Assembly: GCA_905234745.1 (NCBI GenBank)
Contig: CAJOJD010000018.1
Coordinates: 8,656 to 49,227, forward strand
Direction of reading: 5' to 3'
DNA length: 40,572 nt
Origin: an uncultured Bacteroidaceae bacterium
GTDB lineage: Bacteria; Bacteroidota; Bacteroidia; Bacteroidales; Bacteroidaceae
Shown here: positions 1 through 40,572 of the stretch, piece by piece
Layout: every line of letters starts with the position of its first letter
Numbering within the stretch: the first letter of the stretch is position 1
Translations under genes and position numbers: made by a program
Notes under the pieces: model-generated
What the model was told of the DNA's origin: nothing
What the model saw: the letters and a program-made list of their open reading frames with translations, nothing else
Database searches by the model: none

Positions 1-1
1 C

Positions 2-553
2 CAATCCATCGCTACAAAGCAGGCTATTCTTGACAACAATGAGATACTGGCCAAGATTGAAAAGGCCGCACAGATAATGACCGCCGCCTACCGCAACGGA
101 CACAGCGCACTGCTGGCCGGAAACGGAGGATCGGCAGCCGATGCCCAGCACCTGGCAGGAGAACTGGTGAATCAGTTCTATTTTGCCCGTCCGGGCATTC
201 CCGCCCACTCTCTCAGCACAGACACGTCGGTCATGACCGCAATAGGAAATGACATCGGCTACGATTATCTTTTCTCAAGACAGATTGAGGCCCAGGGATC
301 CAAAGGTGATGTCTTTATAGGCATCTCCACATCGGGCAATTCAAAGAACATAATCGAGGCCCTGAAGGTATGCCGCGAGAAAGGCATCACTTCAATAGGC
401 CTTACCGGCAACAAGCCCTGCAAGATGGATGACCTGGCCGATCTCTGCATCAAGGTTCCGTCTGACTGCACACCCCGCATACAGGAGTCACACATCCTTA
501 TCGGCCATATTATCTGCGCTATCGTTGAGGAGAATCTGTTTGGTAAAAAGTGA
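2..553 (+). CDS. gmhA: Sedoheptulose 7-phosphate isomerase (5' end outside window)
   Basis: This is a SIS-fold phosphoheptose isomerase, which converts D-sedoheptulose 7-phosphate to D-glycero-D-manno-heptose 7-phosphate in the cytoplasm, the first step of nucleotide-heptose synthesis. The frame is open from the first bases of the window and gives 183 residues; family members are about 190, so only roughly ten residues are cut off. Visible hallmarks are the GNGGSAADAQHLAGEL loop, the STSGNSKN phosphate-binding loop and the C-terminal QESHILIGHIICAIVE helix carrying the expected active-site His and Glu. An internal ATG at 77 would remove the first helix and is not the real start. The stop overlaps the next gene's start (TGATG), so it is translationally coupled to hddC. 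Substrate is inferred from family and neighbours. Confidence 0.88.
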   Translation, partial: QSIATKQAILDNNEILAKIEKAAQIMTAAYRNGHSALLAGNGGSAADAQHLAGELVNQFYFARPGIPAHSLSTDTSVMTAIGNDIGYDYLFSRQIEAQGSKGDVFIGISTSGNSKNIIEALKVCREKGITSIGLTGNKPCKMDDLADLCIKVPSDCTPRIQESHILIGHIICAIVEENLFGKK

Positions 554-1263
554 TGTTTGACGTTGTCATTCTGGCCGGAGGATTGGGTACACGCCTGCGC
601 AGCGTAGTAAGCGACGTTCCCAAATGCATGGCGCCCGTAGACGGACGTCCGTTCCTGGAGTGGATGCTGGCCTGGATAGAGCCCTTCAAACCAAACAAAA
701 TCATACTTTCACTTGGGTATCTGTCAGAGGTGGTCACTGATTGGATCAACTCCACCATGAAAGATTATCCCATCCCTATTGACTGGGTGATTGAAGAGAC
801 CCCTCTGGGTACAGGCGGCGGAATACGTCTTGCACTCTCCAAAACATCCTCAGACCAATGCGTGATACTGAACGGCGACACTTTCTTTGACGTTGACCTG
901 AACGCCCTCTGTTCGTTCCGCGGACAGTCGGGATCCCCTCTTGCCGTAGCAATCAAGCCAATGGAGCGTTTTGACAGGTACGGATCAGTCACACTTGATG
1001 ACCGTAGTCATATCATATCATTCAACGAGAAACGCTACTGTGAGAAAGGGCTGATAAACGGAGGCGTGTACTGTATAGACTGCACTGCCGGTCTGTTAGA
1101 CGACAAGCCCGAAAAGTTCTCATTTGAGAAAGATATCCTTGAACCCCTGTCAGGGAAAGGTGTAATAGCCGGATTCGTATCCAAAGGCAGTTTCATTGAC
1201 ATTGGCATTCCTCAGGATTATCAGCTCGCCCAGACTTTCCTGCCCGCAAATATTAAGCCATGA
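553..1263 (+). CDS. hddC: D-glycero-alpha-D-manno-heptose 1-phosphate guanylyltransferase
   Basis: This 236-residue protein is a sugar-phosphate nucleotidyltransferase with the N-terminal signature LAGGLGTRLRSVVSDVPKCM, in which the Lys of PKCM is the usual catalytic contact. NGDTFFDVDL carries the metal-binding Asp, and the C-terminal part has the FIDIGIPQDY motif common to HddC and RfbF-type enzymes. Lying between gmhA and gmhB, it most likely makes GDP-D-glycero-alpha-D-manno-heptose for S-layer or capsule glycans rather than the ADP-linked form used for LPS core. I take the ATG at 553, which overlaps the gmhA stop; a GTG one codon earlier (550) would add only one residue. The 3' end overlaps gmhB by 4 bp. 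GDP specificity is inferred from the family and context. Confidence 0.82.
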   Translation: MFDVVILAGGLGTRLRSVVSDVPKCMAPVDGRPFLEWMLAWIEPFKPNKIILSLGYLSEVVTDWINSTMKDYPIPIDWVIEETPLGTGGGIRLALSKTSSDQCVILNGDTFFDVDLNALCSFRGQSGSPLAVAIKPMERFDRYGSVTLDDRSHIISFNEKRYCEKGLINGGVYCIDCTAGLLDDKPEKFSFEKDILEPLSGKGVIAGFVSKGSFIDIGIPQDYQLAQTFLPANIKP

Positions 1264-1730
1264 TCATCCCCGAGTCAATTTTGAGCAAAAAAGAAACTCT
1301 GTTCCTGGATAGGGACGGAGTGGTGAACGTGTGGCTTCCGGGGGATTACGTAAAGAGTTGGGATGAGTTCCGGTTCAATCCGGGATTCCTTGATTTCATC
1401 GGCCGATATTCAAAGGAATTCAAGCATATTTTCATTGTAACCAACCAGCGTGGCGTGGGCAAGGGAGTGATGACTCTGCAGCAACTGGAGGACATCCATG
1501 CCCGGATGCTGGAGGCTATTGCGGAGGCCGGCGGAAGAATTGACCGCATCTATCTTTGCACCGCAACCGATGACAGCGATCCCATGCGCAAACCCAACAA
1601 AGGAATGGCCCTGCAGGCTATGCAGGACTTCCCTGATGTGACAATGGAGCGCTCGCTGATGATAGGCGACCAGCCATCGGACAAGGCATTTGCCGATAAC
1701 TGCGGAATGGATTTCCTTCTGTGGGAATAA
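1260..1730 (+). CDS. gmhB: D-glycero-D-manno-heptose 1,7-bisphosphate 7-phosphatase (HAD-IIIA)
   Basis: This 156-residue HAD phosphatase removes the 7-phosphate of heptose 1,7-bisphosphate between the kinase (HddA) and nucleotidyltransferase (HddC) steps. HAD motif I is DRDGVVN (residues 17-23, nucleophile D17), motif II is VTNQRGVGKG, the motif III lysine lies in RKPNKGM, and motif IV is MIGDQPSDKAFADN. The segment before RKPNKG reads CTATDDSDPM, so most of the zinc-binding cysteines seen in E. coli-type GmhB are absent, as in several heptose- and histidinol-type relatives. It overlaps hddC by 4 bp (ATGA) and ends immediately beside the convergent glycosyltransferase stop with no intergenic base. 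A generic HAD-IIIA sugar phosphatase is the alternative, but the neighbours favour GmhB. Confidence 0.8.
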   Translation: MIIPESILSKKETLFLDRDGVVNVWLPGDYVKSWDEFRFNPGFLDFIGRYSKEFKHIFIVTNQRGVGKGVMTLQQLEDIHARMLEAIAEAGGRIDRIYLCTATDDSDPMRKPNKGMALQAMQDFPDVTMERSLMIGDQPSDKAFADNCGMDFLLWE

Positions 1731-2813
1731 CTACTGTTCGGCAGCCTTCTTTACTGACCTTGTCATATTGGACCATGCATACTGTTTCTTCTCAGACAGT
1801 ATGCCACTGGTGAACTGGTCCTGACGCCTGTTCTCAAAGAAATCCACCAATGCATCGGCTATTTGGGCTGAATCTGGTTCAACCACATAGCCCACCTCTC
1901 CGGCCGGAACTATTTCGGCCAGACCTCCTACATTGGTGACCAACATGGGTTTTTCAAAGTGATATGCAATCTGCGTCACTCCGCTCTGAGTAGCTGATTT
2001 GTATGGCTGGACTATGATATCGGCGGCACCGAAACAGTAGCGGACCTCGCTGTCGGGAACAAAGTCACTCTTCCATACTACCATACCTTCCAGTCCAAGT
2101 TCCTTTTCCTGTTCAAAGTATTTATCGGAACCGCTGTAGAACTCACCGGCCACTATCAGCTTGACATTCATCTTGCGGAAACGGCAGTCGGCATATGCCT
2201 TGAGCAGCAGATCCAGTCCCTTGTAGTCACGTATGAGGCCAAAGAACAGCATGTAACGGTCATTGGGGTCCAGACCAAGGAACTTAAGGGACTCCTCACG
2301 TGATGCTTTCGGGCCGAAATTATCATAAAGAGGATGGCGGCAGAACACTCTAGGCTTGACTGTGTCAAACTGGCTCAGGTCCTCAAGAACCGAGTCGGAC
2401 ATGGCCACGAAACCGTCAACCGAACGGGTGAAATATTTACCGAACAGACGGTCGCCGGGACGGTGCTCGTGAGGGATTATATTGTCCAGGATCGATACCA
2501 CCCTGGTCTTGCCTCCGCGTTTGACTATGCGGGCCACACGACCCAGACAGGGCGCCATGAACGGAAGCCAGAACTTTATGACGAGTATGTCCGGCTGCAA
2601 TGCCCTGATGGCACGTCCGGTCTTGCCCCAACTGAACGGATTTACCGAGTTGAGACTGCGTATGATCTTGAGGTCCGACGGCGCCGGCTCGGTTGAATAC
2701 TGTGTCTTTGTGACATTATCCCCGTTTGCTGCAAACTCACGGGCCAGCCGCTCATTGTAAACGGCAAGTCCGCCGCGATACGGCCATGCCGTTCCAAGAA
2801 TCACTACCTTCAT
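1731..2813 (-). CDS. Glycosyltransferase, GT4/GT1 family
   Basis: This 360-residue GT-B glycosyltransferase starts MKVVILGTAWPYRGGLAVYN, a Gly-rich N-terminal loop of the first Rossmann domain. The second half has the typical LFFGLIRDYKGLDLLLKAY nucleotide-sugar domain entry, the IIVQPYKSATQSGV stretch that corresponds to the E-x7-E region, and KPMLVTNVGGLAEIV. It probably transfers a hexose or heptose onto a lipid-linked or surface glycan at the cytoplasmic face of the inner membrane; the sugar cannot be told from sequence. It is transcribed towards gmhB, with stops directly adjacent, and its start faces the divergent YfhO-type gene across a 116-bp region that holds a candidate promoter. The heptose neighbours make heptosyl transfer possible but unproven. 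Confidence 0.82.
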   Translation of the reverse strand: MKVVILGTAWPYRGGLAVYNERLAREFAANGDNVTKTQYSTEPAPSDLKIIRSLNSVNPFSWGKTGRAIRALQPDILVIKFWLPFMAPCLGRVARIVKRGGKTRVVSILDNIIPHEHRPGDRLFGKYFTRSVDGFVAMSDSVLEDLSQFDTVKPRVFCRHPLYDNFGPKASREESLKFLGLDPNDRYMLFFGLIRDYKGLDLLLKAYADCRFRKMNVKLIVAGEFYSGSDKYFEQEKELGLEGMVVWKSDFVPDSEVRYCFGAADIIVQPYKSATQSGVTQIAYHFEKPMLVTNVGGLAEIVPAGEVGYVVEPDSAQIADALVDFFENRRQDQFTSGILSEKKQYAWSNMTRSVKKAAEQ

Positions 2814-2837
2814 AATTCCGATCTCTTTTTATGAAGA

Positions 2838-2845
2838 CAAACTTA
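2838..2845 (-). promoter_or_regulatory. Candidate Bacteroidetes -7 box for the GT4 gene
   Basis: On the minus strand this reads TAAGTTTG, a full match to TAnnTTTG, and lies 25 bp upstream of the glycosyltransferase start. I found no well-spaced TTG -33 element, so this is tentative. Confidence 0.35.
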
Positions 2846-2929
2846 CATAAAAAACCATAAATAATGGTTCAAAAGGCAGAAATGGGGATAAAAATAGTAT
2901 TTTCGCATTCTGTACAACATCTTTATGTT

Positions 2930-5383
2930 ATGAAGAAGGATTATTTGAAGAAGTATCTGCCATATGCGGCAGCAGTCTTAATCTTTGCCGTCATCGCCTG
3001 TATCTACTGCGCCCCCGTTTTCCAGGGCAAGGAGCTGTATGCCGGCGATAATCTCAGATTCAAGGAGGCTGTTCACGAGTCGGTGGAGTATACAAAGAAT
3101 ACCGGAGAGTATACATGGTGGACCGGATCCATGTTCGCAGGTATGCCCAACTACCAGGTCGGCGGAGGACATTTCAAGTCCAACGACCTTATGAATCCTC
3201 TGATAAGGCTGCTCCGTCCTTCACACAACACAAGACTGCCTCTTGTGCTTATGCTTTACTTCTGCTGTTTCTTTGTGTTGCTGCGCTCCATAAAAATAGA
3301 CCGCTGGCTTGCCATTGTCGGCGCGCTTGCCACGGGATTCTCATCATATTTCTTCATTATCGAGCCCGCAGGACATCACACCAAAGCATGGTCGATAGCC
3401 CTGATGGCAGTCGTGATAGCCGGATTCATTTACATATTCCATCAGAAGAAATACGGACTGGGAGCTTCATTGACCATGATATTCACGGCTATGGGATTCT
3501 CTCCCCACCCGCAGATGGCCTATTATGAGTTCATGTTCATAGGACTGCTGTTCGTGGCCGAAATCTTTGCTCATATCAAGGAAAAGAGATACAAGGATCT
3601 GGCAATGGGCACAGCCGTGTTCTGCCTGTCGGTCATTATAGGAATGGGAACCGGTGCATCGAACGTATTCACCAACAGCGAATATGTAAAGGAGACCATG
3701 CGCGGAGGTCATTCCGACCTGGAGTCAGGAAGCAGTGCCGACAATTCCAAGGGTCTCAGCCTGGAGTATGCAACCGCATGGAGTTACGGTATAGATGAAT
3801 CCCTGACATTCCTTATCCCCGGATACATGGGTAATGCATCGGGTTATAACGTAGGCACTGATTCTGAACTCTACCGTCAGCTTACGGCCAAGGGAGTTGC
3901 AAAAGCCGATGCCAGGCAGTTCTGCGAATCGGCTCCCACATATTGGGGCGAACAGCCGTTTACCGCAGGCCCTGTTTATGCCGGCGCCGCCATCTGTTTC
4001 CTCTTCATACTGGGACTGCTGATCATAAAAGGACCGTACAAATGGGCCATTCTGGCAGCCACATTCTTCTCGTTCGCCCTCTCATGGGGTAAGAACTGGA
4101 TGTGGATGACGGAACTCTTCTATAACTGGTTCCCCATGTACAGCAAGTTCCGTTCAGTATCCTCGATACTCATAGTTGCAGAGATTACAATGCCTCTGCT
4201 GGGCTTCATGGCAATAAAACAGATAATGGACGGTCAGACGGACAAGAAGACCCTTAACCGTGACATCTGTATCTCTGCCGGAATTACAGGCGGCATCTGT
4301 CTGATACTTGCACTGTTCGGCGGTTCCATGTTCTCGTTTGTCTCATCAAACGACGCTTCGATACAGTCTCAGTTGCCTGATTGGGCATTCTCCGCCATCA
4401 TTGCAGAACGTGCCTCGATCCTGCGCAGCGATTCGTTCCGTTCTTTGGTATTTATCCTGCTCACAACCGGCGTCATCTGGTTGTTTGCCAACGACAAGAT
4501 CAAAAAGACCTGGATGATTGCCGCTCTTGGCGTGATAGTCATTGCCGATATGTGGCCCGTCGACAAGCGTTTCTTCAACGACAGCAACTTTGTGTCACCC
4601 AAGCAGTTCCAAAGCGGTTTCACGACCCTGCCGTATGAAAAGGCGATAATGGCCGATACCGACCCGCATTTCAGGGTCATGAATCTGACCACAAGCACCT
4701 TCAATGACGCCCGTACATCATATAACCTAAAATCACTTGGAGGTTACAGCGCCGCTAAACTGCGCCGTTACCAGGATATCATTGATGTCTATCTTTCAAA
4801 AGTGGACATCAATATCATCAGCATGCTCAACGGCAAGTATATCATAACAAGCGGTGAAGACGGCCGTGCCACTCCTATGCGCAACCCCGGTGCACTGGGC
4901 AACGCATGGTATGTGAACGAAGTGGTCAATGCACAGACTCCCACCGAAGAGTGTTCTGCAATCGGCACTGTTGACCTTTCAAGTACAATGGTTGTAGGCG
5001 ATGATTTCAAACAGTATGTGGCTGGATTCAAACCGGCAGCTCCGGGCAGTACAATAACCCTTACAAGTTATCTGCCCGATGTGCTCACCTACAAATCCAA
5101 CTCATCGGCCGACGGTACTGTAGTATTCTCCGAGATATTCTATCCTTACGGATGGAAGGCATACATTGACGGCAAACCCGCCGAGATATTCCGTGCCAAC
5201 TATCTGCTGCGTGCCATGAACATACCGGCAGGCCAGCACGACATACGCATGGAGTTCCGTCCCGATAGTGTCAGGAAGGGTAACATAATTGCATCGGTAT
5301 TTATCGTGATTATGTATGCTATCGTGCTTGGCCTGATAGCAGGAACTCTAATAAAGAGAGGTCGTCAGCGTAAGTCAGCTTGA
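2930..5383 (+). CDS. YfhO-family integral membrane protein (putative lipid-linked glycosyltransferase)
   Basis: This 817-residue protein has about a dozen hydrophobic spans, the first being YAAAVLIFAVIACIYCAPVF, then a large soluble C-terminal domain and a last membrane span near the end. The layout fits the YfhO family (GT-C-like; Gram-positive members glycosylate lipoteichoic acid), which in Bacteroidetes is widespread but poorly characterised. The periplasmic loop after the first span includes GDNLRFKEAVHESVEYTKNTGEYTWW and SMFAGMPNY, resembling the catalytic-loop region of such enzymes. I choose ATG 2930 (MKKDYLKKYLPY) because the 22 codons upstream read like leader DNA. Its 3' end overlaps the convergent ispD by 65 bp. 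Function in surface-glycan decoration is inferred. Confidence 0.75.
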   Translation: MKKDYLKKYLPYAAAVLIFAVIACIYCAPVFQGKELYAGDNLRFKEAVHESVEYTKNTGEYTWWTGSMFAGMPNYQVGGGHFKSNDLMNPLIRLLRPSHNTRLPLVLMLYFCCFFVLLRSIKIDRWLAIVGALATGFSSYFFIIEPAGHHTKAWSIALMAVVIAGFIYIFHQKKYGLGASLTMIFTAMGFSPHPQMAYYEFMFIGLLFVAEIFAHIKEKRYKDLAMGTAVFCLSVIIGMGTGASNVFTNSEYVKETMRGGHSDLESGSSADNSKGLSLEYATAWSYGIDESLTFLIPGYMGNASGYNVGTDSELYRQLTAKGVAKADARQFCESAPTYWGEQPFTAGPVYAGAAICFLFILGLLIIKGPYKWAILAATFFSFALSWGKNWMWMTELFYNWFPMYSKFRSVSSILIVAEITMPLLGFMAIKQIMDGQTDKKTLNRDICISAGITGGICLILALFGGSMFSFVSSNDASIQSQLPDWAFSAIIAERASILRSDSFRSLVFILLTTGVIWLFANDKIKKTWMIAALGVIVIADMWPVDKRFFNDSNFVSPKQFQSGFTTLPYEKAIMADTDPHFRVMNLTTSTFNDARTSYNLKSLGGYSAAKLRRYQDIIDVYLSKVDINIISMLNGKYIITSGEDGRATPMRNPGALGNAWYVNEVVNAQTPTEECSAIGTVDLSSTMVVGDDFKQYVAGFKPAAPGSTITLTSYLPDVLTYKSNSSADGTVVFSEIFYPYGWKAYIDGKPAEIFRANYLLRAMNIPAGQHDIRMEFRPDSVRKGNIIASVFIVIMYAIVLGLIAGTLIKRGRQRKSA

Positions 5384-6023
5384 AATTACGCTCATTTCCG
5401 CGGACTATTCCCACCTTTACATCGGGAAGATAGCGCAGAACTGTTCCGCAGTCATCGGTAGCGGTGAACTGCGGATCTTTTAATGCAATCTCATAAGCCC
5501 GGGCAATCGTTTTCTGACGGAAGCCCTGAGGAGTCTGCATATGCCAAAGGAGGCTGCGGTCCTGGACAGATTCCATATAAGTCCCCTCTTTGTCGCATTG
5601 GAATATGGTATCAACAGCGGGGATAGCCACATCAACCGCATCATAGGTTTCCATAGACTTAATGGTATCTGTAATAATATCTGCCGATACCAACGGACGG
5701 GCGGCATCATGGAACAGCATTACCAGCTCGGGATTATCGGAAAAATGACATACTGCCGCCAGGCTGGAGTCAAAACGCTCCTTTCCACCGGGCAATACGG
5801 CAGTGACCTTGGTCCAATTGTTCTTACGGATTATGACATTTACCTTTTCCGTGAACTCAGGTGAGGTTACAATCACCACCTGGTCTATTCCGGGATGGTC
5901 ACAGAAAGTCTGAACGGAATGTTCCAAAACAGTCTTTCCACCCAGAAGCAGGAATTGCTTGGGGGTGGAAAGGCCGGTTCTTGAACCGGAGCCTGCTGCT
6001 AGTATGACTCCGACTGTATTCAT
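5319..6023 (-). CDS. ispD: 2-C-methyl-D-erythritol 4-phosphate cytidylyltransferase
   Basis: This 234-residue protein catalyses CTP-dependent activation of methylerythritol phosphate in the non-mevalonate isoprenoid pathway. The N-terminus carries AAGSGSRTGLSTPKQF (residues about 9-24), the CTP-binding and catalytic loop. HDAARP, typical of IspD rather than the HDSVRP-like form of ribitol-phosphate TarI, follows. Further motifs are AIPAVDTI, QTPQGFR, TDDCGTVL and the C-terminal NFKLTYADDL. It starts nine bases after metG in the same direction and is probably in one transcript with it. The last 65 bp lie antisense inside the YfhO-type gene. The nearby glycan genes make a TarI-like role conceivable, but the motifs favour IspD. 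Confidence 0.88.
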   Translation of the reverse strand: MNTVGVILAAGSGSRTGLSTPKQFLLLGGKTVLEHSVQTFCDHPGIDQVVIVTSPEFTEKVNVIIRKNNWTKVTAVLPGGKERFDSSLAAVCHFSDNPELVMLFHDAARPLVSADIITDTIKSMETYDAVDVAIPAVDTIFQCDKEGTYMESVQDRSLLWHMQTPQGFRQKTIARAYEIALKDPQFTATDDCGTVLRYLPDVKVGIVRGNERNFKLTYADDLSLLEFLLSGQAR

Positions 6024-6032
6024 AATTGTTTC

Positions 6033-8093
6033 TTAGCAAACTTCGCTGCCCGGTTTTACGGGGCGCTGTACCGTTGTAACGGCCAGTGTGCCGTCGGCAT
6101 CGAGAGCGCTCAGTATCATACCCTGACTCTCGCGGCCCAGTATCTTGCGCGGTGCAAGGTTGGCAATGAAGCAGACCTGCTTGCCTACCAGATCCTCAGG
6201 GTTGTAGTAGTTTGCAATGCCTGACAGTATGGTACGTCCGCCCAGACCGTCATCAATCTTAAACTGGAGCAGTTTGTCGGACTTGGGCACCTTTATGCAC
6301 TCAAGCACTGTACCTACGCGGATATCCAGCTTCTCAAATTCCGGGAACTGGATGTTCTCCTTTATGGGCTTGGCGGGCTGAGCGGCAGCGGCTGCCTTCT
6401 CATTCTCCTCCTTGCGCTTGAGCAGTTTCTGGATCTGTGCCTCAATGACATCGTCCTCAATCTTCTCAAACAGCAGTTCCGGCTTACCCAGTTTGTGGCC
6501 AGCGGGCAGCAGGTCAATGGCACCCAGACGGTCCCACTGTGCACCCTCCAGACCAATCATGCCACGGAGTTTCTCGCTCGAGAAGGGCAGGAACGGCTCA
6601 AAGGCTATGGCCAGGTTGGCAACCAACTGGAGTGATATGTTAAGGATGGTCTCCACACGTTTCATATCGGTCTTGGCCAGCTTCCAGGGCTCTGTATCGG
6701 CCAGGTACTTGTTTCCTATGCGGGCCAGGTTCATGGCCTCCTTCTGGGCCTCGCGGAACTTGAAGTTGTCAAGCAGTGACTCAAGCTGCTGCTTAACGTC
6801 GGCAAACTCCTTAAGGGTCTCGCGGTCATAGTCCGTCAACTCACCGCAGGGAGGAACAACGCCCTCAAAATACTTCTGGGTAAGTACCAGTGCACGGTTC
6901 ACGAAGTTACCGTAGATTGCAACCAGCTCGTTGTTATTGCGGGCCTGGAAATCCTTCCAGGTAAAGTTGTTGTCCTTGGTCTCGGGGGCATTGGCGGTAA
7001 GCACGTAACGCATTACATCAGCCTTGCCGGGGAAATCCTCAAGATACTCGTGTACCCATACGGCCCAGTTGCGTGAGGTTGAGATCTTGTCATCCTCAAG
7101 GTTCAGAAACTCGTTGCTGGGAACGTTGTCGGGCAGTATGAATGAACCCTCGGCCTTAAGCATTGAGGGGAATACTATGCAGTGGAACACGATGTTGTCT
7201 TTACCGATGAAATGGATAAGACGTGTGTCGGGATCCTTCCACCAGGTCTCCCAGCTGCCGCGCTCGGGATGTGCGTCACAGTACTCCTTTGTATTGCTTA
7301 TGTAGCCGATGGGGGCATCGAACCATACATAGAGGACCTTACCCTCGGCTCCCTCAACGGGAACGGGAATACCCCAATCCAGGTCACGGCTCACGGCACG
7401 GGGCTGAAGCCCCATGTCAAGCCAGCTCTTGCACTGACCGTATACGTTGGGACGCCACTCCTTGTGCTCCTGCAGGATCCACTTCTCAAGCCACTCCTGA
7501 TACTGCTCCAAGGGCAGGTACCAGTGGGTAGTCTCCTTCATGACGGGCTTGCTGCCGCTTACGGTGCTGACCGGATTGATGAGTTCTGTGGGTGAGAGTG
7601 ATGTACCGCACTTTTCGCACTGGTCACCATATGCATGGTCGTAGTGGCAGTGAGGGCACTCACCGGTAATGTATCGGTCGGCCAGGAACATCTTGGCCTC
7701 CTCGTCATAGTACTGCTCGCTGGTCTTCTGGATGAACTTGCCGGTATCATACAGCTTGCGGAAGAAATCGGCAGCCAGCTTATGGTGTACGGGAGAACTG
7801 GTACGTCCGTAGATGTCGTATGAAATACCCATACCCTTGAAGGTATCCTTCATCAGATAGTGGTAGCGGTCAATGATCTCCTTGGGGGTAACGCCCTCTT
7901 TCTTGGCGCGGATGGTGATGGGCACTCCGTGCTCGTCACTGCCTCCAATGAACATCACGTCCACCTTCTTGAGACGTTGGTAACGGACATAAATATCGGC
8001 CGGAACGTATGCGCCTGCCAGGTGGCCTATATGCAGCGGGCCGTTGGCATAAGGCAGGGCCGATGTAACCAGAATCCTCTTGTAATCTTTCAT
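6033..8093 (-). CDS. metG: Methionyl-tRNA synthetase with C-terminal tRNA-binding domain
   Basis: This class I aminoacyl-tRNA synthetase of 686 residues charges tRNA-Met. The HIGH motif is HIGH at residues 21-24 and the KMSKS equivalent reads KISTS in [13 protein letters not shown] knuckle with CPHC and CEKC pairs binds zinc in the connective-peptide domain. The C-terminus, from about [14 protein letters not shown] onward, is the OB-fold EMAP/Trbp111 domain that strengthens tRNA binding and dimerisation. I choose the ATG at 8093 ([15 protein letters not shown]); an in-frame extension to 8192 crosses a clear terminator hairpin and is not credible. The gene follows the gntR terminator and leads into ispD. 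Confidence 0.96.
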
Positions 8094-8142
8094 TATTAGT
8101 ATAATATCGTTTGTTTCAGACCGCGAAATTACATTATTATTC

Positions 8143-8173
8143 AAAAAAACCGCAGAACTCGCTGCGGTTTTTT
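8143..8173 (-). terminator. Rho-independent terminator after gntR
   Basis: A hairpin CCGCAG (8150-8155) / CTGCGG (8162-8167) is flanked by seven A on the left and six T on the right, so it can act in both directions. On the minus strand it lies between the end of the gntR operon and metG. Confidence 0.85.
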
Positions 8174-8199
8174 GATTGATTAATAATTGCAAACAAGGA

Positions 8200-8541
8200 C
8201 TAGAGTTTGAGGTAATCCTCGGCTTTGAGCTCCAGTAGACGCATCTTGCGCAGGATTGCCGGAAGTTCGTTCTCGAGGAAATCGGTCCTCATCTTTTCCA
8301 GTGCGATGGCCTTTGCACCCTCGGACACAAAGTAACCTATGCCGCGCTGGTTGTAGATGATGCCGTCCATAGTAAGCTTTTCATAACTGCGCATGGCCGT
8401 ATTGGGATTCACTCCAAGTTCGCCGCCCAGTTCGCGCACTGACAGTATCCTGTCACCCTCTTTCAGCTCTCCGCTCAGAATCTTTTCGCTGATTCCATCG
8501 GCAATCTGAAGGTATATCGGTTTGTTCTGATTGAATTCCAT
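8200..8541 (-). CDS. GntR-family transcriptional regulator, YtrA-like
   Basis: This 113-residue protein is a winged-helix GntR regulator of the short YtrA type. The helix-turn-helix spans about residues 10-70, with [39 protein letters not shown] and the wing [12 protein letters not shown], all standard for this subfamily. Only about 40 residues follow, too few for a FadR- or HutC-type ligand domain, which matches YtrA regulators that control adjacent ABC transporters. It is the last gene of a leftward three-gene set (ATPase, membrane protein, gntR) with 13 bp to its upstream neighbour and a strong terminator behind it. Autoregulation of the transporter operon is the likely role; the inducer is unknown. 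Confidence 0.88.
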
Positions 8542-8554
8542 ATAACAGTCCTTT

Positions 8555-9436
8555 TTAATGATTGATCTTCTTGATTCTGAAATATATTGCGATGCTGAGT
8601 CCTAAGTTAACAATAGTATCGCTGATAGTGTCAACCAGTACGGCATGTTTCACGGTCCATGAAAGGAACGGGAAAGAGTCATACAGTTCCTGAGGAGTCA
8701 TATAGCTGCTTGAGGCTTCCTTGAATTTCTCAAGAACTCCGTGAGTTGCAATAGGAGTAATGATCATGCTCAGGACTATGCTGATAAGGATCAGGCAACC
8801 TATTGTCTTGGCCGGTTTTGATGACTTGAAAATCAGGGCACCCAGAAGGAATATCAACAGGCTCTCAATCATGTCATCCACGTACAGCCACGGACTGGAA
8901 ATCTTTGTTACATCGGGCATCATATTGATACTGGCTGCATTCAGGGTGTCAAATGATTCCAGGATATTTGCCCTGTTCTCATAGAAAGCAGAAATCAGAG
9001 ATTGACCGCAGTTTCTGTCAAACAGGCAGATTATCTGATCCAGTGAAAAATAGACGGCAAAGAAGACCAGCGGAAGAATGACGCAGCAAACAAGGATCAT
9101 TGACAAGGTCTTCTCTAGAGTCGATGCAGGGACCATCAGGAATTCCGATCCCTCTTTCTTGTCGGTAAAGAATCCGTATATCTTTGCCGGAGCCGATATT
9201 ACAAGCACCAGATATGTTATGCCAAACATAATTCCGCGACCTGCAACGCCCAGGCTATGCCAACCTTCACCTACAATAAGGGTGAAGAATCCTGCCAACA
9301 GATAACCGGTAAGGCTGATGGTTGCCATTACAAGCAGTGAGACACCGTATCTTGCTATAGCGTTCTTGATGTCAGTTACCAGATAACGACCAAAACGGTT
9401 CATATTCAAAACATCTGTATTCATAGTCGTAATCAT
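8555..9436 (-). CDS. Integral membrane protein, probable ABC transporter permease
   Basis: This 293-residue protein has about six hydrophobic spans, for example VSLLVMATISLTGYLLAGFF near residue 35 and TIGCLILISIVLSMIITPIA near residue 220, with a soluble stretch in between. It has no obvious similarity to transport families beyond the general layout of ABC-2-type permeases that pair with YtrA-regulated ATPases. It begins directly after the ATPase gene stop and precedes gntR, so the three genes form one unit. A later start at MNTDVLNMNRF (four codons in) is equally possible. If the upstream ATPase is really broken in this strain, this permease is probably without an energy source. Confidence 0.65.
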   Translation of the reverse strand: MITTMNTDVLNMNRFGRYLVTDIKNAIARYGVSLLVMATISLTGYLLAGFFTLIVGEGWHSLGVAGRGIMFGITYLVLVISAPAKIYGFFTDKKEGSEFLMVPASTLEKTLSMILVCCVILPLVFFAVYFSLDQIICLFDRNCGQSLISAFYENRANILESFDTLNAASINMMPDVTKISSPWLYVDDMIESLLIFLLGALIFKSSKPAKTIGCLILISIVLSMIITPIATHGVLEKFKEASSSYMTPQELYDSFPFLSWTVKHAVLVDTISDTIVNLGLSIAIYFRIKKINH

Positions 9437-9438
9437 TT

Positions 9439-10240
9439 TTACTTGTTGAACATTTCTTTGATAGCACCCTTGTGAAGCAGCACTGCATTGAACAGGGCCT
9501 CAATGTTGACCTTGCTCTCGGCACCGGTAGTGTTGAGGGAAACCTGGATGTTGCCGCCCGGAACCATCTCCTGGTAAAGGGCATTGGGATCAACCTCCGA
9601 TGAGTAGTCAAAATAGAGCTTTTCTGCGATTTCATCGAGAGATGCGTTCAGCAGCACATCCCTGCGGTCCAGAATGATGATAGGATCGATGGTAGCCTCA
9701 AGGTCTCTGGCCTGATGGGTAGAGATCAGGAGTGTGGGCCTTACGGAACTGGGCCTTTGAGGGGATATCCAATCCGTTGGTGGGCTCGTCCATAAAGAGA
9801 TACTTGGTGTTGCAGGCAAGGGCAAAACTGATGAAGGTCTTTTTGAGCTGGCCGTATGACATATGGTCCATACGCTGATCCTCATCGTTGTCAAACACCT
9901 TCATGATCTCTGAGAATTTTTCAATGCTGAAGTTGGTCCAGTACTGTCCGTGGTCATGTGCGAAATCTATTGCCTTACGACGGGGTGCGGGAACCTCATC
10001 GGGCAGATAATAGATATTTGAAAGGAAAGAGGGCTTGCGGTCAAAAGGATTGTAACCGTCAATGTCAAGAGTACCTCCATCGACCTCCTTAAGGCCGGCA
10101 AGCAAGGTCAGCAGAGTAGTCTTACCTACTCCGTTCTCTCCCAGAAGACCGTAGATGCGGCCCTCCTGGAGTTCCATCGAAATGTCTTTCAGTACGACGT
10201 TGTCACCGTAACTGAATGCCAAATTCTTAATCGTAATCAT
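9439..10240 (-). pseudogene. ABC transporter ATP-binding protein, frameshifted
   Basis: The first 167 codons encode a normal ABC ATPase: Walker A in LLGENGVGKTTLL, the signature as MSYGQLKK, and Walker B with D-loop as FMDEPTNGLD. After FRK (9740-9745) the frame leaves the family and ends in unrelated residues. The correct continuation, PTLLISTHQARDLE with the H-loop His, resumes in another frame and runs to 9439. From the D-loop Asp to the H-loop His only 17 residues remain, where the family usually has about 26, so about nine codons seem missing along with the frame. An 8-bp word AAGGCCCA occurs twice on the minus strand 15 bp apart at the break (9735-9742 and 9750-9757). It could be a true deletion or a sequencing or assembly error. 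Confidence 0.75.
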
Positions 10241-10296
10241 AACTTTATTGTTTGGTGTGGTTTTGTTTATCGGTGTATTACTTCACTAAGACACTG

Positions 10297-10304
10297 CAAA
10301 TATA
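10297..10304 (-). promoter_or_regulatory. -7 box for the ABC/gntR operon
   Basis: On the minus strand this reads TATATTTG, a full match to the Bacteroidetes -7 consensus, 57 bp upstream of the ATPase start. A TTTG lies 23 bp further upstream, slightly longer than the usual 19-21 bp spacing. Confidence 0.5.
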
Positions 10305-10416
10305 AGGAGCATTTCGTTACCCGCACCCAAATTAACACACTTTAACTTTTTCAAGGACTCTTGCGCCCCACACGCACGTGCGAATCTATTTCTTTTCCCT
10401 CCGAAGGTGCGTTTCT

Positions 10417-10550
10417 GGCCATACTTGCACGCAGAAGCTCTGTGAGCAACCTTTTCTGCAAGTACGGTAACAAAAACGCAGGTTTTGGCCATTTTTAAGG
10501 CCATACTTGCAGAAAAACGCACCCACAATCCCTACACTTGCAAGTACGGC
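10417..10550. repeat. Structured REP-like repeat array, copy 1
   Basis: The arms GGCCATACTTGCA (10417, again at 10499) and TGCAAGTACGG (10457, again at 10539) alternate, each recurring exactly 82 bp apart, while the roughly 27-bp spacer after each GCCATACTTGCA arm is not conserved. The arms are near-complementary, so several hairpins can form. The segment 10457-10513 matches 14018-14074 at 48 of 57 positions and includes the shared core GGTTTTGGCCATTTTT. It sits directly beyond the 3' end of the RAYT-like transposase. Together with the promoter above it fills the 314-bp gap between the ABC operon and the transposase; 10310-10416 shows nothing else I recognise. Confidence 0.8.
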
Positions 10551-10554
10551 AACA

Positions 10555-11688
10555 TTAAAGAAAAAGACAGCGCCGCGCCTGCTTGTCCTGCACATGGAAT
10601 TCATTAGTGAGGATACGGTGTATTGCCCAGCGTTTTTCGGTGTTTAATTGATAAATGGATTGAACTTTGAACTCAGGTAAGATGCATCGGTCAATAATGC
10701 TACAGAGATCAATGTCACTTCTTGTATTCTTGAAAGTGGAAGAACGCTCGTTATAAAGATATTCTTTGATATCCTCATCGGAATGAAGGGGCTCAATATC
10801 CGATATTTGTACTGAAGGTCTGCCGTTTCTGTCCTGATCCTGCTCTTGAATCCACTTTTCATCGGTCTTTCGAAACATATTATATTCAAATGCTCCAGGT
10901 GAAACAAACAACAATTCGGTTTGTCTGAGTTGTTCAAAACAAGGTCTCAGGAATACTCCTGACGACGACATTACCCATTCATCGGGCCACTCGGAATATC
11001 TAGGAAGATATTGTTTCATCTCACTTCGGTCTGTAATAGGGGTATAACCGTAGGGAAAAACCAATCCATGAGTGGTCTTATTATGAAGGGAGGTTGATTT
11101 TACCCAATGACCGGACTTGTTCTTACGAAACTCAAATAAACTATTAGTCCCTTGGTATGGTCTATCGGTCTTACCAAGCTCGGGAACAAACATGTCATTA
11201 ATTGAGGAGTAGGGATACATGAAAGCGGTACCTGCAACACCATGATGCAAGCCATTTCTCAACACATAACTACAAGCAGAAATCATATGGAAATTACCCT
11301 CTATTACCAATGAGAAGTAGTATTTCTGCCCCATTCTTCCTTCATTGCGATGATATTTCTGGACAAAATACCAGGTATACCTTTTCCTAAGTGAACTTAC
11401 AAAATCTGAAAGTTGGTTCGAGTCGGAATAAAGGATGCCTCCTTGTGTATTGAAACCGTTTTTATGTATTGATTTATCAGCTACACCGTAGGATAGTTTA
11501 TTTTCCTTTTTGGCCGATGAAAACAGTAAAAGATGCACATGATTGGACATCTCTGTATCGGCAAAAATATCAACCCCGTACTTCCATGAACACAAGGCCA
11601 AAATATTAAGGAAAACACCTACATCATCAGGACTTCGGAACATCACCTCCTCATGGGAAGTGAAACAACAATGAATAATCTGTTTCAT
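10555..11688 (-). CDS. Y1 (HUH) transposase, RAYT-like
   Basis: This 377-residue protein belongs to the Y1/IS200-like HUH transposase superfamily, closest in pattern to REP-associated tyrosine transposases. The HUH motif is HVH at residues 50-52 within MSNHVHLLL, and the catalytic-tyrosine helix is probably LRKRYTWYFVQKYH (Tyr 104 or 107). It is followed by the QKYYFSLVIEGNFHMISACSYVLRN segment that parallels the conserved second half of these enzymes. The remaining 170 or so residues are not recognised, making it clearly longer than common RAYTs (about 150-220). Hairpin repeats abut its 3' end and a perfect palindrome lies 33 bp before its start. No IS605 TnpB partner is present. Such enzymes usually mobilise short palindromic repeats rather than themselves. 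Confidence 0.75.
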   Translation of the reverse strand: MKQIIHCCFTSHEEVMFRSPDDVGVFLNILALCSWKYGVDIFADTEMSNHVHLLLFSSAKKENKLSYGVADKSIHKNGFNTQGGILYSDSNQLSDFVSSLRKRYTWYFVQKYHRNEGRMGQKYYFSLVIEGNFHMISACSYVLRNGLHHGVAGTAFMYPYSSINDMFVPELGKTDRPYQGTNSLFEFRKNKSGHWVKSTSLHNKTTHGLVFPYGYTPITDRSEMKQYLPRYSEWPDEWVMSSSGVFLRPCFEQLRQTELLFVSPGAFEYNMFRKTDEKWIQEQDQDRNGRPSVQISDIEPLHSDEDIKEYLYNERSSTFKNTRSDIDLCSIIDRCILPEFKVQSIYQLNTEKRWAIHRILTNEFHVQDKQARRCLFL

Positions 11689-11720
11689 GATAAAAATGGT
11701 ATTTAGAAAAAAGAGCCAAA

Positions 11721-11733
11721 GGGGTCTGACCCC
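11721..11733. repeat. Palindrome GGGGTCTGACCCC between transposase and helicase
   Basis: A perfect 6-bp inverted repeat with a single-base loop lies in the 52-bp gap before the transposase start and just behind the helicase stop. On the minus strand it is followed by a T-rich run (TTTGGCTCTTTTTT), so it may also terminate helicase transcription. From memory, similar GGGGTC-type palindromes are seen near RAYT genes in other bacteria. Confidence 0.7.
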
Positions 11734-11740
11734 AATGGTA

Positions 11741-13891
11741 TCATTTTTTGTAATTTGTAATCAGTGCCAGGATTTCCTCGCCGTACTGTTTCCATTTGGC
11801 GGGGCCGAATCCGTTTACCTGCAGGAGTTCCTCTTTGGTTGTTGGGCAGGTATCGGCTATTTCAAGGAGGGTACGCTGTGTGAGCACCCAGTAGGCGCGG
11901 ATGTTTTGAGCCATGTATTGTTCAGTACGCCAGTCTATGAGCGGCTGGATAAGTTCCGGATGGCGGTTGTCGGAGTAGATTTCCTCGATGGTGGGCTTGG
12001 TCTTGATAACCTTTTCCTTTACGGGTTTGGGTTCCTTTACCTTCTTGACCGTTGTCTTGGGCTTGGATGACAACAGCGCATCGTTCCTGATCCGGAGATA
12101 TGACTCGATTGTGAAACCGTTCTCAAGTATCTCCCTCAGACTTTGCAGATGCATGGAGAGTTCGGGCAGGAGTTCGCCCGATGCCTCGGTAAGAGATTTC
12201 TTTACATCTTTATTGTCGATGGAAACGGACAAAACAGGGGTAATGTCCGATGCCGCCTCAAGCAGAATGGGAAGGAAATACCCGGCAGCTTTACTAACCC
12301 TCTCATCAAGATGAGCCTTGTCGGTAAGGCCGATGCGGTCCAACTCACGGCGGAAAGTCTCGGCAACTTTCTCAATATCTCTGACTCTGCGGCGGTTCTC
12401 CTCCATCCTGGCGGTCTGCTCCGGATAGGTATTCTTGAGATGGTTGTTGAATATTCCGCCGGCCCAACCGGTAAGTCTTTCAAGTTCAGTGAATGTAAAA
12501 CACTCTTTGAGAATGCTCATGAAATACTCCGCCCGCGATGCTTCCAGTTGCCTTTCCATTTCGGATACCGGCAGGAACTGCTCATGGAATCCGGATACAT
12601 CGCTGTTGTTGAACAGGCACGACTGTGATATGGGACTGCTCAGAACTATGCCTTCAAGTGTGCGGCATCGTGACAGTGCCACATAGACCTGACCGAAACT
12701 GAAGGCCGATGCCGCATCAATGATCACACGGTCAAAAGTAAGGCCCTGGCTCTTATGAATGGTGACTGCCCAGGCGGCCCGCAGCGGGTACTGGGAGAAA
12801 GTACCTTCTACCTTGGGTACAATCTCCTTGGTATCTTTGTCTATCTCATACTGGATATTCTCCCATTTTTCAATAGGAACATTGATTTCATCGCCGTTTT
12901 CATCGGTCACTATGATGCCGTCATCATAATCTATGGAGGTTACGGTGGCAATCTTTCCGTTGTAGTACCGGCCCTCGCGGGAGTCGTTGCGCAGGAACAT
13001 GACCTGTGCTCCCTCCTTGAGTTGGAGTACCTTTTCAGCGGGGAGCGTGTTTTCCGGGAAATTTCCCTCGACCTCTGCGTAGAATGTGTAGAGGCGGGTC
13101 TTCAGAGTCTCCATTTTCTCCTGGTTGATGCTGTCTGCCTGGCGGTTGTGGGTGGTCAGGCGGATCCATCGGCCTCCGGAGGGTGCAGCGGTATCATCGG
13201 GATTGAAACGCGGGTCCAGACGGCTGTTGAGCATACGGTATGTTGCGTTGTCCATCACGCCGCCACGGATGCTGTTGAGTATATCCAGAAACGATGTATC
13301 TGATTGACGGTAAACCGTTTGCAACTCTATTGTAACGTATTTGAGTTGCCGCATCACCTTTGAATGGAAGAAGAAAGGTGACTGATATACCTTTTTGAGC
13401 CAGGGCTCATCCTGCTCTGTAACAACAGGCGGTAACTGGTGGGCATCGCCTATCATGAGCAACTGTACCCCGCCAAAGGGTTTGTTGTTGTGCCGATATC
13501 GGCGCATTACGGAGTCAACCGCATCAAGCAGATCTGCACGGACCATGGATATTTCATCTATTATCAGAAGGTCCAGTGTCTTGATGATCTTTACTTTCTC
13601 CTTGCGCAACTGTCGCCTTGCCTCGGGCAACTGATACTCCGTAACCAGTTCCCTGACATCGGGCAGGTAAGGGCATAGCGGGAGTTGGAAAAATGAATGG
13701 ATCGTTACACCGCCCGCATTGATGGCGGCCACACCGGTTGGTGCAAGCACTACGCAGCGTTTGGGCGTATTCTCAACAATGTACTTTAGGAATGTTGTTT
13801 TTCCGGTTCCGGCCCTGCCGGTCAGAAAGACCGATATTCCCGTCTGGGAAATGTAACTCTCGGCCAGTTGAAAGAGATGATCTTTTTTCAT
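11741..13891 (-). CDS. PIF1/RecD-like helicase with C-terminal HRDC domain
   Basis: This 716-residue superfamily 1 helicase begins with an AAA-type core: Walker A GRAGTGKTTFL (around residue 25), LAPTGVAAINAGG, Walker B DLLIIDEISMV, and the GDAHQLPPVV motif typical of PIF1/TraA-like enzymes. RAAWAVTIHKSQGLTFD and VYVALSRCRTLEG are the late SF1 motifs. The last 75 residues, ending with TCPTTKEELLQVNGFGPAKW, form an HRDC/HhH-type nucleic-acid-binding domain. Such proteins act in DNA repair or replication restart in Bacteroidetes; the exact substrate is unknown. I choose ATG 13891 (MKKDHLFQLAESY) because the in-frame extension to 13948 runs through the promoter. Repeat arrays lie on both sides of the helicase-transposase pair. 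Confidence 0.88.
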   Translation of the reverse strand: MKKDHLFQLAESYISQTGISVFLTGRAGTGKTTFLKYIVENTPKRCVVLAPTGVAAINAGGVTIHSFFQLPLCPYLPDVRELVTEYQLPEARRQLRKEKVKIIKTLDLLIIDEISMVRADLLDAVDSVMRRYRHNNKPFGGVQLLMIGDAHQLPPVVTEQDEPWLKKVYQSPFFFHSKVMRQLKYVTIELQTVYRQSDTSFLDILNSIRGGVMDNATYRMLNSRLDPRFNPDDTAAPSGGRWIRLTTHNRQADSINQEKMETLKTRLYTFYAEVEGNFPENTLPAEKVLQLKEGAQVMFLRNDSREGRYYNGKIATVTSIDYDDGIIVTDENGDEINVPIEKWENIQYEIDKDTKEIVPKVEGTFSQYPLRAAWAVTIHKSQGLTFDRVIIDAASAFSFGQVYVALSRCRTLEGIVLSSPISQSCLFNNSDVSGFHEQFLPVSEMERQLEASRAEYFMSILKECFTFTELERLTGWAGGIFNNHLKNTYPEQTARMEENRRRVRDIEKVAETFRRELDRIGLTDKAHLDERVSKAAGYFLPILLEAASDITPVLSVSIDNKDVKKSLTEASGELLPELSMHLQSLREILENGFTIESYLRIRNDALLSSKPKTTVKKVKEPKPVKEKVIKTKPTIEEIYSDNRHPELIQPLIDWRTEQYMAQNIRAYWVLTQRTLLEIADTCPTTKEELLQVNGFGPAKWKQYGEEILALITNYKK

Positions 13892-13918
13892 AGTATAGCA
13901 ATCAGGTTTCTTGTTCCG

Positions 13919-13948
13919 CAAATATATGGATAATTGCTGACAAATCAA
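13919..13948 (-). promoter_or_regulatory. Helicase promoter
   Basis: On the minus strand a TTG (13946-13948) is followed after 19 bp by TATATTTG (13919-13926), matching the Bacteroidetes -33/-7 pair. The -7 box is 27 bp upstream of the chosen start. Confidence 0.65.
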
Positions 13949-13950
13949 TT

Positions 13951-14113
13951 ACGCAGGTGCCGCGTATTCTTTAAAATGGCCATACCTGCGTAAAATGGCC
14001 TTTAAAAGGCGGTTTTTTGCAAGTATGGCAGCGAAAACCCGGGTTTTGGCCATTTTTGGAGCCATACTTGCAGAGAATCGGGGCTACAACGCTTGTGTTG
14101 ACAGGTATGGCCG
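13951..14113. repeat. Structured REP-like repeat array, copy 2
   Basis: The same arms as in the first array alternate here: ACGCAGGT (13951), GGCCATACCTGCG (13978), TGCAAGTATGGC (14018), GCCATACTTGCA (14061) and ACAGGTATGGC (14101). Equivalent arms are again 82 bp apart. TGCAAGTATGGC and GCCATACTTGCA form a perfect 12-bp inverted repeat, and the loop holds a second perfect palindrome AAAACCCGGGTTTT (14034-14047). Orientation is the same as copy 1. It occupies most of the 298-bp gap between the helicase and the CoA-transferase. Confidence 0.8.
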
Positions 14114-14131
14114 CAAAAGGGCGCAGGGGGT

Positions 14132-14170
14132 AGAAAAACAACGGCCCGCAACCGGAAGCTGCGGACCGTT
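14132..14170 (-). terminator. Rho-independent terminator of the CoA-transferase gene
   Basis: On the minus strand an 11-bp stem with one mismatch (plus-strand AACGGCCCGCA 14140-14150 and TGCGGACCGTT 14160-14170, 9-base loop) is followed by a short T run (plus-strand A 14134-14138). It lies 19 bp behind the stop codon. Confidence 0.85.
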
Positions 14171-14189
14171 GATAGTACAAAGGCCTAGA

Positions 14190-15653
14190 TTAGAACTCGG
14201 CCAGGTGCATGTCGCCCTTCTCGGCAAGGGCCTTGTGCAGGGCAAAGGCTTTTTCCAGAGCGTGGCTGGTCTGACCCTTCTCGGCAATCTTGAGGTAATC
14301 CCACATGAGTTGCTTGTAGTCGGGATGTACGCAGTTCTCGATGATGCACTTGGCGCGCTGGAGGTCGGCTATACCCTGCTCGGTGATGAGAACCTTTACG
14401 CTGTGCTCGTTGTGGTCAACGTGTGTGCACATGGGAACGATTGCGCTTATCTTGCCTCCCTTTGCTGTTGACGGGCAACTGAAGATTGAAATGAATGCGT
14501 TGCGGGTGAAATCGGCCGAACCGCCCACACCGTTCATCATCTTGACACCGCTTACGTGGGTTGAGTTCACGTTGCCGTAGATATCGGCCTCCAGGGCAGT
14601 GTTCATTGCTATCAGTCCAAGACGGCGTGCAACCTCGGGGCTGTTTGATATCTCGGTAGGACGGAGCACCAGCTTGTCCTTGAAGAAGTTCATATCATCA
14701 TATACGCTCTGCAGGGTCTCGTTACTAACGCTCAGCGATGAACTTGAACCGAACTTGCAATGGCCCTCACGCATCAGGTCGATGACCGAATCCTGGATAA
14801 CCTCGGTGTACATCTGGAATGCGGGAACCGACGGATCCTCACCCAGAGCACCCAGTACGGCGTTTGCTACATTACCTACACCGCTCTGGAGAGGCAGGAA
14901 GGTTGAAGGAATGATACCGCGCTTGAGGTCGCTGATAAGGAACTGGGCTACATTATGACCGATCTGGAGAGTTGTCTCATCGGGAGCGGTAAAGCCGCGT
15001 GCCTCATCGGGTATGTTGACCTCTACGATACCGATAATCTTGGCGGGATCTACCTGAATGTAGTCCTTGCCGATATGGTCGCTGGGCTGGTAAACGGGAA
15101 TCTCGCGGCGGTAAGGGGGATCGGCGGGCTCATAGATATCATGCAGGCCCTTGGCGCAACGTGCGTGGGCTGCATTAACCTCTATGATCAGTTTCTCAGC
15201 CAGACGGGCTACTGTAGGAGCTATACCCACACCGGCGGTTACCCAGATCTTACCGTCATCGCTGACATCAAAGGCCTCCATGATGCCGATGTTCAGCTTG
15301 CCGTAGAATCCGTAACGCATCTCCTGTGCCATCTGGCTCAGGTTGATGTCATTATAAGCAATTTCACCGTTGTTTACGGCTGTACGGAAATCCTTGTTGG
15401 TGGTATAGGGAGCGCGATATTTGAGGGCGTGCTCACGTGCCAGTATGCCGTCGCATGAATCGCCGGTAGAAGCACCGGTAAACAGACTGATCTGAAACTC
15501 CTGACCCTGCTCGTGGAGCTCATGGGCCATTAAACCGATCTCATGGGTGACGGCCTTGGGGGTACCTGCAGGAGTGAATCCGCTCAGACCTACGTTATCA
15601 CCGTTCTTGACAAAACGTGCTGCCTCGGCAGCAGTCATTTTTTTGAAAGCCAT
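14190..15653 (-). CDS. Acetyl-CoA hydrolase/transferase family, probable succinyl-CoA:acetate CoA-transferase
   Basis: This 487-residue protein belongs to the class I CoA-transferase family that includes succinyl-CoA:acetate CoA-transferase (AarC, Cat1, ScpC). Seen motifs are LSGFTPAGTPKAV near the N-terminus, PLQSGVGNVANAVL for CoA binding, YTEVIQDSVIDLM with the likely catalytic Glu, and GVGGSADFTRNAF, the oxyanion region. In Bacteroidales such an enzyme recycles CoA between succinyl-CoA and acetate or propionate during succinate and propionate fermentation. I choose ATG 15653 (MAFKKMTAAEAARF), since the promoter lies between 15701 and 15731 and would be inside any longer version. It is a single-gene transcript with its own promoter and terminator. 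The exact acyl-CoA pair is not readable from sequence. Confidence 0.88.
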   Translation of the reverse strand: MAFKKMTAAEAARFVKNGDNVGLSGFTPAGTPKAVTHEIGLMAHELHEQGQEFQISLFTGASTGDSCDGILAREHALKYRAPYTTNKDFRTAVNNGEIAYNDINLSQMAQEMRYGFYGKLNIGIMEAFDVSDDGKIWVTAGVGIAPTVARLAEKLIIEVNAAHARCAKGLHDIYEPADPPYRREIPVYQPSDHIGKDYIQVDPAKIIGIVEVNIPDEARGFTAPDETTLQIGHNVAQFLISDLKRGIIPSTFLPLQSGVGNVANAVLGALGEDPSVPAFQMYTEVIQDSVIDLMREGHCKFGSSSSLSVSNETLQSVYDDMNFFKDKLVLRPTEISNSPEVARRLGLIAMNTALEADIYGNVNSTHVSGVKMMNGVGGSADFTRNAFISIFSCPSTAKGGKISAIVPMCTHVDHNEHSVKVLITEQGIADLQRAKCIIENCVHPDYKQLMWDYLKIAEKGQTSHALEKAFALHKALAEKGDMHLAEF

Positions 15654-15700
15654 TGTTATATGTTTGTTTACTTGTTTGACTTCTTTGGTATAAAGTAGCG

Positions 15701-15731
15701 CAAATTTAACCAATACCTAAAATAAAAACAA
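15701..15731 (-). promoter_or_regulatory. CoA-transferase promoter
   Basis: On the minus strand TTG (15729-15731) and TAAATTTG (15701-15708) are separated by 20 bp, a very good match to the Bacteroidetes housekeeping promoter. It lies 47 bp upstream of the start codon. Confidence 0.75.
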
Positions 15732-15732
15732 G

Positions 15733-15740
15733 TAAATTTG
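15733..15740 (+). promoter_or_regulatory. miaB promoter -7 box
   Basis: TAAATTTG on the plus strand matches TAnnTTTG exactly and lies 22 bp before miaB. It is back-to-back with the CoA-transferase promoter. No clear TTG -33 element is seen for this strand. Confidence 0.6.
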
Positions 15741-15762
15741 CGGCCGATTAGGAGAAAGGAAT

Positions 15763-17094
15763 ATGGAAGAAACCACCAAGAGACTTTTCATAGAAACTTA
15801 CGGCTGCCAGATGAATGTAGCCGACAGCGAGGTCATTGCCTCAATCATGCGCATGGCCGGTTACGAGCCGACCGAAAACATTGATGAGGCCGATGCCATA
15901 TTCCTGAATACCTGCTCCATACGAGAGAACGCCGAACAGAAGATCTGGAACCGTCTTGAGGCTCTGAACGCCCTGAAAAAGAAGAGAAAGAATCTTTACA
16001 TAGGCGTAATGGGCTGCATGGCCGAGCGCACCAAGGAGGACCTGACCGAGAACCATCATGTGGATGTGGTCTGCGGACCTGATGCATACCTCTCGCTGCC
16101 CGACCTGATGGCACAGGTAGAAGCCGGTCACAAGGCAATGGATGTGGAACTCTCCACAACCGAAACCTACCGCGACATCATACCGGAGCGTATTTGCGGC
16201 AACAACATTAGCGGATTTGTATCAATCATGCGCGGCTGCAACAATTTCTGCCACTACTGCATTGTTCCCTACACCCGCGGACGCGAGCGCAGCCGTGACC
16301 CGCAGAGCATCCTGAACGAGGTTCTTGACCTTAAGAAAAAAGGTTACAAAGAGGTGACTCTCCTGGGACAGAACGTAAACTCATACAGGTTTGAAAACGG
16401 CCAGTCCACCGTAGGATTCCCGCAACTTCTGCGCATGGTTGCTGAGGCTGTACCCGAGATGAGGGTAAGGTTCACCACGTCACATCCCAAGGATATGAGT
16501 GATGAGACTCTGCATGTTATTGCCGAGGTTCCCAACATATGCCGTCACATACATCTGCCCGTTCAGAGCGGAAGTTCCCGCATACTCAAACTGATGAACC
16601 GCAAATACACCCGCGAGTGGTACTTGGAGCGTGTGGATGCAATAAAACGTATCATCCCCGACTGCGGTCTTACAACCGATATGTTCACCGGCTACCATTC
16701 TGAGACCGAGGAGGACCACCAGGAGAGCCTTTCACTTATGCGCGAGTGCCGTTTTGACGCATCATTCATGTTCCGATACTCGGAGCGTCCCGGCACATAC
16801 GCAAGCAAGCATCTGCCCGACAACGTGCCTGAGGAGGTAAAGATACGCCGCCTCAACGAGATGATAGAACTCCAGAACCAGCTGTCACTGGAACGCAACC
16901 GCGAGTGCATCGGCCATGAATATGAAGTACTGGCCGAGGGTTACTCCAAACGCTCCCGCCAGCAGCTGTACGGCCGCACTGAACAGAACCGCACTGTAGT
17001 CTTTGACAAGGGGACCCACCACCCCGGCGATTTTCTTACAGTACGCATCACCGACGCCACATCGGCAACCCTGTTCGGAACTGAAAATCAATAA
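15763..17094 (+). CDS. miaB: tRNA-2-methylthio-N6-dimethylallyladenosine synthase
   Basis: This 443-residue radical-SAM methylthiotransferase adds the 2-methylthio group to i6A37 of tRNAs reading UNN codons. The N-terminal UPF0004 domain provides cysteines C15 (ETYGCQMN), C51 (NTCSIREN) and C85 (MGCMAE) for the auxiliary 4Fe-4S cluster. The radical-SAM cluster is C159-x3-C163-x2-C166 in RGCNNFCHYCIVPYTRGRE. The C-terminus forms the TRAM domain. The RGCNNFCxYCxVPxxRGRE form separates it from MtaB and RimO. It has its own promoter and appears to be a single gene, since a second strong promoter follows before the next gene. Confidence 0.95.
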   Translation: MEETTKRLFIETYGCQMNVADSEVIASIMRMAGYEPTENIDEADAIFLNTCSIRENAEQKIWNRLEALNALKKKRKNLYIGVMGCMAERTKEDLTENHHVDVVCGPDAYLSLPDLMAQVEAGHKAMDVELSTTETYRDIIPERICGNNISGFVSIMRGCNNFCHYCIVPYTRGRERSRDPQSILNEVLDLKKKGYKEVTLLGQNVNSYRFENGQSTVGFPQLLRMVAEAVPEMRVRFTTSHPKDMSDETLHVIAEVPNICRHIHLPVQSGSSRILKLMNRKYTREWYLERVDAIKRIIPDCGLTTDMFTGYHSETEEDHQESLSLMRECRFDASFMFRYSERPGTYASKHLPDNVPEEVKIRRLNEMIELQNQLSLERNRECIGHEYEVLAEGYSKRSRQQLYGRTEQNRTVVFDKGTHHPGDFLTVRITDATSATLFGTENQ

Positions 17095-17110
17095 AAAATC
17101 CTTAAAACAC

Positions 17111-17142
17111 TTGACAACCCCTATTTCGGGGTATTATCTTTG
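17111..17142 (+). promoter_or_regulatory. Promoter of the methyltransferase-ftsX operon
   Basis: TTG (17111-17113), a 21-bp spacer and TATCTTTG (17135-17142) match the Bacteroidetes -33/-7 consensus. It lies 36 bp before the start at 17179 and may drive the long rightward run of housekeeping genes. It also rules out the longer reading frame that would begin at 17140. Confidence 0.8.
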
Positions 17143-17178
17143 CGGCACTTTGCGCGCGCAAGCGTGCGTTCTATTAGG

Positions 17179-18093
17179 ATGATTTATCAGGATTTCAAGC
17201 CTTGCCCTTTATGCGGAGCGTCGGGTCAGATACCCTACGCAGGCTGCACCGATTTCACGGTGAGCAAGGAGCCTTATACCCTGATGCGTTGTCCGTCGTG
17301 CGGTGTCGTATACACGCTTGATCCCCCGTCGGAAGAGGAGATGAGCCGATACTACAGGCAGAAACTCAACCAAAAACTCAATATGGGTGATTCCCCGTCG
17401 GGACTTATAGGCAGGCTCTATTACCACGTCCGCACCCGGATGCTCCGCAAGAAGGTAAAGATAGTGGAATCACAGGCCTACCGTACGGGCGGATCGCTGC
17501 TCAACTACGGTGCCAAGACAGGATTCTTCTCGCACAAGATGGAGCGTCGCGGCTGGAAGGTGACATCGGTCGAGAGATATCACGAGGAGAGACTTTTCTC
17601 GCTCGAGATGTTCCACCACCGCATGATAGACATCCCCGAGATGAGCAACCTTCATGCTGGCACGTTTGACGTAATCACCATGTGGCATGTATTTGAGCAT
17701 TGCCACAATCCCCATGAGTTGCTTGACAGATTCTACGAGCTCTTAAGACCGGGAGGAATACTTGTCATAGCATGCCCCAATATTCGTTCAACCGATGCCA
17801 TGCATTACGGGCCCTACTGGGCAGCATACGATGTCCCCAGACATCTGTGGCATTTCAACCCCAACTCCATAAGCGGGTTGCTGCACAAACACGGTTTCAC
17901 CCTGATGCACCATGAGAGCATGCCGTATGACAGCTTCTACATATCGATCCTGTCCGAAAGACAGCTCAGGCACCGGATGTCATTCCTGCGCGGAATGATA
18001 AACGGATTCCGTTCATGGAGAATATCCATGACCAAACGTGGACTCAGCAGTTCACTGGTTTATGTTTTCAGAAAAAGAATAACACCACAGTAA
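17179..18093 (+). CDS. Class I SAM-dependent methyltransferase with N-terminal zinc ribbon
   Basis: This 304-residue protein starts with a four-cysteine zinc-ribbon (CPLC near residue 9 and CPSC about 27 residues later). It is followed by a Rossmann methyltransferase domain in the style of Methyltransf_23. The SAM loop is atypical, reading LNYGAKTGFF where GxGxG would be expected, but FDVITMWHVFEH and LLRPGGILVIACPN are standard post-motifs. The target is unknown; relatives modify sugars, quinones or proteins. The ATG at 17179 is chosen from the promoter position. It ends four bases before ftsX, so it is the first gene of that operon. Confidence 0.78.
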   Translation: MIYQDFKPCPLCGASGQIPYAGCTDFTVSKEPYTLMRCPSCGVVYTLDPPSEEEMSRYYRQKLNQKLNMGDSPSGLIGRLYYHVRTRMLRKKVKIVESQAYRTGGSLLNYGAKTGFFSHKMERRGWKVTSVERYHEERLFSLEMFHHRMIDIPEMSNLHAGTFDVITMWHVFEHCHNPHELLDRFYELLRPGGILVIACPNIRSTDAMHYGPYWAAYDVPRHLWHFNPNSISGLLHKHGFTLMHHESMPYDSFYISILSERQLRHRMSFLRGMINGFRSWRISMTKRGLSSSLVYVFRKRITPQ

Positions 18094-18097
18094 CAAT

Positions 18098-18970
18098 ATG
18101 GTCAAACAAAAGAAAAAGAGAAAGATAGACCTGCTGTTCATCACAGCATGCATCAGCACGTCTCTGGTTTTGCTGCTCATAGGCATAGTGGCTCTGCTGC
18201 TCCTTACCGCCAATGACCTTTCACGCCATCTCAAGCAGGAGATGACGGTCGAGGTTATCCTTAAGGAGAGCATTACCGATGTCCAACTGTCATCACTCCG
18301 CCGCAGCATTGAAGCATCGCCCTACTGCGCCGTATGCTCGTACATATCTAAGGATGACGCCCTCAAGGACATGACCAAGGCCATGGGTACCGATCCTTCG
18401 CAGTTCCTTGAGTACAATCCTTTCTATGCATCGCTGAATGTCCGTCTGGAGGCCGATTACGCATGCAACGACAGCCTCAAGGTGATTGAAAAGAGGATTG
18501 CCGACATGGAGGGTGTGCGCGAGGTCACCTGGCAGAAAGACCTGCTGGACATCATAAACAGCAATATCCGCAAGGTGGCCGTACTGTTGCTGGTACTGGC
18601 CATGATACTGTCACTGGTATCGTTCACGCTCATAAACAACACCATCAAACTGACCATCTACGCCCAGCGTTTCGTGCTCTACTCCATGAAGCTCGTGGGC
18701 GCCAAATGGTCTTTCATACGCAAGCCCTTCATCAGCCGGAACCTTTGGATCGGATTTGCATCGGCCGTACTTACATGCATCATCATCTGGTACGGTCTCA
18801 AGATCGGCCTTAAGTATGAACCCTGGCTCATCATGCTGGCAGAGCCCAGGATCATAATCCCCGTATTCTCAGTGGTAATCGTTATAGGACTGCTCATTAC
18901 GGGAGTATGCGCACTTCATTCGGTAAACCGTTTCCTGAGAATGAAATCAGGAGAACTCCATTATGTCTAA
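18098..18970 (+). CDS. ftsX: Cell division protein FtsX
   Basis: This 290-residue protein has the FtsX layout: a basic cytoplasmic N-terminus, a first membrane span (SLVLLLIGIVALLLLTAND), a periplasmic domain of about 120 residues, then three spans with the FtsX permease signature (LALAM-like LVLAMILSLVSFTLINNTIKL and MKLVGAKWSFIRKPF). With FtsE it forms an ABC-like complex that activates peptidoglycan hydrolases at the septum. ftsE is not adjacent here, as is usual in Bacteroidetes. It lies four bases after the methyltransferase and 18 bases before the DUF3098 gene, in an order conserved in the group. Confidence 0.9.
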   Translation: MVKQKKKRKIDLLFITACISTSLVLLLIGIVALLLLTANDLSRHLKQEMTVEVILKESITDVQLSSLRRSIEASPYCAVCSYISKDDALKDMTKAMGTDPSQFLEYNPFYASLNVRLEADYACNDSLKVIEKRIADMEGVREVTWQKDLLDIINSNIRKVAVLLLVLAMILSLVSFTLINNTIKLTIYAQRFVLYSMKLVGAKWSFIRKPFISRNLWIGFASAVLTCIIIWYGLKIGLKYEPWLIMLAEPRIIIPVFSVVIVIGLLITGVCALHSVNRFLRMKSGELHYV

Positions 18971-18988
18971 CCTAAAACTTCTCTCAAT

Positions 18989-19234
18989 ATGGATAAGAAA
19001 AAATTCGCCTTTACCAAGACCAATTACATTCTGACAGCTATCGGAATGGCAATTATCATCATCGGCCTTCTTCTGATGACCGGCCCCAACTGCACAACCG
19101 AGTATTTTGAACCCGATATATTCAGCGTTCGTCGCATCAAAGTGGCACCTGTCGTCACACTCATCGGATTCCTGACCGTAATAGTGGCTATCATTTACAA
19201 ACCCAAAGCCGATAAAGAAGAGAATAAAGAATGA
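18989..19234 (+). CDS. DUF3098 small membrane protein
   Basis: This 81-residue protein has two hydrophobic spans ([20 protein letters not shown] and [16 protein letters not shown]) joined by a short loop containing the [15 protein letters not shown] motif typical of DUF3098. Its function is unknown. The constant place between ftsX and uppP across Bacteroidetes suggests a link to the cell envelope or division. Its stop overlaps the uppP start by 4 bp (ATGA), so translation is coupled. Confidence 0.88.
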
Positions 19235-20052
19235 GCTGGCTTGAATCTTTACTTTTAGGTCTTTTACAGGGCCTTACAGAGTATCTGCCCATAAGCAGCA
19301 GCGGACATCTGGCAATCGCCTCATCACTGTTCGGCATTGACGGTGAGCAGAACCTGGCCTTTACGGTGATTGTACACGTGGCCACGGTTTTGAGTACTCT
19401 GGTAATACTTTGGAAAGAGATTGTATGGATATTCCGCGACCTGTTTGCCAAACAGTCCTGGAAGAGTTACAGCGGCCTGAACGAAGGTACGCGTTATGCC
19501 ATCAACATCATAATCTCCATGATCCCGGTCGGCATAGTGGGAGTATTCTTCAAGGATAAGATTGAGGAAATATTCGGTGCCGGCACCACCGTTGTGGGCT
19601 GCTGCCTGCTGGTAACCGCCGCCCTGCTCACTTTCTCATACTACGCAAAACCGCGTCAGAGAGAGAACATTTCAGGCTGGCATGCCTTTATCATCGGCAT
19701 AGCTCAGGCCTTAGCCGTACTGCCCGGTATTTCACGTTCCGGATCGACCATAGCAACAGGTCTGCTGCTTGGCGACAAGAAGGAAAAACTGGCCCAGTTC
19801 TCTTTCCTGATGGTGATACCTCCCATCCTGGGTGAGGCACTGCTGGATATGAAAGACCTGGTTGAATCGGCAGGCGCAGGCGTTGCAGGAAGCGACACCG
19901 GCATTGGCGTGCTGGTTATAGGATTCCTGGCTGCATTCCTTGCCGGTTGTGCCGCCTGCAAGTGGATGATATCGATAGTGCGCAAGGGCAAACTGATATG
20001 GTTTGGCGTCTATTGCGCTGTTGTAGGACTTGTAACCATACTGTTCCTGTAA
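19231..20052 (+). CDS. uppP: Undecaprenyl-diphosphatase
   Basis: This 273-residue polytopic membrane enzyme (BacA/UppP) removes a phosphate from undecaprenyl diphosphate, recycling the lipid carrier for peptidoglycan and surface glycans and giving bacitracin tolerance. The two catalytic motifs are clear: [17 protein letters not shown] near the N-terminus and [18 protein letters not shown] in the middle. About eight spans are visible, a normal length for the family. It overlaps the DUF3098 gene and ends three bases before truB. The carrier it recycles would also serve the glycan locus further right. Confidence 0.95.
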
Positions 20053-20055
20053 GAT

Positions 20056-20769
20056 ATGAATTTCGGGGAGGGAGTGATTCTTGCGTTTGACAAGCCGTAC
20101 CGATGGACATCGTTCGATGTCGTAGGTAAGGTCCGATGGCTCATATGCCGCCGTCTTGGAGTAAAGAGACTCAAGGTGGGGCATGCAGGCACACTGGACC
20201 CTCTGGCTACGGGCGTACTGATAGTATGCACCGGCAGGGCAACCAAACGCATTGAGGAGCTGCAATCCGGTACCAAAGAGTACTTCGCCACCATCAGGCT
20301 CGGAGCAACCACACCCTCATATGACCTGGAAAAACCTATCGATGCCACCTATCCCACGGATCATATCACCCGTGAGATGGTAGAACAGGTTCTGGAGCGT
20401 TTCAGAGGCACTATTGAGCAGGTTCCGCCCACATTCTCGGCCTGTAAGGTTGACGGAAAGCGCGCCTACAAGATGGCACGCAAGGGTGATGAGGTGGAGC
20501 TCAAGCCCAAGACCCTGGTAATAGATGAACTGGAACTGACCGAATGCAACCTGCCGGATATAACCATCCGTGTGGTTTGCAGCAAGGGAACATACATAAG
20601 GGCTTTGGCCCGTGACATAGGCGAGGCTTTGCAGAGCGGAGGACATCTGATTGCCTTGCGTCGCACCCGCGTGGGTGACTTTAAAGTTGAGGACTGTCTG
20701 AACCCTGAAAAGTTCAGTGAGTGGCTGGATGCCGCCGACATAGAGATGCCGAAAGAGGAAAATGATTAA
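20056..20769 (+). CDS. truB: tRNA pseudouridine(55) synthase
   Basis: This 237-residue enzyme makes pseudouridine 55 in the T-loop of tRNAs. The catalytic motif is HAGTLDPLATGVL with D48, the same position as in the E. coli enzyme, followed by ATTPSYDLEKPI, QVPPTFSACKVDGKRAYKMAR and SKGTYIRALARDIG. It lacks a long C-terminal PUA domain, as is common for type II TruB of this group. It follows uppP after three bases and precedes queA by 27. Confidence 0.95.
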   Translation: MNFGEGVILAFDKPYRWTSFDVVGKVRWLICRRLGVKRLKVGHAGTLDPLATGVLIVCTGRATKRIEELQSGTKEYFATIRLGATTPSYDLEKPIDATYPTDHITREMVEQVLERFRGTIEQVPPTFSACKVDGKRAYKMARKGDEVELKPKTLVIDELELTECNLPDITIRVVCSKGTYIRALARDIGEALQSGGHLIALRRTRVGDFKVEDCLNPEKFSEWLDAADIEMPKEEND

Positions 20770-20796
20770 CAAATAACTATAAACACAAAAAAGGGA

Positions 20797-21915
20797 ATGA
20801 AACTATCACAATTCAAATTCAAACTCCCCGAAGACAGGATTGCACAGTATCCTGTCGAGCATCGTGACGAATCAAGACTGATGGTCGTTCACAAGAAATC
20901 CGATGAGATTGAGCATGTATTGTTCAAGGACATCCTGAATTATTTTGATGAAAAGGACGTTTTTGTATTCAATGACACCCGTGTGTTCCCCGCCCGCATG
21001 TACGGAAACAAGGAGAAAACCGGTGCCTGCATCGAGGTCTTCCTGCTGCGTGAGCTGCGTGAGGAGAACCTGCTTTGGGATGTCCAGGTGGATCCTGCCC
21101 GCAAGATCCGCATAGGAAACAAACTCTATTTCGGCGAGGACAACTCAATGGTGGCCGAGGTAATTGACAACACCACATCACGCGGTCGCGTGCTGCGTTT
21201 CCTCTATGACGGACCGCATGACGAGTTCAAGAAAGCACTTTACGCACTGGGCGAGGCTCCCATTCCCACCTACATGAAGCGTAAGGCCTGCGCATGGACA
21301 TACGACGAGCAGGGCAATGTAACCGCCAAGCCCATGAGCCAGATGGAAAAGGGCGATTTCTGCGATGAGACCAGTTTCCAGACAATCTTTGCAACCAACG
21401 AGGGTGCCGTAACCGCTCCTACAGCCGGCCTGCATTTCAGCCGTGAGCTTCTTAAGCGTATGGAGATCAAGGGCATTGACCGTGCCTTCGTAACCATGCA
21501 CTGCGGTCTGGGCAACTTCCGCGAGATAGACGTAGAGGATCTGACCAAGCACAAGATGGAATCAGAGGAGATGTACGTAACCGAGGAGTGCACCAGGATT
21601 GTAAACAACGCAAAACTTGGAGGTCACAAGATCTGCGCAATAGGCAACACCGTAAACCGTGCTCTTGAGACAGTAGTAGGCACAGACCACCTGATCAAGC
21701 CGTTTGACGGTTGGACCAACAAGTTCATATTCCCGCCCTACGATTTCAGCGTAGCTGACAGCATGGTAAGCAACTTCCAGTTGCCGGAGTCCATCCAGCT
21801 GATGCTCACCTGCGCTTACGGCGGATATGAGAAGGTTATGGCAGCATACAACCTTGCAGTCAAGGAGGGTTACCGCTTTGGTTGCTACGGTGACGCAATG
21901 CTGATCACAGACTGA
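20797..21915 (+). CDS. queA: S-adenosylmethionine:tRNA ribosyltransferase-isomerase
   Basis: This 372-residue enzyme transfers and isomerises the ribosyl part of SAM onto preQ1 in tRNA, giving epoxyqueuosine. The start [19 protein letters not shown] is the classical N-terminal signature, DDFV-like [12 protein letters not shown] follows, and [16 protein letters not shown], the family's strongest block, is intact. Residue length is normal for the Bacteroidetes form. The gene continues the truB-folK run. Its stop is five bases before folK. Confidence 0.95.
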
Positions 21916-21920
21916 TACTG

Positions 21921-22343
21921 ATGGCTGTGCTGTACCTTTCACTGGGCACCAATCTGGGTGACAGACGATCCAATCTTGAGACCGCCTGCACGCACATTGC
22001 CAGTGAAGTGGGTACCATAGTATCGGCATCCGATATCATTGAAACAGAGCCGTGGGGATTTGACAGTTCAAACTCCTTCCTGAACATGGCGGTTAAAGTG
22101 GAAACCACCCTGCAGCCACTTGATGTGCTGCACGCCACTCAGGACATTGAGCGCAAAATGGGACGCAGTGAAAAGACCATGAACGGACAATACAAAGACA
22201 GGGTTATAGACATAGACCTGCTTATGTATGACGATGTGGTAATGAATACGCCTGAACTGACCATTCCCCACCCGCATATGTTTCAACGCCGGTTTGTCAT
22301 GGAACCATTGGCACAGATTGCACCTGAACTGGTAAATAACTGA
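21921..22343 (+). CDS. folK: 2-amino-4-hydroxy-6-hydroxymethyldihydropteridine pyrophosphokinase
   Basis: This 140-residue enzyme transfers pyrophosphate from ATP to hydroxymethyldihydropterin in folate synthesis. Seen motifs are LSLGTNLGDRRSNL, EPWGFDSSNSFLNMAVKV with the pterin-binding FLN, RVIDIDLLMYDD with the metal-binding aspartates, and PHPHMFQRRFVMEPLAQIAP. Length is usual for a stand-alone HPPK. It is the last well-known enzyme of the housekeeping run and is followed after two bases by a 41-residue gene. Confidence 0.93.
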   Translation: MAVLYLSLGTNLGDRRSNLETACTHIASEVGTIVSASDIIETEPWGFDSSNSFLNMAVKVETTLQPLDVLHATQDIERKMGRSEKTMNGQYKDRVIDIDLLMYDDVVMNTPELTIPHPHMFQRRFVMEPLAQIAPELVNN

Positions 22344-22345
22344 CT

Positions 22346-22471
22346 ATGGCCGACAACTATCTGGAGAAACATTACGAGGACTACCTGAGGCGCAAGGCGG
22401 CTTGGGAGAAATCCCGCAAGCATAAGCCGAATATCCAAAAGCCTGAAGAACCGGAGGATGAGGCTCTGTGA
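22346..22471 (+). CDS. Small charged protein downstream of folK (41 aa)
   Basis: An ATG two bases after the folK stop opens a 41-residue frame beginning MADNYLEKHYEDYLRRKAAW and ending in an acidic tail. It is rich in Lys, Glu and Arg, has no membrane span and probably forms one helix. The tight spacing argues that it is a real, translationally coupled gene. From memory, similar MADNYLE-starting short proteins occur in other Bacteroidales, sometimes misnamed dehydrogenase, but I could not check this. Its function is unknown. Confidence 0.7.
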   Translation: MADNYLEKHYEDYLRRKAAWEKSRKHKPNIQKPEEPEDEAL

Positions 22472-22511
22472 CAGATGAAAATGATTATGAGAAAACTGTA
22501 ATACTGACCTT

Positions 22512-24521
22512 ATGAAAGCAATTATATTGAACTCGGGATTGGGACACCGCATGGGATCCATTACTGATACCCACCCCAAATGCATGACCGAGATTTCATC
22601 GGACAATACTATTCTGAGCCGTCAGCTCAAGAAACTGGTGGCATTCGGCATAGACCAGGTCATTATGACCACCGGGTACTACAACAGTATACTTGAGGAG
22701 TACTGCAGCGGGTTGCACCTGCCCATAAAGTTCACCTTCGTGAACAATCCCGTATACGACAAGACCAACTACATATACAGCATCTATTGCGCCAAGGACC
22801 TGCTCAAGGATGACGATGTTATCCTGATGCACGGTGACCTGGTGTTTGAGCCGCTGGTACTGGAAGCCATACTCAAAAGCGATGTAAGCTGCATGGCAGT
22901 AAGCAGCACGCTGCCATTACCCGAAAAAGACTTCAAGGCCGTAATCAGGGACGGACGCATAGAGAAAGTAGGCATTGAGTTCTTTGACAATGCAATGGCC
23001 GCCCAGCCACTTTACAAGATTCTTAAGAAGGACTGGCTGGTATGGCTTGAAAACATAGAAAAGTTCTGTGAGGCCGATAACCGCAACTGTTATGCCGAGA
23101 ACGCATTCAATGAGGTATCGGACCGCTGCCAAATCTATCCGGTAGACATCAGGGATATGCTGTGTGCCGAGATTGACACACCCCAGGACCTTGAGGTTGT
23201 CAGCGCACGTGTCAAGGAGGTGAACAACCGCACGGTTTACATGTGCTGCTCGACCGATTATATCCACAGCGGTCACATTGCCATCATCAAAAAGGCCTGC
23301 CGTTTGGGCCGATTGACGATAGGCGTACTCTCCGATGAAGCCGTAGCAAGCTACAAGCGTTATCCGCTGCTGCCCTTCGAGGAGCGCAAATCACTGTTCC
23401 AGAATATTGCAGGAGTAGAAAACGTAATTGAACAGAAGGCACTCAGTTATGCCGATAACCTGAGGCTCCTCAAGCCCGATTACGTGGTACACGGTGATGA
23501 TTGGGTAGAAGGTTTCCAGAAACCTATCCGCGAGGAGGTCCTGAAAGTTCTCGGTGAATACGGCGGAAAACTTGTGGAATACCCGTACTCATCGGACCCC
23601 AAATACAAACAACTGGACGCCACCCTTCGTTCCGAACTGGCCATGCCCGATATGCGCCGCGGCAGGTTGCGCAAACTCATAGCAATGAAAGGCCTTGTAA
23701 CCGCAATGGAGGCCCACAGCGGCATAACCGGCCTGATAGTTGAGAAGACAACCGTTCTCCAGGAAGGCAAGACCTATCAGTTCGATGCCATGTGGATCAG
23801 TTCTCTCTGCGACTCCACCGCAAAAGGCAAACCCGACATTGAACTGGTGGACATGACCAGCCGTTTCCGCACCATTGACGATATCATGGAGGTAACCACC
23901 AAACCCATCATATTTGACGGTGACACCGGCGGTCTGACCGAGCACTTTGTCTATACGGTCCGTTCATTGGAGCGTATGGGCGTATCGATGGTCATCATTG
24001 AGGACAAGACCGGACTCAAGAAGAACTCTCTGTTCGGTACTGAGGTCAAGCAGACCCAGGATACGATAGAGAACTTCTGTGAGAAGATCAAGGCAGGAAA
24101 GCGTGCCCAGAAGACCAAGGAATTCATGATATGTGCCCGCATAGAAAGCCTTATCCTGGAACAGGGCATGGACGACGCTCTGAAACGCGCATTCGCCTTC
24201 AGCAAAGCCGGAGCCGATGCCATCATGATCCACTCCCGCAAGAAAGATCCGGCCGAGATCTTTGAGTTCGTGGAGAAGTTCAGAAAGCAGAATACCGAAA
24301 CTCCTGTTGTCGTGGTGCCCACATCCTTCAATACAGTAACCGAGGAGGAGTTCAAGCAGCGCGGCGTAAACGTGGTAATCTATGCAAACCAGCTTACACG
24401 TACCGGATTCCCCGCCATGCAGAATGCGGCACGCACCATACTGGAACACCATAGGGCCAAGGAGTGCGACGACATGTGTATGAGCATCAAGGATATTATT
24501 ACCTTAATCCCCGAAGAGTAA
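22512..24521 (+). CDS. pepM: PEP mutase fused to two N-terminal nucleotidyltransferase domains
   Basis: This 669-residue protein has three domains. Residues about 1-240 form an NTP-transferase domain of the LicC/PntC type (SGLGHRM loop, K23, MHGDL) with NPVYDKTNYIYS at 79-90. Residues about 242-365 form a glycerol-3-phosphate-cytidylyltransferase-like domain with HSGH at 252-255. Residues about 385-650 form phosphoenolpyruvate mutase, shown by the signature EDKTGLKKNS at 497-506 and the metal-binding FDGDTGG. PEP mutase makes phosphonopyruvate, the entry to almost all natural C-P compounds. Fusion of a nucleotidyltransferase to PEP mutase is known and implies CMP activation of the phosphonate; a double fusion is less usual. 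The stop overlaps the decarboxylase start (TAATG). Confidence 0.92.
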   Translation: MKAIILNSGLGHRMGSITDTHPKCMTEISSDNTILSRQLKKLVAFGIDQVIMTTGYYNSILEEYCSGLHLPIKFTFVNNPVYDKTNYIYSIYCAKDLLKDDDVILMHGDLVFEPLVLEAILKSDVSCMAVSSTLPLPEKDFKAVIRDGRIEKVGIEFFDNAMAAQPLYKILKKDWLVWLENIEKFCEADNRNCYAENAFNEVSDRCQIYPVDIRDMLCAEIDTPQDLEVVSARVKEVNNRTVYMCCSTDYIHSGHIAIIKKACRLGRLTIGVLSDEAVASYKRYPLLPFEERKSLFQNIAGVENVIEQKALSYADNLRLLKPDYVVHGDDWVEGFQKPIREEVLKVLGEYGGKLVEYPYSSDPKYKQLDATLRSELAMPDMRRGRLRKLIAMKGLVTAMEAHSGITGLIVEKTTVLQEGKTYQFDAMWISSLCDSTAKGKPDIELVDMTSRFRTIDDIMEVTTKPIIFDGDTGGLTEHFVYTVRSLERMGVSMVIIEDKTGLKKNSLFGTEVKQTQDTIENFCEKIKAGKRAQKTKEFMICARIESLILEQGMDDALKRAFAFSKAGADAIMIHSRKKDPAEIFEFVEKFRKQNTETPVVVVPTSFNTVTEEEFKQRGVNVVIYANQLTRTGFPAMQNAARTILEHHRAKECDDMCMSIKDIITLIPEE

Positions 24522-25645
24522 TGATCAGACCTGAATTCTTTATCAACACTTTGGGAAAATACGGCATCGATTTCTTTGCCGGAGTGCCCGACAGTCTGCT
24601 CAAGAATATCTGCGCATATATTACAGATCACTTTAATGCTGAGCATAATATCATTACCGCAAATGAAGGTGCGGCAATAGGACTCGCTGCCGGCCTTTAC
24701 CTGGCTACAGGTAAGCCCGCCTGTGTCTACATGCAGAACAGCGGCGAGGGCAATACCGTAAACCCCTTGGCATCACTTACCGACAAGGAGGTCTACAACA
24801 TTCCCGTACTGCTGGTAATAGGATGGCGAGGCCGCCCCGGCGTTCATGATGAGCCGCAACACGTCAAGCAGGGAAAGATAACAACTGCACTTCTGGATGT
24901 GATGGGCATCAGTTATGAAGTCCTGTCCAAGGATGAAAAAGAAGCTGCCATTCAGATTGACAAAGCAGCCAAGGCCCTCCAAAACAAGGATGTATTTGCC
25001 CTTGTGATTGAGAAAGATACTTTCGATGATTATAAACTCCAGAACGTTGAAAGCAACAACCTGACAATGTCTCGTGAAGAGGCAATCCAGGCGGTTGCAT
25101 CGGCCCTGGCCCCCAAGGACGTGATTGTTAGTACCACAGGTATGATTAGTCGCGAACTCTTTGAGTACCGTACTGCAATGAACCAAGGTCATGAACGTGA
25201 TTTCCTGACCGTAGGTTCAATGGGACATGCCAGCCAGATTGCATTGGGCATAGCATTGGAAAAAAAAGACCGCAAGGTATGGTGTTTTGACGGCGACGGA
25301 GCAACCATCATGCATATGGGTTCACTTGCCATAGTGGCAAGCAAGAAACCCGCCAACTACATACATGTGGTTTTCAATAACGGAGCCCACGACAGCGTAG
25401 GCGGCCAGCCCACAGTCGGACTCAAGATAGACCTTCCGGCCGTAGCAAAGGCTGTCGGTTATGCCAACACTTACAGTGTGGATAACAGGAAAGCATTGGA
25501 TGAAATTCTAGGTAATGTGGGCAGCGTTGAAGGTCCTGTTTTGATAGAAGTGAAAGTAAATAAGGGAAACCGCAAGGATCTGGGACGTCCCACAACAACC
25601 CCCATTGAGAACAAGGAGGCACTGATGGAGTTCCTTAAGAAATGA
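24521..25645 (+). CDS. aepY: Phosphonopyruvate decarboxylase
   Basis: This 374-residue ThDP enzyme turns phosphonopyruvate into phosphonoacetaldehyde, the step that pulls the unfavourable PEP mutase reaction forward. The N-terminus (FFAGVPDSLLKNICAYI, TANEGAAIGLAAGLYLATG with the ThDP-activating Glu) and the C-terminal ThDP motif (FDGDGATIMHMGSLA then NNGAHDSVGGQPTVG) are characteristic of Ppd rather than of sulfopyruvate or acetolactate enzymes. I use the ATG at 24521 rather than earlier in-frame starts inside pepM because it overlaps the pepM stop and begins the family sequence MIRPEFF. It is followed after four bases by the alcohol dehydrogenase. Confidence 0.92.
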   Translation: MIRPEFFINTLGKYGIDFFAGVPDSLLKNICAYITDHFNAEHNIITANEGAAIGLAAGLYLATGKPACVYMQNSGEGNTVNPLASLTDKEVYNIPVLLVIGWRGRPGVHDEPQHVKQGKITTALLDVMGISYEVLSKDEKEAAIQIDKAAKALQNKDVFALVIEKDTFDDYKLQNVESNNLTMSREEAIQAVASALAPKDVIVSTTGMISRELFEYRTAMNQGHERDFLTVGSMGHASQIALGIALEKKDRKVWCFDGDGATIMHMGSLAIVASKKPANYIHVVFNNGAHDSVGGQPTVGLKIDLPAVAKAVGYANTYSVDNRKALDEILGNVGSVEGPVLIEVKVNKGNRKDLGRPTTTPIENKEALMEFLKK

Positions 25646-25649
25646 CGTT

Positions 25650-26789
25650 ATGCAAAAGATAATAGAGGGTATAGTCAGACTGCAGGAGATTCTTGAAACC
25701 ATAAACAGCCGCAAACTGTTCATGGTCACAGACTCCTCATATCCGTTCCTGAACATAAAAGAGCGGATAGAACAGACATCCGTCACTAAGGTATGTTTCT
25801 CAGATTTCAGTCCGAACCCTCTGTTTGAAGATGTCTGTAAGGGTATAGACCTGTTCCTGAAAGAGAACTGCGACGCCATACTTGCCGTAGGAGGCGGCAG
25901 TTCAATAGATGTGGCAAAGTGCATTAAACTGGCAGTCCTGGCTAAAGAGGGACGTGACAGTCTTATTCCACCATTGGTTTCAAAATGTCTGGATATAGAT
26001 GGCCGTAAGATTCCTTTCATAGCCATTCCCACCACAGCCGGAACCGGAAGCGAATCAACCCACAACGCAGTAATGTACTACCAGGGATCAAAACAGACAG
26101 TGACAAATGACGGAGTCCTTCCTGATTATGCACTGCTTGAACCCAAGGTTCTTGCCACACTTCCGCTGTACCAGAAGAAGTGCACCATGCTTGATGCCCT
26201 CTGTCAAGGCATAGAGAGCTGGTGGTCGGTCAATTCCACCGATGAAAGCAAGGGTTATGCAAAAACTGCGGTCGAACTCATTACCGGAAACTGGCGAAAG
26301 TACATATTCGACAATGATTCCCGTGCTGCCTCACAGATAATGCTGGCAGCCAACTATGCCGGACGCGCCATAAACATATCGGCCACTACCGCGGCCCACG
26401 CTATGAGTTACAAGATAACGTCAATGTACAAACTTCCTCATGGTCACGCAGTCGCAGTCTGCCTCCCAGAGATATGGGAATACATGACAGCCCATCCGGA
26501 ACACTGCATCGACCCCAGAGGCAAGGAGTATCTGACCGATATATTCAACCAAATATCTGAAAGTCTTGGAACAGCCGGACCAAAGGATTCGATAGCCTTT
26601 GTCCGCAACATGATGAAAGAGATGAATATGGAGAATCCCATTACCGTCAACAGGGAACAGGAATTGGGACTGCTTACCGAATCGGTCAATCCGGTCAGAC
26701 TCAAGAACAACCCGGTCGAACTGACACGGGATACTCTATGCAACCTTTATGGTATTATCGTAAAAAGATCCGTTGTATTACATTGTTAA
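25650..26789 (+). CDS. Iron-type alcohol dehydrogenase, probable phosphonoacetaldehyde reductase
   Basis: This 379-residue group III (iron-containing) alcohol dehydrogenase has the NAD(P)-binding GGGSSIDVAK (81-90) and the IPTTAGTGSEST loop. The metal region is MLDALCQGIESWW, then AAHAMSY (H250) and LPHGHA (H264, H266). The position normally held by the second His ligand (four after D182) is Gln 186. Similar enzymes beside phosphonopyruvate decarboxylase reduce phosphonoacetaldehyde to 2-hydroxyethylphosphonate. The next gene encodes an aminotransferase, so the pathway may branch or this enzyme may serve another aldehyde. It starts four bases after aepY. Confidence 0.82.
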   Translation: MQKIIEGIVRLQEILETINSRKLFMVTDSSYPFLNIKERIEQTSVTKVCFSDFSPNPLFEDVCKGIDLFLKENCDAILAVGGGSSIDVAKCIKLAVLAKEGRDSLIPPLVSKCLDIDGRKIPFIAIPTTAGTGSESTHNAVMYYQGSKQTVTNDGVLPDYALLEPKVLATLPLYQKKCTMLDALCQGIESWWSVNSTDESKGYAKTAVELITGNWRKYIFDNDSRAASQIMLAANYAGRAINISATTAAHAMSYKITSMYKLPHGHAVAVCLPEIWEYMTAHPEHCIDPRGKEYLTDIFNQISESLGTAGPKDSIAFVRNMMKEMNMENPITVNREQELGLLTESVNPVRLKNNPVELTRDTLCNLYGIIVKRSVVLHC

Positions 26790-26807
26790 ACAAATAACAA
26801 AAACACA

Positions 26808-28622
26808 ATGCAGGCAATAATATTAGCAGCTGGAATGGGTAAAAGACTTGGTGAACTCACCAAGGATAACACCAAATGCATGATTGAGGTTAATGGGCAA
26901 AAGCTTATTGACAGAATGCTTGGCCAGCTGGCCAAGCTAAATCTGAAAAGAGTTATTATCGTCGTAGGTTATCAAGCCGAAAATCTGATAAACCATTTAG
27001 GTCATAGATATGACGATATGCTAAATATTGAGTTTGTATTTAACCCTATCTATGATAAGACAAACAATATCTATTCTCTTGCCCTTGCTAAAGAAAAATT
27101 GCAGGAAGATGATACCCTCCTACTGGAAAGCGACTTGATATTTGAAGATCGTATGCTTAGATTGCTTACAGACAATCCATACCCTAATCTGGCTCTGGTG
27201 GCCAAATATGAAACATGGATGGACGGAACTATGGTACGCATTGACAGCGAAAATAATATAGTTAGTTTCGTTCCAAAAAAAGCATTCCGGTACAGTGACG
27301 TGCCTTACTATTACAAGACATGCAATATTTATAAATTCAGTAAAGAGTTCTCATGTAACCAATACGTTCCGTTTTTGGAAGCATACAGCAAGGCAATGGG
27401 CGACAATGAGTATTACGAGCAAGTTTTGCGCGTAATCACGGCTTTGGACAAATCAACACTCAGGGCTCTTCCCATCACAGACGAAAAATGGTACGAGATT
27501 GATGATATTCAGGACCGCGACATAGCTGAAATCAAGTTCTCTGTAGGAACAGATATGCTAAAACGTTTCCATCAGTGTTATGGAGGCTACTGGAGATTCC
27601 CGCAGATGAAAGATTTCTGTTATTTAGTCAATCCATTTTTCCCAACAGACCGCATGAAGGATGAATTACGCGCCAATTTTGACACTCTGCTCACAGAATA
27701 TCCTTCTGGAATGACGGTTAACTCTCTGCTTGCAGGGAAGTATTTCGGTATTAGACAAGAGTTAGTATGTGTAGGCAACGGTGCAGCCGAACTGATAAAA
27801 TGTCTTATAGAGAACCACTGCTCTGGTAAAATCGGTTTCGTATTTCCTACCTTTGAAGAGTACCCTAACCGTACGAACCCGGACAACAGGATAATATTCA
27901 CTCCTTCCAATCCCGATTTCAGTTATTCAGCTCACGACCTTAAACAGTTCTTCAAGGATAAGGGAATAAGAAACCTTCTTATCATCAACCCCGACAATCC
28001 ATCTGGCAATTATATTCCGTTCAATGAACTGAGACAACTTATTGAGTGGACTGCTGAGAACTCCATCAACCTGATAGTAGATGAAAGTTTTGTCGATTTC
28101 ACCGACAATCACGCTACTGCATCCTTGCTTCATAATGATATTCTCCTGTCCAATCCACACCTGACAGTTGTTAAGTCCATAAGCAAATCATATGGAGTTC
28201 CTGGACTGAGACTAGGAATAGTAGCATCGGGCAATACCGTAATGATGGATGAAATACGCAAAGAGGTGGCCATTTGGAACATCAACTCATTTGCAGAGTT
28301 TTATATGCAGATATTCAACAAATATGAGAAAGATTTCCTTGAGGCATGTGACAAGTTCATAGCAGAGAGAAGTCTCTTCTTTAAGGAACTTAGCGCCATA
28401 ACTTTCTTGCGTGTAATACCTTCACAGGCCAATTATTTCCTGTGCGAAATCATAGATAAGTACACATCTGCTCAACTTACAGGAAAACTTCTGGAGGAAA
28501 GCAATATTCTTATCAAGGACTGCGGACAGAAAAGTGCTTTTGCCGGCAAGAACTATATAAGGATTGCCATAAGAGACAGAGAGGACAACAGCAAACTGGT
28601 TCAAAAACTAAGAGAACTATGA
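26808..28622 (+). CDS. pntC: Nucleotidyltransferase-aminotransferase fusion, PntC-like CTP:2-AEP cytidylyltransferase
   Basis: The first 245 of 604 residues are a LicC/PntC-type nucleotidyltransferase: LAAGMGKRLGELT, K23, ESDL, EIDDIQD, and NPIYDKTNNIYS at 79-90, the same place as in the PEP mutase fusion. Residues about 265-604 are a fold-type I PLP aminotransferase of the HisC-like class, with NPDNPSG at 394-400, VDES around D425, PLP lysine K460 (SISKSYG) and R468. In Treponema denticola a nucleotidyltransferase-transaminase fusion activates 2-aminoethylphosphonate with CTP. By analogy the C-terminal half makes AEP from phosphonoacetaldehyde and the N-terminal half makes CMP-AEP. The symbol is used by analogy. 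Base composition falls from here on. Confidence 0.8.
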   Translation: MQAIILAAGMGKRLGELTKDNTKCMIEVNGQKLIDRMLGQLAKLNLKRVIIVVGYQAENLINHLGHRYDDMLNIEFVFNPIYDKTNNIYSLALAKEKLQEDDTLLLESDLIFEDRMLRLLTDNPYPNLALVAKYETWMDGTMVRIDSENNIVSFVPKKAFRYSDVPYYYKTCNIYKFSKEFSCNQYVPFLEAYSKAMGDNEYYEQVLRVITALDKSTLRALPITDEKWYEIDDIQDRDIAEIKFSVGTDMLKRFHQCYGGYWRFPQMKDFCYLVNPFFPTDRMKDELRANFDTLLTEYPSGMTVNSLLAGKYFGIRQELVCVGNGAAELIKCLIENHCSGKIGFVFPTFEEYPNRTNPDNRIIFTPSNPDFSYSAHDLKQFFKDKGIRNLLIINPDNPSGNYIPFNELRQLIEWTAENSINLIVDESFVDFTDNHATASLLHNDILLSNPHLTVVKSISKSYGVPGLRLGIVASGNTVMMDEIRKEVAIWNINSFAEFYMQIFNKYEKDFLEACDKFIAERSLFFKELSAITFLRVIPSQANYFLCEIIDKYTSAQLTGKLLEESNILIKDCGQKSAFAGKNYIRIAIRDREDNSKLVQKLREL

Positions 28623-29704
28623 TTCCATACAGAATCTGTATATGCGGTGGAGGAAATCTAGCCCATGTGGTGGGCGGATATCTGGCAGCCAAACCCGAGT
28701 GTGAGGTAAGGTTGCTAACCCGTTATCCGGAAAAATGGCAGCCCGAAGGTATCTTGAAACTTACTGATAACAATGGTAAGGTTTTCAATTCAAGATTTAC
28801 CCTTATAAGCTCAAATCCTTCCCAGACTGTAACAGGAGCCGATATGGTTTTGGTCTGCCTGCCCGGATTCGCAATTGCACAGGTTCTTGAATCAATCAAA
28901 GATTACATAAGTAAGGAAACTGTAGTAGGTTCTATCGTCTCAAGTACAGGTTTCTTTCTTATGGCTAAAAAGATATTACCTGCCGGAACCAAATTGTTCG
29001 GTTTCCAGCGTGTACCCTTTATAGCCCGAACCAATGAATATGGAAAATCCGCTTCACTTCTTGGTTACAAACCTTCATTGACTTATGCTTCAATGAATAT
29101 AAACGACATACAAAGTTTGAGTCGGACTATTTCAGCTCTCTTTGATGTTTCTGTTACATGGCTTGACAGTTATCTCAAGGTTACCCTTACTAACAGTAAC
29201 CCTTTGTTGCATCCTTGCCGCCTTTATGGGATGTTCGGAAGAGGAAAAACAGCGTTTGACAAACCAATTCTTTTTTATGAAGAATGGGATAACTTCAGTT
29301 CTGAAATGTTAATTGACTGTGATCTTGAATTTAGACATCTACTTGACAAGTTGGATATCGCCAGAAATGAAATTGTTCCCATTCTAGATTATTATGAGAG
29401 TCATGACTCCCTGTCCCTTACTGAAAAAATCAGGTCTATCCAGGCTTTCAAAGGACTCCAAGCTCCAATGATACAATTATCTGACGGCTATTATTATCCA
29501 GATTGGAATAACAGATATTTTACTGAAGATATACCTTTTGGGCTTCTAATTATCAAGGCGTTTTGTCGCAAATACGGAATTGACACTCCAAAGATTGACA
29601 CAATATTGAGATGGGCACAAACAGGTATGAATAAGCAATACATAGTTGGTAAGGATTTGACCGGAAAAGATATTCATCAAACAATAGTTGACTATGTGGA
29701 CTGA
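28619..29704 (+). CDS. Opine (octopine/nopaline) dehydrogenase family protein
   Basis: This 361-residue protein has an N-terminal Rossmann domain with ICGGGNLAHVVGGYLA (GGGN at residues 10-13) and a C-terminal helical domain with NSNPLLHPCRLYG, matching the conserved N-x-x-x-H-P catalytic stretch of octopine/nopaline dehydrogenases. Enzymes of this family reduce the imine formed between an amine and a 2-oxo acid. Directly behind the AEP-forming fusion gene (4-bp overlap), the likely amine is 2-aminoethylphosphonate or CMP-AEP, which would give an N-(carboxyalkyl) phosphonate, but this is inference. A ketopantoate-reductase-like role is a weaker alternative. It overlaps the next gene by 11 bp. 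Confidence 0.8.
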   Translation: MIPYRICICGGGNLAHVVGGYLAAKPECEVRLLTRYPEKWQPEGILKLTDNNGKVFNSRFTLISSNPSQTVTGADMVLVCLPGFAIAQVLESIKDYISKETVVGSIVSSTGFFLMAKKILPAGTKLFGFQRVPFIARTNEYGKSASLLGYKPSLTYASMNINDIQSLSRTISALFDVSVTWLDSYLKVTLTNSNPLLHPCRLYGMFGRGKTAFDKPILFYEEWDNFSSEMLIDCDLEFRHLLDKLDIARNEIVPILDYYESHDSLSLTEKIRSIQAFKGLQAPMIQLSDGYYYPDWNNRYFTEDIPFGLLIIKAFCRKYGIDTPKIDTILRWAQTGMNKQYIVGKDLTGKDIHQTIVDYVD

Positions 29705-30944
29705 ATCATTGACATCCTCTTTCCAGAGTATAATGGCTGCATTGAAACTCAATATTTATGTATGTCTTTATAACTTGCATCTGAAGATCTTACTCCCAAA
29801 GATCTCCAAGCATAAACCTATTAGGATTATGTTTTATGTCAATAATTTGTCCATGTGGAAAGGAGACAAACTGTTGGATTTACTAAAAAAGGATGATAGA
29901 TTCGAGCCTTTTGCCGTTTCATATCTCTACTCATATCATTCCACAAAGGAAAATACAGAATGCGAACAGGAACTATCATCACATTTCAGTTCATTAGGTG
30001 TTCGTTATTTTAGTGGCTTTGATTTTATACGAAACAAAAATATTTCCATTTCCGAGTTTAAACCAGACATCATCTTTTTTCCTCAACCGTACATTAATTA
30101 CAGATCTGCCATTCCGTTGAATGCCCTTTTGTCATATATTCCATACGGATTCAGTATAGAAGACTCCAAGAAATTTCATAATTCGTTATATCAGAATGTA
30201 TGCTGGAAATATTTTGTTACAAACCAGTTGCAAAAAGAGTTGAAAACAAAATATAATATAAATCACGGAGTAAATGTCGTCGTTTCAGGAGATCCGTTAG
30301 CTGATTATTTCTTTGACGGACATACACCATCTTCTGACAGTTGGCCTATCAATAATCCTCAAATCAAAAGGATAATTTGGGCTCCCCACCATTCAATCAC
30401 TCCACAAGATTGGCTAGATTATTCCAACTTTCTGGAAATTGCGGACGATATGCTTAATTTGGCAAAAGAGTACAATGACAAAGCTCAGTTCGTATTCAAG
30501 CCCCATCCTATGCTCAAAGATAAACTATACAAGCTTGATAGCTGGGGAGTTGAAAAAACCGATTCCTACTTTGACGCATGGAAATCATTACCAAACTGCA
30601 ATTCTGCAGAAGGTAACTACGTTGACCTATTCATGTCTTCTGATGCCATGATTCATGATTGTAGTGCTTTTACAGCTGAATATCTGTATGTAAACAAGCC
30701 TGTAATGTATTTGACAAAAAAAGAAAGAATGGAATCATTCAATCAGTTTGCAAATGAATGTTTCAAGGTACATTATCATGGCTCCTCTATCTCAGACATA
30801 AAAAATTTCATCGACAATGTCATTAAGGGTATAGATCCTTTGGCTGATGAAAGAACAAAATTGATTAAAGAACAATTAAGGCCCAAAGGCAATGAAACAG
30901 TTGCCGGAACCATATATAAGGAACTTTGTAAAATATTTGAATAA
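29694..30944 (+). CDS. TagF/TagB-like CDP-polyol phosphotransferase (candidate phosphonyl transferase)
   Basis: This 416-residue protein belongs to the CDP-glycerol glycerophosphotransferase family, whose members take a CDP-activated polyol phosphate and attach it to a lipid-linked or polymer acceptor. The motifs RIIWAPHHSITPQDW (first catalytic His region), FVFKPHPML and SDAMIHDCSAFTAEYLYVNKPVMYL (second half, conserved nucleotide-binding block) are all present. In this place the donor is more likely CMP-AEP or its opine derivative than CDP-glycerol, since no tagD-like stand-alone gene is seen. I choose ATG 29694; a later one at 29733 (MAALKLN) is possible. The composition is the most AT-rich of the window. 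Confidence 0.82.
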   Translation: MWTESLTSSFQSIMAALKLNIYVCLYNLHLKILLPKISKHKPIRIMFYVNNLSMWKGDKLLDLLKKDDRFEPFAVSYLYSYHSTKENTECEQELSSHFSSLGVRYFSGFDFIRNKNISISEFKPDIIFFPQPYINYRSAIPLNALLSYIPYGFSIEDSKKFHNSLYQNVCWKYFVTNQLQKELKTKYNINHGVNVVVSGDPLADYFFDGHTPSSDSWPINNPQIKRIIWAPHHSITPQDWLDYSNFLEIADDMLNLAKEYNDKAQFVFKPHPMLKDKLYKLDSWGVEKTDSYFDAWKSLPNCNSAEGNYVDLFMSSDAMIHDCSAFTAEYLYVNKPVMYLTKKERMESFNQFANECFKVHYHGSSISDIKNFIDNVIKGIDPLADERTKLIKEQLRPKGNETVAGTIYKELCKIFE

Positions 30945-32435
30945 ATGGCAGAAAACCTGAAATCGCAAACCGTAAGAGGTGTATGGTGGAGTTTCCTTGA
31001 AAGATATTCCACACAGGGGGTTTCTTTCCTTATAACCCTATTCATGGCCCGCATCCTTTCTCCAGGCGAATACGGATTAATAGGAATGATTGCCATTTTC
31101 ATGGCTCTTGGACAGGTTTTTATTGACGGTGGTTTTGCCAATGCTTTAATCCAGAAAGAGACCCGAACTGAAACCGATTTTTCTACAGTTTTCTGGATAA
31201 ATGTCTCAATAGGTTTTCTTTCATATTTAATCCTGTTTTTTGCAGCTCCGATTATTGCGTCTTTCTACAATGAAGAAATACTCATACCCATCATAAAGAT
31301 TTACGGCCTCAACCTTGTGTTATCATCGCTTGCCGGCGTAAACAAAGTCAAACTGGTTATTGACATAAACTTCAGGACACAACTAAAGATATCATTGATT
31401 TCGGCCATTACCTCAGGCATAACAGGTATTATATGTGCATTGAAGGGTTGTGGAGTATGGGCAATCGTAGCACAATCAAACGTAGCCGCAGCTCTTACGG
31501 CTGTGCTTAGTTTTGTATTTGTCAAATGGAAGCCTTCGCTTACTTTTTCACGGGAATCTTTCAAGTCGTTGTTCTCTTTTGGATCCAAACTATTGGTGGC
31601 GCAAATCATAAGTACTGCATACACATATCTTTATAACATTGTTATTGGCAAGAAATACACAAAGGCGGAATTGGGTTTGTACACTAAAGCCGGTCTGTTT
31701 TCGCAAATGGTAAGTACATATCTCACATCAGCAATGACCAGAGTTTCCTTCCCCGTTCTTAGTCGAGTTCAAAATGAAGATGACCAACTGATGGGAGCAT
31801 ACAGAAAATTCATAGGTATGGTCGCTTTTATTGTCTTTCCTATTGCTCTTGGAGTATGCGGTATGGCCAGACCGCTAATATTGTCGCTTATTACCGAGAA
31901 ATGGTTGGGTTGTGTACCCTTTATCCAGATTCTGATATTTGCATATTTGTGTGACGGCATTACCATTGTTAATTTGAACCTGCTTTACGTTAAAGGCAAG
32001 TCTAATGTGGTTTTGCGTCTGGAAATCATTAAAAAAACAATTGCTATTACGATGCTATTTATAGCGGCACGATATGGAATAAAAGCTATCTGCTGTAGTC
32101 AGGTCATTTATGCAATTATTGCTCTGATTCTCAATACAAGGAACACAAAGAAACTCTTGAATTATGGTTTGCTGAGCCAAATCAAGGATTTATTCCCATA
32201 CTTTATCTGCTCACTTGTCATAATGGCAATTGCCCTTGGAATGGACCATTTACTCAATAATAGTTGGATTGTCCTGGGCTTGTGCATTATTATTTGCCCC
32301 ACGGTTTATCTCCTACTGTGTTATGCTTTCAATTTAAAAGCATTGAATGAGATGGCCTCAATAATAGCATCTAACCAGTATTGTCCTGGATGGCTCTGCA
32401 GGATCCTAGTTAAAATATATCCCGAACTGAAATGA
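30945..32435 (+). CDS. Wzx-type polysaccharide flippase (MOP superfamily)
   Basis: This 496-residue polytopic protein of the WzxC-like group begins with TVRGVWWSFLERYSTQGVSFLITLFMARILSP, the typical first helix and loop of this family, and has about fourteen hydrophobic spans. It would move an undecaprenyl-linked repeat unit across the inner membrane. It starts directly after the TagF-like stop with no spacer. No Wzy polymerase or Wzz was recognised in the window, so polymerisation is either elsewhere or not part of this glycan. The start codon of the next small frame overlaps its stop (ATGA). Confidence 0.88.
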   Translation: MAENLKSQTVRGVWWSFLERYSTQGVSFLITLFMARILSPGEYGLIGMIAIFMALGQVFIDGGFANALIQKETRTETDFSTVFWINVSIGFLSYLILFFAAPIIASFYNEEILIPIIKIYGLNLVLSSLAGVNKVKLVIDINFRTQLKISLISAITSGITGIICALKGCGVWAIVAQSNVAAALTAVLSFVFVKWKPSLTFSRESFKSLFSFGSKLLVAQIISTAYTYLYNIVIGKKYTKAELGLYTKAGLFSQMVSTYLTSAMTRVSFPVLSRVQNEDDQLMGAYRKFIGMVAFIVFPIALGVCGMARPLILSLITEKWLGCVPFIQILIFAYLCDGITIVNLNLLYVKGKSNVVLRLEIIKKTIAITMLFIAARYGIKAICCSQVIYAIIALILNTRNTKKLLNYGLLSQIKDLFPYFICSLVIMAIALGMDHLLNNSWIVLGLCIIICPTVYLLLCYAFNLKALNEMASIIASNQYCPGWLCRILVKIYPELK

Positions 32436-32563
32436 TAATAATACTGCTCATATTACTTGCATTAACCTGTATCGGCTTGAAAAAAGCCGGGAGCGAACCC
32501 AAACAGGCCGCAACGGGGGAATCCCAATCCCCAAAAGATGAGAATCCCCCGACGCAACCATAA
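32432..32563 (+). CDS. Small single-span protein (43 aa), uncertain
   Basis: An ATG overlapping the flippase stop opens a 43-residue frame: a hydrophobic N-terminus (MIIILLILLALTCIGL) followed by a hydrophilic tail rich in Pro, Gln and Ser. It could be a small membrane protein; LALTC is a poor lipobox because Thr precedes the Cys. The overlap favours coupling, but the DNA is much more GC-rich than its surroundings and packed with hairpins, so the frame may be a by-product of an inserted segment. I do not recognise a family. Confidence 0.4.
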   Translation: MIIILLILLALTCIGLKKAGSEPKQAATGESQSPKDENPPTQP

Positions 32564-32597
32564 TTTCCCGTCCTGGCGGCTTGTCCGAAGGCGGGAA
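32473..32597. other. GC-rich hairpin cluster of unknown origin
   Basis: Three inverted repeats follow one another: CGGCTT/AAGCCG (32473-32489), CGGGGG/CCCCCG (32514-32551) and TTCCCG(T)CCT/AGGCGGGAA (32565-32597, one bulge). Lines 32461-32580 count to about 54% GC, while the next 100-200 bp on the acyltransferase side fall to 28-38%. A purine-rich ribosome-binding-like tract GAGGAGG (32604-32610) follows, then a seven-codon frame (MKLTWLD, 32618-32641) whose stop overlaps the acyltransferase ATG. Confidence 0.6.
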
Positions 32598-32640
32598 GGC
32601 GTAGAGGAGGAAGAAGTATGAAATTGACTTGGCTGGACTG

Positions 32641-33435
32641 ATGGTTGTTATGTTCCTGTTTTATTCAGGTTATGGAGTGATGGAATCAATACAAAGAAAA
32701 GGCGACAGCTATATACGAGCCATACCGGTAAAAAGAGTCCTTTCAACTTTTATAAACTATTCTATTGCCATATTAGTCTTTCTTTTAATGAACTCATTAT
32801 TGGGCATTCATTATCCTTTTATACAATATCTATTATCCCTTATAGCATGGGAAAGTGTCGGCCAAAGTAACTGGTACATCTTTGCTATTATTTGCTGCTA
32901 CATTTCTACTTATATATCCTTCCTGCTGTTTAAGGAGAAAAGGATAGCTTTTCTTGCCACTCTATTATTACTCGGCGTATATATTTGCTTGCTTCACGAA
33001 TTTAAAGAAAACTGGTGGTACAATATTATTCTGTCATATCCTGCAGGAATGATGATTTCACTTTACAAGAAAAACATTATGCCTTTTTTGGAACAGCGTT
33101 ACATTTTATGCCTTTCAGGACTAACACTGTTATTTGTTTTGCTCTTTCATTACAGGAATTCAACGCCCACTTATTTGGCATGCGCTATAACTTTCGCATA
33201 TCTTGTTTTCGTCATTTCTTATAAATTTGTCGTAAAAAATGCTTTTCTGACATGGTGCGGCAAAAATTTATTCCAAATATACGTGTACCAGAGGATTCCT
33301 ATGATAGCTCTTTCAAGCCTATTCCCGGATTTTGTAAGATTGCACCATTATATTTATGTTTTATGCTGTTTGGCTGTAACTATGCTTTTAGCTATTCTCA
33401 TAAAACCGCTTTCTATTAATCTCAACAACAAATAG
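32641..33435 (+). pseudogene. Acyltransferase-3 family membrane protein, N-terminally truncated
   Basis: The 264 residues begin inside the family at VVMFLFYSGYGVMES, which matches the FFFLSGYGL segment that normally lies about 70-80 residues in. The remainder follows the acyltransferase-3 pattern with eight or so hydrophobic spans, ending FLTWCGKNLFQIYVYQRIP and several C-terminal spans. The N-terminal span with the family's conserved His/Arg is missing. The open frame can be extended back to 32605 (KKYEIDLAGLM) but no further because of a TAG. Either it is a dead O-acetyltransferase or the N-terminal part was replaced by the hairpin-rich segment in front. It would have O-acetylated the glycan. 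Confidence 0.6.
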
Positions 33436-33438
33436 AAA

Positions 33439-34398
33439 ATGCAAAAGCCCATTATTTCAGTAATCGTAGCCATCTACAACGCCCAGAAGACCCTGCCCCG
33501 GCTTATTGACAGTCTGAAGGCACAGACTATGACTGGTTTTGAAGTGCTTTTGATTGATGACGGAAGTACAGACGCATCCGGATCCATATGTGATGAAGTG
33601 TCCGAATCTGATGACCGGTTCAAGGTTTTTCATAAGCCGAACGAAGGAATAGGAGCTACAAGGCAGTTCGGCATAGAACACGCCCAAGGAGAATATTCCA
33701 TTCATGCAGATGCCGATGACTGGGTTGAACCCGATTATCTGGAAAAGCTCTACAATAAGGCAATGGAAACAGGAGCGGATATGGTAATCTGCGATTTCCT
33801 GATAGAAAACGGAAACAAGACGACATACAGGAAAGAGCAACCTGTTGCTTTTGACACAAAGAGCGTAATCAACAGTCTGTTATGCAAACTGAATGACGGT
33901 CCATGCAATAAGCTTCTTAAACGTTCTGTCTATCTGAAGAATGACATCAGGTATCTGCCGGGATACAATTTCGGCGAAGACCAATTGTTCAATCTGCAGT
34001 TTGTTCTCTCTGGCGCATCTGTTTCATACCTTCCCCTTGCCCTGTACCATTGTGATGTGGCCACTTATTCAGCTTCCGCTTCACGTGGTTTTTCATTGGA
34101 GAAGATTCAGTACCAGGAGAAATTCATATCTTCGCTTCGTGATTTATTGCCCGATGAATACATGACAGGTATTGACAACAAGCACCTGGATGTCGTTTAT
34201 CTGGCCATCATGACTAAAGCTTTTACCAGGGAACAGTTCAAGGAGAAGTATTCATTCCTGGCACGCGTCAGATGGAAGGAATATGTGAACAAAGTATTTA
34301 CGATTAAACTGATAATTTGGACATCACTGAACGTTTCGTATAACCTAGCTCTTTTTATGAGCAGGATAAAGAAACTTGTCAGGAAAATAAGGAAATAG
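33439..34398 (+). CDS. Glycosyltransferase family 2
   Basis: This 319-residue GT-A enzyme opens with PIISVIVAIYNAQKTLPRLIDSL, has DDGSTD at about residues 40-45 and HADADDWVEPDYLEKLY, the DxD metal and nucleotide-sugar site. GEDQLFNLQF is the usual late catalytic-base block. It adds a sugar to the growing lipid-linked oligosaccharide; donor and linkage cannot be told. Base composition here returns to that of the housekeeping genes (about 53% GC in one counted line), marking the right edge of the AT-rich block. It starts three bases after the truncated acyltransferase. Confidence 0.9.
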   Translation: MQKPIISVIVAIYNAQKTLPRLIDSLKAQTMTGFEVLLIDDGSTDASGSICDEVSESDDRFKVFHKPNEGIGATRQFGIEHAQGEYSIHADADDWVEPDYLEKLYNKAMETGADMVICDFLIENGNKTTYRKEQPVAFDTKSVINSLLCKLNDGPCNKLLKRSVYLKNDIRYLPGYNFGEDQLFNLQFVLSGASVSYLPLALYHCDVATYSASASRGFSLEKIQYQEKFISSLRDLLPDEYMTGIDNKHLDVVYLAIMTKAFTREQFKEKYSFLARVRWKEYVNKVFTIKLIIWTSLNVSYNLALFMSRIKKLVRKIRK

Positions 34399-34402
34399 GA
34401 AT

Positions 34403-35230
34403 ATGAATGAAGACTTTTCAAATATAAACGGTCCCGGAACTCCCCTGAGAAAGGCTCAGGATATCATGCTTGAGATCCTGCTGGAGGTGGACCGCATATG
34501 CAAAAAACACGGCATCGAGTACTGGCTGGAATGGGGTACTCTTCTGGGTGCCGTCCGTCATAAGGGATTCGTGCCTTGGGATGACGATATGGATCTGGGC
34601 ATGAGGTCGCCCGATTATGAGCGTTTCATGGAGATCTGTCCTCAGGAACTCGATTCCAAATACATACTTCAGACCGGCAAGGACAAGGGATCCGGGCTGT
34701 CTGACGGCGTGATACGAATCAGATACAGGAATTCATTGCTGATAAACAGTTTTGATGATTTCGGGCTGGATTACAACAAGGGTATCTGTATTGATATTTT
34801 CAAGAACACCACTTATCCTACGGTTTCACCCCGTCTGTTCAAGCATATCAGCCAGCATATATTCAAATCACATGCATTCTTTCATTTCAGCCAGAGACTG
34901 ACATTCAAGAACGTATTATGTGCCGTGCTGTTTCCGCCTTACAACCTGTTTTACCGTATTCTATGGGGGCTCGTCTGCATCGGCCGTAAGAAAAACCGTA
35001 TCATGCCTCAGATAAACAGGGTCACGTACGGTTATCCTACCCTGATTTCGGAATTCTTCCCTCTGGGTCAGGTGGAATTTGAGGGGCATATGTTTCCCGC
35101 ACCCAAGAACCCTGATGCCCGTCTAACGGATTTGTATGGTGACTACATGAAGATACCGTCGGAGGAAGAACGACGCATTCACGTCAAGTTCATCTGCAAT
35201 GACGTTTCCGATTGCCATTTCAGCGTATAA
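34403..35230 (+). CDS. licD: LicD-family phosphotransferase
   Basis: This 275-residue protein belongs to the LicD nucleotidyltransferase-fold family, which moves phosphocholine from CDP-choline to teichoic acids or LPS glycans. The diagnostic block WLEWGTLLGAVRHKGFVPWDDDMDLGM is complete, including the metal-binding aspartates, and is preceded by the usual helix LLEVDRICKKHGIEYW. No choline kinase or choline uptake gene is in the window. With CMP-phosphonate enzymes in the same locus, transfer of 2-aminoethylphosphonate is a reasonable inference. It is flanked by glycosyltransferases with gaps of four and three bases. The symbol denotes the family, not choline specificity. Confidence 0.88.
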   Translation: MNEDFSNINGPGTPLRKAQDIMLEILLEVDRICKKHGIEYWLEWGTLLGAVRHKGFVPWDDDMDLGMRSPDYERFMEICPQELDSKYILQTGKDKGSGLSDGVIRIRYRNSLLINSFDDFGLDYNKGICIDIFKNTTYPTVSPRLFKHISQHIFKSHAFFHFSQRLTFKNVLCAVLFPPYNLFYRILWGLVCIGRKKNRIMPQINRVTYGYPTLISEFFPLGQVEFEGHMFPAPKNPDARLTDLYGDYMKIPSEEERRIHVKFICNDVSDCHFSV

Positions 35231-35233
35231 CCG

Positions 35234-36265
35234 ATGGAAAGGACAGTACTCATAATAGGACCCAACTATTTCAACTTCCCGCAAGCCACTAAGGCGGCAT
35301 TTGAGCGGGAGGGCTGGAATACGTCTGTCGATCTTTATGATACTCCTGTTCATCCGTACACAACCCTGATGAAATGGCGCTACAAACTGAGCCTTAACAA
35401 GGACAGGATCAGGCAAAGGAGCAAGGACAAGTACAATGATCATGTTCTGGAAGTGTTCCGGAACATCAGGCCCCAACTGGTATTTGTCATGAACGGAGAG
35501 CCCGTCTTTGACAGTACGCTCGATGCAATGCGTCAGGAGTCAAAGGTTGTGGTGTGGCTGTTTGACAACAGGGACCGTCTTCCCGACGCTCTGTCACACA
35601 TAGACCATTCCGACCTGCTGCTCTGCTACGAGCAGGAAGATGTGGATTGGTATGCAAGCCAGGGCAAGAAGGCTTATTTCCTGCCTCAGGCATGTGACAC
35701 CGCAACATATCATCCTGTTGAATGCCCCAAGGACATAGACATACTGTTCATCGGCAATCTATACACCTCGCCCAAGCGCATGCAGACCATGCAGGCGGTA
35801 GTTGAGAAGTTCTGCGGCAAGTACCATATCGAAGTGTACGGCCGATACAAGCCCTGGTACAAGGGCTTCTTTACCTGGCTCACCCGTGAACACAGGGAAA
35901 TATACAAGAACGATATGGTTGCCCCCGCCAAGGTCAATGAGCTGTACAACCGTGCACGGGTGGTGCTCAACATCCATCAGGAGTTGCAGAAAGACGGAGC
36001 CAATCCCCGTACTTTCGAGATCCCGGGCAGCGGAGCATGGCAGATTTGTGATTACAACCCCTATATCCAGAAGTTGTTCGGACCTGACGAGATAGGAATA
36101 TATCATGATCAGGAAGAACTGTTTGCCCTGATAGAAAAGGGCTTGAGCCAGGATATGACAGCCTGTGCCCAAAAGGCCAGGAACAAGGTTCTGGAGCAGC
36201 ACACTTATGATGTCAGAGTAAGGGAGATTCTCAAAACGCTTAAACTCAACGACTCACCGGAATGA
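35234..36265 (+). CDS. CgeB-like glycosyltransferase
   Basis: This 343-residue protein resembles the CgeB/spore-maturation-type GT-B family: VFVMNGEPVFDSTLDAM, VVWLFDNRDRLPDAL, LLLCYEQEDVDWYASQGKKAYFLPQACD, DIDILFIGNLYTSPKRMQ and the C-terminal ARVVLNIHQ...RTFEIPGSGAWQ block are the typical succession. It is probably a cytoplasmic glycosyltransferase acting on the same oligosaccharide; the donor is unknown. It starts three bases after licD and overlaps the next gene by 4 bp, so the genes form a tight operon. Confidence 0.8.
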   Translation: MERTVLIIGPNYFNFPQATKAAFEREGWNTSVDLYDTPVHPYTTLMKWRYKLSLNKDRIRQRSKDKYNDHVLEVFRNIRPQLVFVMNGEPVFDSTLDAMRQESKVVVWLFDNRDRLPDALSHIDHSDLLLCYEQEDVDWYASQGKKAYFLPQACDTATYHPVECPKDIDILFIGNLYTSPKRMQTMQAVVEKFCGKYHIEVYGRYKPWYKGFFTWLTREHREIYKNDMVAPAKVNELYNRARVVLNIHQELQKDGANPRTFEIPGSGAWQICDYNPYIQKLFGPDEIGIYHDQEELFALIEKGLSQDMTACAQKARNKVLEQHTYDVRVREILKTLKLNDSPE

Positions 36266-37353
36266 AAAAGCTGTTGTTCATAAGATACAAAAAGACTGCC
36301 AACGTCTTTGAGGGCGGCGAGCAGGGATCACAGAAGAACTGGACTGTTCTGACCGGGCTGCTGGGTGAGGAGAATGTGACCACATACTACATTCATGACG
36401 AGAACCATAAGCGCACTCTCACGGAATACATCAAAGGTGCTTTCTGGTTCCCGTTCGGCTATTTCTTCGGCATTACTCCGCGAAGGGTCAAAGAGATAGT
36501 TGAGATGGCTGCCGGCTATGACTTCGTATTCATCGACCGCAGCCTGTTCGGAATCATTGCAAAGAAACTTAAGAAGAACGGATACAAAGGCCGTATCATA
36601 GCATTCTTCCACAATGTAGAGAAACTCTATTTCCGGGCCAAGTTGGGACATCGGCCCGGCAGTTTCGTCGTCACACGCTGCGCCTGGAAGAATGACGGCT
36701 GGAGTTGCCGTTACGCAGACCGCATAATTGCACTCAACCCGCGCGACGCCGGAGTGATTGAAGATATGTACGGGCGTAAGGCCGATGCGCTGGTACCCGT
36801 AGCCTTCGTTGACAAGTACAAACAGGACTCCTACCCCGAGGGGCTGACTTCAAAGAAACCGCTCTGCCTGTTCCTGGGTGCGTATTTCGGCCCCAACTGT
36901 GAGGGCATAGAGTGGTTTGCGCAGAATGTATACCCGCATGTGGACATCACCATGAAGATTGTCGGCAAGGGAATGTCAAAGATCAGGGAGAACTACCGTA
37001 TTCCCGATGATGTGGAGGTGGTGAGCGATGCCCCTGACCTTAAACCCTTTTTTGAGGAGGCCGATATCATGGTACTGCCCATTTTCAAGGGTAGCGGCAT
37101 GAAGGTCAAGACCTGCGAGAGCCTTATGTACGGCAAGAACATCATCGCCACCGATGAGGCCCTCGAAGGATATGAGCTGGACTACAGCAGGATGGGCGGC
37201 AAATGCAATACCGCTCAGGAGTTCATTGATACGATAAAGTCTTTCACAGACAGCCCGAGACCCAGGTTCAACGCTTACTCACGCAATACATTCCTTGAAA
37301 AGTATTCGGCCGATAAAGTTGTTGATTCATTCAGCGACATTCTTTACCGGTAG
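36262..37353 (+). CDS. Glycosyltransferase, GT4/GT1-like
   Basis: This 363-residue GT-B protein has an N-terminal domain with GGEQGSQKNWTVL and a C-terminal nucleotide-sugar domain with LCLFLGAYFGPNCEGIEWFAQNVYP, VSDAPDLKPFFEEADIMVLPIFKGSGMKVKTCESLMYGKNIIAT, the standard E-x7-E-like area with KTCESLMYGK. It probably adds a further sugar to the surface glycan. It overlaps the CgeB-like gene by 4 bp and is the last gene of the rightward glycan operon before a small gap of 49 bp that may hold a promoter. Confidence 0.85.
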   Translation: MKKLLFIRYKKTANVFEGGEQGSQKNWTVLTGLLGEENVTTYYIHDENHKRTLTEYIKGAFWFPFGYFFGITPRRVKEIVEMAAGYDFVFIDRSLFGIIAKKLKKNGYKGRIIAFFHNVEKLYFRAKLGHRPGSFVVTRCAWKNDGWSCRYADRIIALNPRDAGVIEDMYGRKADALVPVAFVDKYKQDSYPEGLTSKKPLCLFLGAYFGPNCEGIEWFAQNVYPHVDITMKIVGKGMSKIRENYRIPDDVEVVSDAPDLKPFFEEADIMVLPIFKGSGMKVKTCESLMYGKNIIATDEALEGYELDYSRMGGKCNTAQEFIDTIKSFTDSPRPRFNAYSRNTFLEKYSADKVVDSFSDILYR

Positions 37354-37369
37354 TACAGTAAGTTTTTTG

Positions 37370-37377
37370 TTAATTTG
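37370..37377 (+). promoter_or_regulatory. Possible -7 box before hddA
   Basis: TTAATTTG differs from TAnnTTTG at one position and lies 25 bp before the hddA start. No good TTG element is seen at the right distance, so this is weak. Confidence 0.3.
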
Positions 37378-37402
37378 CAGGCTCAAAACAGATTCAGCAT
37401 TT

Positions 37403-38419
37403 ATGATCATAACAAAGACACCATTCCGTATATCTTTCTTTGGAGGAGGAACCGATGTTCCGTCATTCTTTAACGAGCATGGCGGTGCTGTCATTTCCAC
37501 GACCTTTGACAAGTTCTGCTACCTGGTAGTACGTCATCTGCCTCCTTTCATGCCCTACTTTTCGGAGTTGGTATACAGCAAGATGGAGAGGGTCAACACC
37601 ATTGACGAGATCCAACACCCCGCTATACGTGAGGCAATGAAAATGCTGGATATTCACGAGATACGTCTCAGTTACGAGGGTGACCTGCCTGCACGTACCG
37701 GTCTGGGTACCAGCAGCACTTTTGCCGTAGGTATGCTCAATGCCTTCTACGCACTTAAGGGCAAACAGGTTGGCAAGCGCAAGCTTGCCGAGGATGCCAT
37801 CTATCTGGAGCGTGAACTCTGCAAGGAGAGCGGCGGCTGGCAGGACCAGATAGCTGCGGCTTTCGGCGGAATGAACCGCATCGATTTTGCCGATAACCAG
37901 TTCAAGGTCACTCCCATCGTCATCCATCCTGACCGCAAGGCATTGCTCAACCAGAGTCTGCTGCTTTTCTACACCGGCATTTCACGCTACTCGGCCGAAG
38001 TCCAGAAGGATACACTGTCCAATCAGCGTGACAAGACGGCCCAGTTTCTGGAGATGCTCCAGCTTGTGGACGAGGCACAGGCCATCCTTGAGAACAAGCA
38101 CTCTGACTTTAATGACTTTGGACGTCTTCTTGACCACACCTGGAAACTCAAGCGCAATACCGGAGGCAAGATAAGCAACAGCTTTATCGATGACATCTAT
38201 GACAAAGGTATCAAGGCCGGTGCCCTGGGCGGCAAACTGCTCGGTGCCGGTGGCGGCGGTTTCATCCTGTTTTATGTGGAGCCCGACAAGCGTCAGAACG
38301 TGCTGAACGCTCTTGATAATCTTATGAACGTTCCTTTCAGTTTTGAGAATGAGGGAACAAGCATTGCCTACTACAATCCCGAAACATACATTCCAAGAAA
38401 GGAACTCAACATTGACTGA
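37403..38419 (+). CDS. hddA: D-glycero-alpha-D-manno-heptose 7-phosphate kinase
   Basis: This 338-residue GHMP kinase phosphorylates heptose 7-phosphate at C1, the step between GmhA and GmhB. The start MIITKTPFRISFFGGGTDVPSFF and the phosphate loop GDLPARTGLGTSSTFAVGML are the hallmarks of HddA and its FkbP-like relatives; the C-terminal GGKLLGAGGGGFILFY is the third GHMP motif. I choose ATG 37403, because the 36 codons upstream run back into the glycosyltransferase gene and lack similarity to kinases. It is 36 kb from gmhA, hddC and gmhB, so another copy may lie left of the window. Its end overlaps the transporter start by 8 bp. Confidence 0.88.
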   Translation: MIITKTPFRISFFGGGTDVPSFFNEHGGAVISTTFDKFCYLVVRHLPPFMPYFSELVYSKMERVNTIDEIQHPAIREAMKMLDIHEIRLSYEGDLPARTGLGTSSTFAVGMLNAFYALKGKQVGKRKLAEDAIYLERELCKESGGWQDQIAAAFGGMNRIDFADNQFKVTPIVIHPDRKALLNQSLLLFYTGISRYSAEVQKDTLSNQRDKTAQFLEMLQLVDEAQAILENKHSDFNDFGRLLDHTWKLKRNTGGKISNSFIDDIYDKGIKAGALGGKLLGAGGGGFILFYVEPDKRQNVLNALDNLMNVPFSFENEGTSIAYYNPETYIPRKELNID

Positions 38420-39371
38420 CAAGAGACAACACAAACTGTTTTTTCACGCGCTGGCATTCCTGACCATGGCGCTTTGGGGTGTCACATTCGTATCCACCAA
38501 GACGCTTATCAATCATGGGCTTACTCCGGCACAGATTTTCACCATAAGGTTTATCATTGCCTATCTGGGACTGCTCATTGTGTGCCTGGTCCGCGGAGGG
38601 CGTGACAAGAGGGCTTTTTCAGGCTCGCTGCGTCATGAACTGGTATTCATAATCACAGGAATCACCGGTGGATCGCTCTATTTCCTGACCGAGAACACCG
38701 CTCTGAGTTACACCCAGGCCTGCAACGTATCATTCATAGTCTGCATCGCCCCGCTCCTGACCGTCCTGCTTACCCTGGCCATAAAGAAGGTTTTCAAAGG
38801 ACCTTTTGTTGACGGACTGGAGGATGTAAAGGTGAGGTTTCCGCTTGTGGCAGGTACCGTCCTGGCCCTGTCGGGAATGATAATGGTGATATTTGACGGC
38901 AACGGCGTGAGTCTTTCGCCCAAGGGTGACATAATGGCTTTCCTGGCCGCACTGTGCTGGGCTCTTTACAGCCAGTTCATGGGACAGATGACAGACCGTT
39001 ACGGCACGCTGTTTGCCACCCGTAAGGTCTTCTTCTGGGGTCTTGTAACCATAATCCCGTTCCTGTTGTTGACCGATAACTCCAATCTGGCACAGGTCCG
39101 GTTTGATCATGTACAGGTATGGGGAAACCTGCTGTTCCTGTCAACCATTGCATCGCTGGTATGCTTTGTGGTCTGGAACAGAGTCATGCTTGCCATTGGT
39201 AACGTAACTGCCACCAATTATGTATATTTGAACCCTGTATTCACGCTTATCGCCGCCGTCATCATTCTGGATGAGAGGATGACTCTGATATCAGGAGTGG
39301 GATCGGCCATGATTCTGGGTGGTGTGATACTGGCAGGTACAAAGAAAAGGACTGAACAAACAAATAAATAA
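38412..39371 (+). CDS. EamA/DMT-superfamily transporter
   Basis: This 319-residue inner-membrane protein has about ten hydrophobic spans in two EamA halves; the first starts with FLTMALWGVTFVSTKTLINHGLTPAQ and FIIAYLGLL, and the second with GDIMAFLAALCWALYSQFMG. Members export amino acids, nucleobases or sugars; the substrate is unknown. I choose a TTG at 38412 that overlaps the hddA stop by 8 bp. An ATG at 38349 would overlap hddA by 71 bp, and the next internal ATG (38466) would cut into the first span. It is followed after four bases by the peptidase gene. Confidence 0.82.
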   Translation: MTDKRQHKLFFHALAFLTMALWGVTFVSTKTLINHGLTPAQIFTIRFIIAYLGLLIVCLVRGGRDKRAFSGSLRHELVFIITGITGGSLYFLTENTALSYTQACNVSFIVCIAPLLTVLLTLAIKKVFKGPFVDGLEDVKVRFPLVAGTVLALSGMIMVIFDGNGVSLSPKGDIMAFLAALCWALYSQFMGQMTDRYGTLFATRKVFFWGLVTIIPFLLLTDNSNLAQVRFDHVQVWGNLLFLSTIASLVCFVVWNRVMLAIGNVTATNYVYLNPVFTLIAAVIILDERMTLISGVGSAMILGGVILAGTKKRTEQTNK

Positions 39372-39375
39372 ACTG

Positions 39376-40572
39376 ATGAAAACTGTATTTAAAGTTATGA
39401 TGATGACTGGAGTGCTGGCCATAACCGCCGGCTGCGGACAGAAAAAGAGTGACTTCAAGTATCTGCTTGATGAGTTTGCCGACCTCAAGGTCATGCGTTA
39501 CCAGATTCCCGGATGGGATGAGCTGACACTGCAGCAGAAAGAGTACGCCTACCATCTGGCCGAGGCAGCCAAGTGGGGCCGCGACATCCACTGGGACCAG
39601 AACTGCAAATGGAACCTGCCCATACGTCACGTGGTTGAGAACATTCTTGAGAACTACAAGGGTAACCGTGATTCAAAGGAATTCCAGCAGTTTACAGTAT
39701 ATGCTAAGCGTCTCTTCTTTGCCAACGGCATTCACCATCACTATGCTGAGGACAAGTTCTTCCCGGAGTGCTCACAGGCCTACTTCAAGTCTTTGATGGA
39801 GGCTGTAGGCGAGGGTGACAAATGCGCCGAACTGCTTCCCGTAATCTATGATCCCAATACATTGCAGCAGCGCCGCTCAACATCGACCGACGGTGATATC
39901 GTAGTGCTCTCTGCCGGTAACTTCTATGAGGGTGTTACCCGTGCCGAAGTTGAGAAATACTACGAATCCATCGAGGATAAGACCGATGAGACCCCCATTG
40001 CCTATGGTCTTAATACCAAGGTTACAAAGGATTCAAAAGGCAATATCGTTGAGATTCCCTGGAAGATTGACGGCATGTACGGACCTGCCATCTCCAAGAT
40101 ATGCGAGGAACTCAAGCTGGCTGCCGCCTGCGCTGAGAACGATATTCAGAAGCGTGCCCTTGGCCTGCTCGTAAAATACTACGAGACCGGTGACCTTAAG
40201 GTATGGGACGAGTTCAATATCGAATGGGTTAAGGATACCATAGGAACCGTCGATTTCATCAACGGATTCATCGAGGATTACAACGACCCGCTGGGCCGCA
40301 AGGGCGCCTGGGAAGGTTACGTGAATATCAAGGACCATAAGGCATCGGAGCGTTCAGTCATCCTGAGTGCCAATGCACAGTGGTTTGAGGACAATTCACC
40401 GGTTGATCCGCGCTTCAAGAAAAAGGAGTGCAAGGGCATATCGGCCAAGGTCATCAACGCCGTCTGCCTTGCCGGTGACGCATATCCCTCAACACCTATA
40501 GGTATCAACCTGCCCAACGCCGACTGGATCCGCAAACAGTACGGAAGCAAGTCTGTGACCATTGCCAATATC
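39376..40572 (+). CDS. Dipeptidyl peptidase III-like lipoprotein, family M49 (3' end outside window)
   Basis: The 399 codons present are open to the end of the window. The N-terminus is a lipoprotein signal peptide (MKTVFKVMMMTGVLAITAGC) with lipobox ITAGC and Gly-Gln following, so the protein should be periplasmic or surface-anchored. The mature part (FADLKVMRYQIPGWDEL, RRSTSTDGDIVVLSAGNFYEGVTRAEVEKYY, AWEGYVNIKDHKASERSVILSANAQWFED) fits Bacteroidales members of peptidase family M49, which cut dipeptides from the N-terminus of peptides. The zinc motif HExxGH should lie beyond the window and cannot be seen. Some such proteins are misnamed dihydrofolate reductase in databases. Confidence 0.8.
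   Translation, partial: MKTVFKVMMMTGVLAITAGCGQKKSDFKYLLDEFADLKVMRYQIPGWDELTLQQKEYAYHLAEAAKWGRDIHWDQNCKWNLPIRHVVENILENYKGNRDSKEFQQFTVYAKRLFFANGIHHHYAEDKFFPECSQAYFKSLMEAVGEGDKCAELLPVIYDPNTLQQRRSTSTDGDIVVLSAGNFYEGVTRAEVEKYYESIEDKTDETPIAYGLNTKVTKDSKGNIVEIPWKIDGMYGPAISKICEELKLAAACAENDIQKRALGLLVKYYETGDLKVWDEFNIEWVKDTIGTVDFINGFIEDYNDPLGRKGAWEGYVNIKDHKASERSVILSANAQWFEDNSPVDPRFKKKECKGISAKVINAVCLAGDAYPSTPIGINLPNADWIRKQYGSKSVTIANI

Follow-up and report, generated by a model that had tools for sequence, protein, structure and literature searches.

Two gene modules, A (22512-26789) and B (26808-33435), abut in one plus-strand gene run of the 40,572-nucleotide stretch of DNA analysed here (the window), as judged from domain content, motifs and genome comparison. 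On balance, we read this arrangement as the join of two CDP-type headgroup pathways at a variable locus for surface glycan, located downstream of folK. Both modules apparently serve a predicted decoration of surface sugars, A with a C-P group (2-hydroxyethylphosphonate, HEP) and B with an opine-like phosphoethanolamine group, and gene content slightly favours CMP-HEP and a CDP-ethanolamine-derived, N-carboxyalkylated headgroup as the products. An earlier note on this DNA had described a single phosphonyl-tailoring cluster at 22512-35230. All the genes it named are present there on the plus strand, and a C-P-forming, CMP-activating module does lie inside a surface-glycan run; the fusion of a nucleotidyltransferase to a PLP enzyme (NT-PLP) and the opine dehydrogenase (ODH), however, form an independent module. 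The same range also holds an acyltransferase (AcT) and a GT2 glycosyltransferase that had gone unnamed, and the run extends past 35230 with two group-1 glycosyltransferases and a GHMP kinase (35234..38419, +). Overlapping or near-zero gaps (-17 to +18 bp) were found at most junctions, as the note had said. By coordinates, the distances are +4 for Ppd/Fe-ADH, +18 for Fe-ADH/NT-PLP, -4 for NT-PLP/ODH, -17 for ODH/TagF (listed starts), 0 for TagF/Wzx, +3 for AcT/GT2 and +4 for GT2/LicD; the Wzx/AcT junction is instead a 193-bp gap, because the AcT start is disrupted.

Module A opens with a triple fusion (22512..24521, +; Pfam, NCBIfam) rather than with a simple PEP mutase gene. Its 669-aa product joins a LicC/MobA-like nucleotidyltransferase (NT; NTP_transf_3, aa 1-230), a Fom1-type CyltD domain (CTP_transf_like, aa 241-364) and a PEP mutase domain (PEP_mutase, aa 386-668). 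The PEP mutase signature EDKTGLKKNS was confirmed at residues 497-506 (24000..24029, +), and this EDKxxxxxNS motif, together with an equivalog-level TIGR02320 score (409.7 bits against a cut-off of 319.55), predicts a C-P bond-forming enzyme. The CyltD domain carries an HSGH (HxGH) motif at aa 252-255 (23265..23276, +) and matches 5x3d at 142 bits (E 2e-40), an entry whose database title is phosphoenolpyruvate phosphomutase and which we take to be Fom1 CyltD. Phosphonopyruvate decarboxylase (Ppd; 24521..25645, +) scores 520.3 bits with TIGR03297, over the cut-off of 312.5. Although its open reading frame as listed begins at 24464 (GTG), the most likely start is 24521, an ATG that overlaps the PEP mutase stop codon and is also indicated by alignment to locus L013. 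The third gene encodes an iron-type (group III) alcohol dehydrogenase (Fe-ADH; 25650..26789, +), predicted to be a phosphonoacetaldehyde reductase. Its family stands (PF00465), but with 146 bits it falls far under the phosphonate-linked equivalog cut-off of TIGR03405 (423.7). In the proposed route, PEP mutase would convert PEP to phosphonopyruvate, Ppd would yield phosphonoacetaldehyde, Fe-ADH would reduce this to HEP, the CyltD domain of the triple fusion would activate HEP to CMP-HEP, and a LicD- or TagF-type transferase would receive the product.

The HxGH motif separates loci with different gene content. Fe-ADH adjoins PEP mutase and Ppd in 15 loci, the window counted, and the CyltD HxGH motif is kept in 15/15 loci with Fe-ADH and lost in 13/13 loci without it. 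A PntC-like nucleotidyltransferase, alone or fused, is found in nine of the 13 motif-lost loci, and an AEP (2-aminoethylphosphonate) transaminase over the TIGR03301 cut-off in seven (380-483 bits versus 360.8); in four of the 13, neither PntC nor AEP transaminase lies within the fetched stretch. Motif-lost CyltD domains form a nested clade, and on the tree the loss happened once, so it counts as one evolutionary event and not as 28 independent ones. No AEP transaminase (PhnW/AepZ, class V) was detected among the 20 scanned proteins of 15763-38419, nor any PhnW-AepZ match over cut-off in the source genome of the window (G000, 80% complete), where the best score is 35.6 bits versus 360.8 for TIGR03301. 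Module A is thus predicted to make CMP-HEP and not CMP-AEP: the 5x3d match, the HxGH state and the lack of an AEP transaminase over cut-off speak against AEP.

Module B begins with NT-PLP (26808..28622, +), in which a LicC/PntC-like cytidylyltransferase (about aa 1-250) is fused to a class I/II PLP enzyme (aa 267-604, Lys460). The fusion had been recognized before, with its second half called an aminotransferase; this half is closest to a threonine-phosphate-decarboxylase-like enzyme and is not a class V AEP transaminase. The class V partner found in PntC-AEPT was ruled out by the class I/II assignment and by the absence of 6pd1 from the 29 matches of the PLP half and from the 13 matches of its profile. 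Against solved structures, the PLP profile scores 198 bits with 6oux (which we take to be SMUL_1544), 148 with 3ftb, 132 with CobD 1lc5 and at most 113 with HisC, the second PDB match being annotated HisC. Against family models, the domain reaches 159.6 bits for TIGR01140 CobD versus 139.5 for HisC, and misses the CobD equivalog cut-off of 290.55. The closest relatives are thus decarboxylase-named, consistent with a predicted L-serine-phosphate decarboxylase. This domain would form phosphoethanolamine from L-serine-phosphate, and the fused LicC-like domain would convert it to CDP-ethanolamine. Class I/II relatives also include aminotransferases, and the fold is common to HisC-type aminotransferases. 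In Campylobacter jejuni capsule loci, related PLP enzymes include both a serinol-phosphate aminotransferase and a serine-phosphate decarboxylase. An aminotransferase, for example one acting from dihydroxyacetone phosphate to serinol phosphate, would have module B make CDP-serinol or another CDP-aminoalcohol whose amine ODH modifies; given the decarboxylase-named best matches and the CobD score over HisC, we consider this unlikely, while rating it above the other alternatives.

Whether NT-PLP belongs to the phosphonate pathway was addressed by its distribution in an order sample of 295 genomes and a family sample of 121 genomes; genome RUG14751 (locus L013) belongs to neither. NT-PLP occurs in 11/295 and PEP mutase in 13/295 genomes of the order sample, both only in G000. 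The family sample has NT-PLP in 25/121 and PEP mutase in 16/121, with both in five genomes. A PEP mutase match is missing in 30 of the 35 sampled NT-PLP genomes; four besides G000 also have one, on other contigs, leaving G000 as the only one-contig case in either sample. The joined A and B order does recur in RUG14751, yet NT-PLP mostly occurs without PEP mutase. Two genomes of the same genus carry one module each at the same site: NT-PLP, ODH, TagF, Wzx, AcT and GT2 in G705 (L131), which is listed as 100% complete and has no PEP mutase match, and the phosphonate triad in G784 (L115), which has no NT-PLP or ODH match. NT-PLP plus ODH is a module independent of the phosphonate genes.

Module B has also moved by itself. 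NT-PLP, ODH, TagF, Wzx and AcT are 99.4-99.7% identical to RUG14751, versus 74-85% for each module A gene before the block and 65% at the DNA level for GT2 after it. Identity changes sharply at both module borders, and a recent exchange of module B follows from this difference. Identity to L013 and GC place the exchanged block, from NT-PLP to AcT, at 26500..33437 (approximate borders, unstranded). GC per gene is 35-40% from NT-PLP to Wzx and 47-51% in module A. Inside the block, 147 bp at 32490-32636 are unrelated to L013, and the N-terminal 72 codons of AcT are likewise unrelated sequence relative to that locus.

These results bear on a single phosphonyl pathway, in which NT-PLP would activate, and also make, an aminophosphonate such as AEP, with the phosphonate as substrate of ODH, TagF and LicD alike. 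Such a pathway would fit the placement of all genes in one run, and the NT domain keeps both glutamates that contact the AEP amine in Tde-PntC. Glu104 and Glu196 of Tde-PntC touch the amine, as described by Rice et al. 2019 (PMC6697681), and correspond to Glu107 and Glu204 of NT-PLP, which are invariant in alignment A1; this pair cannot tell AEP and phosphoethanolamine apart. An OCD/mu-crystallin reductase, moreover, adjoins PntC-AEPT in the AEP-type locus L070 and PEP mutase in L128; an amine-modifying reductase can therefore accompany phosphonate loci too. Against this stand the 30 of 35 NT-PLP genomes without PEP mutase and the sole one-contig case, the lack of an AEP transaminase over cut-off in the 80% complete source genome, module B alone at this site in G705, and its separate, recent exchange, so that we hold a single pathway to be decidedly improbable. 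The distribution likewise contradicts the claim that the cluster supplies candidates for every later phosphonyl step.

Under the two-pathway reading, the remaining genes of module B act on the amine and on the finished headgroup. Domain matches confirmed the ODH, TagF-like transferase, flippase and LicD that had been named. ODH (28619..29704, +), a predicted octopine-type dehydrogenase, has an NAD-binding N-terminus and an Octopine_DH domain, and matches 3c7a over its full length (E 2e-42; profile E 6e-57). Its His198, Arg299 and Asp304 align to H212, R324 and D329 of octopine dehydrogenase, from which we assume their roles, and are invariant in alignment A2. Using NAD(P)H, it would join the free amine to an alpha-keto acid and so give an N-(1-carboxyalkyl) ethanolamine headgroup, either before or after CTP activation. 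Next come a TagF-like transferase of the CDP-glycerol glycerophosphotransferase family (29688..30944, +; PF04464, 35.9 bits), which also follows ODH in L131, a Wzx-type flippase (30945..32435, +; PF13440) with 317.8 bits for the O-glycosylation flippase model NF058658, below its cut-off of 720, and AcT (32629..33435, +; PF01757). GT2 (33439..34398, +; PF00535) is not part of the exchanged block, though AcT is followed by GT2 in L131 and L013 as well, and a LicD-family phosphotransferase (34403..35230, +; PF04991, 121.6 bits) comes after it. A LicD- or TagF-type enzyme would move the N-carboxyalkylated headgroup onto the glycan, and the flippase would export the decorated glycan; the pairing of transferase with donor is putative, as is the keto acid.

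The coupling of ODH to NT-PLP and to LicD is observed directly. In the samples, every genome with this ODH subfamily also has NT-PLP (24/24; 19/19 family, 6/6 order); the two genes lie within 50 bp of each other in 18 of the 19 family genomes and on separate contigs in two order-sample genomes (G293, G194). ODH forms a fusion protein with LicD in L136 and L138, and a CDP-alcohol transferase lies directly 3' of ODH in L018. In NT-PLP genomes without ODH, OCD often takes its place, and neither was found in the NT-PLP genomes G741, G286, G101 and G151. ODH might instead form a free opine amino acid, for instance by coupling lysine or alanine to pyruvate, that is amide-linked to the glycan and unrelated to the CDP headgroup; amino acids are the substrates of characterised opine dehydrogenases, and O-antigens are known to contain amides of N-(1-carboxyethyl)-lysine. 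The restriction to NT-PLP genomes in the samples, the LicD fusions and the adjacent CDP-alcohol transferase make such a role about as improbable as a single phosphonyl pathway. A decaying module A, or one that supplies a different product such as a lipid or small molecule, would leave the glycan with the module B group alone. We regard this as very improbable: the module B border cuts into the Fe-ADH end and CyltD motifs were lost in the nested clade, but the checked motifs of the triple fusion are all intact, and the triad is followed immediately by LicD in L063, L065 and L067 and by a TagF-like gene in L060, L061, L062 and L066.

The two modules resemble several known systems in part. Fom1 of the fosfomycin pathway is a CyltD-PEP mutase fusion that makes CMP-HEP. 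Module A likewise has both domains in one chain (5x3d, 142 bits), retains HxGH and continues with Ppd and a group III ADH; unlike Fom1, its protein has an extra N-terminal NT domain and is surrounded by glycan genes. The 13 proteins scanned in 22512-38419 include no fosfomycin-type methyltransferase or epoxidase. Nearby radical SAM and methyltransferase matches were rejected as fosfomycin genes, being MiaB and a protein upstream of ftsX in a conserved block that is present in L131 without PEP mutase. The Lic-1 pathway (LicC, LicD) places phosphocholine on glycans, and module B shares with it a CDP-activated small headgroup and LicC-like and LicD-like enzymes; unlike in Lic-1, the headgroup is predicted to come from serine-phosphate and then to be altered by ODH or OCD, and the 20 proteins scanned across 15763-38419 include no LicA. 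The PLP domain is like 6OUX and CobD, PLP phosphoamino-acid decarboxylases, but has a cytidylyltransferase as its fusion partner and is encoded in glycan loci. ODH is like octopine dehydrogenase (3C7A) in its full-length match and conserved residues, but represents a bacterial subfamily that is linked with a cytidylyltransferase fusion and in some cases forms one protein with LicD. The second half of FrbH, of the FR-900098 pathway, is a PLP decarboxylase. FrbH is itself described as a cytidylyltransferase (PMC6697681); NT-PLP is likened to it by its NT and PLP architecture and, unlike it, lies mostly in genomes without PEP mutase. With the Pnt loci as described by Rice et al. (PMC6697681), where triple fusions account for 42 of 1485 PEP mutases, the window shares PEP mutase, Ppd, nucleotidyl activation, LicD and glycosyltransferases; it differs in its HEP branch, in having no AEP transaminase, in a class I/II, decarboxylase-like PLP partner of the NT, and in an ODH for which we found no counterpart in that description.

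Tentatively, we propose an undescribed mobile headgroup pathway of Bacteroidales. A bifunctional serine-phosphate decarboxylase/cytidylyltransferase would supply CDP-ethanolamine (or phosphoethanolamine), ODH or OCD, which are unrelated imine reductases, would convert it to an opine, and LicD, sometimes fused to ODH, would transfer it to glycan; here the pathway would be spliced into a CMP-HEP locus, so that one glycan bears C-P and opine-phosphodiester groups. We found no description of biosynthetic genes for an opine-type phosphoethanolamine headgroup in open-licence literature, and NT-PLP with ODH or OCD, together with LicD, would provide a coherent gene pair for such a decoration. For phosphonate loci, the results give a testable sequence rule: CMP-HEP is predicted from an HxGH-intact CyltD with Fe-ADH, and CMP-AEP from HPG[LI] together with PntC and AEP transaminase. 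Among the later phosphonyl-tailoring steps termed enigmatic by Rice et al. (PMC6697681), the analysis separates phosphonate-linked genes from others. The two modules are exchangeable pieces at one chromosomal site, which illustrates in concrete terms how closely related genomes trade surface chemistry.

A same-strand run of genes starts at 22512 in the window, after conserved MiaB, FtsX, UppP, TruB, QueA and FolK genes, in a source assembly of 2.2 Mb that is 80% complete. Family scans resolved its first three genes (module A) as a triple fusion of a MobA/LicC-like nucleotidyltransferase (NT), a CTP_transf_like domain and PEP mutase (22512-24521, +), phosphonopyruvate decarboxylase (Ppd; 24521-25645, +) and an iron-type alcohol dehydrogenase (Fe-ADH; 25650-26789, +). 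Module B follows, with a fusion of NT and class I/II PLP domains (NT-PLP; 26808-28622, +), an opine dehydrogenase (ODH; 28619-29704, +), a TagF-like protein (29688-30944, +), a flippase (Wzx; 30945-32435, +) and an acyltransferase (AcT; 32629-33435, +). Next come a GT2 (33439-34398, +) and LicD (34403-35230, +), with two glycosyltransferases and a GHMP kinase 3' of LicD. The gene list of the earlier note was mainly right, having missed two extra domains fused to PEP mutase and named the PLP half of NT-PLP an aminotransferase.

The same note had taken the run for one phosphonyl pathway, a reading that the distribution of the genes speaks against. Among 295 genomes sampled from the order, 11 have full NT-PLP, 13 have a PEP mutase scoring over its cut-off and 6 have a member of the ODH subfamily; the genome of the window alone combines NT-PLP with PEP mutase (0.48 expected). 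These counts leave out 6 of the 12 ODH matches (29-32% identity) as ordinary ODH and 2 of the 13 NT-PLP matches, which covered the PLP half only; in G266 the NT-PLP fusion is broken into two frames. In the family sample (121 genomes), NT-PLP occurs in 25, CyltD-PEP mutase (carrying a Fom1-type cytidylyltransferase domain) in 16 and ODH in 19. NT-PLP and PEP mutase coincide in 5 genomes against 3.3 expected: the genome of the window and 4 others, in which the two genes lie on separate contigs. When the 25 NT-PLP genomes were scanned directly for PEP mutase, the same 5 came up. NT-PLP accompanies ODH in 6/6 genomes of the order sample (hypergeometric p 5e-10) and 19/19 of the family sample (p 3e-17), and 30 of the 35 distinct NT-PLP genomes in the pooled samples have no PEP mutase match; because the sampled genomes include incomplete assemblies and species related to one another, absences are not absolute and p-values overstate independence. 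ODH lies within 50 bp of NT-PLP in 18 of the 19 family genomes (2.3 kb away in G740); among the five order-sample ODH genomes beyond that of the window, the two adjoin in three (loci L014, L016 and L018) and occupy different contigs in two (G293, G194). Judged by this distribution, NT-PLP and ODH are a module separate from the phosphonate genes. In a phylum sample of 395 genomes, NT-PLP (E up to 1e-100) was found in none except the genome of the window, and a single-sequence contig scan confirmed one locus, that of the close relative RUG14751 ('RUG' presumably standing for rumen).

The same chromosomal site holds module A, module B or both. The earlier note had proposed a search for the same gene order in other Bacteroidales; the A-then-B order recurs in RUG14751, with an additional LicD 5' of the triple fusion, while two genomes of the same genus each carry one module. 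In G784 (locus L115), the triple fusion (93%), Ppd and Fe-ADH lie 3' of FolK, with other glycan genes after them, and the genome has no NT-PLP or ODH match. In G705 (locus L131), listed as 100% complete, FolK is followed by NT-PLP (86%), ODH, TagF, Wzx, AcT and GT2, and there is no PEP mutase. DNA identity between the window and RUG14751 is 84.1, 73.7 and 85.3% for the three module A genes, rises within the 3' end of the Fe-ADH gene to 99.5-99.7% for NT-PLP, ODH, TagF and Wzx, is 99.4% for AcT from 32637 onward, and falls at the AcT end to 65% (GT2) and 54% (LicD). GC content per gene is 47-51% in module A versus 35-40% from NT-PLP to Wzx. These sharp changes in identity and GC indicate that module B, from NT-PLP to AcT, was recently exchanged as a block. 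At 32490-32636 the window has about 147 bp unrelated to RUG14751 in place of the first 72 codons of AcT; their first 30 bases have no second copy in the window and no plasmid match was found, and the disrupted start is either a misassembly or a real disruption.

For module A, we infer hydroxyethylphosphonate (HEP) rather than 2-aminoethylphosphonate (AEP) as the product, because of the domain match of CyltD, the lack of an AEP transaminase over cut-off and a motif split that tracks the presence of Fe-ADH. Within the triple fusion, the middle domain, CyltD, scores 142 bits against chain 5x3d; the PDB lists that chain as phosphoenolpyruvate phosphomutase, and we take it to be the Fom1 cytidylyltransferase domain. 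No AEP transaminase was found in the scanned proteins, the top PhnW-AepZ match of the genome reaching 35.6 of the 360.8 bits that the cut-off requires. The CyltD motif was compared across 28 PEP mutase loci (the window, RUG14751, 10 from the order sample and 16 from the family sample), that is, 30 loci minus L071, which has no CyltD domain, and L069, in which the motif is intact and which stops at a contig end. HxGH is kept in 15/15 loci with Fe-ADH, and HPGL or HPGI replaces it in 13/13 loci without Fe-ADH in the fetched stretch. A PntC-like NT, free-standing or as part of a fusion, is present in 9 of these 13, and 7 encode an AEP transaminase that clears the 360.8-bit cut-off of TIGR03301 with 380-483 bits; L120 and L127 have the NT without a transaminase (L120 stops within that NT), and L126, L128, L129 and L130 have neither within the fetched stretch. 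AEP as the likely product was rejected on the transaminase search together with the HxGH split. The tree gathers the 13 motif-lost loci into a single group with 100/100 support which, as drawn, is nested within the intact loci; the split is therefore one evolutionary switch, and counting it as 28 independent events was rejected.

The triad of PEP mutase fusion, Ppd and Fe-ADH is present in 10 of the 13 PEP mutase genomes of the order sample, the window counted. Fe-ADH itself falls below its equivalog cut-off. His is usual at the Gln position of DAxxQ in the Fe-ADH family, and Gln was seen in 11/11 aligned loci (window 25650-26789 and 10 homologs). The N-terminal NT of the triple fusion is 27-30% identical to NT-PLP NT domains and 19-25% to PntC-like ones; at 22512-23201, and in homologs at L067 and L118, the Glu-Ser-Asp of PntC and NT-PLP is replaced by His-Gly-Asp. 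The triple-fusion class is already described, since excerpts of Rice et al. (PMC6697681) count 42 of 1485 PEP mutases carrying both PF12804 and PF01467 as fusions; there, Fom1 leads to CMP-HEP and PntC to CMP-AEP. Polysaccharide HEP esters are reported from marine organic matter in an excerpt of PMC9381506, and a phosphonoglycan study of Glycomyces and Stackebrandtia appears as a reference title in the part available of PMC8931226.

The PLP domain of NT-PLP ranked 6oux first (198 bits), followed by 3ftb (148, annotated HisC), CobD 1lc5 (132) and HisC chains (113 and less), and did not reach the CobD equivalog cut-off. The PDB name of 6oux is 'threonine phosphate decarboxylase-like enzyme'; we assume that it is SMUL_1544 and decarboxylates L-serine-phosphate. 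The former name is also given to SMUL_1544 in the available part of PMC7755780. Among the matches listed, a search on serine-phosphate decarboxylase yielded no paper used here. NT-PLP was rejected as a PntC-AEPT, its PLP half not being class V. In the NT domain, Glu107 and Glu204 align with Glu104 and Glu196 of Tde-PntC (Glu204 placed through the PntC-AEPT of L070, whose two Glu are numbered alike), which an excerpt of PMC6697681 locates at the substrate amine. Such a pair would suit either phosphoethanolamine or AEP, both small primary amines; phosphoethanolamine is favoured because most NT-PLP carriers lack PEP mutase. An NT-PLP at L058 (8989-10731, -) has gaps in its PLP half relative to the others and is perhaps decaying.

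ODH keeps H198, R299 and D304, which align with H212, R324 and D329 of octopine dehydrogenase. The transferred headgroup is probably the product of ODH, because ODH is fused to LicD in single proteins (L136, 7991-9781, -; L138, 9821-11647, +), LicD lies directly 3' of ODH in L132, L133, L137 and L148 and one gene further in L135, and a CDP-alcohol transferase lies 3' of ODH in L018. An ornithine-cyclodeaminase/mu-crystallin reductase (OCD) often seems to stand in for a missing ODH, being present in 5/6 ODH-lacking NT-PLP genomes of the family (4 adjacent; on another contig in G720) versus 1/19 with ODH, and in 2/5 ODH-lacking ones of the order sample. ODH or OCD occurs in 24/25 NT-PLP family genomes versus 5/96 others (Fisher test), the five including G755 (E 3e-47) and G707 (112-residue match), which were left out of the ODH subfamily and here set against the association. 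NT-PLP with neither reductase was seen in one family-sample genome (G741) and in three order-sample genomes (G286, G101 and G151). Since members of both families reduce C=N bonds, the shared step is probably a reductive N-alkylation, in which ODH or OCD would use a keto acid to alkylate the amine. Proteus O-antigen carries a related natural headgroup, 2-[(R)-1-carboxyethylamino]ethyl phosphate; a search of open-licence literature on carboxyethylamino polysaccharides returned nothing relevant to it.

OCD also lies directly beside PntC-AEPT in L070 (9987-12781) and beside a motif-lost PEP mutase in L128 (10038-12437), hinting at N-modified AEP; AEP may therefore be modified likewise, and ODH may act on AEP in the window. 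Two further arrangements were seen, a short-chain dehydrogenase fused to CTP_transf_like beside NT-PLP, ODH and LicD (L132, 11708-12877) and one run of NT-PLP, an amino-acid permease, a PntC-like NT (68% to that of L119) and ODH (L145, 6577-11683). LicD lies directly 3' of the triad in L063, L065 and L067; in L060, L061, L062 and L066 that position is taken by a TagF-like gene. Module B without module A is accompanied by TagF in L131 and by LicD elsewhere; either transferase may serve either donor.

By title and abstract start, no published account of module B was found among the matches listed from the open-licence literature, which is weak evidence of novelty; the Lic-1 pathway is treated in PMC10434233, available in part. 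Cumulatively, module A is an unexceptional representative of an established phosphonate class, with a triple fusion and a predicted HEP branch, and module B is a less familiar, mobile headgroup module joined to it. The surprising part is the putative opine step and the predicted dual decoration.
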